A stretch of DNA of 64,000 bases, taken from positions 1 through 64,000 of the forward strand of contig NZ_PTJD01000004.1 of assembly GCF_002934625.1 (NCBI RefSeq), written 5' to 3'. Shown in pieces: positions 1 through 64,000 of this stretch. The notes beneath the pieces were generated by a model, which saw only the letters and a list, made by a program, of their open reading frames with translations, ran no database searches and was not told the origin of the DNA. Source of the DNA: Kineococcus xinjiangensis (lineage in GTDB: Bacteria > Actinomycetota > Actinomycetes > Actinomycetales > Kineococcaceae). Position numbers and translations under genes: made by a program. Numbering within the stretch: position 1 is the stretch's first letter; the number at the start of each line of letters is the position of its first letter.

Positions 1-66
1 GTCGAGGCCGAGCAGGCTCACTACGCTCACCACCAGACCCCGACACCGGTCGGAGCCTCAGAGTAG
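1..66 (+). CDS. C-terminal end of an unidentified protein (partial)
   Basis: The first frame of the window is open from the edge and stops at TAG 64-66, giving 21 residues that end in TPVGASE. It runs just upstream of greA on the same strand. In mycobacteria the gene upstream of greA encodes a DUF4307 membrane protein, but nothing in these few residues confirms that identity. The tail is too short to assign a function, and it could also be a chance open frame. Confidence 0.3.
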   Translation, partial: VEAEQAHYAHHQTPTPVGASE

Positions 67-100
67 GAAGTCTCCGGACTCGCCGGGGCGGTTCACCTGG

Positions 101-565
101 TTGACCCAGGACGCCTACGACCGGCTGAAGGAGGAGCTGGAGCACCTCTCCGGCCCCGCCCGCACGGAGCTCGCGAAGCGCATCGAGTCCGCCCGCGAGG
201 AGGGCGACCTGAAGGAGAACGCCGGCTACCACGCGGCGAAGGAGGAGCAGGGCAAGCAGGAGCTGCGCATCCGCCAGCTCCGGCACCTGCTGGAGAACGC
301 CCGCGTGGGCGAGGCGCAGGTCGACGCCTCCGGCGCCATCGTGCCCGGCATGGTCGTGACCGTGGACCTGGCCGGGGACGACGTGACGTTCCTGCTGGGC
401 AGCCGCGAGGGGGCCGGCGACTCCGACCTCGACGTCTACAGCGAGCGCTCCCCCCTGGGTGCGGCGATCGTCGGGCAGAAGCCCGGCGCCGAGGTGTCCT
501 ACACCGCACCCAACGGCCGGAAGATCCCCGTGAAGATCAAGGCCGCGAAGCCCTACACGGGCTGA
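101..565 (+). CDS. greA: Transcription elongation factor GreA
   Basis: GreA enters the RNA polymerase secondary channel and stimulates cleavage of backtracked RNA so stalled complexes can resume. The 154 residues carry the N-terminal coiled coil with the acidic tip (EEGDLKENAGYHAAKEEQ) and the C-terminal FKBP-like globular domain ending in PVKIKAAKPYTG, matching the family's usual length of about 155-165. The start is uncertain. TTG 101 is the only standard start codon in frame, yet the usual actinobacterial T-W-L-T-Q motif is readable just before it (ACC TGG TTG ACC CAG) and no ATG, GTG or TTG lies further upstream. The true N-terminus may therefore be longer, or the upstream bases may hold a sequence error. 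It faces ilvA across a strong hairpin. Confidence 0.93.
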   Translation: MTQDAYDRLKEELEHLSGPARTELAKRIESAREEGDLKENAGYHAAKEEQGKQELRIRQLRHLLENARVGEAQVDASGAIVPGMVVTVDLAGDDVTFLLGSREGAGDSDLDVYSERSPLGAAIVGQKPGAEVSYTAPNGRKIPVKIKAAKPYTG

Positions 566-577
566 GCACCGCGCGCG

Positions 578-616
578 ACGACGGCGCCGGACCCCGACGG
601 GGACCGGCGCCGTCGT
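578..616. terminator. Bidirectional hairpin between greA and ilvA
   Basis: A perfect 13-base stem (578-590 with 604-616), plus an inner CCCC/GGGG stem, lies between the convergent stop codons of greA and ilvA. There is no T-tract, as is common for actinobacterial terminators. It can form on either strand. Confidence 0.7.
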
Positions 617-632
617 GCTGCCCGGCTCGCCG

Positions 633-1979
633 CTAGTGCCGGGCGGCCGGCTCCGGCTCGGCCATCGCGGTGATGCCGAAGCCCGCCGCCCGCAGCCGCT
701 CGACGATGTGGTCGCGGTGCTCCGGCCCGCGCGTCTCCACCTCCAGGCGCACCTGCACCTGCCCGATCTCCAGGCCCGGGTCGGTGCGGGCGTGCCCGAC
801 GTCGACGACGTTGGCGTCCGCGGCGGCCACGTCCTGCAGCAGCCGCACCAGCCCGCCCGGCTTGTCGGGGATCGTGACCTGCAGGGTGACGTAGCGCCCG
901 GCGGCGGCGAGGCCGTGCTGGAGGACGCGGTGCAGCAGGAGGGGGTCGATGTTGCCGCCGGAGAGGACCGCGACGGCCGGCGTCTCCACCTCCACCACCC
1001 CGTCGAGCAGCGCCGCCACGGCCGCCGCGCCCGCGGGCTCCACGACCAGCTTGGAGCGCTCCAGCAGCAGCACCAGGGCGCGGGAGAGCCCCTCCTCGGA
1101 GACGGTGACGACGTCGTCCACCAGGTCGCGGATCACGGCGAACGGCACGTCCCCCGGCCGGCCCACCGCGATGCCGTCGGCCATCGTGCTCATGCGGGGC
1201 AGCGCCACGGGGCGGCCCGCGCGCAGGGACTCCGGGTAGGCGGCGGCCTGCTCGGCCTGCACCCCGACCACCCGGATCGGCCGTCCCTCGGCGTTGCGCC
1301 TGCCCTCCAGCGCCGCCGCGACACCCGCGACGAGGCCCCCGCCGCCGGTGCAGACCAGCACCGTGCGCACGTCGGGGCACTGCTCCAGGACCTCCAGGCC
1401 CACGCTGCCCTGCCCGGCGACGATGTCGGGGTGGTCGAAGGGGTGGATGAGCACCGCCCCCGTCTCCTCGCCGAAGCGCCGCGCCTCGACGAGGGCGTCG
1501 TCGATGTTGCGGCCGTGGAAGCGCACCTCGGCGCCGTAGCCGCGGGTGGCCTGGACCTTCGGGATGGGCGCGCCCTCGGGCATGAAGACGGTGGCCCGGA
1601 TGCCCAGCAGGCGGGCGGCCAGCGCCACGCCCTGGGCGTGGTTGCCCGCGCTGGCGGCGACCACGCCGAGGGCGCGCTCGGCCTCCGACAGCCGCGCGAT
1701 GCGCACGTACGCGCCGCGGATCTTGAAGGAGCCGGCCCGCTGGAGGTTCTCGCACTTCAGGTGCACCGGGCCGCCGACGCGCTCGGACAGCGCCCGGCTG
1801 TGCAGCAGCTGGGTGCGGCGGACGACCGAGTCCACCAGCTCCCGCGCCGCGAGGACGTCCTCGCGGCGGACCCTCGGCACCTCGGGCGCAGCCCCCGCCG
1901 TCCCGCCCGGCTGTTCCGCCCCCCGCCCGGTCGAGACCTCGTCGTCCGCCGCTCCGCGGTCCTGCACCGCCTCGTCCAC
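633..1979 (-). CDS. ilvA: Threonine ammonia-lyase (threonine dehydratase)
   Basis: This PLP enzyme deaminates threonine to 2-oxobutanoate, the entry step to isoleucine; it acts in the cytosol. The 448-residue protein has the fold-type II core with the PLP lysine in AGSFKIRGA (about K86), the ASAGNHAQG loop, the glycine-rich phosphate-binding loop CTGGGGLVAG, and a C-terminal ACT-like domain (about residues 375-448, starting VTLQVTIPDKPGG). That architecture is the shorter biosynthetic/catabolic hybrid type with one ACT domain, so allosteric control by amino acids is likely. The GTG start at 1979 overlaps the TAG of the upstream AI-2E-family transporter by one base, so the two are probably translationally coupled. 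The first 37 residues are non-conserved and a later start is possible. Confidence 0.92.
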   Translation of the reverse strand: MDEAVQDRGAADDEVSTGRGAEQPGGTAGAAPEVPRVRREDVLAARELVDSVVRRTQLLHSRALSERVGGPVHLKCENLQRAGSFKIRGAYVRIARLSEAERALGVVAASAGNHAQGVALAARLLGIRATVFMPEGAPIPKVQATRGYGAEVRFHGRNIDDALVEARRFGEETGAVLIHPFDHPDIVAGQGSVGLEVLEQCPDVRTVLVCTGGGGLVAGVAAALEGRRNAEGRPIRVVGVQAEQAAAYPESLRAGRPVALPRMSTMADGIAVGRPGDVPFAVIRDLVDDVVTVSEEGLSRALVLLLERSKLVVEPAGAAAVAALLDGVVEVETPAVAVLSGGNIDPLLLHRVLQHGLAAAGRYVTLQVTIPDKPGGLVRLLQDVAAADANVVDVGHARTDPGLEIGQVQVRLEVETRGPEHRDHIVERLRAAGFGITAMAEPEPAARH

Positions 1980-3244
1980 TACCGCTTCCCTTCCTCCGCC
2001 GCGGCGCCGTCGCCGCGGTCGCTGCCGTGCTGCGCGCCGCCGTCCCGCCCGCTCCCGTCCTCGCCGCTGACGGGCGTCGGCGCCGGCTTGTCCGGCGCGA
2101 GGGGCGCGTCGCTGCGCTCGATCTCGCGGACCTCCTCCGGCGCGTCGCCGTCGCTGGCGATGGTGCTCACGAGCGTGTTCGCCATCGCCACCAGCGGCAC
2201 CGCGAACAGCGCCCCGACGACGCCCACCAGGGTGGCGCCGGCCGCGACCGCCAGGATGACGGCCAGCGGGTGCACGGCGACAGCGTGCCCCATCAGGAAC
2301 GGCTGCAGGACGTGCCCCTCGATCTGCTGGACGAGGATCACGACGCCGAGCATGAGCAGGGCCGTCACCGGCCCGTGGGCCACGAACGCGACCAGCACCG
2401 CCACCGTCCCGGCCAGCAGGGCGCCGACGATGGGGACGAAGGCGCCGAGGAAGACCACCACTCCCAGCGGGAGCGCGAGCGGCACCTGGAGGATCGCGGC
2501 GCCGATCGCCACGCCGATGCCGTCCACCAGGGCCACGACGATCGTGGCGCGCATGTAGTGGATGAGCGTGAGCCAGGAGGCCCGGGCACCGGCGTCCACG
2601 GGCTCCTGTGCGGCCTGCGGCAGCAGGTGCAGGCACCACGACCAGATGCGCCGGCCGTCGAGGAGGAAGAAGAACGCGGTGAAGAGCGCGATGAAGAAGC
2701 CCGCCACGACGTGCCCGGCGGTGACGGCGAAGCCGAGGGCGCCGCTGACGATGGTGCTGCGGTTGGCGACGAGGGCGTCCTGGGCCTGCGCGACGTAGCC
2801 GGAGACCGCCTGGTTGGACAGCTCCAGGGGGCCGTCCGCGAGCCAGCGCTCCACCTCCGCCACGCCCTCGACGGCCTGGTCGCTGAGCTGGGCGAAGCCG
2901 TCGGCCACCTGCTGCCCGACGAGGGTGATGAGCGCCGCCACCGCGGCGATGGCACCCAGCAGGACGACGGTCGCCGCCACCGGGCGCGGCACCCCGCGCC
3001 CGTGGGCGAAGGTGACCATCGGCCCCAGCAGGGCCGCGACCAGCGCGGCGATGAGGACGGGGATGAGGACCTCGGAGACCTTGCTCAGCCCGTAGGCGAG
3101 CAGGGCGATCCCCGCCACGACGACGATGAAGCGCCAGGACCACTCCGAGGCGATGCGCAGGGCGGGTGTGACGTCGGAGTCCCGGTGCACGGGCCGCCAC
3201 ACGACGCGGGTGCTGCCGGAGGCTCGGGGCGGGGGGAGGGCCAT
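1979..3244 (-). CDS. AI-2E family transporter (PerM/YhhT-like membrane protein)
   Basis: Members of this family are multi-span membrane proteins; some export autoinducer-2 and others act as Na+/H+ antiporters, so the substrate here is unknown. The 421 residues show an N-terminal hydrophobic pair (about 35-90), a central soluble stretch (about 115-165) and five or so C-terminal membrane segments with the family signature around GAFVPIVGALLAG and QQIEGHVLQPFLMG. The tail after the last segment is acidic and low in complexity. The ATG at 3244 follows a CAGGAT hexamer (3251-3256) with a six-base gap and no Shine-Dalgarno, which suggests a leaderless message. It is coupled to ilvA by a one-base overlap. 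A link to isoleucine or threonine transport would be speculation. Confidence 0.85.
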   Translation of the reverse strand: MALPPPRASGSTRVVWRPVHRDSDVTPALRIASEWSWRFIVVVAGIALLAYGLSKVSEVLIPVLIAALVAALLGPMVTFAHGRGVPRPVAATVVLLGAIAAVAALITLVGQQVADGFAQLSDQAVEGVAEVERWLADGPLELSNQAVSGYVAQAQDALVANRSTIVSGALGFAVTAGHVVAGFFIALFTAFFFLLDGRRIWSWCLHLLPQAAQEPVDAGARASWLTLIHYMRATIVVALVDGIGVAIGAAILQVPLALPLGVVVFLGAFVPIVGALLAGTVAVLVAFVAHGPVTALLMLGVVILVQQIEGHVLQPFLMGHAVAVHPLAVILAVAAGATLVGVVGALFAVPLVAMANTLVSTIASDGDAPEEVREIERSDAPLAPDKPAPTPVSGEDGSGRDGGAQHGSDRGDGAAAEEGKR

Positions 3245-3261
3245 GCGGGGATCCTGTCGCA

Positions 3262-3390
3262 GCGCCCCTCCGCTCGCAGCGCAGCTCCCCCTCGCTCGCA
3301 GCGCGGCGCCGCCCCCTCGCTCGCAGCGCGGCGCCGCCCCCTCGCTCGCAGCGCGGCGCCGCCCCCTCGCTCGCAGCGCGGCGCCGCGCG
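3262..3390. repeat. 25-base tandem repeat in divergent promoter region
   Basis: Three identical 25-base units occupy 3301-3325, 3326-3350 and 3351-3375. Each begins gcgcggcgccgc and ends ctcgctcgca. A partial unit follows to 3390 and two degenerate, shorter units precede from 3262. The array fills most of the gap between the AI-2E-family gene and the ChlI-like ATPase gene and ends just before the latter's -10-like hexamer. Confidence 0.9.
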
Positions 3391-3393
3391 ACG

Positions 3394-3399
3394 TACCGT
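3394..3399 (+). promoter_or_regulatory. Leaderless -10 hexamer TACCGT for the ChlI-like ATPase
   Basis: TACCGT lies seven bases before the GTG at 3407, so transcription would start at or next to the start codon. No Shine-Dalgarno is present. It supports the choice of that GTG. No convincing -35 is seen because the tandem repeat occupies that position. Confidence 0.5.
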
Positions 3400-3406
3400 C
3401 ACATCC

Positions 3407-4855
3407 GTGACTCCCGGTGCCGCCGCCACCCTCGCCCCGCCGTCGCCGCCGGCGGCGCTGCCCACCACCGTGGGAGCGCTGCGCGGCTCCGGCCACCAGC
3501 ACGTCAGCGTCAAGGAGGAGCTGCGGCGCAACCTGCTCGCGCGGATGCGCGCGGGCGAGGCGCGCTTCCCCGGCGTCGTCGGCTTCGACGAGACCGTGCT
3601 GCCGGAGCTGGAGCGCGCCCTGCTGGCCGGTCACGACGTCGTCCTCCTCGGCGAGCGCGGCCAGGGCAAGACGCGCCTGCTGCGCTCCCTGGTCGCGCTG
3701 CTGGACGAGTGGACGCCCGTCATCGAGGGCAGCGAGCTCAACGAGCACCCCTACGCCCCCCTCACCACGGCCTCGCGCCGGCGGGCGGCGGAGCTGGGCG
3801 ACGACCTGCCCGTGTCGTGGCTGCACCGCAGCCTGCGCTACGGGGAGAAGCTCGCCACGCCCGACACCTCCGTCGGCGACCTCATCGGCGACGTCGACCC
3901 GGTGAAGGTGGCGGAGGGACGCACCCTCGGCGACCCCGAGACCATCCACTTCGGGCTGGTGCCGCGCACCAACCGCGGGATCTTCGCGGTCAACGAGCTG
4001 CCGGACCTCGCCGAGCGCATCCAGGTGGCGCTGCTCAACGTGCTGGAGGAGCGCGACGTGCAGGTGCGCGGCTACCAGCTGCGGCTGCCGTTGGACCTGC
4101 TGCTGGTCGCCAGCGCCAACCCGGAGGACTACACCAACCGCGGCCGCATCATCACGCCGCTGAAGGACCGCTTCGGGGCGGAGGTACGCACCCACTACCC
4201 GCTCGAGGTGGAGCTGGAGGTGGAGCTGGTCCGCCAGGAGGCGCGCCTCGTCGCGGAGGTGCCCGAGCACCTCCTGGAGATCCTGGCCCGCTTCACCCGC
4301 GGCGTGCGGGAGTCGCCGGCGGTGGACCCCGCCTCGGGCGTGTCGGCGCGGTTCTCCATCGCGGCGGCGGAGACCGTGGCCGCCGCGGCGCTGCGCCGCT
4401 CCGCGCTCGCCGGCGAGGACGACGCCCCCGTGGCCCGCGTCGGGGACCTGGCGGCGGTGGTCACCGTGCTCGGGGGCAAGGTCGAGTTCGAGCAGGGCGA
4501 GGAGGGGCGGGAGATCGAGGTCCTGGCCCACCTGCTGCGCTCGGCGATCGCGGAGACGTTCCGGGCGCGGCTGGCCGGCGCGGACCTGTCCGGGTTCCTG
4601 GAGGCGGTGCGCGACGGGCGGACGGTGGAGACGGGCGACCTGGTGCCCGCCCGGCGGCTGCTGGAGCAGCTGGGCACGGTGACGGGGCTGGGCAAGGTGC
4701 TGGAGCGCCTCGGCGTGGACGACGCCCCCACGCCCGGGCAGGCCGCGGCCGGGGTGGAGTTCGTGCTGGAGGCGCTGCACCTGACGCGGCGGCTGGCGAA
4801 GGACGACCTCGACGGCGGCCGCAGCGTCTACGCGGCGCGCACCCCGCAGATCTAG
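3407..4855 (+). CDS. ChlI-like AAA+ ATPase (magnesium-chelatase subunit I family, MoxR-like)
   Basis: The 482-residue protein has a Walker A at about residues 82-90 (GERGQGKTR), the RGIFAVNELPDL segment typical of chelatase I subunits in place of a plain Walker B, and sensor motif ASANPEDYTNRGRIITPLKDRF. Actinobacteria carry such a ChlI-like ATPase beside a VWA-domain protein although they make no chlorophyll; together they probably form a metal-insertion or remodelling machine whose client is unknown. Here the VWA partner is not adjacent but lies at 14584-16587. The GTG start is supported by a leaderless -10 seven bases upstream. The last codons and stop fall inside the left copy of a 24-base direct repeat. 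Confidence 0.85.
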   Translation: MTPGAAATLAPPSPPAALPTTVGALRGSGHQHVSVKEELRRNLLARMRAGEARFPGVVGFDETVLPELERALLAGHDVVLLGERGQGKTRLLRSLVALLDEWTPVIEGSELNEHPYAPLTTASRRRAAELGDDLPVSWLHRSLRYGEKLATPDTSVGDLIGDVDPVKVAEGRTLGDPETIHFGLVPRTNRGIFAVNELPDLAERIQVALLNVLEERDVQVRGYQLRLPLDLLLVASANPEDYTNRGRIITPLKDRFGAEVRTHYPLEVELEVELVRQEARLVAEVPEHLLEILARFTRGVRESPAVDPASGVSARFSIAAAETVAAAALRRSALAGEDDAPVARVGDLAAVVTVLGGKVEFEQGEEGREIEVLAHLLRSAIAETFRARLAGADLSGFLEAVRDGRTVETGDLVPARRLLEQLGTVTGLGKVLERLGVDDAPTPGQAAAGVEFVLEALHLTRRLAKDDLDGGRSVYAARTPQI

Positions 4856-4865
4856 GGTTCGCCGC
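4842..4865 (+). repeat. 24-base direct repeat, left copy
   Basis: This 24-base sequence (ccccgcagatct then agggttcgccgc) is repeated without mismatch at 6594-6617. The left copy contains the stop codon of the ChlI-like gene. The two copies bracket a 1.7-kb segment holding only the CHRD protein and sortase genes, as expected of attachment-site or duplication scars. Confidence 0.9.
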
Positions 4866-5063
4866 TCAGTCGCAGCCCGCCCGCGGGGGCGTTCCGCCCA
4901 CGGGCGGGAAACGTCACGGAACTGAAAAGCCGCAGGCCCGATCTCCGAATGCACGCCCGGCCCGCGTCCCTATCGTCGATTCCACCGGGTGCGCGTCCGG
5001 GGGGACGCGCGTCCACCACCGGTCGGCCGCTGGAGCAGCCGACCCGACGGGATGGAGACCACC

Positions 5064-5822
5064 GTGTCCTCGATGAAGCGCACGCTCGCCCTCGTGCCTG
5101 CCGCCGGACTGCTCGCGCTCGCCGCGGCCGGCCCTGCGACGGCCGCCACCGGCGACACCTACCAGGCGCAGTTGTCCTCGATGAACAAGTCCGGCGCCTC
5201 GGGCACCGCCCAGGTGACCGTGCTCGACGGCAACCGCCTGCGCGTGCAGATCAACTCCCGGGGGTTCCTCCCCGGCCAGCCGCACGCCGCGCACATCCAC
5301 TTCGCCCCCGAGGCGAGCCATTCGTGCCCGACGGCAGCGGCCGACACCGACGGCAACGGGTTCATCTCCACCCCGGAGGGCATCCCGGCCTACGGGGAGA
5401 TCAACCTGTCGCTGACCACCGAGGGCGACGTGTCGCCGGCGGCGGCCCTCGCCGTGGAGAACTTCCCCACCGCCGACGACGGGACGATCTCCTACGACCG
5501 GACCTTCGACATCCCGTCGACGCTGGACCCCGCGAACCTCGGCGACGCCGTCATCGTGCAGCACGGCATCGACGTCAACGGCAACGGCATGTACGACATG
5601 GAGGCACCGATCGGGGCCAGCCCGCTGAACCCGCAGCTGCCCGCCGAGGCGACCCACCCGGCCGCCTGCGGCGCGCTGAACATGATGCCCGCCGGTGGTG
5701 CCGCCACCGGTGCCGGCAGCACGGCCGGCTCCCTCGACACGGGCCTCCTGGCCGGTGGCGCGCTGGCGATGGCCGCCGGTGGCGTCCTGCTGCTGCGTCG
5801 CCGCACCGCCGGCGAGCAGTGA
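5064..5822 (+). CDS. Secreted CHRD-domain surface protein with sortase-type tail
   Basis: The 252-residue product starts with a signal peptide (MKRTLALVPAAGLLALAAAG within the first 25 residues, cleavage near ATA-ATG). Residues about 35-190 resemble a CHRD domain, including AAHIHFAPE and VIVQHGIDVNGNGMYD, a fold seen in secreted proteins with histidines that could bind metal. The C-terminus has SLDTG (223-227), a hydrophobic segment and RRR, a degenerate LPxTG-like wall-sorting signal. GTG 5064 was chosen because GGAG sits six bases upstream; ATG 5052 and ATG 5073 are alternatives. The sortase gene starts inside its stop codon (TGATG), so this is very likely that enzyme's substrate. Both lie between 24-base direct repeats. 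Confidence 0.8.
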   Translation: MSSMKRTLALVPAAGLLALAAAGPATAATGDTYQAQLSSMNKSGASGTAQVTVLDGNRLRVQINSRGFLPGQPHAAHIHFAPEASHSCPTAAADTDGNGFISTPEGIPAYGEINLSLTTEGDVSPAAALAVENFPTADDGTISYDRTFDIPSTLDPANLGDAVIVQHGIDVNGNGMYDMEAPIGASPLNPQLPAEATHPAACGALNMMPAGGAATGAGSTAGSLDTGLLAGGALAMAAGGVLLLRRRTAGEQ

Positions 5823-6574
5823 TGCGGCGCGGCGCCCGGCGATCGGGCTCCGCGCCCGCCGGGCGCCGCGGACGCGGGCGGCTCCTCCTCGCCGCCCTGC
5901 TGATCGGCGCCGGTGGCGCGGCGACCACGGCGGCCCTGCTCGGGAGCGGCGGTCCGCCGCAGCCCACGGCTGCGGCGGCCGGCTCGGCCCCGGTGGCCGC
6001 CGCGGCCCGGCCGGAACCACCGTCGGTTCCGTCCCCCACGCCGCCCGCTCCGCCGGCACCGGTGCCGGCGGCCGCTCCGGTGGCGGGGGCCGCCCCGGCC
6101 GCGACCGCAGCGGCGTTCCCCGCGGCCCCGCCACCGCGACACCTGCGCATCCCCGCGATCGGGGTGAGCGCCGACCTCATCACCGTCGGGCTGACGGCCG
6201 ACGGCGCTCTCGAGGTGCCCAGCGGGCCGGACTACGACAGCCCCGCCTGGTACCGCGACAGCGCCACCCCCGGCAGCATCGGCGCGGCGCTCATCGAGGG
6301 GCACGTCGACAGCCACGACGACGGGCCCTCGGTCTTCTACCACCTCGGCCGTCTCGTCCCCGGCGACCTCATCGAGGTCACCGGGGAGGACGGTGTCGTG
6401 CGCGCGTTCAGCGTCGAGGGCGTGCGGACGTACCCGAAGGCGGACTTCCCGGCCCTGGACGTCTACGGGATCACGGACCACCCCGCCCTCCGGCTCATCA
6501 CCTGCGGGGGCGAGTTCGACCGCGACAGCGGCCACTACCGCGACAACGTCGTGGTGTTCGCCCGGGCCGTGTGA
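5822..6574 (+). CDS. Class F sortase
   Basis: Sortases are membrane-anchored cysteine transpeptidases that cleave a sorting motif and attach the protein to the cell wall. The 250 residues comprise an N-terminal membrane anchor (about 20-42), a long Pro/Ala linker (about 45-105) and the sortase barrel. The catalytic triad is visible: H161 in EGHVDS, C228 in LITCGG and R240 in HYRDN. The compact barrel and single domain fit the class F group found in actinobacteria. ATG 5822 overlaps the TGA of the CHRD protein, so the two form a substrate-enzyme pair. The module is flanked by direct repeats and splits what looks like an older convergent gene junction. Confidence 0.87.
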   Translation: MRRGARRSGSAPAGRRGRGRLLLAALLIGAGGAATTAALLGSGGPPQPTAAAAGSAPVAAAARPEPPSVPSPTPPAPPAPVPAAAPVAGAAPAATAAAFPAAPPPRHLRIPAIGVSADLITVGLTADGALEVPSGPDYDSPAWYRDSATPGSIGAALIEGHVDSHDDGPSVFYHLGRLVPGDLIEVTGEDGVVRAFSVEGVRTYPKADFPALDVYGITDHPALRLITCGGEFDRDSGHYRDNVVVFARAV

Positions 6575-6593
6575 GTTCCGGTGCGCTCGGGCG

Positions 6594-6617
6594 CCCCGCA
6601 GATCTAGGGTTCGCCGC
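6594..6617 (+). repeat. 24-base direct repeat, right copy
   Basis: Exact second copy of the sequence at 4842-4865. It contains the stop codon and last four codons of the cysteine-rich gene read on the minus strand. In the left copy the same bases carry the stop of the ChlI-like gene, so before the insertion the two genes were probably convergent and shared this sequence. Confidence 0.9.
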
Positions 6618-6933
6618 CCCAGTCCCGGAACGTCATGTTCGGGCAGACGAGGTCGCAGGCGCTGACGCCGGCGGCCTCCGCCTGGGCGGCCGCGGCCTCG
6701 GCGCGCTCGGCGCACAGCGGGCACACCTCGGCGCCGTCGGGGAGGGCGAGGTGGATCTGCTGCTCGCGGCAGTCGACGCCGCAGAGGGCGTACATCGGCC
6801 CGTCCGTGGCGGCGGCGAGCAGGGCGTCGCAGCAGCCGATGTGCAGGACGTCGTCGGCCGCCGGGGAGGGGGCGGGCTCCGCCGGGGCGGGAGCTGGGGC
6901 GCCGGCTCCGGTGGCGGCGGCGATGAAGCGCAC
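6604..6933 (-). CDS. Small cysteine-rich protein, function unknown
   Basis: A 109-residue protein starting at GTG 6933. The first third is Ala/Pro-rich; then come HIGCCDALL, ALCGVDCREQQIHLAL, EVCPLCAERA and SACDLVCPNM. The paired cysteines (CGVDC and CPLC) look like a zinc-ribbon or other metal site. I do not recognise the family. The stop overlaps the right-hand direct repeat, and the gene converges on the sortase. No clear Shine-Dalgarno precedes the start, so the N-terminus is uncertain. Confidence 0.6.
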   Translation of the reverse strand: MRFIAAATGAGAPAPAPAEPAPSPAADDVLHIGCCDALLAAATDGPMYALCGVDCREQQIHLALPDGAEVCPLCAERAEAAAAQAEAAGVSACDLVCPNMTFRDWGGEP

Positions 6934-7021
6934 GGGAGCAGCGTACGGGCGGGGGCCCGCGCCCGTACGGGTCCGCCGGTCCGGGCCCGGGACCTGGCCA
7001 CGCGATCATCGGAGGGTCACA

Positions 7022-9664
7022 ATGGATCCGTTCGGTGATCCCGGCGCCCGCCCGGTCGGGACGGAGGGAGAACGCGACCGCAACGTGCGGGGGGAGAACG
7101 CGATGGGGCGGACGGCGGACGGGCTCGAGCGGGCGCGCCTGGAGGCGCTGCACCGCTACGCCATCCTGGACACCCCTCCCGAACCGGTCTTCGACGACCT
7201 CGCGGCGATCGCCGCGAGCATCACGGGCTGCCCGACCGCGCTCATCGGCTTCGTCGACGCCGACCGGCAGTGGTTCAAGTCGGTCCTGGGCTTCCCCTTC
7301 ACGCAGTCCCACCGCTCGATCTCCTTCTGCGACCACACGATCCGCCAGCCCGACGTCCTCGTCGTGGAGGACGCCACCGCCGACGACCGCTTCGCCGCCA
7401 ACCCCCTGGTCACCGCTGAACCGCGGGTCCGCTTCTACGCCGGCGCACCGCTCGTGACGCCCGACGGGCAGCGCCTCGGCACGATCTGCGGCATCGACTA
7501 CGCCCCGAAGGTCCTCGACGCGGACAGCCGGAAGGCGCTGGCCCGGCTGGCGCAGCAGGTCGTGCGGGAACTGGAGATGCGCCGGCAACTGGCGGACCTC
7601 ACCGCCACCGTCACGACGCACCGGCGTGCCGACGCGCCCGAGATGCTGCAGGCCATCCTCGACGGCTCCCCGGCGATCGTGTCCGTGAAGGACCCCGAGG
7701 GCCGCTTCCTCCTCATCAACCGCGCCTGGCAGGAGCGCTTCGGTTTCTCCCGCGAGGAGGCCCTCGACCACGACGACGAGGACCTCTTCGGGCCGGAGGC
7801 GGCCCGCAAGCACCGCGGGGACGACCTGGAGGTGCTGGGCAGCGACCGGATCCAGCACGTGCAGGAGCACCTGCCCCCGGGGCGGACCGACCGGACGTAC
7901 CAGACCTCCCGTTTCGCGCTGCGGAACCGGTTCGGGGAGCCCTACGCGGTCTGCGCGATGGCCCACGACGTCACCGACCGCGTGCACGCCGAGGAGGCCG
8001 CCCGGCGCAACAGCGACCGGGCCGAGCAGGTGATGGCCGGTGCCCTCGACGGCGTGGTCACCTTCAGCGCCGACGGGGCCGTCACCGGGCTGAACCCCGC
8101 CGCCGAGCAGGTCTTCGCCACGACCGCGGAGGAGGCCAGGGGCCGCGAGGTCGCCGGGCAGCTGCTGGCACCGATCTTCCGGGAGGACTTCCGCCACGCG
8201 CTCGCGGCCCACCTGCAGGGGGCCGCCGCGGACCTGGTGGGCAAGCGGGTGGAACTGCTCGGCCGGCGTGGCGACGGGGAGCCGTTCCCCGTCGAGATGA
8301 CGGTCGTCGACGTGCGCGACGACCCCGGGCGCTTCGTCGCCTTCGTCCGCGACGTGAGCGAGCGCCGGCACGCCGAGGAGCGGCTGCGCCACCTCGCCGA
8401 GCACGACCCGCACACCGGGCTGGCCAACCGGGCGACGTTCCTGCACCTGCTCGCCACGCAGGCGGACGCCGGATCCGTCGGGCACGAGCGCGGCAGCCTC
8501 CTGCTGCTGGACCTCGACTCCTTCAAGCACATCAACGACACCTTCGGCCACCGGGCCGGCGACGACTGCCTGCGCCACGTCGCCGAGGTGCTGTGCGACC
8601 GGGTGCGCGACGGCGACGTGCTCGCGCGGCTCGGCGGGGACGAGTTCGCGCTGCTCCTGCCCGGTGCCGGCACGGCCACCGCGCGCGCGGTGGCCGAGTC
8701 GCTGCTGCAACTGCTGCGGGCACGGCCCCTCGTCGTCGACGGGCGGCCCATCCGGGTCACCGCGAGCGTGGGCGTGGCACCCGTCACCGCGGGGGTGGAA
8801 CCGGAGGAGCTGCTGCACGCCGCCGACGCGGCGATGTACGAGGCGAAGCAGCTGGGCCGCGACCGCGTCGCCGTCTTCAGCGACGTGGCCGTGGCCGCCC
8901 GCACCTCCGCCCTGCACGTCAGTTCCGCGCAGCACCTGCGCGACGCGTTGGCGGAGGAGCGCTTCACCCTGTACGCGCAGCCCATCCACGACATCACGAC
9001 CGGCCGGGTCGCCTTCCAGGAATTGCTGATCCGCATGGAGGACGACGACGGGGCCCTGGTGCCGCCCGCGGCGTTCCTGCCCGCAGCCGAGCGCTTCGAC
9101 CTCATCCAGAAGATCGACTGCTGGGTGGTCTCCCAGGCGGCCCGGTTGCTGCGCCGGCGGACGACCGACGGCTCCGTCCCGCAGCTGCACGTCAACCTCT
9201 CCGGCCGGTCGCTGTCGGACCTGGCGGTGCTGGAGTGCATCGAGCGGCAGCTGCAGGACGTCGACGCCTCCCGCATCGTCTTCGAGATCACGGAGACGTC
9301 CGCCGTGACGCACCTCGACATGGCCGTGGCGTTCACCCAGCGGCTGGCCGCGCTGGGGTGCGGGCTGTCCCTGGACGACTTCGGCGCCGGGTACGCGTCG
9401 TTCTACTACCTCAAGCACCTGCCCGTGCAGTCGGTGAAGATCGACGGGGAGTTCGTCCAGGGCATCCTCACGGACCGCCTCGACCGGGCGGTGGTCCGCG
9501 CCACCGTCTCCCTGGCCGCGGACATGGGCTACCGCACGATCGCGGAGTACGTGGAGAGCGCCGCGCTGCTGGAGGAGCTGCACGACTACGGCGTCGACTA
9601 CGTGCAGGGCTACCACATCGGGCGGCCGGTGGCGGCGGTGGAGGGGCTGCACCTGGTGGTGTGA
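7022..9664 (+). CDS. GAF-PAS-PAS-GGDEF-EAL cyclic-di-GMP turnover protein
   Basis: An 880-residue cytosolic sensor. A GAF domain (about 45-185, with LDTPPEPVFDDLA and GTICGID) is followed by two PAS domains (about 205-320 and 335-445), a GGDEF domain (about 455-610) and an EAL domain (about 640-880). The cyclase motif is intact (GGDEF at 538-542) with an inhibitory I-site RDGD five residues before it. The phosphodiesterase motif reads ELL at 667-669, which keeps the metal-binding glutamate, and EITE, DDFGAGYAS and VKIDGEFV are present. It could therefore make and degrade c-di-GMP, with the balance set by its sensors. ATG 7022 is chosen for the GGAGGG Shine-Dalgarno five bases upstream. The gene appears to be a single transcription unit. 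Confidence 0.9.
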   Translation: MDPFGDPGARPVGTEGERDRNVRGENAMGRTADGLERARLEALHRYAILDTPPEPVFDDLAAIAASITGCPTALIGFVDADRQWFKSVLGFPFTQSHRSISFCDHTIRQPDVLVVEDATADDRFAANPLVTAEPRVRFYAGAPLVTPDGQRLGTICGIDYAPKVLDADSRKALARLAQQVVRELEMRRQLADLTATVTTHRRADAPEMLQAILDGSPAIVSVKDPEGRFLLINRAWQERFGFSREEALDHDDEDLFGPEAARKHRGDDLEVLGSDRIQHVQEHLPPGRTDRTYQTSRFALRNRFGEPYAVCAMAHDVTDRVHAEEAARRNSDRAEQVMAGALDGVVTFSADGAVTGLNPAAEQVFATTAEEARGREVAGQLLAPIFREDFRHALAAHLQGAAADLVGKRVELLGRRGDGEPFPVEMTVVDVRDDPGRFVAFVRDVSERRHAEERLRHLAEHDPHTGLANRATFLHLLATQADAGSVGHERGSLLLLDLDSFKHINDTFGHRAGDDCLRHVAEVLCDRVRDGDVLARLGGDEFALLLPGAGTATARAVAESLLQLLRARPLVVDGRPIRVTASVGVAPVTAGVEPEELLHAADAAMYEAKQLGRDRVAVFSDVAVAARTSALHVSSAQHLRDALAEERFTLYAQPIHDITTGRVAFQELLIRMEDDDGALVPPAAFLPAAERFDLIQKIDCWVVSQAARLLRRRTTDGSVPQLHVNLSGRSLSDLAVLECIERQLQDVDASRIVFEITETSAVTHLDMAVAFTQRLAALGCGLSLDDFGAGYASFYYLKHLPVQSVKIDGEFVQGILTDRLDRAVVRATVSLAADMGYRTIAEYVESAALLEELHDYGVDYVQGYHIGRPVAAVEGLHLVV

Positions 9665-9688
9665 GCACCACCGGGTGCAGCCCCGGCC

Positions 9689-11038
9689 TCAGGCCGCGGT
9701 CGTGTGCTTGTCGGCGATGGACAGCGCCTCGTCGAGGGCGGCGAGCCCCTCCTCCACCTCCGCCGGGCTGATCGTGCACGGCGGCACCACGTGCAGGCGG
9801 TGGAAGTTGCTGAAGGACAGCACGCCGGCGTCGAGCAGGGCGGCGGTCAGCTCCTTCATCGCGGGGCTGGTGCCGCCGTAGGGGGCCAGCGGCTCCTTCG
9901 TGGCGCGGTCGGTGACGAGTTCCAGCGCCCAGAACACGCCGCGGCCGCGGACCTCGCCGATGACCGGATGCCGCTCCGCCAGCGCCCGCAGCCCGGGGCC
10001 GAGGACGTCCTCGCCGACGCGGGCGGCGTTCTCGACGATGCCCTCCTCCGCCATCGCGGTGATGGTGGCGACGGCCGTGGCGCACGCCAGGGGGTGCCCG
10101 GAGTAGGTCAGCCCGCCGGGGAAGGGGCGCTCCGCGAACGTCGCCGCGACGTGCGGGGAGATGGCGACACCGCCGAGGGGGACGTAGCCGGAGGTGACGC
10201 CCTTGGCGAAGGTCAGCAGGTCGGGGACGACGCCCTCGTGCTCGACGGCGAACCAGCGGCCGGTGCGGCCGAACCCGGCCATCGTCTCGTCGGCCACGAG
10301 GACGATGCCGTGGCGGTCGCAGATCTCCCGCACGCCCGCGAGGTAACCCGGCGGCGGCACCATGATGCCCGCGGTGCCCGGGATGGTCTCCAGCACGATC
10401 GCGGCGATGGTGCCAGGCCCCTCGAACGCGATGAGCTGCTCGAGGTGCTCCAGCGCCCGGTCGCGCTCCTCCTCCTCCGTGCTCGCGTGGAAGGCGGTGC
10501 GGTACAGGAAGGGACCGAAGAAGTGCACCGTGCCGGCGCTGCCGTAGTCGTTGGGCCAGCGGCGGGGATCGCCGGTCAGGTTGATCGCGGTCGACGTGCC
10601 GCCGTGGTAGGAGCGGTACTGCGACAGGACCTTGTAGCGGCCCGTGTGCAGCCGCGCCATCCGCACCGCGTACTCCACGGCCTCGGCCCCGCCGTTGGTG
10701 AAGAAGATCCTGTCCAGTTCGCCGGGGGTGCGCTCGGCGATGAGGCGGGCGGCCTCGCCGCGCTGGTCGTTGGCGTGCTGCGGCGCCACGGTGCACAGCA
10801 CGTCGGCCTGCGCCTTGATGGCGGCGACGACCTTGGGGTGCTGGTGGCCGATGTTGGTGTTGACGAGCTGCGACGACAGGTCCAGCAGCCGACGGCCGTG
10901 GCCGTCCCAGACGTAGCAGCCCTCCGCGCGGGTGATGACGAGCGGGTCGAGGGCGGCCTGCGCCGACCAGGAGTGGAACACGTGGGCGCGGTCCAGCTCG
11001 TAGGTGCGGCGGGCGGCCGGGTCGGTGGGAACGGGCAC
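9689..11038 (-). CDS. Class III (omega) aminotransferase
   Basis: A 449-residue PLP aminotransferase of the ornithine/beta-alanine group, which moves an amino group from an omega-amine to a keto acid. The PLP lysine is K279 in LTFAKGVTSGY, preceded by the cofactor-binding ADETMAGFGRTG. The N-terminal HVFHSWSAQ and the GAEAVEYAVRMAR segments match beta-alanine or taurine:pyruvate-type enzymes. The GTG start has an AAGGAGGAG Shine-Dalgarno. It lies 27 bases downstream of the CoA-acylating semialdehyde dehydrogenase gene on the same strand. The two enzymes in series would turn beta-alanine or beta-aminoisobutyrate into malonate or methylmalonate semialdehyde and then acyl-CoA. The exact substrate cannot be read from sequence. 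Confidence 0.88.
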   Translation of the reverse strand: MPVPTDPAARRTYELDRAHVFHSWSAQAALDPLVITRAEGCYVWDGHGRRLLDLSSQLVNTNIGHQHPKVVAAIKAQADVLCTVAPQHANDQRGEAARLIAERTPGELDRIFFTNGGAEAVEYAVRMARLHTGRYKVLSQYRSYHGGTSTAINLTGDPRRWPNDYGSAGTVHFFGPFLYRTAFHASTEEEERDRALEHLEQLIAFEGPGTIAAIVLETIPGTAGIMVPPPGYLAGVREICDRHGIVLVADETMAGFGRTGRWFAVEHEGVVPDLLTFAKGVTSGYVPLGGVAISPHVAATFAERPFPGGLTYSGHPLACATAVATITAMAEEGIVENAARVGEDVLGPGLRALAERHPVIGEVRGRGVFWALELVTDRATKEPLAPYGGTSPAMKELTAALLDAGVLSFSNFHRLHVVPPCTISPAEVEEGLAALDEALSIADKHTTAA

Positions 11039-11065
11039 GTCTCCTCCTTCAGCAGTCGGTGGGTC

Positions 11066-12604
11066 TCAGGCGTTCTGCGGGAAGCCGAGGTTGAGGCCGC
11101 CGTGCGAGGGGTCCAGCCAGCGCCCGGTGACGACCTTGCCCCGGGTGAAGAACTGCACGCCCTCGGTGCCGTGGGCGTGGTTGTCGCCGAACAGGGACGC
11201 CTTCCAGCCGCCGAAGGAGTAGTACGCCACGGGGACGGGGATGGGCACGTTGATGCCGACCATGCCGACCTCCACCTCGTTCTGGAAGCGCCGGGCGGCG
11301 CCGCCGTCGTTGGTGAAGATGGCGGTGCCGTTGCCGTAGGGGTTGGCGTTGATGAGGTCCAGGCCCTCCTGGTACGAGCCGACCCGCACGAGCGACAGCA
11401 CGGGGCCGAAGATCTCGTCGGTGTAGATCGACATGTCCGGGCGGACCTTGTCGAACAGGGTCGGCCCGAGCCAGAACCCCGCCGCCTCGCCGTCCGGCTG
11501 GACGGTGCGGCCGTCGACGACGAGTTCGGCGCCGGCGGCCTCCCCGGCGTCGACGTAGGAGCGCACCTTGTCGCGGTGGGCGCCGGTCACGAGCGGCCCC
11601 ATGTCGCAGCCGCGGCGGCCGTCGCCGGTGCGCAGGGTCGCGACGCGCTCCTTGATCTTGGCGATGAGCTCGTCCGCGACGGGTTCGACGGCGACGAGGG
11701 CGCTGATGGCCATGCACCGCTCCCCCGCCGAGCCGAACCCGGCGTTGACGGCAGCGTCGGCGGCGAGGTCGAGGTCGGCGTCGGGCAGCACCAGCATGTG
11801 GTTCTTCGCCCCGCCGAGGGCCTGCACGCGCTTGCCGGCGGCGGTGCCGCGCTCGTAGACGTACTTCGCGATGGGGGTGGAGCCCACGAACGAGATGGAC
11901 TTCACGTCCGGGTGGTCGAGGAGGCCGTCGACGGCGACCTTGTCCCCGTGGACGACGTTGAAGACGCCGTCGGGCAGGCCCGCGCGCTTCCACAGCTCGG
12001 CGACGAACATCGTGGCCGAGGGGTCCTTCTCGCTCGGCTTGACGACGACGGTGTTCCCGCAGGCGATGGCGACGGGGAAGAACCACATCGGGACCATCGC
12101 GGGGAAGTTGAACGGGCTGATGATGCCGACGACGCCGAGGGGCTGGCGGATGGAGTAGACGTCGACCTTCGTGGAGGAGTTCTCCGAGAACCCGCCCTTG
12201 AGCAGGTGCGGGATGCCGCAGGCGAACTCCACGACCTCCTGGCCGCGCATGACCTCCCCGGCGGCGTCGGAGAGGACCTTGCCGTGCTCGGCGGTGATGA
12301 TCGCCGCGAGTTCGTCGCGGGAGGCGTTGAGCAGCTCCCGGAAGGCGAAGAGGATCTGGGTGCGCCTGGCGAGGGAGGTCTCGCGCCAGGTGGCGAAGGC
12401 CCGCTTGGCGGCTGCCACGGCCTCGTCGACGTCGGAGGGCTCGGCGAACGCGACGCGCTTGGTGACCTCGCCCGTCGCGGGGTCGTAGACGTCACCGAAG
12501 CGGCGCCCGGAGCCCTCGGCCGGTGCGCCGGCGATCCAGTGGTGCACCACGGGCGCCTCCGCGGTGCCGGTGGTCACGTCGGGCTTCTCGGCGGTGCTGG
12601 TCAC
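11066..12604 (-). CDS. mmsA: CoA-acylating methylmalonate-semialdehyde dehydrogenase
   Basis: This enzyme oxidises methylmalonate or malonate semialdehyde to propionyl-CoA or acetyl-CoA with release of CO2, the last step of valine, beta-alanine or pyrimidine breakdown. The 512 residues show SPFNFPAMVPMWFFP, the NAD site GSTPIAKYVYERG, the catalytic cysteine C297 in GSAGERCMAIS, and the C-terminal SFGGWKASLFGD typical of MmsA/IolA. It heads an operon with the aminotransferase and is divergent from a PucR-type regulator across 153 bases, which likely controls it. Confidence 0.92.
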   Translation of the reverse strand: MTSTAEKPDVTTGTAEAPVVHHWIAGAPAEGSGRRFGDVYDPATGEVTKRVAFAEPSDVDEAVAAAKRAFATWRETSLARRTQILFAFRELLNASRDELAAIITAEHGKVLSDAAGEVMRGQEVVEFACGIPHLLKGGFSENSSTKVDVYSIRQPLGVVGIISPFNFPAMVPMWFFPVAIACGNTVVVKPSEKDPSATMFVAELWKRAGLPDGVFNVVHGDKVAVDGLLDHPDVKSISFVGSTPIAKYVYERGTAAGKRVQALGGAKNHMLVLPDADLDLAADAAVNAGFGSAGERCMAISALVAVEPVADELIAKIKERVATLRTGDGRRGCDMGPLVTGAHRDKVRSYVDAGEAAGAELVVDGRTVQPDGEAAGFWLGPTLFDKVRPDMSIYTDEIFGPVLSLVRVGSYQEGLDLINANPYGNGTAIFTNDGGAARRFQNEVEVGMVGINVPIPVPVAYYSFGGWKASLFGDNHAHGTEGVQFFTRGKVVTGRWLDPSHGGLNLGFPQNA

Positions 12605-12745
12605 GGTGCCTCCTCGTCGCTGCGGCGGGTTCGCGACGCGCGAGGGCGGCGGACCCCGGTCCTGTCCCGAGCGTGGCGGGCGGTCACGGACACCGGTACC
12701 TGCACAGTGTCAGCAACGAACCCATGAGCTTTACACCCTGTCACC

Positions 12746-12751
12746 TACACT
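12746..12751 (+). promoter_or_regulatory. Leaderless -10 hexamer TACACT for the PucR regulator
   Basis: TACACT ends six bases before GTG 12758 and no Shine-Dalgarno is present, so the message is probably leaderless. The divergent region also holds TGTCA-containing half sites (around 12710 and 12740) that could bind the regulator, but the pattern is weak. Confidence 0.5.
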
Positions 12752-12757
12752 CCCCGG

Positions 12758-14422
12758 GTGCCGACGACGCTCGCCGACGTCCTCCGCCTCGACGTGCTGC
12801 GAGTGGGCGAACCGGAGGTCCTCTGCGGCGGCGCCGCCCTCGGCGTAGCGGTGCGCTGGGTCCACGTGGGCGAGGTCGCCGACCTCACCGGCCTGCTCCA
12901 GGGCGGCGAGCTGATCCTCACCACCGGCCTCGCCCTGGCGCCGGGAGGCCCCGCCGCGGCCGACCTCGACGGCTACCTCACCCGCCTGCACGCCGCCGGC
13001 GCCTGCGGGCTCGTCGTCGAGCTGGGCGCCAGCCTGCCCGCCGTGCCCGACGCCCTGGTGCGCACCGGGCGGCGGCTCGGCATGCCCGTCGTGGCGCTGC
13101 ACCGCCGCGTCCGCTTCGTGGCCGTCACGGAGGCCGTGCACGCCCGCATCCTCGACGAGCAGACCGCCCTGCTGCGGCTGTCCCAGCAGGCCCACGACGC
13201 GTTCTCCCCGCTCAGCACCGAGGGCTCCACCCCCGAGGAGATCGTGACGCGCGCCGCCGGCCTCGCCGGTGCACCCGTCGTCCTGGAGGACCTCGCCCAC
13301 CACGTCGTGGCCTTCTCCGCCCTCGACGAACCCGCCTCCGAGCTGCTGCGGGACTGGGAGCACCGCTCCCGGGCCGCCGCCGACCACGGCGGCACCGGGC
13401 GCTGGGGGCCGGAGCGGTGGCTGACCACCCCCGTCGGGCCGCGGCGGCAGCGCTGGGGCCGGCTCGTGCTGCCCGGCCCGGCGGCCCTGGACGTGCCCGC
13501 CGCGGCGATGGTGCTGGAGCGGGCGGCGGAGGCCCTGACCGTGAACCGCCTCGTGGAGCGGGACCTCGTGGTGCTGCAGCACCGCGCCCAGGGCGACCTG
13601 CTCGCCGACCTCGTGCGCGGGACCGCGGAGCAGGCGGAGCTGCTGGCGCGCGCCGGCGCCCTCGGCCTGCCGCCGGCACCGGCCTACCTCGCCGTGGCGC
13701 TGGCCGACGCGGCGGTGCGGGGTCCGCGGCGGCGCGGCGGGGCGCGCACCGCGGGCAGCGACGCCCTCGCCGTGCACCGCCGCGACGTGGTCCTCGCCGA
13801 GCAGGTGGCGCTCGCCCTGCGCGGCACCCGGACCCCGGCGCTGGTCTCCCCCGTCGACGCGGGCGTCGTCGCCGCCCTCGTGGCGCTGCCCGCGGCCCGC
13901 CCCGAGGCCGCGGAGCGACTCCTCGGCTCCCTCGTGGCGGCGCTGGAGCGGGACTCCGCGCCCGCCTCGCGGGTGCTGGGCGTGGGGCCGGTGGTGGGCG
14001 CGCTCGCCGACGCGGGCGGTGCGCTGTCCGAGGCCCGGCACGTGGCCGAGGTCGCCGCGGCCACCGCCCGCCCGGGGCAGCGCCCGTGGTTCCGCAGCAC
14101 CGACCTGCGCCTGCGGGGCCTGCTGACGCTGCTGCGCGACGAGCCGCGGCTGCTGGCGTTCTCCGAGGCGGAGCTGGGGCCGCTGCTGGCCCGCGACGAC
14201 GCCCGCGGCGCCGAGCTGCTGACGCTGCTGCGGGCGTTCCTGGACTGCGGCGGCAACAAGAGCGAGCTGGCCCGCCGCAGCCACCTGAGCCGCCCGGCGC
14301 TGTACGCGCGGCTGGCGGCCCTGGAGCGCCTCCTCGGGGTCGACCTGGACGACGGGGAGTCGCGCACCTCCCTGCACGTGGCGCTGCTGGTCCGCGACGT
14401 GCACGCGGGCCGACGGGGCTGA
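12758..14422 (+). CDS. PucR-family transcriptional regulator
   Basis: A 554-residue regulator with an N-terminal PucR purine-catabolism-like sensor domain (about 1-125, LADVLRLDVLRVGEPEVLCGG), a GGDEF-like middle segment (about 290-420) and a C-terminal PucR helix-turn-helix (about 490-545, GGNKSELARRSHLSRPALYARL). PucR proteins activate or repress catabolism of purines, amino acids or related nitrogen compounds. It is divergent from mmsA and the aminotransferase gene and is the obvious candidate to sense the omega-amino acid or its semialdehyde. GTG 12758 is supported by a leaderless -10. Two copies of a palindromic element follow the stop codon. Confidence 0.88.
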   Translation: MPTTLADVLRLDVLRVGEPEVLCGGAALGVAVRWVHVGEVADLTGLLQGGELILTTGLALAPGGPAAADLDGYLTRLHAAGACGLVVELGASLPAVPDALVRTGRRLGMPVVALHRRVRFVAVTEAVHARILDEQTALLRLSQQAHDAFSPLSTEGSTPEEIVTRAAGLAGAPVVLEDLAHHVVAFSALDEPASELLRDWEHRSRAAADHGGTGRWGPERWLTTPVGPRRQRWGRLVLPGPAALDVPAAAMVLERAAEALTVNRLVERDLVVLQHRAQGDLLADLVRGTAEQAELLARAGALGLPPAPAYLAVALADAAVRGPRRRGGARTAGSDALAVHRRDVVLAEQVALALRGTRTPALVSPVDAGVVAALVALPAARPEAAERLLGSLVAALERDSAPASRVLGVGPVVGALADAGGALSEARHVAEVAAATARPGQRPWFRSTDLRLRGLLTLLRDEPRLLAFSEAELGPLLARDDARGAELLTLLRAFLDCGGNKSELARRSHLSRPALYARLAALERLLGVDLDDGESRTSLHVALLVRDVHAGRRG

Positions 14423-14438
14423 GCCACCCGCCCGACCC

Positions 14439-14522
14439 CGCCCAACCCGGCGCCCGATCCCGGAAAGGGTCCTTTCCGTGCGCCCAACCCGGCGCCCGGC
14501 CCCGGAAAGGGTCCTTTCCGGG
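14439..14522. repeat. 42-base tandem pair carrying the GGAAAGG/CCTTTCC palindrome
   Basis: Two 42-base units (14439-14480 and 14481-14522) differ at only a few positions. Each ends in a palindrome with core GGAAAGGGTCCTTTCC, centred at 14469-14470 and 14511-14512. The arms are 8 and 11 bases long around a two-base centre. The same palindrome, again as a pair centred exactly 42 bases apart, recurs at 42661-42726. It lies between two genes on the same strand and could fold as tandem hairpins in RNA or act as a protein-binding site in DNA. Confidence 0.85.
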
Positions 14523-14571
14523 GCCGGAGGGCGGGAGGGGCGGGGAGGAGGTGGAGCGGGCGGTGCGGGCG

Positions 14572-14577
14572 TAGCGT
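14572..14577 (+). promoter_or_regulatory. Leaderless -10 hexamer TAGCGT for the VWA gene
   Basis: TAGCGT lies six bases before ATG 14584. A GGAGGAGG run at 14544-14552 is too far from the start to serve as a Shine-Dalgarno, so leaderless translation is favoured. Confidence 0.45.
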
Positions 14578-14583
14578 CGGGGC

Positions 14584-16587
14584 ATGAGCACCCCCGGCCC
14601 CGCACGACGACGCGCCGGCCGCTACCGCTACTCGACGTGGCAGGGCGGCCCCGACCCGCTCGCCCCGCCCTACGACGTGCGGGCCGCCCTCGACCGCGTC
14701 GGGCGGGAGGTCCTCGACGGCGGCAGCCTGCGCGACGCCCTGCGCGAGCTGCTGCGCTCCGGCCCGGACGGCGGCCGGGGCCTGGACGAGCTGCGGGCCC
14801 GCGCCCAGCGGCTGCGGCGGCAGGCGCAGCGCCGCGGCGACCTCGACGGGGCCGTCACCCGCGCCCGCGCCCAGCTCGACCAGGCCCTCGCCGCGGAGCG
14901 CGCGGAGCTGGCCGCCCGCTCCGACGACGCCGCGCGCTTCGCCGAGGCCCGCCTCGACGCGCTGCCGCGCTCCACGTCCCAGGCGGTGCGGGAGCTCACC
15001 GAGTACGAGTGGGCGTCGGAGGAGGCCCGCACGACGTTCCAGCAGATCCTCGCCGGGCTGCGCCGCGACGTGATCGACCACCAGTTCCGCGGCCTGCGCG
15101 ACGCCCTCGGGGCGGGCGGGGAGGGCGCGCAGGACCGCGTGAAGGACATGCTCGCCGACCTCAACCGGCTGCTGGAGCGGCACTCCCGCGGCGCCGACAC
15201 CCCCGAGGAGTTCACGGAGTTCCTGCAGCGCCACGGGGACCTCTTCCCCGACGCGCCGAAGGACGTCGACGAGCTCATCGACTCCCTCGCCCGCCGCGCG
15301 GCCGCCGCCCAGCGCCTGCTGCAGTCGCTGTCGCCGAAGCAGCGGGAGGAGCTGGAGGCGCTGATGGCGGAGGCGTTCGGCGATCCGGACCTGCGCACGC
15401 AGATGGTCCAGCTCAACGACAACCTGCGCGCGCTGCGCCCGGACCTGGACTGGTCCAGGCGGCAGCGGCAGCAGGTGTCGCCGAACGCCGAGCCCCTCGG
15501 CTACGCCGACGCCGCAGGAGTGCTGGAGGAGCTCGCCGAGCTGGACGAGCTGGTGGACGCCCTGGGGCAGGAGCACGCCGGGGCCAGCCTGGACGACGTG
15601 GACGTGGAGTCGGTGGAGCGCCAGCTCGGGCGCGGGGCCGCGGACGACGTGCGGCGGCTGCGCGAGCTGGAGCGGGAGCTGCAGCGGCAGGGCTGGCTGA
15701 CGCCGTCGGCGCAGGGGCTCACCCTGTCGCCGAAGGCGCTGCGGCGGCTGGGGCAGACGGCGCTGCAGCGGGTCTTCGCCCGCACGCTGACCGGTGGGCG
15801 CGGCGGCCACGAGGACCGGAGCGCGGGTGGCGGCGGGGAGCCGACGGGGTCGTCGCGGCCGTGGCGCTTCGGCGACGAGCAGCCGCTGGACGTGGTGCGC
15901 ACCGTCTCCAACGCCCTGCGCCGCAGGGGGTTGGCAGAGTCGGGTGCGGTGCGGCTGTCCTGGGAGGACTTCGAGGTGGTGGAGACGGAGCGGCGCTCCT
16001 CCGCGGCCGTCGCCCTCTGCGTGGACCTGTCGTTCTCGATGGCGGCGGAGGGGCGCTGGGGGCCGATGAAGGAGACGGCCCTGGCGCTGTCGCACCTGGT
16101 GGGCACGAAGTTCCCGCAGGACGCGCTGCAGATCGTCGGGTTCGGGCTGCACGCGCTGCCGATGAACCTGCAGGAGCTGGCGGCGGTGGAACCGGACTAC
16201 GTGCAGGGCACGAACCTGCAGCACGCCCTCGGTCTGGCACGGCGGCACCTGCGCCGGCACGCGGACTCCGAGCCGGTGGTGCTGGTCGTGACGGACGGCG
16301 AGCCGACGGCGCACCTGGAGGAGGACGGGGAGGCGGTCTTCGCGTGGCCGCCCACGGCGGCGACGGTCCGGGCGACGCTGGCGGAGGTGGACCAGCTCAC
16401 CCGCTTCGGCGCGACGGTGAACCTGTTCATGCTCGGTGAGGACCCGGGACTGCGCCGCTTCGTCGACGCGGTGGCCCGGCGCAACGGCGGGCGGGTTCTG
16501 ACGCCGAGCCCGGAGCGGCTGGGGCAGTACGTCGTCGACGACTACCTGCGCGCCCGCTCGGGCCGCCGGGGCCGCCGCGCCTCGTGA
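14584..16587 (+). CDS. VWA-domain protein, probable partner of the ChlI-like ATPase
   Basis: A 667-residue protein. The first 450 residues are largely helical and charged, with no recognised domain. The C-terminal third is a von Willebrand A domain with a full MIDAS metal site: DLSFS at 481-485, the GTNLQHAL threonine and VTDGEPT. This resembles the actinobacterial VWA proteins that sit next to a ChlI-like ATPase and mirror the ChlD/ChlI pair of magnesium chelatase. Here the ATPase gene is 9.7 kb away at 3407-4855, so the pair has been separated. The protein probably binds its target through the MIDAS and recruits the ATPase; the client is unknown. ATG follows a leaderless -10. Confidence 0.82.
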   Translation: MSTPGPARRRAGRYRYSTWQGGPDPLAPPYDVRAALDRVGREVLDGGSLRDALRELLRSGPDGGRGLDELRARAQRLRRQAQRRGDLDGAVTRARAQLDQALAAERAELAARSDDAARFAEARLDALPRSTSQAVRELTEYEWASEEARTTFQQILAGLRRDVIDHQFRGLRDALGAGGEGAQDRVKDMLADLNRLLERHSRGADTPEEFTEFLQRHGDLFPDAPKDVDELIDSLARRAAAAQRLLQSLSPKQREELEALMAEAFGDPDLRTQMVQLNDNLRALRPDLDWSRRQRQQVSPNAEPLGYADAAGVLEELAELDELVDALGQEHAGASLDDVDVESVERQLGRGAADDVRRLRELERELQRQGWLTPSAQGLTLSPKALRRLGQTALQRVFARTLTGGRGGHEDRSAGGGGEPTGSSRPWRFGDEQPLDVVRTVSNALRRRGLAESGAVRLSWEDFEVVETERRSSAAVALCVDLSFSMAAEGRWGPMKETALALSHLVGTKFPQDALQIVGFGLHALPMNLQELAAVEPDYVQGTNLQHALGLARRHLRRHADSEPVVLVVTDGEPTAHLEEDGEAVFAWPPTAATVRATLAEVDQLTRFGATVNLFMLGEDPGLRRFVDAVARRNGGRVLTPSPERLGQYVVDDYLRARSGRRGRRAS

Positions 16588-16605
16588 CGCGGGCGGCCCC
16601 GGCGG
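16563..16605. terminator. Hairpin between the VWA gene and the gamma-synthase gene
   Basis: A 14-base stem (16563-16576 with 16592-16605) spans the stop codon of the VWA gene with a 15-base loop. It sits between convergent genes and could stop transcription from both sides. Confidence 0.5.
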
Positions 16606-16620
16606 TGCCCGGCGGCGGCC

Positions 16621-17838
16621 TCAGCCGAGGGCGCGCTCCAGGTCGGCGATGAGGTCGTCGGCGTCCTCAATGCCCACGGACAGCCGCACCAGGTCGTCCG
16701 GCACCTCCAGCGGGGAGCCTGCCGTGGACGCGTGCGTCATCCGCCCCGGGTGCTCGATGAGGGACTCGACCCCGCCGAGGGACTCCCCCAGCGTGAACAG
16801 CTCCGCACCCTTGCAGACCTGCAGGGCGTCCTCGGCGCTGCGCGTGCGGAAGCTGACCATGCCCCCGAAGCGGCGCATCTGCTTGGCGGCGACGGCGTGG
16901 TTGGGGTGGGACTCCAGACCGGGGTAGAGGATCGTCGTGACGCGCGGGTGCCGGGCGAGGAACTCCACGACCGCCTCGGCGTTGTCGCAGTGCCGCTCCA
17001 TCCGGACCGCGAGGGTCTTCAGGCCGCGCTGCACGAGCCAGGAGTCGAACGGCCCCGGCACCGCGCCCATCGCGTTCTGGTGGAAGCCGATGCGCTCGGT
17101 GAGGGTGGAGCCACGCCCGTCCTCGCGGTCGCGGACGACGACCGCACCGCCGACGACGTCGGAGTGCCCGCCGGCGTACTTCGTCGTGGAGTGCACGACG
17201 ACGTCCGCGCCCAGCACCAGCGGCGTCTGCAGGTAGGGCGTGGCGAAGGTGTTGTCCACCACGAGCAGCGCGCCGGCGTCGTGGGCGATCGCCGCCAGCG
17301 CGGCGACGTCGCCGATGGTCAGCAGCGGGTTGGTGGGCGTCTCCACCCACAGCAGGCGGGTGCGGCCGGGCTGGACCGCCGCGCGCACGGCGTCGAGGTC
17401 GGCGACGTTGGCGGGGGTGTGCTCGATCCCCCACGGCCCGGCGACCTTGTTGACGAGTCGGTAGGTGCCGCCGTAGGCGTCGTTGGGGACGACCAGGTGG
17501 TCGCCGGGGCGGCACAGCGCCCGCAGGATCGTGTCCTCCGCGGCGAGGCCGGAGGCGAAGGCGTAGCCGGCGTCGCCCTGCTCCAGGGAGGCGATCTGCT
17601 CCTCCAGCGCGCTGCGGGTGGGGTTGCCGGAGCGGGAGTACTCGTAGCCGGTGCCCAGCCCGGTGCGCAGGCCGCCGACGCCGTCCTGCTTGTAGGTGGA
17701 GACCTGGTAGATGGGGGTGACGACGGCGCCGGTGGCGGGGTCGGCCTCCTGCCCGGCGTGGATGGCGCGGGTGGAGAAGCCGGGCAGGCGGGCGGCGTCG
17801 GGGGTCTGCTCGTCGGGCGCGGGGGCGTCAGCGGTCAC
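16621..17838 (-). CDS. Cystathionine gamma-synthase/gamma-lyase (Cys/Met metabolism PLP enzyme)
   Basis: The 405-residue enzyme belongs to the Cys/Met PLP family: [20 protein letters not shown], the PLP lysine K220 in [10 protein letters not shown] and the C-terminal [18 protein letters not shown]. Such proteins either join homoserine esters to cysteine (MetB) or split cystathionine to cysteine (gamma-lyase), and the sequence alone does not separate these. With cbs at 41201-42577 the cell has both arms for homocysteine-to-cysteine transsulfuration. The GTG at 17838 has a TAGGCT hexamer seven bases upstream and no Shine-Dalgarno. msrA is divergent from it. Confidence 0.9.
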
Positions 17839-17845
17839 GGCCCCG

Positions 17846-17851
17846 AGCCTA
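17846..17851 (-). promoter_or_regulatory. Leaderless -10 hexamer TAGGCT for the gamma-synthase/lyase gene
   Basis: Read on the minus strand, TAGGCT ends seven bases before the GTG at 17838. It decides the start codon because no Shine-Dalgarno exists. Confidence 0.5.
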
Positions 17852-17914
17852 ACCGGGGAACGCGCAGGGCCCGCCGGTGGTTGCAGGGGGCAGACAGCGA
17901 GAGGAGCAGGACCC

Positions 17915-18586
17915 GTGATCTTCGGCAACCCCTTCAAGACCCGCATGGTGACTCCCGAGGAGGCCCTGCCGGGGCGGGCGAGCCGCCCGTACTCCGTGCC
18001 CCGCGACCACGCGGTGCTCGGCACGCCGCTGGAGGGCCCGTGGCCGGAGGGCACCGAGGTCCTCCACGTCGCGATGGGCTGCTTCTGGGGTGCTGAGCGC
18101 ATCTTCTGGCAGCAGCCGGGCGTGGTCACCACCGCCGTCGGCTACATGGGCGGCTTCACCCCCCACCCGACGTACGAGGAGTCCTGCACCGGTCGCACGG
18201 GCCACGCCGAGGCCGTCCTCGTCGCCTACGACCCGGCGCGGACCAGCCCGGAGCGGCTGCTGAAGGTGTTCTGGGAGAACCACGACCCCACCCAGGGGTT
18301 CCGGCAGGGCAACGACCGCGGCACCGAGTACCGCTCGGCGGTCTACTGGACGAACGACGCCCAGCGCGCCGCCGTGGAGGCCACCCGCGACACCTTCCAG
18401 CGCACCCTGACGGAGCACGGCCACGGGAAGATCACCGCGGAGCTGCGCCCGGCCTCGGAGGCGGGGCCGTTCTACTACGCCGAGGACTACCACCAGCAGT
18501 ACCTGGCGAAGGTGCCCAACGGCTACTGCAACCACGGCCCCAACGGCATGACGTGCCAGATCGGCCTGGCCACCGCCGACGGCTGA
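17915..18586 (+). CDS. msrA: Peptide-methionine (S)-S-oxide reductase MsrA
   Basis: MsrA reduces methionine-S-sulfoxide in oxidised proteins or as the free amino acid, using thioredoxin. The 223 residues hold the catalytic C56 in the motif GCFWGAE, the [13 protein letters not shown] substrate loop and [11 protein letters not shown]; a further cysteine in PNGYCNHG can act as resolving residue. Its length is that of the longer MsrA form. GTG 17915 has a GAGGAG Shine-Dalgarno nine bases upstream. It is divergent from a Cys/Met-metabolism gene, so both may respond to sulfur or oxidative conditions. Confidence 0.95.
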
Positions 18587-18620
18587 GCCGGCCGGTCCGC
18601 GCCGACCCGTGCCCGGCCCC

Positions 18621-20933
18621 TCAGCGGGGGGACCAGGCCTCCGCCGTGGTGAGGATCGCCTCGACCTGGGCGGCGGGCACGGGACGGCCGAACAGCCAGC
18701 CCTGCGACGTCTCGCAGCCCAGGTCCTGCAGGACGGTGTGCTGGCGCTCCTCCTCCACCCCCTCCGCGACGACGGAGAGGTTCAGGGCGTGCGCCATGGA
18801 CACGATCGCCGCGACGAGCCGGGTGTCGCTGGGGTCCTCCCCCAGTCCGCTGACGAAGGAGCGGTCGACCTTCACGACGTCGACGGGCAGGGCCTTGAGG
18901 ATGGCCAGGCTGGAGTAGCCGGTGCCGAAGTCGTCGATGGCGATGCGGACGCCGGCCCGCCGCAGCTTGGCCAGCGTGGCCCGCGCACCGGCGGGGTCCG
19001 CCATGACCGCCGTCTCCGTGATCTCCAGCCCGAGGGCGGCCCCGGGCAGCCCGGCCCCCGCCAGCGCCACCGCGACCGTCTCCACGAACCCCGGGTCGGC
19101 GAGCTGGTGGGGGGACACGTTGACCCACATCGTCAGGCCCCGGGCGACGGGGTGGCTCGCCCGCCACGCCGCGAGCTGCGTGCAGGCGTCGGTGAGGACG
19201 CGGCGGCCGAGCTCGACGATGAGCCCGCTCTCCTCGGCCAGGGGGATGAAGTCCGCCGGGGAGACGTGGCCGACGCCGGGTCGGACCCAGCGCAGCAGGG
19301 CCTCGAAGCCCACCAGCTCGCCGGTGGCCGTGTCGATCTCCGGCTGGTAGGCGAGGTGGAACTCGTCGGTGCCGACGGCGTCGCGCAGCGCGAGGTCCAG
19401 CTCCAGGTGCGCCGCGGCGTGCGTGCGCAGGGCGGCGTCGCAGACCTGGACCCGTGCGCGCCCCGCCCGCTTGGCGTGGTGCACGGCCATGTCGGCGTCG
19501 CGCAGCAGGACGTTGAGGTCGCTGGTGGCGCTGAGCGCGGTGGTGGTCAGCCCCACGCTGGCGGAGAAGTTGAGGGCGTGGCCGCGGATCTCCACCGGCC
19601 GTGCGAAGCAGCCCACCACCCGCTCGGCCACCGCCTGCGCCGTGTCCGGCGACACGTCGGGCAGGACGACGGCGAACGCGTTGCCCGCGAAGCGGCTGAT
19701 GACGTCGCCGGAGCGCAGCACCGCGCGCAGCGCCTGGGCCGAGGACGCCAGGTACGCGTCGCCGGCGGCGTGGCCGAGGGAGTCGTTGACCAGCTTGAAG
19801 CGGTCGACGTCGCAGAGGAGGACGGCGTGCACGGACCCCGGCGCCGGGCGGCGGGCGAGGACGTCCTCGGAGGCGACGAGGAAGGCGGCGCGGTTGAGCA
19901 GCCCGGTCACCGTGTCCTGGGTGGCGAGGCGGGTCAGCAGCCGGGCGGACCGGTTCCGCTCGATGGCCACGCGGGTCAGGTCGCGGAAGCCCGCGATGGT
20001 GGTGTCGTCGGCCGCGACCGCCCGGCCGGGCTCGCGGCCGTAGAGTGCGAACGTGCCGAGCGCCTCGCCGTCGTCGCCGAGGACGGGCAGGGACGTGCAG
20101 GAGGCCAGCCCGTGGCGGGCGGCCAGGTCCCGGAAGCCGACCCACTTGGGATCGGTCGCGATGTCGGTCACGACGACCGTCTCGCGCCGGTGCACCGCCG
20201 TCCCGCAGGAGCCGACGCAGTCCCCCGCGCGGACCCCGTCGATGGCCTCGCGGTACTCCGCGGGAAGGCTGGGGGCCGCCCCGTCGCGCAGCGTCACGCC
20301 GTCCTCGTCGAGCAGGAGCACCGAGCACAGCACCTCGGGTCCCAGCAGCCGCTCGACGTGACGGGCCAGCCGGTCGAGGACGTCGGGCAGGGGGTGGCCT
20401 GCGGCGACCGCCTCGAGGACGTCGCGCTGCGCCTCCTGCTCGGTGCGGCGCCGGCGCTCCGCGAGGAGCAGCCCGCCCTGCCGGGCGAGGTCCTCCACCG
20501 CGGCCAGGACGCGCTCGCCGCAGACCGAGCCGGGGGCGTCGCCCAGGACGCAGACGCTGCCGAGCACCTCGCCCGAGGGGTCCAGCAGGGGCGCTCCGAC
20601 GTAGGAGCGGACGTGGCCCATCCCGATGTCCGGGGCATCGGCGAAGCCGGGGTCCACGTCGTAGTCGGGGATGCAGACCCCCTGGCCCGCGAGGACGACG
20701 CGGGCGCAGGCGGTGAACTCCGCCGGGACCTCCAGCACCGCGGGCATCGCCGGGTCGGTGCTCGCCACGACGATCAGCCGCTGCGGCGTGACCAGGGTGA
20801 CGCAGCCGATCCCGCCGCCGACCGCGGCCGCGAGGCGGGCCAGGCCCCGGAAGTCCTCCGCCAGCTCCGGCAGGGAACGTTCGAGGTCCTCGATCAGGCT
20901 CGCCCGCCCGGGGGCGGAGACGGCGCGGCGCAT
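18621..20933 (-). CDS. GAF-GAF-GGDEF(degenerate)-EAL c-di-GMP phosphodiesterase
   Basis: A 770-residue sensor protein. Two GAF domains (about 15-165 and 180-320) lead into a GGDEF domain whose signature reads AGNAF at 416-420, so cyclase activity is not expected. The EAL domain is complete, with E544-A-L in FEALLRW, VNVSPHQL, EITETAV, DDFGTGYSS, VKVDRSFV and AEGVEEE. It should hydrolyse c-di-GMP to pGpG, with the dead GGDEF possibly sensing GTP. ATG 20933 is preferred because AGGAGG lies eight bases upstream; the open frame continues to 21152 but that extension overlaps a terminator-like hairpin. It lies downstream of the symporter gene. Confidence 0.87.
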   Translation of the reverse strand: MRRAVSAPGRASLIEDLERSLPELAEDFRGLARLAAAVGGGIGCVTLVTPQRLIVVASTDPAMPAVLEVPAEFTACARVVLAGQGVCIPDYDVDPGFADAPDIGMGHVRSYVGAPLLDPSGEVLGSVCVLGDAPGSVCGERVLAAVEDLARQGGLLLAERRRRTEQEAQRDVLEAVAAGHPLPDVLDRLARHVERLLGPEVLCSVLLLDEDGVTLRDGAAPSLPAEYREAIDGVRAGDCVGSCGTAVHRRETVVVTDIATDPKWVGFRDLAARHGLASCTSLPVLGDDGEALGTFALYGREPGRAVAADDTTIAGFRDLTRVAIERNRSARLLTRLATQDTVTGLLNRAAFLVASEDVLARRPAPGSVHAVLLCDVDRFKLVNDSLGHAAGDAYLASSAQALRAVLRSGDVISRFAGNAFAVVLPDVSPDTAQAVAERVVGCFARPVEIRGHALNFSASVGLTTTALSATSDLNVLLRDADMAVHHAKRAGRARVQVCDAALRTHAAAHLELDLALRDAVGTDEFHLAYQPEIDTATGELVGFEALLRWVRPGVGHVSPADFIPLAEESGLIVELGRRVLTDACTQLAAWRASHPVARGLTMWVNVSPHQLADPGFVETVAVALAGAGLPGAALGLEITETAVMADPAGARATLAKLRRAGVRIAIDDFGTGYSSLAILKALPVDVVKVDRSFVSGLGEDPSDTRLVAAIVSMAHALNLSVVAEGVEEERQHTVLQDLGCETSQGWLFGRPVPAAQVEAILTTAEAWSPR

Positions 20934-21063
20934 GTCGGTCGCCTCCTGCACCGCGACCACCGCCCTCCCGCATCCGCCGCCCTCGCAGGGCGGTCCTCCC
21001 TGGTGCATCGGCGCGTCCGGCCCCCGCTCGATCGGTCGATCGGGTGAACCGGGGTGCGCGGCC

Positions 21064-21096
21064 CGTGCCGACGGGCCCCACGGGCCCGTCGGCACG
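21064..21096 (-). terminator. Hairpin terminator after the symporter gene
   Basis: A perfect 15-base stem (21064-21078 with 21082-21096) and three-base loop lies six bases beyond the stop codon of the alanine/sodium symporter. It separates that gene from the EAL gene on the same strand. There is no T-tract. Confidence 0.75.
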
Positions 21097-21102
21097 ACCG
21101 GC

Positions 21103-22560
21103 TCAGACGCGGTGGCCGACCTTCGGTTCGGCGCCCTCTCCGGTCCAGACACCCCCGGGCAGGTCAGCGGGCAGGTCGGGGTTGCCGACGGCGCGGAAGA
21201 CGGGGTCCTCGCCCCTGCGGGCCTGACGCTCGAAGTCGCGCAGCGCGCCGAGGGCCCACTTGCCCAGGAGGACGATCGCCACCAGGTTGACCAGGGCCAT
21301 CAGGCCCATCGCCACGTCGGCGAGCGCCCACACGACCGTCAGCTCCAGGACCGCACCGGCGCCGACGAGGGCGACGACGAGGGTGCGGAACACCAGCAGG
21401 CTCACCGGCCGAGCCCGCAGGTAGGACATGTTCACCTCGGCGTAGGAGTAGTTGCCGAGGACGGAGGAGAACGCGAAGACGAACACCAGCAGCGTCATGA
21501 CGGGGGTCAGGCCGGTGCCGAGCTCGTGCGCCACGGCCGCCTGCGTGAGCGTCGCACCCTCCACGTCGGAGCCGGGGGTGTACACCTCCGGTCCGGCGCT
21601 GAGGATGATGAAGGCCGTCGCGGAGCAGACGACGATGGTGTCGACGAAGACGCCGAGGGACTGCACCAGGCCCTGCTTGACGGGGTGGCTGGTGGTGGCG
21701 GTGGCGGCGGCGTTGGGGGCGCTGCCCATGCCGGCCTCGTTGGAGAACAGCCCGCGCTTGGCGCCGTTGAGCAGCGCCGCGGCGATCCCGCCGGTGATGC
21801 CCGCGGCGGCCTCCCCGAAACCGAAGGCGGCGGTGACGATCTGGACGAGCACGTCGCCCATCGCGGTGATGTTCGTCGCGACGACCACGAGGGCCAGCAG
21901 GAGGTAGACCAGCGCCATCAGCGGGGCCACCACCTCGGCGACGCGGGCGATGCGGCGGACGCCGCCGAAGACGACGGGCGCGGTGAGGGCGATGAGCAGC
22001 AGGGCCGTCCAGCCCTCGCCGACGCCGTGGCCCTCGGCGAGGACACCGCTGATGGTGTTGGCCTGGACCATGTTGAAGGCGAAGCCGAAGGTGAAGATGA
22101 GCAGGACGGCGAAGAGGACGCCCCCGCCGCGGGAGTTCAGGCCGCGCTCGATGTAGTAGGCGGGCCCGCCCCGGAAGGTGCCGTCGGCCGCGGGCACCTT
22201 GAAGACCTGCGCCAGCGTGGACTCGACGAGGGCGGTCGCCATGCCGACGAGGGCCACGACCCACATCCAGAAGATGGCGCCGGGCCCGCCGAGGGTCAGG
22301 GCGATCGCGACGCCGGCGATGTTGCCGGTGCCGACGCGGGAGGCCAGGCCGACGGCGAACGCCTGGAAGGAGGAGATCCCGCCCTCCGCGCCGGTGCGGG
22401 AGGAGGCGACCTGGCGCAGCATCCGGCCGAAGAGTCGCACCTGCACGAAGCGGGTGCGGATGCCGAAGTAGAGGCCGACGCCGAGCAGGACGTAGACGAG
22501 GACGTACGTCCAGAGGACGTCGGACACCGGGTCGATCAGGTTCTGTTGGATGAGGTCCAT
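21103..22560 (-). CDS. Alanine or glycine:cation symporter (AGCS family)
   Basis: A 485-residue inner-membrane protein with about ten to eleven hydrophobic segments. Family hallmarks include GGISSFQAFAVGLASRVGTGNIAGVA, GGPAYYIERGL and NEAGMGSAPNAAATA. Members import alanine or glycine with sodium or protons. The ATG at 22560 has a GGAGG Shine-Dalgarno six bases upstream. It ends in a strong hairpin and has its own 218-base upstream region, so it is probably a single-gene unit. Confidence 0.92.
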   Translation of the reverse strand: MDLIQQNLIDPVSDVLWTYVLVYVLLGVGLYFGIRTRFVQVRLFGRMLRQVASSRTGAEGGISSFQAFAVGLASRVGTGNIAGVAIALTLGGPGAIFWMWVVALVGMATALVESTLAQVFKVPAADGTFRGGPAYYIERGLNSRGGGVLFAVLLIFTFGFAFNMVQANTISGVLAEGHGVGEGWTALLLIALTAPVVFGGVRRIARVAEVVAPLMALVYLLLALVVVATNITAMGDVLVQIVTAAFGFGEAAAGITGGIAAALLNGAKRGLFSNEAGMGSAPNAAATATTSHPVKQGLVQSLGVFVDTIVVCSATAFIILSAGPEVYTPGSDVEGATLTQAAVAHELGTGLTPVMTLLVFVFAFSSVLGNYSYAEVNMSYLRARPVSLLVFRTLVVALVGAGAVLELTVVWALADVAMGLMALVNLVAIVLLGKWALGALRDFERQARRGEDPVFRAVGNPDLPADLPGGVWTGEGAEPKVGHRV

Positions 22561-22778
22561 CCGTGCCTCCGCATCTGAGGGGGTGCCGCGCCCGTTCCCG
22601 TGGTCCTCGCCGGCCGGGCGGGTCGCTGCGCGGACGTCGACGTCCTCGTGGACGTCCGCGGGCCCCGCTGCCGAGGAGGAGATCATCGTCGCCCGGGCGA
22701 GCGAATTGTCCAGGCTGGACGGACCGTACCAGGCGATTCGCCCAGGAGTGCACCCTCGAACCGGGCAGATCGACCGGT

Positions 22779-25022
22779 CTACGGGGACGGCGGCGGCGGC
22801 AGCTGCACCGACTCCGGTGGCAGCGCGGGCTCCGCCGGGTCGGGCAGCTGCACCGACTCCGGTGGCAGCGCGGGCTCCGCCGGGTCGGGCAGCTGCACCG
22901 ACTCCGGCGGCAGCGCGGGCTCCGGCAGCAGCGCCGGCTCGGGCGGGGGCGGCGCCGGGAACGGCTGGACGGGCAGCCCCAGCGCCGCGGAGGCGCCGCC
23001 GACGGCGTCGCGCCAGATGGGGGCCGGCAGCGTCCCGCCGTAGACCCGCTCCCGCACGACGCCGTTGATCGCCTCGCCGTTGAGGCTCCGGCTGCCCGCG
23101 GCGTGCCCCACCCACACCGCCGCGGAGAGCTGGGAGGTGTAGCCGACGAACCAGACGTCGGTGCTCGCGTTGGTGGTGCCCGTCTTGCCCGCGACGGGCC
23201 GGTCCAGCGCGGCGGCCCGGCCGGTGCCGGTCGCCACCACGTCCGTCAGCGCCGAGGTGACGGCCCGCGCGACGGCCGGGTCGAGCGCCTGCGTGCAGCC
23301 GGCGTCGGGGACGGGCAGCGGCCGCCCGTCGCGGTCGCGCACCGCACTCACGGCCACGGGCCGGCAGTGCGTCCCGTCGGCGGCGAAGGCTGCGTAGGCC
23401 CCGGCCATGCTCAGCGGGGACACCTCGTTGACGCCGAGGGTCAGGGCGGGGAAGACGTGCAGGTCGGTGTTCGCGGGCTGCCCCTCCACCTTCACGGTCG
23501 GGGCGGCCAGCGTCACCCCGAGGTCCTGCGCCGTTCCCGCGATGGCGCACAGGTCGAGCTGCTTCTCCATCTGCACGTACGCGGTGTTCACCGACAGCCG
23601 CGTCGCCTCCCGGACCGTCATGGCACCGGACTCGCCGCTCTCGGCGTTGCCGTAGGTGTAGCGCCCGCCGCGCATCGGCCTGCCGCAGGCGGTGAAGTCG
23701 GCGAACGCGTCGTCGCCGCGCTCCGTCGCGTGGATCACGTCCTCCAGCGACCGCCCCGAGCGCAGCCACTCCACGAGCGTGAAGACCTTGAACGCGGAGC
23801 CCGTCTGGAAGCCGCTGCCGCCGCCGTGGGCCTTGTCGACGTTGTAGTTGAGCACCGTCACGCCGGGCTGCGAGTCGTCCGGGGAGAACGTCGTGTTCTG
23901 CGCCATCGCGAGGATGCGCCCGGTGCCCGGCTCCACGACGGAGGCCGCCGCGCGGACCGGCTGCCCCGGCGCGACACCGCGGTGCACGGCGTCGGCGGTG
24001 GCCTGCTGCACGCGCGGGTCGAGCGTGGTGGTGACCTCGAGGCCGCCGGCGCGCAGGGTCCTGCGCCGCTCCTCCTCCGTGGCGCCGAAGGCGGGGTCTC
24101 GCAACAGGATGCGCGTCACGTAGTCGCAGAAGTAGGCGGCGGAACCGGCCCCGATGCACCCGCGCCGGCTGCGCTGGACGTCGAGCGCCACGGGGGCGGC
24201 CGTCGCGGCGTCGCGGGCCGCCTCGTCGATGAACCCGACCTCCGCCATCCGCCGCAGGACGACGTCCCGGCGTTCCCGCGCCGCCGCCGGATCGTCCAGG
24301 GGGTCGTACTGGGAGGGGCTCTGCACCATGCCGGCCAGCAGGGCGGCCTCCGGCAGCACCAGGTCGCGCGCGCTCTTGCCGAAGTAGAACTGCGACGCCG
24401 CCTCGACGCCGTAGACGTTGTTCGCGAAGAACACGATGTTGAGGTAGCCCGCGAGGATCTCGTCCTTGCTCATCCGCTTCTCGACGCCGACGGCCATCTT
24501 CATCTCGCGCAGCTTGCGGGCGTAGCCCTCCGCTCCCTCGCTGGCGACGGCCTCCTCGGCCGAGGCCCGGTCGCCGCGTGCGACGGCGTCCTGGACGAGG
24601 ACGTTCTTCACGTACTGCTGGGTCAGGGTGGAGGCGCCCTGGGTCCCGCTGCCGGCGGCGTTGTTCACGAGGGCGCGGCCGATGCCGCGCACGTCGACGG
24701 GGCCGTGGTCGTAGAAGCGGGCGTCCTCGATGGCGAGGATCGCCTCCCGCATCACCGGGGCGATGTCCTCCAGCGGGACCACGATGCGGTCCTGGTCGTA
24801 GATGCGCGCCATGAGCGTGCCGTCGGCGTAGAGGATGCTCGTGGGCTCCGGGACGCGCTCGTCGCTCAGGGCGGCCGGCAGCGCCTCGAAGACGTCGACG
24901 CCCTCCCTGGTCAGCAGCCCGGCGGCGGCGACGGGCGGCACCAGCAGGCCCGCGACGAGGACCCCGGCGACGACGCTGATCCCGGCGAACGCCACCAGCA
25001 GCCGCAGGCCGGCGAGACGCAC
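22779..25022 (-). CDS. Class A penicillin-binding protein (transglycosylase/transpeptidase)
   Basis: This membrane-anchored enzyme polymerises and cross-links peptidoglycan outside the cell. After a single membrane segment (residues about 5-28) comes the GT51 glycosyltransferase domain, with catalytic glutamate in AIEDARFYDH and the QGASTLTQQYVKN motif. The transpeptidase domain has the SxxK motif in TGSAFKVF, SxN in LSVNTAY and KTGTT. The C-terminus is a Pro-rich tail with a 15-residue repeat (PESVQLPDPAEPALP) and no PASTA domain. GTG 25022 was picked because AGGAG lies six bases upstream and the product then begins right at the membrane anchor; GTG 25121 would add 33 residues. Length 747 is usual for the family. 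Confidence 0.88.
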   Translation of the reverse strand: MRLAGLRLLVAFAGISVVAGVLVAGLLVPPVAAAGLLTREGVDVFEALPAALSDERVPEPTSILYADGTLMARIYDQDRIVVPLEDIAPVMREAILAIEDARFYDHGPVDVRGIGRALVNNAAGSGTQGASTLTQQYVKNVLVQDAVARGDRASAEEAVASEGAEGYARKLREMKMAVGVEKRMSKDEILAGYLNIVFFANNVYGVEAASQFYFGKSARDLVLPEAALLAGMVQSPSQYDPLDDPAAARERRDVVLRRMAEVGFIDEAARDAATAAPVALDVQRSRRGCIGAGSAAYFCDYVTRILLRDPAFGATEEERRRTLRAGGLEVTTTLDPRVQQATADAVHRGVAPGQPVRAAASVVEPGTGRILAMAQNTTFSPDDSQPGVTVLNYNVDKAHGGGSGFQTGSAFKVFTLVEWLRSGRSLEDVIHATERGDDAFADFTACGRPMRGGRYTYGNAESGESGAMTVREATRLSVNTAYVQMEKQLDLCAIAGTAQDLGVTLAAPTVKVEGQPANTDLHVFPALTLGVNEVSPLSMAGAYAAFAADGTHCRPVAVSAVRDRDGRPLPVPDAGCTQALDPAVARAVTSALTDVVATGTGRAAALDRPVAGKTGTTNASTDVWFVGYTSQLSAAVWVGHAAGSRSLNGEAINGVVRERVYGGTLPAPIWRDAVGGASAALGLPVQPFPAPPPPEPALLPEPALPPESVQLPDPAEPALPPESVQLPDPAEPALPPESVQLPPPPSP
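22801..22923. repeat. 45-base in-frame tandem repeat in the penicillin-binding protein gene
   Basis: Two identical 45-base units (22801-22845, 22846-22890) and a nearly full third copy from 22891 encode the repeated PESVQLPDPAEPALP in the extracytoplasmic tail. Length changes of the array would keep the reading frame. Confidence 0.9.
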
Positions 25023-25179
25023 GGAACGCTCCTGCCGGCGCGGCACCGGATGCCCGGCCGGCAGGGCCGGTTCCGGGTGCGGGTCGTCGTCCACCTCCCC
25101 AGACAAGCACGGAACGCGCACCGCTGCAGGCGCAGCGCGGCCGGGGACCGGCGGCCGGCCCGGGACGTGCCGGCGCGGG

Positions 25180-26226
25180 TCAGGCGAGGTCGGCGAGGTC
25201 TGCCAGATCGGCCAGATCGGCCAGATCGGCGGAGAAGTCGCCGAGGTCCGGGTCGACCGCCATGGCGTGCGGCTCGAACCACACCACCTTGCCGGGCCCC
25301 TCCCCCGCGGGCAGCGCCTCCACGCCCCACGCGGTGGACACCGACTGCACCAGCCGCAGTCCCCGCCCCGTGGTGGCGGCCAGGCCGAAGGAGCGCTCCT
25401 GGAGGGCCACGGGGGAGGTGTCGGCCACCTCGACGCGCACCCCGCCCCCCGCCAGCGACCGGACGAGGACCCGCAGCGGGGTGCGGGCGTGCAGCACGGC
25501 GTTCGTCACGAGCTCGGAGACGCCGAGCTCGGCGGAGTCCTCCAGCTCCTCCGCACCCAGCTCGCGCAGCACCCGGCGCACGTGGCGGCGGGCCGCCCCG
25601 GCGGCGTCGGCCACCGGCTCCAGCAGGAGCGGGTCCCCCACCGCGGGCGCGCCGTCCACCGGCGCGGGACGTCCGTCCCCGACGGTCGGGGCCGGGACCG
25701 CGACGTCGGCCGCGGGCGGCCCCGTGTCGTCGCAGGCGGCGGAACCGCGGGCCGTGGACGGCGCCTGCGCCCACGGCGTCGGCTCGGCTCCGCCCAGCTG
25801 CCGGACGAACTCGCCGAAGATCCACGAGCGGTAGTCCACGAGGTCGTCCGGGAGCGGCAGCGTCAGGAGGTGCTCGTCGGCGCGGCAGAAGCCGTCCGCC
25901 TCCACCAGCGCCTCGTGCAGCCGCGCCACGAACGCCTCGGCGCCGCGGGGAGCGCTGAAGGGGACGTCCAGGAACTCCCGCCCCGCGGCGAGCGCCGCCT
26001 CCATGGCCGCGGCGGGCTGGGCGCGGAAGGGGGCGTAGGCGGTGTCGAGCTCCGCGGCGAGGTCGAGCAACCGCCGCGGGAGGGAGTCCTGGAGGTCCTG
26101 CCCGGCGCCGATCTGGACGAGCGCCAGCTCCCGCAGGAGGCCCTCCATGTGCCGCACGAAGCGGGCGCGCAGCCGCAGCGGCACGCCGAGGAGGCGGACC
26201 TCGACCAGCCCGGCAGCACCGCTCAC
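25180..26226 (-). CDS. RsbW-like serine-kinase/ATPase domain protein (anti-sigma type)
   Basis: A 348-residue cytosolic protein. Residues about 1-145 form a helical N-terminal domain that I do not recognise. A variable linker (about 150-200) leads to a GHKL ATPase domain of the RsbW/SpoIIAB type: N-box SELVTNAVLHA, VEVADTSP and GRGLRLVQSV. Such domains phosphorylate STAS anti-anti-sigma proteins or bind sigma factors. The next gene upstream encodes an HD protein with a STAS-like C-terminus, which could be its partner. The C-terminus is a run of DLA repeats from a 9-base DNA repeat. Start is GTG 26226 with no clear Shine-Dalgarno. Confidence 0.75.
   Translation of the reverse strand: MSGAAGLVEVRLLGVPLRLRARFVRHMEGLLRELALVQIGAGQDLQDSLPRRLLDLAAELDTAYAPFRAQPAAAMEAALAAGREFLDVPFSAPRGAEAFVARLHEALVEADGFCRADEHLLTLPLPDDLVDYRSWIFGEFVRQLGGAEPTPWAQAPSTARGSAACDDTGPPAADVAVPAPTVGDGRPAPVDGAPAVGDPLLLEPVADAAGAARRHVRRVLRELGAEELEDSAELGVSELVTNAVLHARTPLRVLVRSLAGGGVRVEVADTSPVALQERSFGLAATTGRGLRLVQSVSTAWGVEALPAGEGPGKVVWFEPHAMAVDPDLGDFSADLADLADLADLADLA
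25202..25228. repeat. 9-base tandem repeat at the end of the RsbW-like gene
   Basis: Three perfect copies of gccagatcg (25202-25210, 25211-25219, 25220-25228), preceded by two degenerate copies, encode the DLADLADLA tail. Confidence 0.9.
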
Positions 26227-26297
26227 CCGTTCACGCTCTCACACGTCCGGCGACCACGACGGGGGACGATTCGCCGGCCACCCCGTGCCCGGACGGC

Positions 26298-27305
26298 TCA
26301 GCGGCATCCGCACACCGCGGTCAGGGCCTCGCGGACGTCGGTGACGACCGCCGCCCGTCCGGCGTCGCCGTCGTCGTCGCGCAGCAGCGCCGACACACCG
26401 GCGCGCGGCTCCAGCAGCACCACCGGCAGCCCGGTCCGCTCCGTGGCCGAGGCCAGCTCCGCCGCGCCCTCCGGGCTGAGCGACTCCAGCAGCGCCAGGT
26501 CGCAGACCACGGAGTGCGGGCGGTCCTCCACCGCCCGCTCCAGGGCCTCGTGCGCGGTCTCCACCCCCTCCGCGGAGGTCATCCGCCCGTCGAGGCGCAC
26601 GAGCTTCGCGCAGGCGAGGTCCACGGTGCTGGCGGCCAGCGGCGCCGGGGCCGGCCTGCTGCGCGCCACCCGGCGCAGCGTTCGCACCACCGCGGCGAAG
26701 AGGTCGACGCGGGCCTCCAGCCGGGACCGCGCCACGATGCTGCCCGCGCCGTGGCGCCGCACGATCTCCCGCAACCGGGGGCCCGGCTCGACGGTCTCCC
26801 CGCGCGGGCCGGTGGTGATGTCGGAGTACGTCAGGGCGTCGGCGACGGCACCGCCCGGCAGGGCGAACTGCGCCAGCTCCGCCGCCAGGCCCCGGTGGCG
26901 GGCCTCCACGGCGGCGCCGCTGTGGTGGGCGACGAGGGCCGCGAGCTCGGGATGGCCCTGCCGCAGCAGGTACCGGGCGCCGTCGAGGGGGTGGAAGCCC
27001 GAGTCCACGACCTCCGGCGCGTAGCCGATGTCGTGCAGGTAGGCGGCGGCGACGAGCAGCTGCTGCTCCGGGCGGGGCAGGCCCACGGACGCCCACCAGG
27101 CGTGCACCGCGGTCTCCTGGGTGTGCCGCCAGCGGTCGGGCAGGTCGGCCAGGAGCCGCCCGGCCTCGCTCGCCGCCCACAGGACGAGGTCGGGCTGCCG
27201 GCGACCGGAGCGCCCGGGCGCGGGCCCGCCGAGGTCCCGGGGAGTCGTGAGCGCGCGCGGGGGGATCCGCCGGGCCGCCGGGTGGATGCGAGGGGACTCG
27301 CTCAT
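26298..27305 (-). CDS. HD-domain protein fused to a STAS-like domain
   Basis: A 335-residue protein. Residues about 45-150 are an HD phosphohydrolase-like domain with YLHDIGYAPE and HHSGAAVEA, as in small actinobacterial HD proteins. Residues about 225-330 resemble a STAS/anti-anti-sigma fold: LVRLDGRMTSAEGVE, VVCDLALLESLSPEGAAEL and the pattern of short strands. The STAS-like call is weaker than the HD call. It lies 71 bases upstream of the RsbW-like ATPase gene on the same strand, which suggests a partner-switching pair with an HD input. ATG 27305 has CATGAT six bases upstream and no Shine-Dalgarno. Confidence 0.7.
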   Translation of the reverse strand: MSESPRIHPAARRIPPRALTTPRDLGGPAPGRSGRRQPDLVLWAASEAGRLLADLPDRWRHTQETAVHAWWASVGLPRPEQQLLVAAAYLHDIGYAPEVVDSGFHPLDGARYLLRQGHPELAALVAHHSGAAVEARHRGLAAELAQFALPGGAVADALTYSDITTGPRGETVEPGPRLREIVRRHGAGSIVARSRLEARVDLFAAVVRTLRRVARSRPAPAPLAASTVDLACAKLVRLDGRMTSAEGVETAHEALERAVEDRPHSVVCDLALLESLSPEGAAELASATERTGLPVVLLEPRAGVSALLRDDDGDAGRAAVVTDVREALTAVCGCR

Positions 27306-27358
27306 GGACGCATCATGGGTCCTGCGCCCGGCGCCCGCGAGGAACCGGGGCCCCGGGT

Positions 27359-28597
27359 TCAGTGCGCGGGGGCGGAGTGCGCGCCGCGCACGCGGGCGCG
27401 GGCGTCGCCGAAGCGCACGACCTCGTACGTCACGAGCGCCACCAGCACGACCGCGACGAGCACCAGCGACGCCAGCGCCGGCAGGAACCAGGCGGCGGGC
27501 AGCAGCAGGAGCAGGAGCGCCGCTGCCGCGCTGCGGTGCGGGTTCCACGTGCGGATGTTGCGGCGCCGGAAGGCCACGTGGGCCAGCAGGTGGAGGGCCA
27601 CGCCGCCGTAGAGCGCGATCAGCGGGAGTCCGGTCAGCGCATCGGCGAGCGTGTGGTGCTCCGAGTCGGAGACGTACTGGAGCACCTTCTTCATCCCCAG
27701 CGCGATGAAGATGACCGAGACCACCATGGGGAAGTGCAGGTAGGTGTAGGAGTCGCGCGCCAGCCGGCTGCGGGCCTCCCCCTGCGCCGAGGCCAGGACG
27801 CCCTCCGCGACGTGGGCGACGACGTCGAAGTAGAGCCACCACAGGCACACCGCGACGGCCACCCCGGCGAGCGAGGCGGCCAGCACCGCGGGCGTCAGCG
27901 GCCTCCCGGTCACCCCGACGCCGATGGCCATCAGCGACTCCCCGAGGGCGACGATGAGGATGAGGCCGTGGCGCTCCGCGAAGTGGACCGGGCTCGGCAG
28001 GCGCCACCCGGACGTCCCGGCGACCCAGATCCCGCCGTAGTCGACGAGCAGCGCGAGCGCCCACAGCGGCAGCTGGAAGGGCGGGCCGGCCAGGGCCCCG
28101 GCCACGAGGAGGGCGACGGCCGCCGCGACGGGACCGGCCGTCACGAGCACCTGCCGGCGGAGGCCGCGGTCGCCCCCCGCGGCGACGAGGTAGCAGCCCA
28201 GGTGCAGGAAGCGCACGGCGCCGTAGCCGAGGGCGAACACCACGGGTGCCGGAACGCCGCCCGGCATGTCGGAGAAGGACTCCGGGATGCTCAGCGCCAC
28301 GACGAACATGACGCCCATGGCCGCGATCATCGTCAGGCGCACGGCTCCCTCGTCGGCGTGCGCCTGGTTGCCCAGCCACGAGTACGAGCTCCACGCCCAC
28401 CACAGCAGCGCCAGCAGGACCAGACCGCGCAGCGCCCCGACCGGCGACAGGTCCGCCGCCATCAGCGCCGTCACCTGGGTGAAGCCGAACACGAACACGA
28501 GGTCGAAGAAGAGCTCGAGGGTGGTCACCCGGTGGGACTCGTCGGCCCCCCGGACGCGGCGCCAGAGCGGGACGCCGGGCACGGCTGCGGTCCTCAC
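27359..28597 (-). CDS. Low-temperature-requirement A (LtrA) family membrane protein
   Basis: A 412-residue integral membrane protein with about eleven to twelve hydrophobic segments. The N-terminal RVTTLELFFDLVFVFGFTQ and later HFAERHGLILIVALGES are the family's signature motifs. LtrA proteins are widespread but of unknown biochemical role. The GTG at 28597 overlaps the upstream hydrolase's stop (CTGTGA) and has GGGAG five bases before it, so the two genes are translationally coupled. Confidence 0.88.
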   Translation of the reverse strand: MRTAAVPGVPLWRRVRGADESHRVTTLELFFDLVFVFGFTQVTALMAADLSPVGALRGLVLLALLWWAWSSYSWLGNQAHADEGAVRLTMIAAMGVMFVVALSIPESFSDMPGGVPAPVVFALGYGAVRFLHLGCYLVAAGGDRGLRRQVLVTAGPVAAAVALLVAGALAGPPFQLPLWALALLVDYGGIWVAGTSGWRLPSPVHFAERHGLILIVALGESLMAIGVGVTGRPLTPAVLAASLAGVAVAVCLWWLYFDVVAHVAEGVLASAQGEARSRLARDSYTYLHFPMVVSVIFIALGMKKVLQYVSDSEHHTLADALTGLPLIALYGGVALHLLAHVAFRRRNIRTWNPHRSAAAALLLLLLPAAWFLPALASLVLVAVVLVALVTYEVVRFGDARARVRGAHSAPAH

Positions 28598-29532
28598 AGG
28601 TGCTCCCCCATCCACTCCGCGACCCGGCGCACCGCCGGGTCGACGTACTGCGCCTGGTCGTAGAGGTCGATGTGGTTCGTGGTGTCGAGCCACACCAGTT
28701 CCCTCGGCCCCGTCAGGCGGGCGTGGATCGCCTCCGCCGCAGCCGGCGAGCAGTACTCGTCGCGGCGGCCGTGGACGACGAGCGCCGGGGTGGGACCGAG
28801 GAAGTCCGCGCCGACGGCCGCGTCGAAGGTCAGCAGCTCGCGGATCGAGAGGCGGGTCACCCGGTTCTCCCAGCCGGGGCTGGCCGAGCGGGCGGTGCCG
28901 TAGTAGGCGAACGGCTCGGCGCCGCCCATGGCGGCCTCACCGCCGGGCTCCCCGGAGACCGCGGGCAGGTAGTCGACGCGGCCCGTCGTGAACTGCTCCT
29001 GTTTGGCCGCGGCGAACGACGCCATCATGCCGCGGTACTGCTGCGCCCCCATCCCCTCCTGCATCGCGCGCGGGTCGTTGAACGCCGCGGCGACGACGGC
29101 GAGGGCGCGGATGCGCGGGTCGAAGGCGCTGTGGCGCAGGGCGTAGCCGCCACCGAGGCAGATGCCCACGCACCCGATCCGGTCGGGATCCACCAGCTCG
29201 TGCGCCGCGAGCCAGCTCGTCGCGGCGCGCAGGTCCGCGAGCTTGCCGGCGCTGTCCTCGTGCTGGCGCGGCTCGCCCTCGCTGGCACCGAAGTTGCGGT
29301 GGTCGAACGCCAGGGTGACGAAACCCGCGGCCGCGAGGCCCTGCGCGTAGTGGCCGGTGACCTGTTCCTTGACGCCGGTGAAGGGCCCGGTCAGCACGAT
29401 CGCGGGCGCCGGGGCGGCGGTCTCGGCGGGAACCCGCAGCACCCCCGCCAGGCGCAGGCCGCCGGCGGGAACGGAGACGTCGCGGGCCTCGACGGCGAAC
29501 CGCCCGCCCCGGGTCTCGACACTGCTCGTCAC
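28594..29532 (-). CDS. Alpha/beta hydrolase of the dienelactone-hydrolase type
   Basis: A 312-residue cytosolic hydrolase. The nucleophile elbow is GICLGGG with C125 in place of the usual serine, as in dienelactone hydrolases. Other conserved parts are LTGPFTGVKEQV (oxyanion region), FDHRNFGASEGE and the acid/histidine segment VVHGRRDEYCSP...TTNHIDLYD. Substrate is unknown. It overlaps ltrA by four bases, so they form a two-gene operon. The start is GTG 29532. Confidence 0.82.
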   Translation of the reverse strand: MTSSVETRGGRFAVEARDVSVPAGGLRLAGVLRVPAETAAPAPAIVLTGPFTGVKEQVTGHYAQGLAAAGFVTLAFDHRNFGASEGEPRQHEDSAGKLADLRAATSWLAAHELVDPDRIGCVGICLGGGYALRHSAFDPRIRALAVVAAAFNDPRAMQEGMGAQQYRGMMASFAAAKQEQFTTGRVDYLPAVSGEPGGEAAMGGAEPFAYYGTARSASPGWENRVTRLSIRELLTFDAAVGADFLGPTPALVVHGRRDEYCSPAAAEAIHARLTGPRELVWLDTTNHIDLYDQAQYVDPAVRRVAEWMGEHL

Positions 29533-29710
29533 GGGGCGCCACCTCTTCCCGCCCCCGCACAGGCGGGAGCCCCGCCGGGCAGGGCGCCCGGGCCGGGAGG
29601 GACCCTACCGCCGCTCCAGGCCGTTCCGGGGCCGTTCCGGGAAACGTCCACAGCGATGTGATCATCGCCTGCACCACGCGATCCATCTCCGGCGATCCGC
29701 GGAACGGACC

Positions 29711-30007
29711 CTAGGAGAAGCCGGGGCCGCCTCCGATGGCGAACCACGCTGCGTGCGAGAGCAGCACTGCCCCGACCCCCCACCAGCGCCGGTGGGGAAG
29801 CAGCAGCGCCCAGAGTCCCACCTCGATCGCAACGGTCACGGGGATGGCCGCGAACCAGCCTCCCGGAGGCACCGGAGAGTGGTTGAGGTCAGCGAACAGC
29901 CCGGCGAGGAGGAGGTTCATGCTGATGAACCCGCTGACCGCCGCGATGGCGCTCGCCCCGATCCGGCGGAGAACCGGCATGAACTCGACCTCGCCCTCGG
30001 CGATCAC
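29711..30007 (-). CDS. Small three-span membrane protein, function unknown
   Basis: A 98-residue hydrophobic protein with three probable membrane helices (about 18-38, 50-70 and 76-94). I do not recognise it. GTG 30007 gives the longest version. ATG at 29980 is the better-supported start because GAGG sits eight bases upstream. This stretch is somewhat lower in G+C at third positions than its neighbours. Confidence 0.5.
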   Translation of the reverse strand: MIAEGEVEFMPVLRRIGASAIAAVSGFISMNLLLAGLFADLNHSPVPPGGWFAAIPVTVAIEVGLWALLLPHRRWWGVGAVLLSHAAWFAIGGGPGFS

Positions 30008-30211
30008 CTGCGACCAGCCTCACACACGCCAGGGGCTGGGCAAGCCTGCCGTACGGGTGAGACGACTCGATCGGCCGAGCGTGCGCCGACTGCGCCGGAC
30101 GGGTCGCCGGCCGCAGGGGACCGTGGCTGAAGGGCCCGGCTGCGGCACCCTGGTGCTCCCGCTCCCGCGGGCGGCGGTCCAGCGGAGAGCGGTTCGAAGG
30201 AGGCAAGGTCC

Positions 30212-30574
30212 GTGCGCTACTGGGAACGGCCGTACCTCGACGGCTACCGCCACCCGGCGCGGGCGTTGGTCCTGCTCGTCACCGTGCTGCACGCGACGGG
30301 GATCCTCGTCGGTGGAAGCGTGTGGTCCACCGTGGCGTTCATGCTGGCGCTGTTCGGGCTGCCGGTGCGGGGCTGGAAGCTGCGCATGGCGGGTGCGCTG
30401 CTCCTCGTCCTGCTGACGCAGAACTGGCCGTACAAGACGGACGTCTTCACCGACACGCCCGAGCGGGACGCGCTGAACCTCGTCTTCGACCGCACCGTCA
30501 CGGCCGGCGCGCTGCTGGCGGAGGCGGTGCAGGTGGCCTTCCGCCTGCTGAGCGAGCGCCGGACCACCCGGTGA
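30212..30574 (+). CDS. Small membrane protein, function unknown
   Basis: A 120-residue protein with two or three hydrophobic stretches (about 18-48 and 58-70) and a charged C-terminal helix (RDALNLVFDRTVTAG). Not recognised. GTG 30212 has an AAGGAGG Shine-Dalgarno eight bases upstream, which supports it as a real gene. The 204 bases before it, shared with the divergent small membrane protein gene, show no other feature I can support. Confidence 0.6.
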   Translation: MRYWERPYLDGYRHPARALVLLVTVLHATGILVGGSVWSTVAFMLALFGLPVRGWKLRMAGALLLVLLTQNWPYKTDVFTDTPERDALNLVFDRTVTAGALLAEAVQVAFRLLSERRTTR

Positions 30575-30578
30575 CGCA

Positions 30579-30613
30579 CGGCGCCCCGGTCCCTCGCGGG
30601 AACCGGGGCGCCG
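30579..30613. terminator. Hairpin between convergent small membrane protein and sugar operon
   Basis: A 12-base stem (30579-30590 with 30602-30613) plus an inner CCC/GGG pair lies between the stop codons of two convergent genes and can form on both strands. Confidence 0.7.
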
Positions 30614-30624
30614 CGGGCCGGGGC

Positions 30625-31536
30625 TCAGCCCACCAGCACGTGCTCCACGTAGCGGCGCAGCACCGTGGCGACGACCTCGTCTGGGTCGGCCGCCCACACG
30701 TCGGCGTGGAAGATCTCCGTCTCGACGTCCCCGCGGTAACCGGCGGCGTGCACCGCCCGGGAGATGGCGGGGAAGTCGATGTGGCCGTCGCCCATCATCC
30801 CGCGCGCCAGCAGCGTGTCCGCCGGCAGCGGAGTGATCCAGTCGCACACCTGGTAGCTGGCGATGCGCTCGCCCGCGCGGGCGATCTGCCGCTCCAGCTC
30901 CGGGTCCCAGAACACGTGGAACGTGTCGACGACGACGCCCACCTGCTCGACGGGGAACTGCTCCGCCACGTCGAGAGCCTGCCCGAGGGTGGACAGCACC
31001 GCGCGGTCGGCGACGTACATGGGGTGCAGGGGCTCCAGGGCCAGGCGCACTCCCCGCTCCCCCGCGTAGGGGGCGAGCTCACCCACGGCGTCGACGACGC
31101 GCCGGCGGGCGGCGGGGAGGTCCCTGGAGCCGGCGGGCAGGCCGCCGACGACCATCACGAGGCAGTCGGCGCCCAGCGCGGCCGCCTCGTCGATGGCGAG
31201 GCGGTTGTCGTGCAGCGCGGCGGCGCGCCCGTCGGCGTCGTCGGCGGTGAGGAAGCCGCCGCGGCACAGCGACGACACGCGCAGGCCGGCGCCGCGCACC
31301 AGGCGCACGGCCGCGTCCAGGCCGACCTCGTGCAGCCGGTCCCGCCAGACGCCGATCGCGGGGACGCCGGCGCGGGCGCAGACCTCCACCGCCTCGGCGA
31401 GGCCGATGTGCTTCGTGGTGGCCTGGTTCAGCGAGAACCGCGCCAGGCGGGGGTCACCCGGGCGGGGCGTCTCCAGGGCCGCGAGGCGCCCGGACGGGAC
31501 GTCGACGGCGGCGGCCCGGGTCTCCACGGCGGTCAT
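30625..31536 (-). CDS. Sugar phosphate isomerase/epimerase-like TIM barrel protein
   Basis: A 303-residue AP-endonuclease-2/xylose-isomerase-like barrel. Metal-site candidates are LALEPLHPMY, VVVDTFHVFWDP, the GDGHIDFP loop and VETEIFH. Such proteins isomerise or epimerise sugars, keto-sugars or inositols, and relatives act on 3-keto-glycosides. Its ATG overlaps the TGA of the DUF993 gene (ATGA), and it is last in a three-gene operon with a Gfo/Idh/MocA oxidoreductase. Substrate cannot be read from sequence. Confidence 0.83.
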   Translation of the reverse strand: MTAVETRAAAVDVPSGRLAALETPRPGDPRLARFSLNQATTKHIGLAEAVEVCARAGVPAIGVWRDRLHEVGLDAAVRLVRGAGLRVSSLCRGGFLTADDADGRAAALHDNRLAIDEAAALGADCLVMVVGGLPAGSRDLPAARRRVVDAVGELAPYAGERGVRLALEPLHPMYVADRAVLSTLGQALDVAEQFPVEQVGVVVDTFHVFWDPELERQIARAGERIASYQVCDWITPLPADTLLARGMMGDGHIDFPAISRAVHAAGYRGDVETEIFHADVWAADPDEVVATVLRRYVEHVLVG

Positions 31537-32708
31537 GCGCCGAACCCGTGGACGTCGAGGTAGCAGCGCATCCGGGCGGCGGCCAGGTCCGGGTCGGCGA
31601 GCAGGCCCGCCTCGTCGGCCAGGCGGAACGTCTCCGCCTGGTGCACGGCGCTGCGGGCGCTGTGCAGGCCGCCGACCATCGCGTGGCCGGGCTGGAAGCC
31701 GTTGAGCCACGCCAGGAACGCGATGCCCGCCTTGTAGTGGTAGGTCGGCGCGGCGAACACGTGCCGGGCCAGTTCCAGCGTCGGCTTGAGGGCAGCCTCG
31801 TAGCCGGCGACGTCGTCGCGGTCGAGCGCCTGCAGGGCGGTGGAGGCGGCGGGGGCGATGGCGGCGAAGATGCCGAGCAGTGCGTCGGAGTCGTGCTCGC
31901 CGTCGCCGAGGATCAGCTCGGGGTAGTTGAAGTCGTCACCGGTGTAGACGCGCACGCCCTCGGGCAGGCGACGGCGCAGCCCGGCCTCGTGCTGGGCGTC
32001 GAGCAGCGACACCTTCACGCCGTCGACCTTGGCGGCGTGGTCCCGCACCAGCTGCAGGAACGAGGCGGTCGCGGAGTCCACGTCCTCGTAGCCCCAGTAG
32101 CCCGTCAGCGCCGGGTCGAACATGGGGCCGAGCCAGTGCAGGATCACCTTTCCCGAGGCCTGCTGCAGCAGGGCGGAGTAGACCTCGTGGTACTCCTCCG
32201 CGCTGCGGGCCGTGGCGGCGAGCTGGCGGCTGGCCATGAGGATGACCTGGGCGCCGCTGCCCTCCACGACGGCGAGCTGCTCCTCGTAGGCGGCGCGGAC
32301 CCGGGGCAGCGTCGCCGCACCGGGAGGCATGTGGTCGGTCCCGGCCCCGGCGGCGATCCGCCCGCCGACGGCCCTGGCCTCGGCGGCGCTGCGCCGGATG
32401 AGCTCCTGGGCGGCCGCCCAGTCCAGGCCCATGCCGCGCTGCGCGGTGTCCATGGCCTCGGCGACCCCGAGCCCCCAGGACCACAGGTGGCGGCGGAAGG
32501 CGAGGGTGGAGTCCCAGTCGACGTCCGCCGGGGCCCCGGGCACGTTGTCGGCACCGGCGCGGGGCACGACGTGGGCGGCGGCGAAGGCGCGGCGGCTGCG
32601 GACCTCGCCGGTGGGCCGCTCCCACGCCCCGGGGGCGCGCAGCGCGTGCTCGCGCAGTTCGACGCTGCCGTCGGGCAGCGGGACGGGCAGGCGGACCACG
32701 GCGCTCAC
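31533..32708 (-). CDS. DUF993 family protein (dihydrodipicolinate-synthase-like barrel)
   Basis: A 391-residue protein of the DUF993 family, annotated as related to dihydrodipicolinate synthase-type aldolases. Conserved parts include GTDHMPPGAA, VILMASRQLA, GKVILHWLGPMFDPALTGYWG, DGVKVSLLDAQHE and YTGDDFNYPELI; a Schiff-base lysine could be the one in KVSLLD. An aldolase or retro-aldol role on an oxidised sugar fits its place between a Gfo/Idh dehydrogenase and a TIM-barrel isomerase, but this is inference. GTG 32708 overlaps the upstream stop (CTGTGA) and its own stop overlaps the next start. Confidence 0.82.
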   Translation of the reverse strand: MSAVVRLPVPLPDGSVELREHALRAPGAWERPTGEVRSRRAFAAAHVVPRAGADNVPGAPADVDWDSTLAFRRHLWSWGLGVAEAMDTAQRGMGLDWAAAQELIRRSAAEARAVGGRIAAGAGTDHMPPGAATLPRVRAAYEEQLAVVEGSGAQVILMASRQLAATARSAEEYHEVYSALLQQASGKVILHWLGPMFDPALTGYWGYEDVDSATASFLQLVRDHAAKVDGVKVSLLDAQHEAGLRRRLPEGVRVYTGDDFNYPELILGDGEHDSDALLGIFAAIAPAASTALQALDRDDVAGYEAALKPTLELARHVFAAPTYHYKAGIAFLAWLNGFQPGHAMVGGLHSARSAVHQAETFRLADEAGLLADPDLAAARMRCYLDVHGFGA

Positions 32709-33853
32709 AGCGCGATCTCCGGGACCTCGAGGCGGCGGCCCTGCGCGGAGGAGGCCAGGCCGGTCTCGGCCAGGCGCACGCCGCGGGCGCCGGCGAGGAA
32801 GTCGTAGGGGTGGGGGGCGTCCTCCACGACGTGGCGGACGAACTGCTCCCACTGGACCTTGAAGCCGTTGTCGAAGACGGCGTTGTCCGGGACCTCGAGC
32901 CAGTCGCCGCGGTAGCGGTGCTGCTCGGGCAGGTCGGGGTTCCACACGGCCTTGGGCGTGGCGCTGCGCGGCTGGACGCGGCAGCCCCACAGCCCGGCGA
33001 CGGCGCTGCCGTGGGTGCCGTCGACCTGGAACTCGACGAGCTCGTCGCGGTCCACGCGCACCGCCCAGGAGGAGTTCAGCTGGGCGACGATGCCGCCCTC
33101 GAGCTCGAAGATGGCGTAGGCGGCGTCGTCCGCGGTGGCCTTGTACGCCTCGCCGGCCTCGTCGTAGCGGACGGGGACGTGGGTGACCGCGCGGGCGGTG
33201 ACGGCCTCGACGGGGGCGATGATCTGCTCCAGGACGTAGTTCCAGTGGCAGAACATGTCCGCGACGATGCCGCCGCCGTCCTCGGCGCGGTAGTTCCAGC
33301 TGGGGCGCTGGGCGGGCTGCCAGTCCCCCTCGAACACCCAGTAGCCGAACTCCCCGCGCACGGACAGGATCTGGCCGAAGAACCCGGAGTCGACGAGGCG
33401 CTTGAGCTTGACGAGGCCGGGCAGGAACAGCTTGTCGTGGACGACGCCGTTCTTGACGCCGGCGGCCGTGGCGAGACGCGCGAGCTCGACGGCCTCCTCC
33501 AGGGTCTCGGCCGTGGGCTTCTCGGTGTAGACGTGCTTGCCGGCGGCGATGGCGCGGGTGATGGACTCCCGGCGCACGGACGTCAGCTGCGCGTCGAAGT
33601 AGACCGGGTAGGCGTCGTCGCCGAGGACGGACTCGAGGTCGGTCGTGTAGTTGCTCAGCCCGTGCCGGGCGGCGATGTCGGCGAGCTTGGCCTCGTTGCG
33701 GCCGACGAGCACCGGCTCGAGCTGGACCCGGGTGCCGTCGGACAGCTCGACGCCGCCCTGCTCCCGGATGGCGAGCACCGAGCGGACGAGGTGCTGGCGG
33801 TAGCCCATCCTCCCGGTGACCCCGTTCATGACGATCCCGAGCTGGCGCGTCAT
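32705..33853 (-). CDS. Gfo/Idh/MocA-family NAD(P)-dependent oxidoreductase
   Basis: A 382-residue dehydrogenase. The N-terminal Rossmann part begins IVMNGVTGRMGYRQ and contains GKHVYTEKPTAET with the family lysine; the second domain follows (FGYWVFEGDWQPAQRPSWNY and GGGIVADMFCHWNYV). Family members oxidise a sugar or cyclitol hydroxyl, often at C3. ATG 33853 has GGAGG six bases upstream. It heads the operon with DUF993 and the TIM-barrel protein. A promoter at 33920-33949 overlapped by LacI-type operators indicates control by the divergent regulator. Confidence 0.88.
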   Translation of the reverse strand: MTRQLGIVMNGVTGRMGYRQHLVRSVLAIREQGGVELSDGTRVQLEPVLVGRNEAKLADIAARHGLSNYTTDLESVLGDDAYPVYFDAQLTSVRRESITRAIAAGKHVYTEKPTAETLEEAVELARLATAAGVKNGVVHDKLFLPGLVKLKRLVDSGFFGQILSVRGEFGYWVFEGDWQPAQRPSWNYRAEDGGGIVADMFCHWNYVLEQIIAPVEAVTARAVTHVPVRYDEAGEAYKATADDAAYAIFELEGGIVAQLNSSWAVRVDRDELVEFQVDGTHGSAVAGLWGCRVQPRSATPKAVWNPDLPEQHRYRGDWLEVPDNAVFDNGFKVQWEQFVRHVVEDAPHPYDFLAGARGVRLAETGLASSAQGRRLEVPEIAL

Positions 33854-33901
33854 CGCGACCTCCGTCTGCGGCTGGTGCGGCACGGCGTCGTGCGGCACGT
33901 T

Positions 33902-33915
33902 GGAAAGCGTTTGCC
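33902..33915. promoter_or_regulatory. LacI-type operator 1
   Basis: GGAAAGCGTTTGCC fits the two-fold pattern GG-N-AA-N-CG-N-TT-N-CC exactly. It covers the expected transcription start of the sugar operon, so the divergent LacI protein bound here would block it. Confidence 0.7.
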
Positions 33916-33919
33916 CACC

Positions 33920-33949
33920 ACGGTAGTTCGCGGGCCGTCGTCTGCGCAA
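33920..33949 (-). promoter_or_regulatory. Promoter of the Gfo/Idh-DUF993-TIM operon
   Basis: On the minus strand a -35 TTGCGC (33949-33944) and a -10 TACCGT (33925-33920) are 18 bases apart. Operator 1 lies just downstream and operator 2 just upstream. Confidence 0.6.
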
Positions 33950-33955
33950 GGACTT

Positions 33956-33969
33956 GGACACCGCTTTCC
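33956..33969. promoter_or_regulatory. LacI-type operator 2
   Basis: GGACACCGCTTTCC matches the operator pattern apart from one base of the AA half (CA). It is centred 54 bases from operator 1, close to five helical turns, which suits DNA looping or cooperative binding. Confidence 0.6.
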
Positions 33970-34001
33970 AAGCGGAGTGGGCTCGCTCTCACCGATGGGC
34001 G

Positions 34002-34015
34002 GGAAAGCGTCGTCC
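34002..34015. promoter_or_regulatory. LacI-type operator 3 (weaker)
   Basis: GGAAAGCGTCGTCC keeps the left half of the operator pattern and the outer CC but has CG for TT. It lies about 70 bases before the lacI-family gene and could serve autoregulation. Confidence 0.45.
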
Positions 34016-34084
34016 ACGAGGACCGTGGCAGCATGAGCCCGCACGTCCACCCGGACGCGCGCCCCGCTCCCGTGTGAGGACCCG

Positions 34085-35125
34085 ATGACGACCTCGAGGC
34101 CGGTGACCCTCGCCGACGTGGCGCGCCAGGCGGGCGTGTCGCTGGCCACCGCCTCGCGGGCCCTCAACGGCAGCGCCCGCGTCGTTCGGCCGGACCTGGC
34201 CGAGCGGGTCTGCGCCGCCGCCGCCGAGCTCGGCTACGTGCCCGACCCGGTGGCGCAGTCCCTGGCGCGCAAGTCGTCCAACCTCGTCGGCCTGATCGTC
34301 CACGACATCGCCGACCCGTTCTTCAGCTCCATCGCCGCAGGCGCCATGCGCGTGGCCGACGAGATGGACATGGTCCTGACCCTCGGCGCCACCGGCCGCG
34401 ACCCGCGCCGGGAGATCGCGCTGGTCACCACCATGAAGCTGCAGCGCGCCCGGGCCCTCGTCCTCGTCGGCAGCCGCCTCACGGACGACCCCGAGGCCGA
34501 GCAGCGCCTCGCCACCGAGCTGGAGGCGTTCGCCGCCAACGGCGGGCGGGTCTGCTCCGTGCGCCAGCCCGGCCTGCCCGGCGACGTCCTGCAGCCCGAC
34601 AACCGCGGCGGCGCGCGCGAGCTGGCGGCGGCGCTGGCGGGGCTCGGCCACCGCCACGTCGCGGTGATCGCCGGCCCCGAGGGCGTCGCCACGTCCGAGG
34701 ACCGCCTCGCGGGCTTCCGCGAGGGCCTGGCCGCCGCCGGGGTGGACCCCGGCTCCATCCGCGTGCACCGCGGCCGCTTCGACCGCGACGGCGGGTACGC
34801 GGCGGGCGCGGAACTGGCGGCCGACCTCAGCCCCACCACGTGCGTCTTCGCCCTCAGCGACGTCATGGCCATGGGGGCCGTGGCGGCCCTGCGCGAGCGC
34901 GGCGTCTCCGTGCCGGACGACGTCTCCGTCGCCGGCTTCGACGACATCCCCACCCTGCGCGACACCGTCCCCGCACTGTCCACGGTGCGGATCCCGCTGG
35001 AGTCGATCGGCGAGCGCGCCGCCCGGATGGCGCTGGAGAACCCCGCCCCCGAGGAACCGCGGCACGTCGTCATCCCCGCCGAGGTCGTGCTGCGGGCCAG
35101 CACCGCTCCCCCGCGCGCCGGCTGA
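34085..35125 (+). CDS. LacI-family transcriptional regulator
   Basis: A 346-residue repressor: N-terminal helix-turn-helix (about 8-27, TLADVARQAGVSLATASRAL) and hinge helix, then a periplasmic-binding-protein-like effector domain (about 65-335) with VGLIVHDIADPFFSSIA and VSVAGFDDIPTLRD. It is divergent from the Gfo/Idh-DUF993-TIM operon, and three operators lie in the 231-base gap. The sugar or glycoside processed by that operon is probably the inducer. ATG 34085 has GAGGA five bases upstream. Confidence 0.93.
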   Translation: MTTSRPVTLADVARQAGVSLATASRALNGSARVVRPDLAERVCAAAAELGYVPDPVAQSLARKSSNLVGLIVHDIADPFFSSIAAGAMRVADEMDMVLTLGATGRDPRREIALVTTMKLQRARALVLVGSRLTDDPEAEQRLATELEAFAANGGRVCSVRQPGLPGDVLQPDNRGGARELAAALAGLGHRHVAVIAGPEGVATSEDRLAGFREGLAAAGVDPGSIRVHRGRFDRDGGYAAGAELAADLSPTTCVFALSDVMAMGAVAALRERGVSVPDDVSVAGFDDIPTLRDTVPALSTVRIPLESIGERAARMALENPAPEEPRHVVIPAEVVLRASTAPPRAG

Positions 35126-35292
35126 CCCGACCCACCCGCGCCCGGCCACGCGGTTGCGGACGGTGACCAGCCGGGCGGTGACGAGTTCGTGAAGGGCGCC
35201 CCGGCCCCGAGGAGCCCGCTGCTAGCTTGCAGGCTCCTCTCCACCGCCGGGGCCAGCGCACGGCGCCGCCCGGGCACGATCGAAGGTGAACC

Positions 35293-36348
35293 GTGGGCAC
35301 CGTCCGCACCATCGTCTTCCCCGTCCTGCGACTGCTGCTCCTGTCGGTCATCGCCGTCTGCCTGGTCTACCTCGCCTTCTTCCGCGGCGCGGCGGACGCG
35401 GCCAGCGACCCGGCGGTCCCCTCGGTGAACCTCGCCGCCCCCGAGGCGACCGTCACGCGCGCCGACGTCGTCAACACCGTGACCCTCTCGGGCTCCATCA
35501 CCGAGGACGCGGCCACCACCGTGAAGTCCACCGCGGCGGGCACCGTCGGGAAGCTGCGGGTGGCCGTCGGGGACCCCGTGGCCGAGGGCGACCCGCTCTT
35601 CACGGTGGTCGTGCCCGTGGAGGAGGACCCCGCCGCCGTGCCCGTCGCTCCGGACCCCGCCGCGCCGCCGGCCCCCGCGCCGAAGCCGAAGACGAAGACG
35701 GTGACCGTCAAGGCGACCGTGCCCGGCGTCGTCGAGACCCTGGACGTGCTGCCGCAGCAGAACGTGGAGGTCGGCGGTGAGGTCGCCACCATCAGCCCCG
35801 GAACCCTGCGGGCGAGCGCCGCGCTGACGCAGGCGGACCAGTTCCGCCTGCTGGAGCCGCCGACCTTCGCGGAGGTGACGGTCCCCGGCGGTCCGGGATC
35901 CTTCGCCTGCACCGACCTGCGCACCGGGCGCCCGGAGGGCACCGGCTCGCAGGACTCGATGACCGGCGGGTACTCCGACCCCTACGCCGACCCCTCGGCC
36001 AGCCCCACCGGCGCGAGCCTCACCTGCCTCGTCCCCGAGGGCGTCCAGGTCTTCGCCGGCGCCACGGCGACCATCGAGGTCACCGCCGGGGAGGCCCGCG
36101 GCGTGCTCGTCGCACCCGTCACCGCCGTGAAGGGGACGGTCGGCACCGGCAGCGTCTGGGTCCTCCACGACACGGCACCCGAGGGCGTGGAGACGCCGGT
36201 GACCCTCGGCCTCACCGACGGCGAGAACGTCGAGATCCGCTCCGGCCTGGAGGAGGGCGCCCGCATCCTGCAGTTCGTGCCGACCTCCGACGAGATCCTG
36301 CAGGACCCCTCGATGATGGACCCGGGGATGATGGGCTACGGCGGATGA
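35293..36348 (+). CDS. Membrane-fusion (HlyD/MacA-like) protein of an ABC exporter
   Basis: A 351-residue protein with one N-terminal membrane helix (about 10-30) and an external part. It shows a lipoyl-like half (VKSTAAGTVGKLRVAVGDPVAEGDPLF), a second half VKATVPGVVETLDVLPQQNVEVGGEVATI and a beta-barrel region with VLVAPVTAVKG and GLEEGARI. An insertion of Ser/Gly/Asp-rich sequence (about 216-235) and a Met-rich tail (SMMDPGMMGYGG) are unusual. It is the first gene of an operon with a MacB-type ATPase and permease: its stop overlaps the next start (ATGA). GTG 35293 was taken; the Shine-Dalgarno is GAAGG at 35280-35285. Confidence 0.8.
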   Translation: MGTVRTIVFPVLRLLLLSVIAVCLVYLAFFRGAADAASDPAVPSVNLAAPEATVTRADVVNTVTLSGSITEDAATTVKSTAAGTVGKLRVAVGDPVAEGDPLFTVVVPVEEDPAAVPVAPDPAAPPAPAPKPKTKTVTVKATVPGVVETLDVLPQQNVEVGGEVATISPGTLRASAALTQADQFRLLEPPTFAEVTVPGGPGSFACTDLRTGRPEGTGSQDSMTGGYSDPYADPSASPTGASLTCLVPEGVQVFAGATATIEVTAGEARGVLVAPVTAVKGTVGTGSVWVLHDTAPEGVETPVTLGLTDGENVEIRSGLEEGARILQFVPTSDEILQDPSMMDPGMMGYGG

Positions 36349-37070
36349 GCCTGCTGCGCCTCGACGACGTCAGCCGCTCCGTCCCCCTCCCGGACGGCAC
36401 GGTCCTGCACATCCTCACCGGCGTGAACCTCCACGTCGCCGCCGGCGAGCACATCGCGGTGGTGGGGCGATCCGGCTCGGGCAAGTCGACGCTGCTCAAC
36501 CTCATGGGCCTGCTCGACTCCCCCACCACCGGCACCTACCTCCTCGACGGCCAGCCCGTCGAGGGCCTCGGGCAGCGGCGGCTGTCCCGCCTGCGCGGGG
36601 CCACGTTCGGGTTCGTGTTCCAGCAGTTCAACCTCCTCCCCGGGCGCACCGCCACCGAGAACGTCGCCTCGCCGCTGCTGTACGGCTCGGCGCGGGAGTT
36701 CTGGAACCGCAAGCGCATCGCGCAGGACATGCTGGAGCGGGTGGGTCTCGGCCACCGCCTGGACACGATGCCGGAGAAGCTCTCCGGCGGGGAGCAGCAG
36801 CGCGTCGCCCTGGCCCGCAGCCTCGTGCGCCGGCCGCGGGTGCTGCTCGCCGACGAACCCACCGGCGCCCTCGACGTCGACACCGGGACCGCCGTGATGG
36901 ACGTGCTGGAGGAACTGGTGCGCGAGGACGGCACCACCCTCGTCACGATCACGCACGACCTGTCCGTGGCTGCCCGCGCCGACCGGCAGTTCCGGCTCGA
37001 CCACGGCGTCCTCACCCAGGTCGGCGCCACGCAGGTTCCCGCCCTCACCGCGTCGAGGGGTGGCGCGTGA
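36345..37070 (+). CDS. MacB-type ABC transporter ATP-binding protein
   Basis: A 241-residue ATPase with Walker A GRSGSGKST (41-49), Q-loop in FVFQQFNLLP, signature LSGGEQQRVALARSL, Walker B VLLADEPTGALD and H-loop ITHDLS. It belongs to the LolD/MacB group that drives mechanotransmission transporters for lipoproteins, peptides or drugs. It overlaps the membrane-fusion protein gene by four bases and the permease gene by four bases, so all three are co-translated. Confidence 0.95.
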   Translation: MSLLRLDDVSRSVPLPDGTVLHILTGVNLHVAAGEHIAVVGRSGSGKSTLLNLMGLLDSPTTGTYLLDGQPVEGLGQRRLSRLRGATFGFVFQQFNLLPGRTATENVASPLLYGSAREFWNRKRIAQDMLERVGLGHRLDTMPEKLSGGEQQRVALARSLVRRPRVLLADEPTGALDVDTGTAVMDVLEELVREDGTTLVTITHDLSVAARADRQFRLDHGVLTQVGATQVPALTASRGGA

Positions 37071-38278
37071 CCAGCGTCGTCGCCGCCCTCACCGAGGCGT
37101 GGAGCGAGATCCGCGTCCACAAGGTCCGGGTCGTGCTGGCGCTCGTCGGGGTGTTCCTCGCCGTGTTCGCCATGACGACCATCACCGCGGTCGGCAACAT
37201 GGGCCGGCAGATGCTCGGGGAGTCCTTCGAGCGCAGCGCGGGCCGCCCCGCGACGCTGCGCCTGGACCTGCACCCCAACGGGATGCCGTCGAAGGAGTCG
37301 ACGGCCCGCGCCGAGCGGGCGGTCGCTGCGGCGATCGACCGCTACGACGTCAGGTGGCACACGACGAACGGGCAGGCGCAGTTCCCGTTCCGCTTCCCCG
37401 ACGGGGCGGCGATGGTCGACACCACCATCGTCGACCCCTCCTACGGCACGATCCACCGCACGCTGCCCACCGCGGGGCGCTGGTTCACCCCCGCCGACGC
37501 GGAGGGTTTCGCACCGCGGCTCGTCGTGAACGCCGCCATGGCCGAGCGCCTGGGCGGGTTCGACCCGGCGCGCCCGATGACCGTGGTGCTGGGCGGGGAC
37601 ACCCCCGTGCGCGCCACCGTCATCGGCGTGGCGGAGACGCCGTGGGGCGGGCAGATGCCGGCGGCGTTCATGCTGGCCGACGCCGCCGAGCGCTGGAGCC
37701 CGCTCGACCCGCAGTTCAGCGGCACCCCCGCCACGGAGCTGTGGGTGCCGAGCCACGACGCGGAGGCCCTGAGCGCGAGCCTGCAGCAGGAGCTGAGCGC
37801 GGCCCTGCCGGGTTTCAGCGTCGGCGTCGGTCGCTCCGATGGCGGCGACGATCTGGGGATCCTGGACGCGGTGCTCGACTACGGCGTGCGGGGCGTGGGG
37901 ATCTTCGCCCTGGTGCTGGGCGGCATCGGCGTGCTCAACGTGGGCCTCGTGACGGTGCGCCAGCGCATCCGGGAGATCGGTGTGCGACGCAGCTTCGGGG
38001 CGACGTCGACGCGCGTGTTCGTCGCGGTGCTGCTGGAGAGCGTCTGCGCCACCGCCGCGGCGGGGGCGCTCGCCGTGGCGCTGTCGGTGGCTCTCGTCGA
38101 GAACTTCCCGCTCGAGATGGTCCTGCCGCCGGGGCTGACGCTGACCGACGTCCCGCGCTTCCCGTTCAGCGCCGCGCTGGAGGGCTTCCTCGCCGCCACG
38201 GCGATCGGCGCGCTGGCCGGGGTGGTCCCCGCCGCCATGGCGGTGCGGGCCAAGGTCATCGACGCGATCCGGTACTGA
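37067..38278 (+). CDS. MacB-type ABC transporter permease (FtsX-like)
   Basis: A 403-residue permease with the MacB layout: one membrane helix at about 22-42, a large external domain (about 45-265) and an FtsX domain with three helices (about 283-305, 327-357, 372-395). The motif VGLVTVRQRIREIGVRRSFGATS is the coupling region to the ATPase. Start GTG overlaps the ATPase stop (GTGA). Substrate is unknown; no dedicated regulator is adjacent. Confidence 0.92.
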   Translation: MTSVVAALTEAWSEIRVHKVRVVLALVGVFLAVFAMTTITAVGNMGRQMLGESFERSAGRPATLRLDLHPNGMPSKESTARAERAVAAAIDRYDVRWHTTNGQAQFPFRFPDGAAMVDTTIVDPSYGTIHRTLPTAGRWFTPADAEGFAPRLVVNAAMAERLGGFDPARPMTVVLGGDTPVRATVIGVAETPWGGQMPAAFMLADAAERWSPLDPQFSGTPATELWVPSHDAEALSASLQQELSAALPGFSVGVGRSDGGDDLGILDAVLDYGVRGVGIFALVLGGIGVLNVGLVTVRQRIREIGVRRSFGATSTRVFVAVLLESVCATAAAGALAVALSVALVENFPLEMVLPPGLTLTDVPRFPFSAALEGFLAATAIGALAGVVPAAMAVRAKVIDAIRY

Positions 38279-38281
38279 GGC

Positions 38282-38597
38282 CGCCCGCGGGCCGGTTCCT
38301 GGGCGCACGGCGGGGGCCGGCCCCTGGCGGCGCTGCTGGCACCCGCCCTCACCGCCGTCACCGTCCTCACCTACGACCGCCGCGGCCGCGGCGACCACGC
38401 TCGACGTCGCCGCCCGCGTGCGGGTGCCCGCCCTGGTCCTCGACAGCGCGGGCAGCAGCGCCGAGCTGACCGGGTGGGCGGCGGCGGTGGTGCAGGCGCC
38501 GCCGGAGGCGACCTACCGCAGCTTCGACGCGGACTGGCACAGCGTGCCGGACGCCGAGCTGGCGCCGGTGCTGCGGGAGTTCGTCCTCACCGGGTGA
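38282..38597 (+). pseudogene. Remnant of an alpha/beta hydrolase
   Basis: Two pieces of an alpha/beta hydrolase are readable in different frames. The frame at 38324-38390 reads LAALLAPALTAVTVLTYDRRGRGD, a typical N-terminal strand and loop. The frame from 38400 reads DVAARVRVPALVLDSAG and continues to PVLREFVLTG with a stop at 38595-38597, matching the C-terminal acid and histidine region (ADWHSVP). The middle, including the GxSxG nucleophile, is missing, and there is no start codon or Shine-Dalgarno. A deletion plus frameshift near 38391-38400 explains this. Confidence 0.75.
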
Positions 38598-38641
38598 CCC
38601 GCCCCGCGCCCCGCCGTCAGGGTCAGGCGACGGCTCCGCCG

Positions 38642-39610
38642 TCAGGGGACGACGACGACCTTGCCGCGGGCGTGCCCCGCCTCGAGGTGCCCCATCGCCT
38701 TGGCCGCCTCCGCCAGCGGGAAGGTGCGGTCCACGACGGGGCGCAGCGCCCCGAGGCCCGCGAGGCCCGCGAGGGCCTGCAGGTCGGCGGTGCTCTCGCG
38801 CGAGACGAACATCGCGAGGCGGTGGCGGACGAACGGCGAGCGCGCCGACGCGAGGACCTGCCGCTGGATGCCCCCGGTCCAGGGCCCGCCGTGCTCCCCG
38901 CCGATGAAGACGACGGTGCCGGTCGGGGTGAGGACGCGTCGCAGCTGCGCGACAGGTCGGTTGCCGGCGATGTCGAGGACGAGGTCGTAGCGGCGGCGGT
39001 GCGCGTCGACGTCCTCGCGGGTGTGGTCGAGGACGTGGTCGGCTCCCGCGGCCCGCACGAGGTCGATCTTCGTGGTGCTGCAGACGGCCGTGACCTCGGC
39101 GCCGGACGCCTTGGCGAGCTGCACCGCGTACGCACCGACGCCCCCGGAAGCGCCGACGACGAGCACCGACTGCCCCGCCTGCACGCGCCCGACGTCGCGG
39201 AGGGCCTGCAGGGCGGTGGTGGCCGACACGGGCAGCGCCGCGGCCTCCACGGCGGACAGGCACGCGGGGCGGTGCGCGAGCCGGTCGGCACGGGCGCGGG
39301 CGACCTCGGCGAACGTGCCGGTGCCGACGCCGAAGACCCGGTCCCCCACGGCGAAGCCGGCGGCGCCCTGCCCCACCTCCGCGACGACCCCGGCGAGGGC
39401 CATCCCCGGGACGGGGTTGCGGGGTCGGCGCAGTCCGGTGCCGAGCCGGATGATGCGGGGCAGCCCGGTCATGAGGTGCCAGGTGCCGCGGTCGAGCCCC
39501 GCCGCCTCCACCCGGACGAGCACCTCCCCCCGCCGCGGCGCGGGCGGGGGCACCTCGCGGAGCTGCAGCACGTCCGCCGAGCCGTACCGGTCCTGGACGA
39601 TCGCCTTCAC
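38642..39610 (-). CDS. Zinc-independent quinone-reductase-like NAD(P)H oxidoreductase (MDR family)
   Basis: A 322-residue medium-chain dehydrogenase/reductase. The N-terminal part resembles quinone oxidoreductase (RYGSADVLQLREVPPPAPRRGEVLVRVEAAG), and the Rossmann part has VLVVGASGGVGAYAVQLAK. Structural and catalytic zinc ligands are absent. It probably reduces a quinone or enone. GTG 39610 has AAGGAGA six bases upstream. It is divergent from a TetR regulator. One operator palindrome sits between the -35 and -10 and another covers the leader. Confidence 0.9.
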   Translation of the reverse strand: MKAIVQDRYGSADVLQLREVPPPAPRRGEVLVRVEAAGLDRGTWHLMTGLPRIIRLGTGLRRPRNPVPGMALAGVVAEVGQGAAGFAVGDRVFGVGTGTFAEVARARADRLAHRPACLSAVEAAALPVSATTALQALRDVGRVQAGQSVLVVGASGGVGAYAVQLAKASGAEVTAVCSTTKIDLVRAAGADHVLDHTREDVDAHRRRYDLVLDIAGNRPVAQLRRVLTPTGTVVFIGGEHGGPWTGGIQRQVLASARSPFVRHRLAMFVSRESTADLQALAGLAGLGALRPVVDRTFPLAEAAKAMGHLEAGHARGKVVVVP

Positions 39611-39620
39611 GACGGTTCTC

Positions 39621-39633
39621 CTTACGCTGTAAG
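39621..39633. promoter_or_regulatory. TetR-type operator A
   Basis: CTTACGCTGTAAG is a 13-base palindrome with five-base arms (CTTAC/GTAAG). It lies in the leader of the oxidoreductase gene, next to the Shine-Dalgarno. Confidence 0.75.
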
Positions 39634-39645
39634 TCTGGAGGCCGC

Positions 39646-39674
39646 ACGCTAGCCTTACGCCGTAAGGAGCACAA
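39646..39674 (-). promoter_or_regulatory. Promoter of the oxidoreductase gene
   Basis: On the minus strand, -35 TTGTGC (39674-39669) and -10 TAGCGT (39651-39646) are 17 bases apart. Operator B fills the spacer, so binding would exclude RNA polymerase. Confidence 0.6.
39654..39666. promoter_or_regulatory. TetR-type operator B
   Basis: CTTACGCCGTAAG is the second 13-base palindrome, centred 33 bases (about three helical turns) from operator A and placed in the promoter spacer. Confidence 0.75.
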
Positions 39675-39692
39675 GGGGCGGGAGGCTCGGCA

Positions 39693-40370
39693 GTGGGGAA
39701 CGGTGCGGGCCGGGCGAAGCGCCCGGCGCTCAGCGGGGAGCGGATCCTGCGCGCGGCGGTGGAGCTCGCCGACCGCGACGGCCTCGCGCCCCTCACGATG
39801 CGCTCCCTCGCCCGCCACCTCGGCGTCGAGGCGATGTCCCTGTACCACCACGTCGCCAGCAAGGACGCGCTGCTCGACGGCATGGTCGACCTCGTCTTCG
39901 CCGAGTTCCACCACCCCCGGCGCGGCGGGGACTGGGCCGCCGAGCTGCGGCTGCGCGCCCACTCCGCCCGCGCCGTCCTCCTGCGCCACCCGTGGGCGGT
40001 CGGGCTCATGAACTCCCGCAGCGCCCCCGGCCTGGAGACCCTGCGCCACCACGACGCCGTGCTCGGCTGCCTGCGCGCCGCGGGCTTCTCCGTGCCGCTC
40101 GCGGCCCACGCCTTCGCCGTCCTCGACGCCCACCTCTACGGCTTCGTCGTGCAGGAGCTCAGCCTGCCCTTCCGCGGCCCCGACGAGGCCTCGGGCGTCA
40201 CCGCGAGGATCCTCGGCGGCCTGCCGCCCGGGGCGCTGCCGCACCTGGTGGAACTGGCCACGCAGCACGTGCTGCAGCCGGGCTACGACTTCGGCGACGA
40301 GTTCGGCTACGGCCTCGACCTCGTCCTCGAGGGCCTGGAGCGCAGGCGGGCAGCGGAGGCCGGGGGCTGA
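39693..40370 (+). CDS. TetR-family transcriptional regulator (TetR_C type)
   Basis: A 225-residue repressor with helix-turn-helix at about residues 16-60 (ILRAAVELADRDGLAPLTMRSLARHLGVEAMSLYHHV) and a C-terminal TetR_C ligand domain. The sequence SLYHHVASKDALLDGMVD is typical of the tetracycline-repressor branch. GTG 39693 lies 82 bases from the divergent oxidoreductase gene, and twin palindromes in between are its likely operators. An electrophile or quinone handled by the oxidoreductase may be the inducer. Confidence 0.93.
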   Translation: MGNGAGRAKRPALSGERILRAAVELADRDGLAPLTMRSLARHLGVEAMSLYHHVASKDALLDGMVDLVFAEFHHPRRGGDWAAELRLRAHSARAVLLRHPWAVGLMNSRSAPGLETLRHHDAVLGCLRAAGFSVPLAAHAFAVLDAHLYGFVVQELSLPFRGPDEASGVTARILGGLPPGALPHLVELATQHVLQPGYDFGDEFGYGLDLVLEGLERRRAAEAGG

Positions 40371-40459
40371 ACCGCCGCCTCGGCCGCCCTCAGCGGCCCG
40401 CGGGAACTCCCGCCGGCACCGCTCCCGAGCGCAGGGACGTGCCGGGGCACGATGCAGTC

Positions 40460-41128
40460 GTGGCGCTCCTCGACCTCTCCCACCCGCTCACCACGGGGAT
40501 GCCCGTCCACCCCGGCGATCCGGAGGTCCGGGCCGTGCCGGCGGCGACGCTGGAGCGGGACGGCTGCAACGTGCTCGCCGTGGGGCTCGGCTCCCACACC
40601 GGCACCCACCTCGACGCCCCCTTCCACGTCCACGCCGACGGCGCGCGCCTCGACGAGCTGCCCCTGGAGCTGCTCACCGGCCCCGCCGTCGTCGTCGACG
40701 TGCAGGGCTGCGCCCCCGGCTCGGCGATCGGCTGGGAGCACCTCGCCCCGCACGCCGGGCGGTTGCGGCCGGGCGTCGTCGTCCTCCTGCACACCGGCTG
40801 GTCGGCCCGCTGGGGCGAGCCCCGCTACTTCGCCGACCACCCCTGGCTCACCACCGACGCCGCCCGGCGGATCGTCGCAGCGGGCGTCCGCGTGCTCGGC
40901 GTCGACACGGCGAGCCCCGACCCGGCGGGCTCCCTGGACGTCCACCGCGTCGTCCTCGGCGCCGGCGGGGTGATCGTGGAGAACCTCACCGGCCTCGCCC
41001 GCCTCGCCACCCTGCCCGACCCGCACGTGGGGTTCTTCCCGCTGCCGCTGGCCGGGGCCGACGGCGCGCCCGTGCGGGCGCTGGCCTGGCCGGGCACCCC
41101 GGCGGCGGGGCAGGTGGACATGCCGTGA
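40460..41128 (+). CDS. Cyclase-family metal-dependent hydrolase (kynurenine-formamidase-like)
   Basis: A 222-residue protein of the cyclase/KynB family with the metal motif around H46 in SHTGTHLDAPFH and DLSHPLTTGMPVHPGDP at the N-terminus. Members hydrolyse formylkynurenine or isatin-type amides and some act as polyketide cyclases. No other kynurenine gene is nearby, so the substrate is open. GTG 40460 has CACGAT six bases before it and no Shine-Dalgarno. It follows the TetR gene by 89 bases. Confidence 0.85.
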   Translation: MALLDLSHPLTTGMPVHPGDPEVRAVPAATLERDGCNVLAVGLGSHTGTHLDAPFHVHADGARLDELPLELLTGPAVVVDVQGCAPGSAIGWEHLAPHAGRLRPGVVVLLHTGWSARWGEPRYFADHPWLTTDAARRIVAAGVRVLGVDTASPDPAGSLDVHRVVLGAGGVIVENLTGLARLATLPDPHVGFFPLPLAGADGAPVRALAWPGTPAAGQVDMP

Positions 41129-41132
41129 GACG

Positions 41133-41171
41133 CCGCAGGGCCGCCCCCCGGCACGGGGAACGGCCCTGCGG
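41133..41171. terminator. Hairpin between cyclase-family gene and cbs
   Basis: An 11-base stem CCGCAGGGCCG (41133-41143) with CGGCCCTGCGG (41161-41171) plus an inner CCCC/GGGG pair sits between convergent stops. A second copy of the right arm follows at 41174-41184, so an alternative fold is possible. Confidence 0.65.
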
Positions 41172-41200
41172 AGCGGCCCTGCGGACGGGGCCGCCGGAGC

Positions 41201-42577
41201 TCAGGAGGCGATGAAGCCCAGCAGGTCGTGCCGGGTCACCACGCCCACCGGCTTGCCCTCCTCGACGACGAGGACCGCATCGGCCTTCTCCAGCACGGCC
41301 CGCGTCTCCTCCAGGGACTGCCCCGCCCCGATCAGCGGCAGACCGGGACCCATGTGCTTCGCGACCGGGTCGGCCAGGTTGGCGCGACCGGAGAACACCG
41401 CGTCCAGCAGGTCCCGCTCGCTCACCGCCCCGGCGACCTCACCGGCCATGACCGGCGGCTCGGCACCCACGACCGGCATCTGCGACACCCCGTACTCGCG
41501 CAGGATCGAGATGGCGTCGTGGACGGTCTCGTTGGGGTGGGTGTGCACCAGGGCGGGGATGCCCCCGGCCTTGGAGCGCAGCACGTCACCAGCCGTGCTC
41601 GTGCCGTCCTCGGAGAGGAACCCGTAGGACGACATCCACGTGTCGCTGAAGATCTTGCCGAGGTAGCCGCGACCGCCGTCGGGCAGCAGCACCACGACGA
41701 CGTCGTCTGGCCCGAGGCCCTCGGCCACCCGCAGCGCGGCCACCACCGCCATGCCGCAGGAGCCGCCGACGAGCAGCCCCTCCTCGCGGGCCAGGCGGCG
41801 CGTCATCGCGAAGGAGTCGGCGTCCGACACGGCGATGATCTCGTCCGCGACGGTGGGGTCGTAGGCGGAGGGCCAGAAGTCCTCCCCGACGCCCTCGACG
41901 AGGTAGGGGCGGCCGGTGCCGCCGGAGTACACCGAGCCCTCCGGGTCGGCGCCGATCACGCGCACCCGCCCGCCGGCCCGCTCCGCCGAGACGTCCTTGA
42001 GGTAGTTGCCCGTGCCGGAGATCGTGCCGCCGGTGCCGACACCCGTGACGAAGTGCGTGATGCGCCCGTCGGTGTCGTTCCAGATCTCCGGGCCGGTGGT
42101 CGCGTAGTGGCTGGCCGGGCCCTGCGGGTTGGCGTACTGGTTGGGCTTCCAGGCGCCCGGGATCTCCCGCGCCAGCCGGTCGGAGACCGAGTAGTAGGAG
42201 CTCGGGTCCTCCGGGGCCACGGCGGTCGGGCACACCACGACCTCCGCCCCGTACGCCTGCAGCACGTTGCGCTTGTCGACGCCGACCTTGTCCGGGCAGA
42301 CGAACACGCAGCGGTAGCCGCGCTGCTGCGCCACGAGGGCCAGGCCGACGCCGGTGTTGCCGCTGGTGGGCTCCACGATCGTCCCGCCGGGCTTCAGCAA
42401 GCCCTCGGCCTCCGCGGCGTCGATCATCCGGACGGCGATGCGGTCCTTCACGGACCCGCCGGGGTTGAGGTACTCGACCTTGGCGAGGACCGTGCACGCC
42501 AGGCCCTCGGTGACCCGGTTGAGCTTGACGAGCGGGGTGCCGCCGACGAGGTCGACGACGGATTCGGCGTAGCGCAT
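41201..42577 (-). CDS. cbs: Cystathionine beta-synthase
   Basis: This PLP enzyme condenses serine and homocysteine to cystathionine. The 458 residues contain the PLP lysine K44 in GGSVKDRIAV, SGNTGVGLA, the GTGGTISGTG phosphate loop and a C-terminal pair of CBS domains (about 335-455), which in other organisms bind regulatory ligands. With the gamma-synthase/lyase at 16621-17838 it completes reverse transsulfuration to cysteine. ATG 42577 has GACGAT six bases upstream and no Shine-Dalgarno. A pair of palindromic elements lies 84-149 bases upstream. Confidence 0.94.
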   Translation of the reverse strand: MRYAESVVDLVGGTPLVKLNRVTEGLACTVLAKVEYLNPGGSVKDRIAVRMIDAAEAEGLLKPGGTIVEPTSGNTGVGLALVAQQRGYRCVFVCPDKVGVDKRNVLQAYGAEVVVCPTAVAPEDPSSYYSVSDRLAREIPGAWKPNQYANPQGPASHYATTGPEIWNDTDGRITHFVTGVGTGGTISGTGNYLKDVSAERAGGRVRVIGADPEGSVYSGGTGRPYLVEGVGEDFWPSAYDPTVADEIIAVSDADSFAMTRRLAREEGLLVGGSCGMAVVAALRVAEGLGPDDVVVVLLPDGGRGYLGKIFSDTWMSSYGFLSEDGTSTAGDVLRSKAGGIPALVHTHPNETVHDAISILREYGVSQMPVVGAEPPVMAGEVAGAVSERDLLDAVFSGRANLADPVAKHMGPGLPLIGAGQSLEETRAVLEKADAVLVVEEGKPVGVVTRHDLLGFIAS

Positions 42578-42660
42578 GGGGCCATCGTCCCAGAGGCACC
42601 GCCCCCCTCGCCCGCCACCACGGGGAGGACCCCGTCCGGACCCCCGCCCCGCCCCGCTCC

Positions 42661-42726
42661 CCCCGGAAAGGACCCTTTCCGGGGTCGCACCCTGCCCTCC
42701 GACCCCGGAAAGGGTCCTTTCCGGGG
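42661..42726. repeat. Second pair of GGAAAGG/CCTTTCC palindromes, centred 42 bases apart
   Basis: Copies at 42661-42684 and 42703-42726 each have 11-base arms (CCCCGGAAAGG and CCTTTCCGGGG) around a two-base centre, AC in the first and GT in the second. The centres (42672 and 42714) are 42 bases apart, the same as the pair at 14439-14522, although the intervening bases differ. Confidence 0.85.
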
Positions 42727-42757
42727 GAGGCCGGGGGGAGGGGAGGCCGGGCAGGCG

Positions 42758-43111
42758 TCAGAGGGCGCGGCGCAGGGCCGCCAGCTGCTCCTCGGCGGCG
42801 CCCAGGGCGTCGGGCCCGCACGCGGCGAGCACGTCCGCTCCCACCACCGCGAGCTGGTCCCCCACGCCGTGCACGGCCAGGCGCGGCAGGGGCCGGCGGG
42901 GGGCCCCCTCCGCATCGGCGGCGAGGTCGGCCAGGGCCTGCGCCGTGCGGCGCGCCACGTCGGCACGGCTGACGTCGGCGCCCTCCGCGGGCCGGTCCAG
43001 CCGGCTCAGCGGCAGCGAGCGCAACCGGTCCACGACGCGCCGCAGCTCGGCGCGAACCCCCTCCGCGGGGGTCCGGCCGAGCTGCGGGTCGTGCTGTGGG
43101 TGATCGATCAC
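42758..43111 (-). CDS. Hypothetical helical protein
   Basis: A 117-residue Ala/Arg/Leu-rich protein with predicted helices (VRAELRRVVDRLRSLPLSRL and VARRTAQALADLAADAEG). I do not recognise it. It lies between the BI-1 family gene and cbs on the same strand, 10 bases from the former's stop. GTG 43111 gives the full frame but no clear Shine-Dalgarno is present. Confidence 0.55.
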   Translation of the reverse strand: MIDHPQHDPQLGRTPAEGVRAELRRVVDRLRSLPLSRLDRPAEGADVSRADVARRTAQALADLAADAEGAPRRPLPRLAVHGVGDQLAVVGADVLAACGPDALGAAEEQLAALRRAL

Positions 43112-43121
43112 CGGGAACCGG

Positions 43122-43913
43122 TCAGTCGTTGCCCCGCAGGATGGCGAGGAGGCGCAGGATCTCCAGGTACAGCCACACCAGGGTGACGACGAGCCCGAAG
43201 GCCGCGCGCCACGCCTCGCGCTGCGGCACGCCGTTGCGGATGCCGCGCTCGATGTAGTCGAAGTCCAGCACCAGGAACAGCGACGCGAGCACGACGCCGA
43301 CGAGGCTCAGACCGATGGCCAGGACGCCCCCACCCGCGTAGACGCTGTTGCCGGTGACCGCCCAGATGCCCAGGTTGACCAGGCTGAAGACCATGTAGCC
43401 GAGACCGGCGATGATCAGGACCTTGGTGAACTTCGGGGTGACGCGGATGGCGCCGACCTTGTACGCGGCGAGCATCGCGCCGAAGGCGCAGAGCGTGCCG
43501 AGGACCGCGGAGCCCACGATGCCGGGGAAGCGCAGCTCGTAGAAGTGGCTGATCGCCCCGACGAAGATGCCCTCGAAGCCCGCGTAGGCGAACATCACGC
43601 CCGGGCGGACCTTGCGGGACAGCTGCGCCCACATCGCCAGGCCGAAGCCGATGAGGCCGGCGCCGATCGCGGCGACGAAGCCCAGGCCGGTGAGCCAGGC
43701 GAAGCCCGCCGCGGCCACGACCACGGCGAAGAGGGAGGCGGTGCGGACGACGACGTCGTCCAGGGTCATGCGGCCCATCTGCGCCGGGGAGGCGGGGGGC
43801 GCGCCGTACATGCCTGCCAGCTGGTCGGCGCTGGGGGTGCCCACGTCGAAGTTGCCGTAGCCGTTGCGGCTGAACTGCGCGTTGCGCGCGAAGATCGGGT
43901 TCTTGCTCTGCAT
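43122..43913 (-). CDS. Bax inhibitor-1/YccA family membrane protein
   Basis: A 263-residue protein with a soluble N-terminus (about 1-58) followed by seven hydrophobic segments. The second half has FEGIFVGAISHFYE, DYIERGIRNGVPQREAWRAAFG and a short C-terminal tail, typical of actinobacterial BI-1/YccA proteins. Relatives in other phyla are calcium leak channels; the bacterial role is mostly unknown. ATG 43913 with AGGA about eight bases upstream. Confidence 0.9.
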   Translation of the reverse strand: MQSKNPIFARNAQFSRNGYGNFDVGTPSADQLAGMYGAPPASPAQMGRMTLDDVVVRTASLFAVVVAAAGFAWLTGLGFVAAIGAGLIGFGLAMWAQLSRKVRPGVMFAYAGFEGIFVGAISHFYELRFPGIVGSAVLGTLCAFGAMLAAYKVGAIRVTPKFTKVLIIAGLGYMVFSLVNLGIWAVTGNSVYAGGGVLAIGLSLVGVVLASLFLVLDFDYIERGIRNGVPQREAWRAAFGLVVTLVWLYLEILRLLAILRGND

Positions 43914-44033
43914 CAGTCCTCCAGACGACCTGTACCGGGATCAACGCTACGGGTCACCCCGGCGTTCCCGCGCGAGGACGCACCAGCAGGGAGACGTGCC
44001 TCACTCCGTCGGAGCAGTGCGGCACCGCCGCAG

Positions 44034-44117
44034 TACCCGGGACGGGAGTCGAACCCGCACGCCGCGAACGGCCCGGGGGTTTAAGCCCCGTGCGCCTGCC
44101 AGTTACGCCACCCGGGC
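44034..44117 (-). tRNA. tRNA-Leu(UAA)
   Basis: Read on the minus strand this 84-base sequence folds as a class II tRNA. The acceptor stem is GCCCGGG with CCCGGGT and discriminator A. The anticodon stem CGGGG/CCCCG encloses loop CTTAAAC with anticodon TAA, followed by a long variable arm GGCCGTTCGCGGC and a T-arm with GGTTCGACTCC. CCA is not encoded. The anticodon reads UUA, a very rare codon in such G+C-rich genomes; in Streptomyces the equivalent tRNA is BldA. It stands between the BI-1 family gene and the NDH-2-like gene. Confidence 0.93.
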
Positions 44118-44168
44118 GGGTGCGGCAGCGCCGGCCTCCCCACGGGGAGACCGGCGCCACCGGAGCGA

Positions 44169-45518
44169 TCAGCTGCGCGAGGCGGTGATCTGCTTGACGC
44201 CCGCGGCGCGCTCGAACTCCGCGAACGGCGTGGACTGCGCGCTCAGGGAGACGATCTCGCGGCGGAAGATCGCCGCCTGCGTCCAGTCCAGCAGCACGCC
44301 GACCTTGCGGCTCGTGGTGGGGACGCGGGACAGGTGGTAGACGCGGTGCATCAGCCAGGCCGGGTAGCCCTTCAGCTTCACGCCGTAGACCTGCGCGACG
44401 CCCTTGTGCAGGCCGAGCGAGGCGACCGAGCCGACGTAGGCGTGCCGGTACGGGGTGGGCTGGCCTCCGCGCAGGACCGCGACGAGGTTGTCGCCGAGCT
44501 GCTTGGCCTCGCGCACCGCGTGCTGGGCGTTGGGGGCGCAGAACGCCCCCGGGTTCGTCAGGTCCGGCACCGCGCAGGCGTCGCCCGCGCCCCAGGCGCC
44601 GTCGACGACGGAGCCGTCCTCGGTGGTGACGCGCAGGTCCGCACCCACGCGCAGGCGCTTGCGCTCGTCCAGCGGCAGGTCCGTCTGCTCCAGGACCGGG
44701 TGGGACTTCACCCCGGCGGTCCAGACGATCGTGTCGCTCTCGAACTCCTGGCCGTCGCTGAGCTTGACGACGCCGCCCTCGCAGGACTGCAGGGTGGTCT
44801 TGAGGTTGACCTCGATGCCGCGCGTGCGCAGCTCCTCCACCGCGTAGCGGCCCATCTCCGGGCCGACCTCGGGGAGGATCCGGTCCAGCGCCTCGACGAG
44901 GACGAAGCGCACGTCGCTCTGGCGCACGGTGCGCAGCGACTTGGTGACGTAGCGGGCGAGGTCCTCGAGCTCGGCGAGGGCCTCGATGCCGGCGTAGCCG
45001 CCGCCGACGAAGGTGAAGGTCAGGACGCGGCGGCGGAAGTCCTCGTCCTTGCTGGCCTCGGCCTGGTCGAGGGCGCGGAGCAGCTTGTCGCGGAGGAAGA
45101 CGGCCTCCTCCACGGTCTTGAAGCCGATGGCCCGCTCGGCCACACCGGGGATGGGCAGCGTGCGGGCCACGGAGCCGGGCGCCATCACGATGACGTCGTA
45201 GGCGAGGTCGTACTCCTCGCCGTGCTTGGGCTGCACCCGCGCGGTGCGCGCGGCGTGGTCGACGGAGACGACCTCGCCCACGACGACCTCCGCACCCTTG
45301 AGGGTGCGGCGCAGCGGGACGACGACGTTGCGCGGGTCGATCGACCCGGCGGCGGCTTCCGGCAGGAACGGCTGGTACGTCATGTAGGCGCGGGGCTCGA
45401 CGACGGTGACGGTCGCCTCCCCCTTCTGCAGGCGCTTCAGCAGCTGCAGCGTGGTGTAGAGGCCGACGTAGCCGCCGCCGACGACGAGGATCCGCGGAGC
45501 GGAGGAGGTCCCGGGCAT
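44169..45518 (-). CDS. ndh: Type II NADH dehydrogenase-like FAD oxidoreductase
   Basis: A 449-residue flavoprotein with two dinucleotide-binding folds: ILVVGGGYVGLYTTLQL at the N-terminus for FAD and FTFVGGGYAGIEALAEL (about 170) for NAD(P)H. The GAGDACAVPDL motif contacts FAD. C-terminal helices (about 405-430, WTQAAIFRREIVSL) probably bind the membrane face. NDH-2 passes electrons from NADH to menaquinone without proton pumping. ATG 45518 has TACGCT six bases upstream and no Shine-Dalgarno. The gene symbol is by family only. Confidence 0.88.
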   Translation of the reverse strand: MPGTSSAPRILVVGGGYVGLYTTLQLLKRLQKGEATVTVVEPRAYMTYQPFLPEAAAGSIDPRNVVVPLRRTLKGAEVVVGEVVSVDHAARTARVQPKHGEEYDLAYDVIVMAPGSVARTLPIPGVAERAIGFKTVEEAVFLRDKLLRALDQAEASKDEDFRRRVLTFTFVGGGYAGIEALAELEDLARYVTKSLRTVRQSDVRFVLVEALDRILPEVGPEMGRYAVEELRTRGIEVNLKTTLQSCEGGVVKLSDGQEFESDTIVWTAGVKSHPVLEQTDLPLDERKRLRVGADLRVTTEDGSVVDGAWGAGDACAVPDLTNPGAFCAPNAQHAVREAKQLGDNLVAVLRGGQPTPYRHAYVGSVASLGLHKGVAQVYGVKLKGYPAWLMHRVYHLSRVPTTSRKVGVLLDWTQAAIFRREIVSLSAQSTPFAEFERAAGVKQITASRS

Positions 45519-45524
45519 GTGCCC

Positions 45525-45530
45525 AGCGTA
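45525..45530 (-). promoter_or_regulatory. Leaderless -10 hexamer TACGCT for the NDH-2-like gene
   Basis: On the minus strand TACGCT ends six bases before the ATG at 45518. Confidence 0.5.
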
Positions 45531-45592
45531 CTGAGGGGATCCGGGTGGCGTTGACGCGGGTTGTGCCGTAGGCCACATCCGGCACCCGGAGC

Positions 45593-46465
45593 TCAGTCCC
45601 CCGCCTCCGCCAGCGCGGCCGCTGCGGACACCACGTCCTGCAGCATGGCGGCCGTCAGCCGGCCCGTGGAGGTGTTCTGCTGGCTCACGTGGTAGCTGCC
45701 CAGCAGCCGCGCCGCCCGCCCGTCCGGCAGCAGCAGCTCCGCCTGCGCGCCGTGGCCGAAGCGCGGCTGCGGCCGCGGCACCCGCCACCCCGCCCGCCGC
45801 GCCGCGCCCAGCACCGACGCCCACGCGAAGCCGCCCAGGGCCAGCACCACCCGCAGCTCCGCCACGGCCAGCCGCAGCTCCGCGTCCAGCCACCGCGCGC
45901 AGGTGTCGCGCTCGGCGGTGCTCGGGCGGTTGTCCGGCGGCGCGCAGCGCACGGGCGCCACGATCCGGCAGCCGGGCAGCCGCAACCCGTCCGCGGCGTG
46001 CACCGACGTCGGCTGGGAGGCCAGCCCCGCGGCGTGCAGCGCCGCGATGATCCAGTCCCCCGACCGGTCGCCGGTGAAGACCCGGCCGGTGCGGTTGCCG
46101 CCGTGGGCCGCGGGCGCGAGGCCGACGACGAGCACGCGCGGGCTCTCCCCCAGGCTCGGCACGGGCCGGCCCCAGTACGGCTCCCCCGCGTAGGCGCGCC
46201 GGCGGGTGCGGGCGACCTCCTCGCGCCAGGCCACCAGGCGGGGGCAGGCCCGGCACACCGACGCGTGCGCCTGCACCTGCTCCGGGGAGCCCGCCGCCGC
46301 GGCCAGCGCGGCCACCTCCGCCGGGGTGCGCGCCACCGGAGCGGAGGGCGGCGAGGGGTCGCCCGGCCAGCCGCTGCCCGGCGGCACCGGCGAGGGGAAC
46401 GGGACGCCCGTGGCGGGGTGCGGCAGCAGCGGGCCGCCCCGGTCGTCGCTGGGTGGAGGCGTCAC
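45593..46465 (-). CDS. Family 5 (UdgB-type) uracil-DNA glycosylase
   Basis: A 290-residue DNA-repair enzyme that removes uracil and other deaminated bases. The family 5 active-site motif [22 protein letters not shown] is visible, as is [15 protein letters not shown], whose cysteines with C in [11 protein letters not shown] are the likely iron-sulfur ligands. The C-terminal [15 protein letters not shown] matches the second motif. The first 70 residues are Pro-rich and variable. GTG 46465 has CAGCCT six bases upstream and no Shine-Dalgarno. It is followed upstream by a START-like gene on the same strand. Confidence 0.9.
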
Positions 46466-46491
46466 CGCACCAGGCTGCCCCGCGACGCGGC

Positions 46492-46938
46492 TCAGCGCCC
46501 GGCGACCTCGCGGGCCAGGCCGTCGAGGACCTGCCCGTAGATGCGGTCCAGGCCGCGCGGGGCGAAGGTGCGTTCGAAGAAGCCCCCGACACCGCCGGCG
46601 CCCTGCCAGGTCGTGGTCACCGTCACGTCGCTGGCGGCGGGCCCCGCCGGCCGCACCCGCCACGTGGTGACCAGGGAGGAGTTGCGGTCGTCCTCCACGA
46701 AGGTGCCCGGTTCGGGGGCGGTGACGTCGGCGAGGACGGAGCGGACCCGCTTCTTCGTCGCGTGCAGCTGCCAGCGCACGACGGTGCCCGCGCCGGTACC
46801 GCCCTCCAGGACCTCGTAGCCGGTGAACTGCGACGGCAGGGTCCTCGGGCGCGTGCCCCGGTAGTCGGCGACGGCCTCGGCCACGCGCTCGGCGGGGGCC
46901 TCGACGCGGCGGGTGGTGGTGGCGGTGACGGTGGCCAT
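46492..46938 (-). CDS. START-like (SRPBCC) domain protein
   Basis: A 148-residue single-domain protein of the polyketide-cyclase/START-like fold, with a hydrophobic cavity that may bind a lipid or aromatic ligand. The N-terminal [20 protein letters not shown] and C-terminal [16 protein letters not shown] helix fit the family. ATG 46938 has a GAGGAG Shine-Dalgarno. It sits 26 bases before the UDG start and 22 bases after the ppx stop, all on one strand. Confidence 0.85.
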
Positions 46939-46960
46939 GCTGCTCCTCGTGCTCGGGTGC

Positions 46961-47932
46961 TCAGCGCTCCGCGACGGAGAACGCGATGCCGTCGAGGATG
47001 TCGTGCTCGCTCGTGACCACGTGCACCACCCCGCTCGCGGCGGCGAGGCGGTCCAGCACCGCCCCCCACACCAGCGCGCCGGCGGCGATCACGTCGACCC
47101 GGCCCGGGTGCAGGTACGGCAGGGCGGCGCGCTGCTCCCGGGGCATGGCGAGGATGCGCTCGCACGCGGCGCGCGCGACGTCCACGGGCAGCACCGCGCC
47201 GTGGATGCGGGCCGAGTCGTAGCCGGGCAGGTCCAGCGCCGCGGCGGTGAGGGTGGTCACCGTGCCGGCCACGCCCACGAGCGTGCGCGTGCGCTGCAGG
47301 GGGACGTCGGCGGCGACGGACCCCAGCGCGGCGTCCACGTCCGCGCGCGCGGCCGCCACCTCCGCGGGGCCGGGCGGGTCGGAGCGGAAGTGCCGCTCGG
47401 TCAGGCGCACCGAGCCGACGTCCACGGAGCGGGCGGAGTCCACGCGCGCCCCGCCGAGCACGAGCTCCGTCGAGCCGCCGCCGAGGTCGACGACGCAGAA
47501 CGGCTCCGCGAACCGCCCGCGCAGCTCCCGGGTGGCGCCGCTGAAGGACAGCGCGGCCTCCTCCTCCCCCGAGACGACCTCCGGCTCCACGCCGAGGCGC
47601 TCGCGCACCCCCTCGACGAGCACCGCGCGGTTGGCGACGTCGCGGGTGGCGGAGGTGGCGACGAAGCGCACGTCGGCGGCACCCACCCCGTGCTCGCGGC
47701 AGAGCACGTCGACCTCGTCGACAGCGGCCAGCGTGCGGTGCAGCGCCCCGGGCGCGAACTCCCCCGTGGCGTCGACGCCCTCGCCGAGGCGGACGATGCG
47801 CATCCGCCGCTCCACGTCGCGCAGCACGGCCGTGCCGTCCGGGGCGGTGCCCACGTCGGCGACGAGCAGGCGCAGGGAGTTCGTGCCGCAGTCGACGGCG
47901 GCGACGCGGCGGGTGCCGGGGGACGGGCTCAC
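46961..47932 (-). CDS. ppx: Ppx/GppA phosphatase (exopolyphosphatase)
   Basis: A 323-residue enzyme of the ASKHA fold that hydrolyses polyphosphate or pppGpp. Seen are [13 protein letters not shown], the catalytic-base segment [19 protein letters not shown] and GVAGTVTTL. The length matches the short actinobacterial Ppx without the C-terminal HD domain. GTG 47932 is chosen for GAGGAG with a four-base gap; ATG 47962 would add ten residues but lacks a spaced Shine-Dalgarno. It belongs to the eno-ftsB-DUF501-ppx block, here interrupted by a gene on the other strand. Confidence 0.92.
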
Positions 47933-48001
47933 GGGGCTCCTCGGGACGGGGACGGGCGACATCCTCGCGCCCCGACCCCCGGCGCCTGCGAGGCTGGGCC
48001 C

Positions 48002-49471
48002 ATGACCGGGCGGCAGCGGCGCGATGCGGTGGTCGTCGGCTCCGGGCCCAACGGCCTCGCCGCGGCCGTCACGCTGGCGGCCGCGGGGCTCGACGTGGAG
48101 GTCGTGGAGGCCGCCACCACGGCCGGCGGGGGCAGCCGCACCCGCGAGCTCACCCTGCCGGGGCACCTGCACGACGTCTGCTCCGCCGTGCACCCGATGG
48201 CCGTGGCCTCGCCCTTCTTCACCGCTTTCGACCTGCGCGCCCGCGGGGTGGAGCTGCTGGAGCCGGAGGTGCAGTTCGCCCACCCCCTCGACGACGGCCC
48301 GGCGGGGCTGGTCCTGCGCGACCTCGACGCCACGGCCGAGGGTCTCGGCGCGGACGGCGGCCGCTACGCCCGGCTGATGCGGCCGCTGGTGGAGCACGCC
48401 GATGCGCTGCTGCCCCTCCTGCTGGCACCGGTGCGCCGCCCGCCCACGGACCCCCGGGCGCTGCGGGCCGCGACGGAGTTCGGCGCGCGCGCCGGTCTCA
48501 CGCTGCCCGTCCTGGCGCGGCTGCTGCGCGAGCCGCGGGCCGCGGCGCTCCTGGCGGGGGTGGCAGCCCACACCCTGGGCCGGCAGACCGGCATCCCGAA
48601 CGCGGCGGCCGGACTGATGCTCACCACCCTCGCGCACAGCCACGGCTGGCTCGTCCCCCGCGGCGGCTCGCAGGCCCTCACCGACGCCCTGCTGGCGGAC
48701 CTGCGCCGCCGCGGCGCGACCGTGACGACGGGCAGGCGGGTGCGGAGCCTGGCCGAGCTGCCGCCCGCGCGGGCGGTGCTGCTCGACGTCTCCCCGGCGG
48801 AGGTGCTGCGGATCGCCGGGGACCGGCTGCCCGCGCGCTACGCCGCCGCCCTGCGCCGCTACCGCTACGGCCCGGGCGCGTTCAAGGTGGACTACGTGCT
48901 CTCCGGCCCGGTGCCCTGGCGCGATCCGGGCGCGCGGCGGGCGGGCACCCTGCACCTCGGGGGGACGTGGCAGGAGATCGCCGCGGCGGAGGCGGAGGTC
49001 GCCGCGGGCCGGCACGCCGAGCGGCCCTACGTCCTGCTCGCCCAGCCCAGCGCGCTCGACCCCTCCCGCGCCCCCGACGGGCACCACGTGCTGTGGGCGT
49101 ACTGCCACGTGCCGAACGGCTCGACCCTCGACCGCAGCGAACAGGTGGACGCGCAGATCGAGCGGTTCGCCCCCGGGTTCCGCGACCTCGTCGTGGCCCG
49201 GCACGTGCAGACGGCGGCGGGGCTGGAGCGGGAGAACCCCGCCGACGTCGGCGGGGACTTCGCCCAGGGCGCGACCACGCTGCGGCAGGTGCTGGCGAGG
49301 CCGGTGCCGCGCTGGGACGTGCACGCGGCTCCGCTGCCGGGGCTGTACCTGTGCTCCTCCTCGACCGCGCCGGGGCCGGGGGTGCACGGGATGTGCGGGT
49401 GGTGGGCGGCGCGCTCGGCGCTGCGGCGGACCTTCGGGATCACGGCGCTCCCCGCGCTCGCCCCGGCGTGA
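48002..49471 (+). CDS. FAD-dependent oxidoreductase of the phytoene-desaturase type
   Basis: A 489-residue flavoprotein beginning [21 protein letters not shown] (FAD-binding Rossmann fold), with the [20 protein letters not shown] segment and a C-terminal FAD motif [18 protein letters not shown]. This subgroup is often labelled NAD(P)/FAD-dependent oxidoreductase or carotenoid desaturase-like. No carotenoid genes are nearby. It is on the opposite strand to its neighbours and lies inside the conserved ppx/DUF501 block. ATG 48002 has GAGGCT six bases upstream and no Shine-Dalgarno. Confidence 0.87.
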
Positions 49472-49480
49472 CGGTGCGGC

Positions 49481-50014
49481 TCAGCCGTGGGGGCAGACCG
49501 ACGGCCAGCCGGAGCCCTTGGCGCGCAGCGCCTCCAGCGCCTCGTCCCCGAAGGGGTTGACGCCGGGGCCGGCGGCGAGGGCGTGGCCGACGAGGGCGTG
49601 CAGGCACTTCACACGGGTGGGCATCCCTCCGGCGGAGGTCCCCTCGATCTCGGGGACGGACCCGTGGACGGCGCGCCGGCGCAGGTAGTCCTCGTGGGCG
49701 GCGGCGTAGGCCGCGGCCAGCTCGGGGTCGGTGGCGAGGCGGTCCTGCATCTCACGCATCATCCCGGAGGTCTCCAGCGTGCTGATGACCGAGGCGGCGT
49801 GGGGGTCCACGAGGTAGAACGTCGTCGGGAAGGGCGTGCCGTCGGGGAGCCGCGGGGAGGTCTCGACGACGTCGGGGCGCCCGCAGGTGCACCGGTGCGC
49901 GATGGCGACCACCCCGCGCGGTTCCCGCCCGAGCAGCTCCCGGACGGCGGCGAGGTCCTCCGTCCGCACGGCGCGGGGGCCGGACTCGGGCGCACCGCTG
50001 TCCTGGGCCGTCAC
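49481..50014 (-). CDS. DUF501 domain-containing protein
   Basis: A 177-residue protein of unknown role, conserved next to ftsB and ppx in actinobacteria. It has AHRCTCGRPDVVETSPRLPDGTPFPT, MMREMQDRL and VKCLHALVGHALAAGPGVNP, with three conserved cysteines and histidines that could bind metal. GTG 50014 overlaps the ftsB stop (GTGA), so the two are translated together. Confidence 0.9.
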   Translation of the reverse strand: MTAQDSGAPESGPRAVRTEDLAAVRELLGREPRGVVAIAHRCTCGRPDVVETSPRLPDGTPFPTTFYLVDPHAASVISTLETSGMMREMQDRLATDPELAAAYAAAHEDYLRRRAVHGSVPEIEGTSAGGMPTRVKCLHALVGHALAAGPGVNPFGDEALEALRAKGSGWPSVCPHG

Positions 50015-50637
50015 GGGGCGCCCGTCGTCGCCGGGGCGGGCCTCGCGCTGGGGGCGGGCACCGAGCCGGTCAGCTCGTCCTGCGGTGCGAGCCCGGCCAC
50101 GCGCAGCGACTCCCACACGTTGGCGTACCAGGCCTCCTCCGGCCTCGGCACGGTCGCGGCGGTCTCGGCGGGGTCGACCTCGTCGGCGCTGCTGGGACCG
50201 TCGATGACGTAGTGGTCCTCCCCCGGCACGACGTACTGCAGGCGGGCGCGGGCCTGCGCCTGCACGTAGGCCGGGTCGTCCCAGCGCAGCTCCTCGGCCC
50301 GCGAGAGGGCGAGCTGCTGCTCCTGGGCGACGATCCCCGCCCGCAGCTCGGCGATCTGCGAGCGCTGCTGCAGCCACTTCTGCAGCGACGGCACGAGGAA
50401 CACGGCGAGCACCACGAGCAGGGACAGCAGCACCAGGGTGCGGGGGCCGCGCCCGCGCCGGCGGGACGCGGGCGACGGCGGGGTCCGCCGGCCGCGGGAG
50501 GCGGCCGGCGGCCGGGTCGCCCCGGCCGCCGGCGCCCCACCGGAACGAGCCTGCCTGGCGTCCGCCGGCCGCGCGCCGGGGCGCGCACCAGCACTCCCCG
50601 CGCTCGCGCGGGGAGAGGTGGGCCGACGGGTCGCCAT
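50011..50637 (-). CDS. ftsB: FtsB/DivIC-like septum formation protein
   Basis: A 208-residue bitopic membrane protein of the divisome. A long basic, Ala/Pro-rich cytoplasmic N-terminus (about 1-65) precedes one membrane helix (about 67-83, LVLLSLLVVLAVFLVP). A coiled coil (about 85-115) and the conserved RLQYVVPGEDHYVIDGP segment follow. It should pair with FtsL and FtsQ at the septum. ATG 50637 has AGGAGG seven bases upstream. It is 17 bases downstream of eno. Confidence 0.88.
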   Translation of the reverse strand: MATRRPTSPRASAGSAGARPGARPADARQARSGGAPAAGATRPPAASRGRRTPPSPASRRRGRGPRTLVLLSLLVVLAVFLVPSLQKWLQQRSQIAELRAGIVAQEQQLALSRAEELRWDDPAYVQAQARARLQYVVPGEDHYVIDGPSSADEVDPAETAATVPRPEEAWYANVWESLRVAGLAPQDELTGSVPAPSARPAPATTGAP

Positions 50638-50654
50638 CAGCCGTCCTCCTGCCG

Positions 50655-51950
<1,296 letters not shown>

Positions 51951-52100
51951 TCAGTGTGCGGTTGCGGCGGCCGGGGCCCCGACCGCCGGACGCGCCCGAG
52001 CCTAACGGTGGGTGCGTCCCCCTCGGCAGCGACATGCCTCCCGGGCGCCGACACGCCCGCGAGGTGGGCGCGCCGCGGGACCGTCGCCACCGGGCGCACG

Positions 52101-53744
52101 TCAGGGCAGCGGCCGGTCCGGCGGGTCGGGCGGCAGGTCGAGGAGCGCGGACAGGTGCCGCGGCGGGGGCGCGCCCGTGCGCAGCAGCGCGTCGTGGCGC
52201 TGCGCCGGGGTCCACGCGGGCCGCGCCGCGGCCAGGTCGCGCAGCACCTTCGCGACCTGGCCGTGCCCCACGTAGGTCACGGGCAGCACCGCGCTGTCGA
52301 GCAGACCCGCGCGCCAGCGGGCCGTGGCCTCCTCCTCGTCGAGGTGCGCGCGGGCCACGAGGAGGTCGTGCACGTCCTCCGGCCCGGCGCCCTGGCAGTG
52401 CACCCGCACGTCCACCACGGCCTCGGCGGCGGCCCGCACCCGCTCGGCGCAGCGCAGCAGCCGCAGCGCCGCCTCCCCCGGGCCGGTGCCGGCGCGGCCC
52501 GCCGTCCCCGCAGCGGCCTCCCCGAGGCCCGCGACGAAGTCCGCCGCGCACTCCGCCCACCCCGTCGTCGCGCAGGCGCTGGTCAGGGCGGTGCGCGTCG
52601 CCGAGCGCGAGGCGCCCCCGGCGGGACGCAGCAGCAGGGCACCCGGCACACCGCGGCGCGCCAGCTCCAGCCGCAGCCGCGCGCGGTCGGGGGGGACCAC
52701 CGGCAGCAGGGACGCGGGCGCGACGTGCTCGGCACCCGGGGGCAGCAGGACCCAGCCGGCGGCGCGCACCTCGGCCACCAGCGCCTCCCACTCCTCCGCG
52801 ACCGCGCGGGCGGCCCCGCCCGCGGGGACGGCGCGCTCGGCGGCCGCGGCCGCCAGCGCCTGCGGGACCCGCTCGGGCGAGACCCTGCCGAGGTAGCGGG
52901 CGGCCTCCTCCGCGAGCTCCTCCTCCCGCTCCATCAGGTCGCACTCGGCGCGCGTGAGCAGGGTGTCGGGGTCGATCTCGGCGTCGAGGCAGTACCAGAG
53001 CTGGGCGGCGTAGCGCTGCGCGCCGAGGCGCGGGTCGCCGGGCCCGGTGCGCCGCACGAGCGCCAGCAGCCCGCCGAGCCAGCCCGCGTGGGCGTCCAGG
53101 GCGGCGTCCGCGGCGGCGACGACCTCCCCCGCACGCAGCGCGGCGACCTCCAGCAGCTCGCGCACCGCCGGGGCGGCCAGCTCCGCCCGCAGGGCCGTGA
53201 TGCGGTCCAGCGCGGCGAGGCCGTGCACGGTGGTCGGCTGCTCCAGCGCGTCGCGGGAGGCCACGAGCGCCGCGGGCAGCTCCTCCAGGCGGTCCAGGAG
53301 GGCCTCGGCGCGCTCGGCCGCCGGGGCCGGCGCGGCCAGGACCGCGCGCAGCGCCGCGTCCGGCACGTGCGCCCGCGCGTCCCACGCCGCGGGCCGCAGC
53401 TCCGAGACCTGCCAGAGCTGGCGGGCCACGTCGGAGCGCAGCACCTCCAGGTCGACGGCCTCGTCCACGTCGAGCCCGGCGTCGTCGATGCCGTCGAGCA
53501 CCTCCAGCGCGTCGACGAGGACGCGCTCGCGCTCCAGCAGGCCGGCGGGAGAGGTGTCGGGCAACGGCAGGGCCAGGGAGTGCGCCACCTCGGCCGGTCC
53601 CGTCGGCGTCGCGGAGGCGGCGAGGGCCGCCCGGCGGGTGGGGTCGCCGTCGAGCAGGGCCCGCAGCACCGACGCGGTGGTCTCCTGGAAGCGCCGGCGC
53701 GCCAGGGGGTCCCTCGGGTAGTCGGGTGCTCCACCGCCGGACAT
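52101..53744 (-). CDS. DUF885-family protein lacking the usual metal motif
   Basis: A 547-residue protein with the overall pattern of DUF885 proteins, which resemble M32-type metallopeptidases. The C-terminal part YVGHGQVAKVLRDLAAARPAWTPAQRHDALLRTGAPPPRHL matches the family end. The zinc motif HExxxGH expected before the GWALYxE-like segment is not present: that region reads TRTALTSACATTGWAECAADFV. It may therefore be a non-peptidase relative. ATG 53744 has GGGAG seven bases upstream. It lies between mazG and eno, where mycobacteria have a lipoprotein gene. Confidence 0.75.
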   Translation of the reverse strand: MSGGGAPDYPRDPLARRRFQETTASVLRALLDGDPTRRAALAASATPTGPAEVAHSLALPLPDTSPAGLLERERVLVDALEVLDGIDDAGLDVDEAVDLEVLRSDVARQLWQVSELRPAAWDARAHVPDAALRAVLAAPAPAAERAEALLDRLEELPAALVASRDALEQPTTVHGLAALDRITALRAELAAPAVRELLEVAALRAGEVVAAADAALDAHAGWLGGLLALVRRTGPGDPRLGAQRYAAQLWYCLDAEIDPDTLLTRAECDLMEREEELAEEAARYLGRVSPERVPQALAAAAAERAVPAGGAARAVAEEWEALVAEVRAAGWVLLPPGAEHVAPASLLPVVPPDRARLRLELARRGVPGALLLRPAGGASRSATRTALTSACATTGWAECAADFVAGLGEAAAGTAGRAGTGPGEAALRLLRCAERVRAAAEAVVDVRVHCQGAGPEDVHDLLVARAHLDEEEATARWRAGLLDSAVLPVTYVGHGQVAKVLRDLAAARPAWTPAQRHDALLRTGAPPPRHLSALLDLPPDPPDRPLP

Positions 53745-53846
53745 CAGCCCACTCCCGTCGCCACCGCATCCGCCATCGCACGCGGCGAGCGCTCCCGGCC
53801 CGCCCGACCGTGCCGGCGCGGGCCGTCGCGCCGCTCAGCCGCGACC

Positions 53847-54539
53847 TTAACCGCGCGGCGCCCCGGCCGCAGTTCCCCGCCCGGCCTCGGCGGCCCGCGC
53901 CTGCGCCTCCAGCCCCCGCAGCACCTGCCGCAGGGCGGCCTCCGGGTCGATCCCGGCGGCGCTCGCCCGCCGCGCCACGGCCAGCAGCTCCCGGCCCACG
54001 CGGTCCTCGTCGAGCTCCCCCGCAGCCTCGGACCCCGCGTCCGGTCCCGGCTGCGGCTCCAGACCGGCGCGGCGCAGCCGGCCCAGCACCTTGTCGGCGC
54101 GCGCGAGCGCCGGCAGCGCGGCCGGGATGCCGTCGAGGACGCTGGCGCGCGGCTTCTCGGTGGCCTTGATCGCGTCCCAGCGCTCCTGCAGGTCGCTCGC
54201 GGCCTCCTCGCCGGCGAAGACGTGCGGGTGCCGGCGGACGAGCTTGGCGACGAGGGCCTCGGCGACGTCGTCGATGCCGAACGGGGCCCCCGGGTCGTCC
54301 TCGGCGATCCGGGCGTGGAACACCACCTGCAGGAGCAGGTCGCCCAGCTCCTCCCGCAGGGCGTCCCGGTCGCCGCTCTCGACGGTGTCGACGACCTCGT
54401 AGGTCTCCTCCAGCAGGTAGCGCAGGAGGGACGCGTGGGTCTGCTCCGCGTCCCAGGGGCAGCCGCCCGGCGAGCGCAGCCGGTCCATGACGGCGACGAG
54501 CTCGGGCAGGCGGGAACCGGTCTGGCGGTCGGCGCTCAC
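53847..54539 (-). CDS. mazG: MazG nucleoside triphosphate pyrophosphohydrolase
   Basis: A 230-residue enzyme that hydrolyses NTPs to NMPs, cleaning oxidised or excess nucleotides and lowering ppGpp under stress in some bacteria. The core LRSPGGCPWDAEQTHASL, EETYEVVDTVE and LREELGDLLLQVVFHARIAE with the EExxE/D metal ligands is present. A shorter, variable second half follows. GTG 54539 has TAGCGT six bases upstream and no Shine-Dalgarno. It is 57 bases downstream of mfd. Confidence 0.95.
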   Translation of the reverse strand: MSADRQTGSRLPELVAVMDRLRSPGGCPWDAEQTHASLLRYLLEETYEVVDTVESGDRDALREELGDLLLQVVFHARIAEDDPGAPFGIDDVAEALVAKLVRRHPHVFAGEEAASDLQERWDAIKATEKPRASVLDGIPAALPALARADKVLGRLRRAGLEPQPGPDAGSEAAGELDEDRVGRELLAVARRASAAGIDPEAALRQVLRGLEAQARAAEAGRGTAAGAPRG

Positions 54540-54545
54540 CCCGTC

Positions 54546-54551
54546 ACGCTA
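54546..54551 (-). promoter_or_regulatory. Leaderless -10 hexamer TAGCGT for mazG
   Basis: TAGCGT on the minus strand ends six bases before the GTG at 54539, so mazG can be transcribed separately from mfd. Confidence 0.5.
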
Positions 54552-54596
54552 ACCGGGGGCCGCGACGTCCCGGCCCCCGGCTCAGCGGCCCCCGGC

Positions 54597-57500
54597 TCAG
54601 CGGGCCCCGGCCGCCACGGCCGCGGGCTGGTCCAGCAGGATCGCCGCGACGAACTCGTGCACCCACTGCAGGATCTGCGCGTCCCGCAGCGGCTGCCCGC
54701 CGACCCGCGCCGTCATCGGCGCCGGCACCAGCGCCGTCTTCGTCTGCGGCTTGAGCACCGTGCCGGGGTAGAGCCGCTTCAGGCGCAGCTCCCGCGACTC
54801 CGGTAGGTCGATCGGCGCGAAGCGCACCTGCTTGCCCATCAGGCCGACCTCGCGCAGGCCGCCCCTGCGCGCCGCCGTGCGGAAGCGGGCCACCTCCAGC
54901 AGGTTGAGCACCGGCTGCGGCGGCTCGCCGTAGCGGTCGGTGAGCTCCGCGCGCAGCTCCGCCAGGCCCTCGTCGCCGTCGACGGAGGCGAGGCGCCGGT
55001 ACGCCTCCAGCCGCAGCCGCTCCGAGGGGATGTAGTCGTGCGGCAGGTGCGCGTCGATCGGCAGTTCGATCTTGACGTCCGTCGGCTCCGGCTCCGCGTC
55101 CTCCTCCAGCGCCGCGCCGGGGACGTGGTTGCGCACGTCCGCGACGGCGTCGGCGACCATCCGCATGTACAGGTCGAACCCGACGCCCTGGATGTGCCCG
55201 GACTGCTCCCCGCCCAGCAGGTTGCCGGCGCCGCGGATCTCCAGGTCCTTCATGGCCACCTGCATGCCCGCGCCGAGGTCGGTGAACTGCGCGATGGTCC
55301 CCAGCCGGTCGTGGGCGGTCTCCGTCATGGGCTTCTCGGCGGGGAACAGGAAGTAGGCGTAGGCCCGCTCCCGGCCGCGGCCGACGCGCCCGCGCAGCTG
55401 GTGCAGCTGGGACAGGCCCATCATGTCGGCGCGCTCGACGACGAGGGTGTTGGCGTTGGAGATGTCCAGGCCCGTCTCGACGATCGTGGTGCAGACGAGG
55501 ACGTCGAACTTCTTCTCCCAGAAGTCGACGACGACCTGCTCCAGCCGGTGCTCCCCCATCCGCCCGTGCGCGGTGGCGATGCGGGCCTCGGGCACCAGCT
55601 CGCGCAGCTTCGCCGCGGCCCGGTCGATGGTGGAGACGCGGTTGTGGATGTAGAAGACCTGTCCCTCGCGCAGCAGCTCCCGGCGGATCGCGGCGGCGAT
55701 CTGCTTCTCCTCGTAGCCGCCGACGTAGGTGAGGATCGGGTGCCGCTCCTCCGGCGGGGTCGCCAGCGTCGACATCTCCCGGATGCCGGTGACCGCCATC
55801 TCCAGGGTGCGCGGGATGGGTGTGGCGCTCATGGCGAGCACGTCCACGTTGGTGCGCAGCTTCTTCAGCGCCTCCTTGTGCTCCACGCCGAAGCGCTGCT
55901 CCTCGTCGACGACGACGAGGCCGAGGTCCTTGAACCGCACCTCCCCGGACAGCAGCCGGTGGGTGCCGATGACGACGTCGACGCTGCCGTCGGCGAGCCC
56001 GGCCAGGGTCGCCCTGGCGTCGGCGGGCGGCGTGAACCGCGACAGCGCGCGCACCGCCACGGGGAAGCTGGCGTAGCGCTCCGCGAAGGTCTTGTGGTGC
56101 TGCTGCACGAGCAGGGTCGTCGGCACGAGCACGGCGACCTGCTTGCCGTCCTGCACGGCCTTGAACGCCGCCCGCAGGGCGATCTCCGTCTTGCCGTAGC
56201 CGACGTCACCGCAGATGAGGCGGTCCATGGGGGTGGGCTTCTCCATGTCCGCCTTCACCTCGTCGATGCTGGCGAGCTGGTCGGGCGTCTCCACGTAGGG
56301 GAAGGCGTCCTCCAGCTCCCGCTGCCACGGGGTGTCGGGGCCGAACTGGTGGCCCTTGGTGGCCATCCGCGCCGAGTACAGCCGGATCAGCTCGCCGGCG
56401 ATCTCCTTGACGGCCTTGCGGGCGCGGCTCTTCGTCTTCGACCAGTCGGAGCCGCCCATCTTGTTCAGCACCGGGGCCTCGCCGCCGGTGTAGCGGGAGA
56501 CCTGGTCGAGGGTGTCGGTCGGGACGAAGAGCCGGTCCCCGGGCTGGCCGCGCTTGCTCGCCGCGTACTCCAGCACCAGGTACTCGCGGGTGGCGTTCTG
56601 CACGGTGCGCTGGACCATCTCCACGAACCGGCCGATGCCGTGCTGCTCGTGGACGACGAAGTCGCCGGGGCGCAGCGTGAGCGGGTCGACGGCGTTGCGC
56701 CGGCGGGCGGGCATGCGGCGCATGTCCTTCGTGGACTGCCCGGCCTGCCCGGTGAGGTCGGTCTCGGTGAGCAGGGCGGTGCGCAGCTCCTCGGCGACGA
56801 AGCCGTGCTGGACCGAGGCGGTCGTGACGGTCACGACGGCCTCGTCCGGCGCGGAGGGCAGGTCGGGCGCCAGGCGGGCGGGGACGTCCTCGCCGGAGAG
56901 GAGCTCCACGAGGCGCTGCGCCGGGCCGTGGCCCTCGGTGGTCAGCACCAGGCGCCAGCCGGCGGTGGTGAGGGCGCGCAGGTCGGCCAGCGCCCGCTCC
57001 GTCTCGCCGCGGTAGCTGGCGACGTCGCGGGCCCCGACGCGCAGGATGCGGACGTCCTCCAGGTCGCGCAGCTCCGCGTCCGCGGTGAGCGTGGTGACCG
57101 ACCACCAGGGCACGCCCCGGGACTCCGCGTGGCCGCGGACCTCGGCCATCGTCCAGAAGGACGCGGCGCCGAGGTCGAGCGGCACCTCGTTGCCGGCGGC
57201 GGCGTTGGCCCAGGCGGCCTCGAGGAACTCCTTGCCGGTGGCGACGAGGTCGTGGGCGCGGCTGCGGACCTTCTCCGGCTCGGCGAGGACGACGTGGGTG
57301 CCGGCGGGCAGGACGTCCAGCAGCGGCTCCATGCCGTCGGCGAGGACGGGGGCGAGGGACTCCATGCCCTCGACCGCGATGCCCTCGGACAGCTTGGTGA
57401 GCATCTCGGCGGCGCCGGGCAGCTGGGGCACCAGGTCGGCGGCGCGGGCCCGGACCTCGTCGGTGAGCAGCAGTTCGCGGCAGGGCAGCGCCCACACGCC

Positions 57501-58181
57501 GTCGGGCAGCACCTCCAGGGAGCGCTGGTCGGCGACGGCGAAGGTGCGCACCTCGTCGACCTCGTCGCCGAAGAACTCCACGCGCACGGGGTGGGCGGAG
57601 GTGGGCGGGAAGACGTCGAGGATGCCGCCGCGCACGGCGAACTCCCCGCGCCGCTCGACCATGTCGACGCGCGTGTAGGCGGCGCCGAGCAGGGCGCGGG
57701 CGGCCTCGTCGAGGCCCACCTCGTCGCCGGGGCGCAGGCGGACGGGCTCGAGGTCGGCCAGGCCGCGCACGAGCGGCTGCAGGACGGCGCGCACCGGGGC
57801 GACGACCACGCGCAGCGGCCCGGCGGCGGTGTCGTCGTCGCGGGGGTGGACCAGCCGGCGGAGGACGGCCAGGCGCTGGGCGACGGTGTCGCTGCGGGGG
57901 GAGAGCCGCTCGTGCGGCAGCGTCTCCCAGGCGGGGAACTCCGCCACGTCGCGGGCGCCGAGGTAGCAGCGCAGCTCCGTGGCGAGGTCCTCGCTCTCGC
58001 GGCCGGTGGCGGTGACGACGAGCAGCGGGCGCTCGGCCGCCAGCGCGGCGAGCACGGCGGGGCGGGCCCCGAGGGGGGCGACGACGTCGAGGGCGGCGGT
58101 GGCGCCCTCGCGGGCGGCCTCGACGGCCGCGGCGAGGCCGGGGTCGCGGCGCAGGAGGGCCAGCAGTCCGGTGAGGCTCAT
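54597..58181 (-). CDS. mfd: Transcription-repair coupling factor Mfd
   Basis: Mfd removes RNA polymerase stalled at DNA lesions and recruits UvrA. The 1194 residues follow the family order: UvrB-like N-terminal domains (about 1-350), the RNA-polymerase-interacting domain (about 500-570, LRPGDFVVHEQHGIGRFVEM), the superfamily 2 translocase with Walker A ICGDVGYGKTE, DEEQRFGV and RGRVGRGRERAYAYF, and the C-terminal TRCF domain. ATG 58181 has GAGGAG upstream. The protein is complete. The product of the divergent gene is a DUF4012 protein. Confidence 0.98.
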   Translation of the reverse strand: MSLTGLLALLRRDPGLAAAVEAAREGATAALDVVAPLGARPAVLAALAAERPLLVVTATGRESEDLATELRCYLGARDVAEFPAWETLPHERLSPRSDTVAQRLAVLRRLVHPRDDDTAAGPLRVVVAPVRAVLQPLVRGLADLEPVRLRPGDEVGLDEAARALLGAAYTRVDMVERRGEFAVRGGILDVFPPTSAHPVRVEFFGDEVDEVRTFAVADQRSLEVLPDGVWALPCRELLLTDEVRARAADLVPQLPGAAEMLTKLSEGIAVEGMESLAPVLADGMEPLLDVLPAGTHVVLAEPEKVRSRAHDLVATGKEFLEAAWANAAAGNEVPLDLGAASFWTMAEVRGHAESRGVPWWSVTTLTADAELRDLEDVRILRVGARDVASYRGETERALADLRALTTAGWRLVLTTEGHGPAQRLVELLSGEDVPARLAPDLPSAPDEAVVTVTTASVQHGFVAEELRTALLTETDLTGQAGQSTKDMRRMPARRRNAVDPLTLRPGDFVVHEQHGIGRFVEMVQRTVQNATREYLVLEYAASKRGQPGDRLFVPTDTLDQVSRYTGGEAPVLNKMGGSDWSKTKSRARKAVKEIAGELIRLYSARMATKGHQFGPDTPWQRELEDAFPYVETPDQLASIDEVKADMEKPTPMDRLICGDVGYGKTEIALRAAFKAVQDGKQVAVLVPTTLLVQQHHKTFAERYASFPVAVRALSRFTPPADARATLAGLADGSVDVVIGTHRLLSGEVRFKDLGLVVVDEEQRFGVEHKEALKKLRTNVDVLAMSATPIPRTLEMAVTGIREMSTLATPPEERHPILTYVGGYEEKQIAAAIRRELLREGQVFYIHNRVSTIDRAAAKLRELVPEARIATAHGRMGEHRLEQVVVDFWEKKFDVLVCTTIVETGLDISNANTLVVERADMMGLSQLHQLRGRVGRGRERAYAYFLFPAEKPMTETAHDRLGTIAQFTDLGAGMQVAMKDLEIRGAGNLLGGEQSGHIQGVGFDLYMRMVADAVADVRNHVPGAALEEDAEPEPTDVKIELPIDAHLPHDYIPSERLRLEAYRRLASVDGDEGLAELRAELTDRYGEPPQPVLNLLEVARFRTAARRGGLREVGLMGKQVRFAPIDLPESRELRLKRLYPGTVLKPQTKTALVPAPMTARVGGQPLRDAQILQWVHEFVAAILLDQPAAVAAGAR

Positions 58182-58381
58182 CGCCGCTCCTCTGCGAGGG
58201 GGGCGCTCAGACGGTGGCCGGGGCGCCGGCCGGGACGTGCCGAGGGGTGCACTGGCTCTCCGGGGAAGGGGACGCGACGTCGTCTGCTGCGGGTGGACGG
58301 CGGTCCCGCCAGCCTACGTCCCGCGGGAGGTCCCGGGCTCCGCGGCCTCGCGAGGACCCCTCCGGCGGAACGGGCTGCGCC

Positions 58382-58387
58382 TAGACT
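58382..58387 (+). promoter_or_regulatory. Leaderless -10 hexamer TAGACT for the DUF4012 gene
   Basis: TAGACT ends seven bases before ATG 58395. The 213-base gap to mfd shows no other clear site. Confidence 0.5.
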
Positions 58388-58394
58388 CGTGCCG

Positions 58395-60254
58395 ATGGCC
58401 AGGCATCCGGACCCCTCCCCCGTGCAGCGCGACGACGACCGGCCCGCTGCGCGCGACGCGGCGGACGGGGACGCGCCGGACCCGTCGCCCGGGCCCGCCC
58501 GGCCCCGCGCGGGCCTGCGCCGCGGCCTCGGCCTCGGCCTCGGGGTCGTCGGCCTGCTGCTGCTCGCGGAGACGGCGGCGGTGGCCGTCAGCGGCGTCCA
58601 GGCGGGGCTCGCCCTGCAGCGGGTGGCCGACTCCGCCCCCGAACTGGTGGCGGACCTGCGCGAGCGCCGCTTCGACGAGGCCGGCCCCCTCGCGGAGTCG
58701 ATGCGCGACGACGCGCGCGCCGCCGCCCGCGCCACGTCGCAGTGGCCCTACCGCCTCGCCGAGCAGGTGCCCTGGGTCGGGGACCAGTTGCGCGCCGTGG
58801 GCGCCGCGGCGACCGCCTCGGCCCTGCTGGCGGAGCCGCTGCCCGACCTGGTGCCCGCCGCGGAGGAGGTGCTCTCCGGCGACATCGTCTCCGCGGACCA
58901 GCGCGTGGACGTGGACTCGGTGCGCCGCCTGGTCCCGCTCGTGCAGGACCTCTCCCGCCGGACCGACGCGGCGACCGCGGAGCTGCAGGCGGCCCGCAGC
59001 GACTCCCTCGTGGAGCCGCTCTCCTCCCGGCTCGACCCGGCCGCGGAGCTGCTGGCGGAGGCCGCGCCGGCCCTGCGCACCGCGGCGCAGGTGCTGCCGC
59101 AGGTCCCCGCGATGCTCGGCGACCCGCAGCCGCGGACGTACCTCGTGGCCTTCACCAACCCCACGGAGATCCGGACGACGCAGGGGATGGTCGGCGCCTA
59201 CGCCGTGGTGCGCCTGACGGGTGGGCAGGTGTCGCTGGAGCGCACGGGCACCGACGAGGACCTGACCGGCGTGCGCGCCGACCCGTCCGTGCTGGGCCCG
59301 GAGTTCACCGCGCTCTACGGCGACAAGCCGGCGCGGGTGCAGAACCTGACGATGGGCGCCGAGGCCGCCGACGCGGGCCGCCTCACGGCGGACCTGTGGG
59401 TCGCCGCCGGGGGCGAGCGGCCCGATGCGGTCGTCCTCCTGAGCCCGGTGGGCCTGGTGGAGCTGCTGAGCGGGCACGAGCCGCTCGACCTGGCCCCCTT
59501 CGGCCGGGTGGCGGTGGAGGACCTGCCCGCGGTGCTCATGTACGACGCGTACGTGCGCTACGAGGGGGACCAGGCCGCCCGCAAGCGCTTCCTCACGGTG
59601 GCCTCGGGCGCGGCGTTCGGCGCGGTGCTGGCGGACGGGCTGTCGGAGTCGAGCCTGCGGGGGGCCGCGGAGGCCGTCGAGCGCGGCCACCTGGCGGTGT
59701 GGAGCAGCCACCCGGAGGAGCAGGAGGCCCTCGTCGCGGCGGGCGTGGCCGGGGACCTGGGGCCGCAGCGGCCGTGGGCGCGCATCGGCCTGACCAACGC
59801 CGACGCCTCGAAGCTGAACTACTGGATGCAGCCGACCGTGGAGCTGTCGACCCCGTGCGCACCGGCGGGCGCCCGCGGCACGTCCACGCTCTCCATGACG
59901 CTGGAGAACCCGGTGCCGGCGGAGATCCCCAAGTACATGCGGAACTGGAACAGCGGCCCGGGGATCGGCCAGCGCACGGCGGTGACCATCGTCTCGCTCT
60001 ACGTCCCGGCCGGGGTGGGGCTGTCGCAGGCGCGGGTGGACGGCGCCCCGGTGCCGGTGGCCTTCGACACCGAGCGCGGGTGGCAGCTGGTCCGCCTGAC
60101 GGTCGCCGTGCCGCCCGACCGGCCACTGACGGTGACGTGGGACCTGGTGGGGCCGGCGGGGCTGATGCCGCGGGAGGTGCAGGCGCCGCCCACGGTGGCG
60201 GAGCCGGTGGTGCGCGTCGAGGCGTGCGACGAGGTCGAGGGCGGGCGGGAATGA
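58395..60254 (+). CDS. DUF4012 domain membrane protein (surface polysaccharide-associated)
   Basis: A 619-residue protein with a basic cytoplasmic N-terminus, one membrane helix (about 47-70) and a large external domain. Conserved parts are TYLVAFTNPTEIRTTQGMVGAYAVV, LTMGAEAADAGRLTADLWV and MYDAYVRYE, which are typical of DUF4012. Such genes occur in actinobacterial exopolysaccharide loci, but no reaction is known. The neighbours downstream (glycosyltransferase, Wzz-like) support a surface-polymer role. ATG 58395 is favoured by the leaderless -10. Confidence 0.85.
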   Translation: MARHPDPSPVQRDDDRPAARDAADGDAPDPSPGPARPRAGLRRGLGLGLGVVGLLLLAETAAVAVSGVQAGLALQRVADSAPELVADLRERRFDEAGPLAESMRDDARAAARATSQWPYRLAEQVPWVGDQLRAVGAAATASALLAEPLPDLVPAAEEVLSGDIVSADQRVDVDSVRRLVPLVQDLSRRTDAATAELQAARSDSLVEPLSSRLDPAAELLAEAAPALRTAAQVLPQVPAMLGDPQPRTYLVAFTNPTEIRTTQGMVGAYAVVRLTGGQVSLERTGTDEDLTGVRADPSVLGPEFTALYGDKPARVQNLTMGAEAADAGRLTADLWVAAGGERPDAVVLLSPVGLVELLSGHEPLDLAPFGRVAVEDLPAVLMYDAYVRYEGDQAARKRFLTVASGAAFGAVLADGLSESSLRGAAEAVERGHLAVWSSHPEEQEALVAAGVAGDLGPQRPWARIGLTNADASKLNYWMQPTVELSTPCAPAGARGTSTLSMTLENPVPAEIPKYMRNWNSGPGIGQRTAVTIVSLYVPAGVGLSQARVDGAPVPVAFDTERGWQLVRLTVAVPPDRPLTVTWDLVGPAGLMPREVQAPPTVAEPVVRVEACDEVEGGRE

Positions 60255-60399
60255 GCTGGTTGGTCGCTTGAGGTAGCAACGTCTCGACGCAGAGTCACGC
60301 ACCTGCCGCCATCGGTGCGGCTGGCTGGACGATCGCCGTGACTGTGCGTCATCCTTACCCCGACCTGGAAGATCCAGGATGAATCCGGGGGGATGCACC

Positions 60400-60960
60400 G
60401 TGCGCGTTGCCGCTACCACTGCCCGACTGCTCGCAGTCGGCGCCCTGTCCACCGCTGCCGTCGCGGGCCCGGTCCTCGTCGCCTCCGCGGCCGACCAGTA
60501 CCCGCCGTCGACGCCGACGCCGTCCGTCACGCAGACCACGCCGCCGTCCAACCCGACGCCCTCGGCCACCACGCCGCCGGTCGTCGAGACCACGCCGCCG
60601 TCCAACCCGACGCCCTCGGCCACCACGCCGCCGGTCGTCGAGACCACGCCGCCGGTCGTCGAGACCACGCCGCCGTCCAACCCGACGCCCTCGGCGGTCG
60701 CGCCGCCGGTCGTCGAGACCACGCCGCCGGCGACCACCACGTCGCCGTCGAACCCCACGCCCTCCGCCGTGGCCCCGACCGCGACGGGCACCGCCACCGC
60801 CACGGTGCGCGCCGAGACCCCGGCCGCCGCGGGCAGCTCCGAGCAGCTCGCCTACACCGGCGCCGACGTCCTGCCGTGGGCGACCGCCGGTGCGGTCCTC
60901 GTCGTCGGTGGCGCGGTGCTGGTCGTGGCCGGGCGCCGTCGTCCCGGCCGCGAGCACTGA
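60400..60960 (+). CDS. LAYTG-anchored, repeat-rich surface protein
   Basis: A 186-residue wall protein. A signal peptide (about 1-32, ending VASAAD) is followed by a Thr/Pro-rich domain built of 18-residue repeats (TTPPSNPTPSATTPPVVE). The C-terminus has LAYTG at residues 150-154, a hydrophobic helix and RRRPGREH, which is a class E sortase signal (LAxTG). A class E sortase is not in this window; the sortase at 5822-6574 looks like class F. The rigid repeats may act as a stalk. GTG 60400 has a G-rich Shine-Dalgarno six bases upstream; ATG 60379 is possible. Confidence 0.85.
   Translation: MRVAATTARLLAVGALSTAAVAGPVLVASAADQYPPSTPTPSVTQTTPPSNPTPSATTPPVVETTPPSNPTPSATTPPVVETTPPVVETTPPSNPTPSAVAPPVVETTPPATTTSPSNPTPSAVAPTATGTATATVRAETPAAAGSSEQLAYTGADVLPWATAGAVLVVGGAVLVVAGRRRPGREH
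60535..60717. repeat. 54-base tandem repeat encoding the Pro/Thr stalk
   Basis: Two near-identical 54-base units (60535-60588 and 60589-60642), a 21-base partial unit and a third variant unit (60664-60717) stay in frame in the LAYTG protein gene. Confidence 0.9.
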
Positions 60961-61008
60961 TCCACCACCCCTGAGGCGCCCTGCGGCGCCACCCCGGAGC
61001 GGTTCGAC

Positions 61009-61046
61009 AGCGGGAGCCGGACGGCATGCGCCGTCCGGCTCCCGCT
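61009..61046 (+). terminator. Strong hairpin after the LAYTG gene
   Basis: A perfect 17-base stem (61009-61025 with 61030-61046) with a four-base loop begins 49 bases beyond the stop. It separates the surface protein gene from the glycosyltransferase gene. Confidence 0.8.
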
Positions 61047-61180
61047 GCATGCCGCCCGGGAGACCGCCCTCACGCCCAGCCCTATCCTGAGGCGACCCAC
61101 CGATGTCGCCGGGCCGCTGCGGTGCCGGCGTGGACCGCCGGCTGTCCGGGCTTCGACGACCTGCGAGGAGCAACCCGCCG

Positions 61181-62218
61181 ATGGCCAGTCCCCGACGCTT
61201 CACCATCCTCTGCGCGACGTACAACCAGGCGGACTACCTCGAGGAGATGCTGTCCAGCGCCCTGGCGCAGGACTTCGAGGACTTCGAGGTCGTGGTCGTC
61301 GACGACGGCTCGACCGACGCCACCCCCGAGGTCCTGCAGCGCGTGCTCGCGCAGGCACCCGCCGACGTGCGCGAGCGGGTCGTCGTCGAGCGCACCGCCA
61401 ACGGCGGCCAGACGGCCGCGTACGAGCGCGGCTTCGCGCTCTCCAGCGGCGAGTACGTCTGCCTCCTGGACTCCGACGACCGCTTCCACCCCGGCAAGCT
61501 GCGCGAGCTCGACCGCGTCACGCGGGAGGACCCGGGCGCGGGCATGGTGATGCACCCGCTGTGCGTGATCGGCCCGACCGGCGCCCCGACCGGCATCGTG
61601 CGCCCGCAGGGCGCCGCCATGACGAACGGCGACGCGCGAGCGCAGATGCGCCGCAACGCCCGCCACGTCGCACCGGGCGCCTCGGGCCTGGTGTTCCGCC
61701 GCGACGTCATGGCGCAGATGTTCCCCGCGCCGACGAAGGGCTTCCCCTTCGCCGCGGACGCCTACCTCTCCTTCGGCGCGGCGTGCCTGGCGCCGGTGAG
61801 GGCCCTGTCCACTCCCCTGGCCGACTACCGCATGCAGCCGGGCGGGCAGTACCTGCGGCGGATGCTCTCCCCGGAGGGCCTGCGCCGGCAGCTGGAGTTC
61901 CAGGAGGTCGTCGCGGGGCACTTCGGCCTCGGCGAGGCGGCGCGGCGCAACTCCCTCTTCGCGCGCAACCGCTACGCCAGCGCGATGTACGAGGGCACCG
62001 GCCGCCGGCGCCTGCGGGAGTTCCGCGACCTCGAGGTCGCGGTGCTGACGGACCCCTTCTTCAGCCCCCGGCAGAAGGCCCTCCTGGGCGGTTTCTGGCT
62101 GACCACCCTGGTCGCCGGTCCCCGCCGGTTCCCGGCGCTGTGGGAGTGGTTCCAGCGCCGGCAGACGGGCTGGCACCGCATCGCCGCGCAGGCGGAGCGC
62201 AGCGGCGCCACGCAGTAG
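61181..62218 (+). CDS. Family 2 glycosyltransferase
   Basis: A 345-residue GT-A glycosyltransferase: FTILCATYNQADYLEEML, the nucleotide site VVVDDGSTDATPEV, NGGQTAAYERGFALSSGEY and the metal motif LLDSDDRF. It lacks membrane helices, so it probably works at the inner face of the membrane, adding a sugar to a lipid-linked polymer. It lies between surface-protein and Wzz-like genes. ATG 61181 has GAGGAG ten bases upstream. A TATCCT at 61083-61088 may be a -10, without a good -35. Confidence 0.9.
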   Translation: MASPRRFTILCATYNQADYLEEMLSSALAQDFEDFEVVVVDDGSTDATPEVLQRVLAQAPADVRERVVVERTANGGQTAAYERGFALSSGEYVCLLDSDDRFHPGKLRELDRVTREDPGAGMVMHPLCVIGPTGAPTGIVRPQGAAMTNGDARAQMRRNARHVAPGASGLVFRRDVMAQMFPAPTKGFPFAADAYLSFGAACLAPVRALSTPLADYRMQPGGQYLRRMLSPEGLRRQLEFQEVVAGHFGLGEAARRNSLFARNRYASAMYEGTGRRRLREFRDLEVAVLTDPFFSPRQKALLGGFWLTTLVAGPRRFPALWEWFQRRQTGWHRIAAQAERSGATQ

Positions 62219-62268
62219 GGACCCGCGTTCCTGCACCGGAGGCTCACATCTGCGACCCGTTCGGACGA

Positions 62269-62297
62269 GTGACCCGGCCGCTGCCGCCGGTTACCCT
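62269..62297 (+). promoter_or_regulatory. Candidate promoter of the Wzz-like gene
   Basis: GTGACC (62269-62274) and TACCCT (62292-62297) are 17 bases apart. If used, the transcript has a leader of about 170 bases before GTG 62471, with several GC-rich inverted repeats that I could not match to a known riboswitch. Confidence 0.4.
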
Positions 62298-62470
62298 TTC
62301 GCTGACGCTGGCGTCGGGCCGAGACGAGCCTGCCGGCGGGGACCGCCCACGGCGGTCCGTAACGAAAGCCAGCCCCCGCCGATGAGGTTGAGGTTGCGAC
62401 CTCGCGCCCGGTGGACGGCGCGGGCTCGGCACGCGCGCGGCGGAATCAGTCGGATGACGGGATGTGACCA

Positions 62471-64000
62471 GTGATCGGCAGCTACACCTCCGTGCTGCGG
62501 CGTCGGGCGAGGGTGATCGCCCTCCTGACCGTGCTGCTGGCGTTGGCGGCCTTCCTCCTGCTGACGGCAGGAGGGCGCAACTACCACTCCACCGCGGTGA
62601 TCCAGACCGGCAGCAACCTCGCCGCCCGCGTGGTGGGCCTGGACACGCCGTACGAGCCGACCGAGAGCCGCCTCGCCACGGAGGTGGAGTTCTTCTCCAG
62701 CGACATGGTGGCCGAGCGGGCGCAGCGGGCCCTCGCCGCGCAGGGCTGGACCGAGACGGCGCAGGAGCTGAGCGAGCGCGTGAGCGTCTCGCCGCGCGGC
62801 GTCTCCCCCCTGCTGGACGTGGTCGGCACCGCCAGCACCCCCGAGCGCGCCGAGCAGCTCACCAACGCCTTCGTCGAGGCCTACGTGACCCAGCGCCGCG
62901 AGTCGCAGCGCGAGTCCCTGCAGGCGGTCGTCAGTGACCTGCTGGCCGAGCAGGAGGACGCCGAGGCGGAGCTGAACGCCCTCGACGAGCCCTTCGGCCA
63001 GGCCCCCGCCGTGCAGCGCGACCGCGCCGCCGCGCAGTCCTGGTACGACACCGTCACCGACCGGATCGAGCAGGCACGCCTGCGGCTGTCCGTGGACACC
63101 AGCGGCGTGTCGGTCCTGGCCGCCGCGGCCCCGGCCGAGGTGGAGGAGGGACTCACCACCCGGACGGCCGTGCCCGTCGCGCTGGTGGCCGGCCTCCTCG
63201 GCGCCTGCGGGCTCGTGCTCCTCCTCGACCTGCTCCGCGACCCGGTCCGGACGCGGGACGAGGCGCAGAAGCTCCTCTCCGCCCCGATGCTCGGCGAGGT
63301 CCCCACGGGCCGTCGGGACCAGCCCGGCACCGTCGCCGCCGTGACCGACCCCTCCTCGCCCGTCGCGACGGGCGCCCGGGGCGTGCGGCTGCGCCTGGAG
63401 CGCCTGCTCCAGGGCGCGACCCCGCGGACCCTCGTGATGGTCGCCACGCCCACGGACGTCTCCGAGGCCACGCTCGTCGCCGCGGCCCTGGCGTCCACCT
63501 GGAGCCGCACCGGCTCCCGGGTCGCGGTCGTGTTCGACGCCGGCACCTCGGCGCGCACGACGGTCGAGGCGCTGGAGACCCTCGAGGACGAGGTCGTCCC
63601 GGTGGGCGCGAACCTCCGCGCCCACGCCACGCGCACCCCCGGCGTCTGGGTCGTCCCCGCCACGCGCGGGGCGGACGGCGAGGCCGGCTTCCTCGAGCAG
63701 ACGTCGCCGGCGGCCGCGCTGGCCCAGCTGCACGAGGCCTTCGACGTGGTCCTCCTGGTGGACTCTCGCTCCGCGGCCCTGGACGCGGCCGCGATCGGCC
63801 ACCTCGCCGACGCCACGGTCGCCGTCTGCGCACTGGGCCGGACGCCGGCCGGGCGCCTGCAGCGCCTGGGGCAGACGCTCGGTGACTACGGCGCCCAGAT
63901 CGACGGCGTGGTCCTCACCAGCCCCGCGTCCCAGCACCGGCCCGGCGCCCCGCTGGAGAAGGTCGGCGAGACGGACAGCCGGCCGCAGACCCAGCAGCCC
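62471..64000 (+). CDS. Wzz-like chain-length protein with degenerate tyrosine-kinase domain (partial)
   Basis: The reading frame is open to the window end (510 codons, incomplete). It has the polysaccharide co-polymerase layout: a short cytosolic start, membrane helix (about 15-35), an external helical domain (about 40-225), and a second helix (about 234-253). A cytosolic domain that resembles a BY-kinase ATPase follows. The place of Walker A (about 321-340, VMVATPTDVSEATLVAAAL) has no GKS/T, and Walker A' reads VVFDAG, while a Walker B-like VVLLVDS is retained. Kinase activity is doubtful. It probably sets polymer length with the neighbouring glycosyltransferase. GTG 62471 has only a weak Shine-Dalgarno. 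Confidence 0.8.
   Translation, partial: MIGSYTSVLRRRARVIALLTVLLALAAFLLLTAGGRNYHSTAVIQTGSNLAARVVGLDTPYEPTESRLATEVEFFSSDMVAERAQRALAAQGWTETAQELSERVSVSPRGVSPLLDVVGTASTPERAEQLTNAFVEAYVTQRRESQRESLQAVVSDLLAEQEDAEAELNALDEPFGQAPAVQRDRAAAQSWYDTVTDRIEQARLRLSVDTSGVSVLAAAAPAEVEEGLTTRTAVPVALVAGLLGACGLVLLLDLLRDPVRTRDEAQKLLSAPMLGEVPTGRRDQPGTVAAVTDPSSPVATGARGVRLRLERLLQGATPRTLVMVATPTDVSEATLVAAALASTWSRTGSRVAVVFDAGTSARTTVEALETLEDEVVPVGANLRAHATRTPGVWVVPATRGADGEAGFLEQTSPAAALAQLHEAFDVVLLVDSRSAALDAAAIGHLADATVAVCALGRTPAGRLQRLGQTLGDYGAQIDGVVLTSPASQHRPGAPLEKVGETDSRPQTQQP

Follow-up and report, generated by a model that had tools for sequence, protein, structure and literature searches.

In integrative elements, direct repeats formed by the attachment sites lie at the 3' ends of genes and restore the gene end, and further units bearing the same site are expected. 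At the locus described here, too, a gene end is restored by direct repeats, and no mobility gene was seen in the interval. Short repeats around small variable segments have been treated in other ways as well. In those portions of a study of three species that bear on the question, 10-18% of such segments were flanked by repeats, mostly <30 bp, and the flanking repeats were read mainly as endpoints of slippage deletions, not as insertion scars; for other loci, illegitimate integration assisted by homology is considered (PMC2884548). Homology-facilitated illegitimate recombination has also been reported in conjugation, in the part of a second study drawn on here (PMC3240628). On a larger scale, half of the gene-turnover hotspots are described, in the relevant part of a third study, as being without evidence of mobile elements (PMC5635113). 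Finally, a 2026 paper describes the physiological roles of class F sortases as unknown and reports that loss of the full set of four class F sortases left its strain unchanged (PMC13251363).

The locus lies in a stretch of 64,000 nucleotides (the window). An exact 24-bp direct repeat, CCCCGCAGATCTAGGGTTCGCCGC, occurs on the plus strand at 4842-4865 and again at 6594-6617, a spacing of 1,752 bp, and brackets a presumed inserted segment of 1,728 bp (4866-6593). Within the left copy lie the final codons and the TAG stop (4853-4855) of a gene for a ChlI/MoxR-like AAA ATPase (3503-4855, plus strand; the start is uncertain, perhaps 3407), whose product ends in VYAARTPQI. Within the right copy lie the final codons and the stop (CTA, 6604-6606) of a minus-strand gene (6604-6933) for a cysteine-rich protein of 109 aa with no convincing relatives. 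Each copy thus carries both gene ends, and when positions 1-4865 are joined to 6618 onward both outer frames remain intact and their stops overlap by 4 bp (CTAG). The first-pass annotation had described the identical 24 bases, the placement of the two stops within them and the convergent pair that is rebuilt by removing one copy and the 1,728 bases, and it was accurate on all of these points. The rebuilt geometry is a usual one in Kineococcus, since the stop of the ChlI gene is overlapped by 4-13 bp by the neighbour's stop at six of ten loci.

The repeat is confined to this place. No third copy was found in the whole 4.6 Mb genome at <=3 mismatches, and the sequence is absent at the same stringency from 11 other genomes of the family, all of the sister genus. 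The first-pass annotation had proposed searching the genome for more copies and for other gene pairs flanked by them; only the two copies turned up and no other pair is bracketed, so the 24-mer is not a common motif. Nor is it a chance match. A scan of 480 kb (the window plus 400 kb and 16 kb of the same genome) returned 42 exact pairs of >=24 bp spaced 200-5000 bp apart, 40 of which have a companion pair nearby at equal spacing, as repeated sequence does; the two isolated pairs are a 484-bp tandem repeat and the 24-mer pair at the ChlI-like and cysteine-rich genes. Similarity of the flanks beyond the 24 bp, suggested by eye, is not above chance (p ~0.46 on each side). A role as a terminator or RNA element was rejected: folding is no better than that of shuffled sequence, and there is no terminator-like or promoter-like site.

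The segment between the copies is a substrate-sortase operon made of ordinary pieces. Its first gene (5052-5822, plus strand) encodes a CHRD-type secreted protein of 256 aa, which matches GVDTG_CTERM (NCBIfam NF058571; 29.9 bits, barely above the cut-off of 29). Its second gene (5822-6574, plus strand), the start of which overlaps the stop of the first, encodes a class F sortase of 250 aa (NCBIfam NF033748; 175.9 bits, above the cut-off of 166), in which a TCGG cysteine, a GHVD histidine and a YRDN arginine are readable; we take these to have the roles that such residues play in sortases. Both models of a class F sortase/substrate system are thus matched over their cut-offs here, and the order of substrate followed by sortase is common in such systems. 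The window protein itself has no match to Pfam CHRD (PF07452) at E <=1, and its best Pfam match is a sub-threshold Sod_Cu (E 0.014). The CHRD label nevertheless holds because its homologs match PF07452: in an alignment of 19 proteins (18 of 26 homologs plus the window protein), 16 members other than the window protein match PF07452 at E <=0.01, and 16 match GVDTG_CTERM. The C-terminus of the protein consists of a sorting signal (MPAGGAATG), a hydrophobic stretch and a basic RRR tail, and the neighbouring sortase probably anchors it. The P, G, T and G of the signal P-x-G-x-x-x-T-G are invariant in all 19 aligned proteins, and one homolog outside the alignment (L146) is without the T. The signal reads PAGGAATG here, as opposed to GG(V/A)(D/Q/E)TG in most relatives. 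In GC, GC3 and codon use, the two genes fall between the 9th and 88th percentiles of 316 genes, an unremarkable range in view of which a foreign composition was rejected. In trees, both proteins form long, unplaced branches; with the donor unplaced, an older presence followed by loss in Kineococcus is possible.

The surroundings of the operon vary between genomes. The window genome was the sole member of its genus compared, the relatives being 11 genomes of a sister genus that is called Kineococcus by inference. The ChlI interval was compared in ten of them (G002 was left out), with genes called by a simple codon model that may have missed or misplaced some and with products named by eye. At the four loci compared outside the family, the ChlI gene adjoins a VWA-domain gene, the counterpart of which lies at 14584-16587 (plus strand) in the window; in Kineococcus a gene for an MmsA-type dehydrogenase, itself named by eye, stands between the two. 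This dehydrogenase gene (11066-12604, minus strand, in the window) closes the interval on its far side at nine of the ten Kineococcus loci. Between ChlI and MmsA, the window has 6,210 bp that hold the CHRD-sortase pair, the cysteine-rich gene, a gene for a PAS-GGDEF-EAL protein (7022-9664, plus strand) and one for a class III aminotransferase (9689-11038, minus strand). The ten Kineococcus intervals measure 57 bp in one genome and 381-2,434 bp in eight, and in the last no MmsA gene is reached within 11 kb.

Seven arrangements are found among these ten genomes. The interval is empty in G005, whose 57-bp junction differs from that of the ChlI-like and cysteine-rich genes. It holds a gene for a 105-aa protein in G003, a membrane protein in G004, G006 and G007, a membrane protein with a 109-aa gene in G010 or with a transporter in G011, and an aldo-keto reductase with a 115-aa gene in G001 and G009. 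In G008, where MmsA is not reached, it holds a surface-type protein of 1,946 aa and copper genes. The borders are therefore conserved and the content varies among relatives, as in gene turnover. The membrane proteins of five genomes nevertheless belong to one family and the 105-115-aa proteins of four genomes to another, so that the turnover is partly gain and loss of residents and the place is less of a hotspot than the lengths suggest. Clearly new to the interval are the genes for the aldo-keto reductase, the transporter and the surface protein, the copper genes that accompany the last of these, and all that the window has there. No CHRD gene, sortase gene of the window type or cysteine-rich gene was found at the ten loci read, and no exact repeat >13 bp was found in the nine Kineococcus intervals tested. 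Throughout the 11 Kineococcus genomes, neither the CHRD nor the cysteine-rich protein had a match at E <=0.001.

The flanking genes have their own peculiarities. The ChlI product ends in VYAARTPQI here vs VYGS in all ten Kineococcus copies; therefore at least one further change has taken place at this gene end. Among 59 genomes, the cysteine-rich protein had, beyond its own, two weak matches only. A genome-contig search with this protein found no sister genome, and one with the ChlI tail returned only Kineococcus and more distant genera, both being searches from which very near genomes may have been omitted.

The repeat, which is unique to this place and surrounds an ordinary operon, is best read as the scar of an insertion into a variable interval. 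A short DNA segment carrying the CHRD-sortase operon would have entered, in one step, the overlapping stops of the ChlI-like and cysteine-rich convergent pair, downstream of ChlI where the gene content of the family varies, and 24 bp of the target would have been duplicated, by which each neighbour would keep its own last codons and stop. The likeliest route would be integrase-free, through short-homology or illegitimate recombination of incoming DNA, and the repeats would not be attachment sites but a scar, at which deletions might also end. Such a single insertion is, on balance, probable, if well short of certain. End joining was disfavoured as a route because no Ku turned up in the draft genome (7 of 12 genomes of the family have it), which leaves short-homology or homology-assisted illegitimate recombination. 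Weighing against an insertion are the non-foreign composition of the pair, its unplaced donor and the changed tail of ChlI, which needs a further step. So do the two resident families behind part of the interval's variation and the preference of PMC2884548 for slippage deletions in explaining such repeats. A more sweeping proposal, in which class F sortase-substrate pairs would be compact integrase-free cassettes that enter overlapping convergent stops and some novel machinery would make a defined 24-bp duplication, is very improbable. As a separate observation, this genome and nine of ten relatives searched have a ComEC-type domain, which alone says nothing on competence.

The first-pass annotation had gone further and seen in the segment a mobile module that entered at a gene end, perhaps a mobilised cassette or the remnant of a larger element. 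The insertion itself is supported by the rebuilt frames, the rarity of the repeat and the absence of the pair from the ten Kineococcus loci, and neither of the two outcomes that the annotation had named as refuting its view was encountered; the mobility is not supported, and nothing shows the pair to move by itself. As the annotation had also stated, no integrase or transposase frame is recognised (by eye) between the copies. Were the pair a remnant or cargo of an integrative element, with the integrase acting in trans and the 24-mers as attachment sites, the repeats that restore a gene end would find a ready explanation, since they resemble integrase sites, and the genome does hold 12 Phage_integrase (tyrosine recombinase) matches, 10 of them above cut-off. 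None of these 12, however, is on the window contig, which unlike integrative elements has neither a tyrosine-integrase match nor a second unit bearing the site; the 24-mer has just its two copies in the genome and none elsewhere in the family, and brackets nothing else. Moreover, at 14 other CHRD-sortase pairs no repeat >13 bp brackets the pair within 800 bp, so that the window pair is the only one of 15 tested to be bracketed, and searches of phage collections and viral contigs gave no match to the CHRD protein. An integrative origin is accordingly quite improbable, and a mobile cassette was rejected as the main reading in view of the unbracketed pairs and the confinement of the 24-mer to this locus.

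Three other accounts would leave the same two copies. In a Campbell-type event, the pair would have arrived on a circle that also had a short match to the ChlI/Cys junction and integrated there by one crossover, and a direct repeat at both borders is just what duplicated homology would produce. Carriage of such a pair on a plasmid does exist: eight plasmid records have partial CHRD matches, and the one examined, a 173-kb Streptomyces plasmid, bears a distant CHRD protein with an adjacent class F sortase. The donor, however, would have had to carry a ChlI/Cys junction that is absent from the other genomes of the family, no plasmid-type gene lies between the repeat copies, and the 24 bp fall short of the 30 bp that PMC2884548 cites as the threshold for RecA-dependent recombination in E. 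coli; this route is unlikely. Rather unlikely, too, is a history in which the pair was there first and the repeat formed only afterwards, when the cysteine-rich gene joined this place and one gene end was copied to the other border. The tail of ChlI, which would then reflect the copying event, differs from that of all ten Kineococcus copies and shows an end rebuilt at least once; the pair is without foreign composition and its placement in trees is open. Copying of one end would, however, need a coincidence at the borders, as both ends are present in each copy and both frames are rebuilt. Lastly, when 1,000 equally large blocks were drawn at random from 400 kb, one gave a 24-bp bracketing match and none a longer one, a frequency that leaves chance some small room; outside repeated sequence, however, the 480 kb scanned give only this pair and the 484-bp tandem repeat, and the probability of a chance match is practically negligible.

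A single insertion with a scar has partial precedents. Like the small variable segments of PMC2884548, as characterised in the portions referred to above, the segment is small, lies between conserved genes and has repeats <30 bp, with no integrase seen; those segments, however, were within-species cases with aligned empty alleles, whereas the window was judged from a sister genus and holds a complete operon. The gene-turnover hotspots of PMC5635113, to the extent that they are described in the part considered here, likewise have conserved borders and varying content, and no mobility gene was seen in the window interval; they rest on within-species statistics, whereas the present comparison covers ten sister-genus genomes, one place and two resident families. 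Against this background, the locus is a clean-looking case, in which a complete small operon stands between convergent gene ends with a scar that can still be read.

The operon is itself a recurrent one. Of 396 genomes sampled from the order, 92 have CHRD homologs (E <=1e-15, six candidates scored per genome). Pairing was counted in 80 of these 92, leaving out 14 CHRD loci in 12 genomes, and used the stronger sortase matches plus one weak match (G345) chosen for adjoining a CHRD locus; the other 53 weak sortase matches among those listed gave no further pair. On this count, a class F sortase gene lies directly downstream of the CHRD gene at no fewer than 80 of 103 loci, and at least 73 of the 80 genomes have such a pair, the window being included in both figures. 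Among the neighbours listed, the genes around the pair vary between families and are alike within some (f10 and f18 among them). Of the 11 Kineococcus genomes, 8 have class F sortase genes at other places, so that a sortase in itself is no novelty in the family. No paper combining a CHRD domain with a sortase was found in the full texts of one open-licence library. The frequency of the pairing makes the CHRD-type protein a likely native substrate for class F sortases.

In the window, the cysteine-rich protein of 109 amino acids, whose gene (6604-6933, reverse strand) is convergent with the ChlI-like gene, has just two matches besides itself among the 59 genomes searched, both of them weak, and a scan of genome contigs returned no match to it.

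At four loci outside the family, the gene for the VWA-domain protein adjoins ChlI. In the window, an MmsA gene and other content part the ChlI-like gene from its VWA neighbor (interval 4855-14584), and an MmsA gene with other content likewise lies between the two in nine of the ten readable Kineococcus loci. The spot matching this interval in Kineococcus sp. TRM81007 (positions 6964-16054 of its stretch L120) encodes a surface-type protein of 1,946 amino acids, followed by genes that were identified by eye as those for CsoR, a copper chaperone, and a copper ATPase.

Immediately 5' of the ChlI-like gene, a G+C-rich unit of 25 bp is present in five copies with 94% matches (3265-3387). Paired, similar G+C-rich sequences of 33-61 bp, spaced 73-74 bp apart, also occur on three separate contigs of the same genome (L152, 18295; L163, 10393; L168, 7572), and these pairs possibly constitute a dispersed repeat family.

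Ku is patchily distributed across the 12 genomes of the family that were searched, being present in seven; it was not found in the window's own, which is one of the 12.

The window's genome possesses a second CHRD-type gene on another stretch (L130, 7647-8306), which has neither a C-terminal sorting signal nor an adjoining sortase. Finally, in Streptomyces sp. NBC_01324, a linear plasmid of 173 kb carries a CHRD-type gene paired with one for a class F sortase (stretch L179, 7899-9496).
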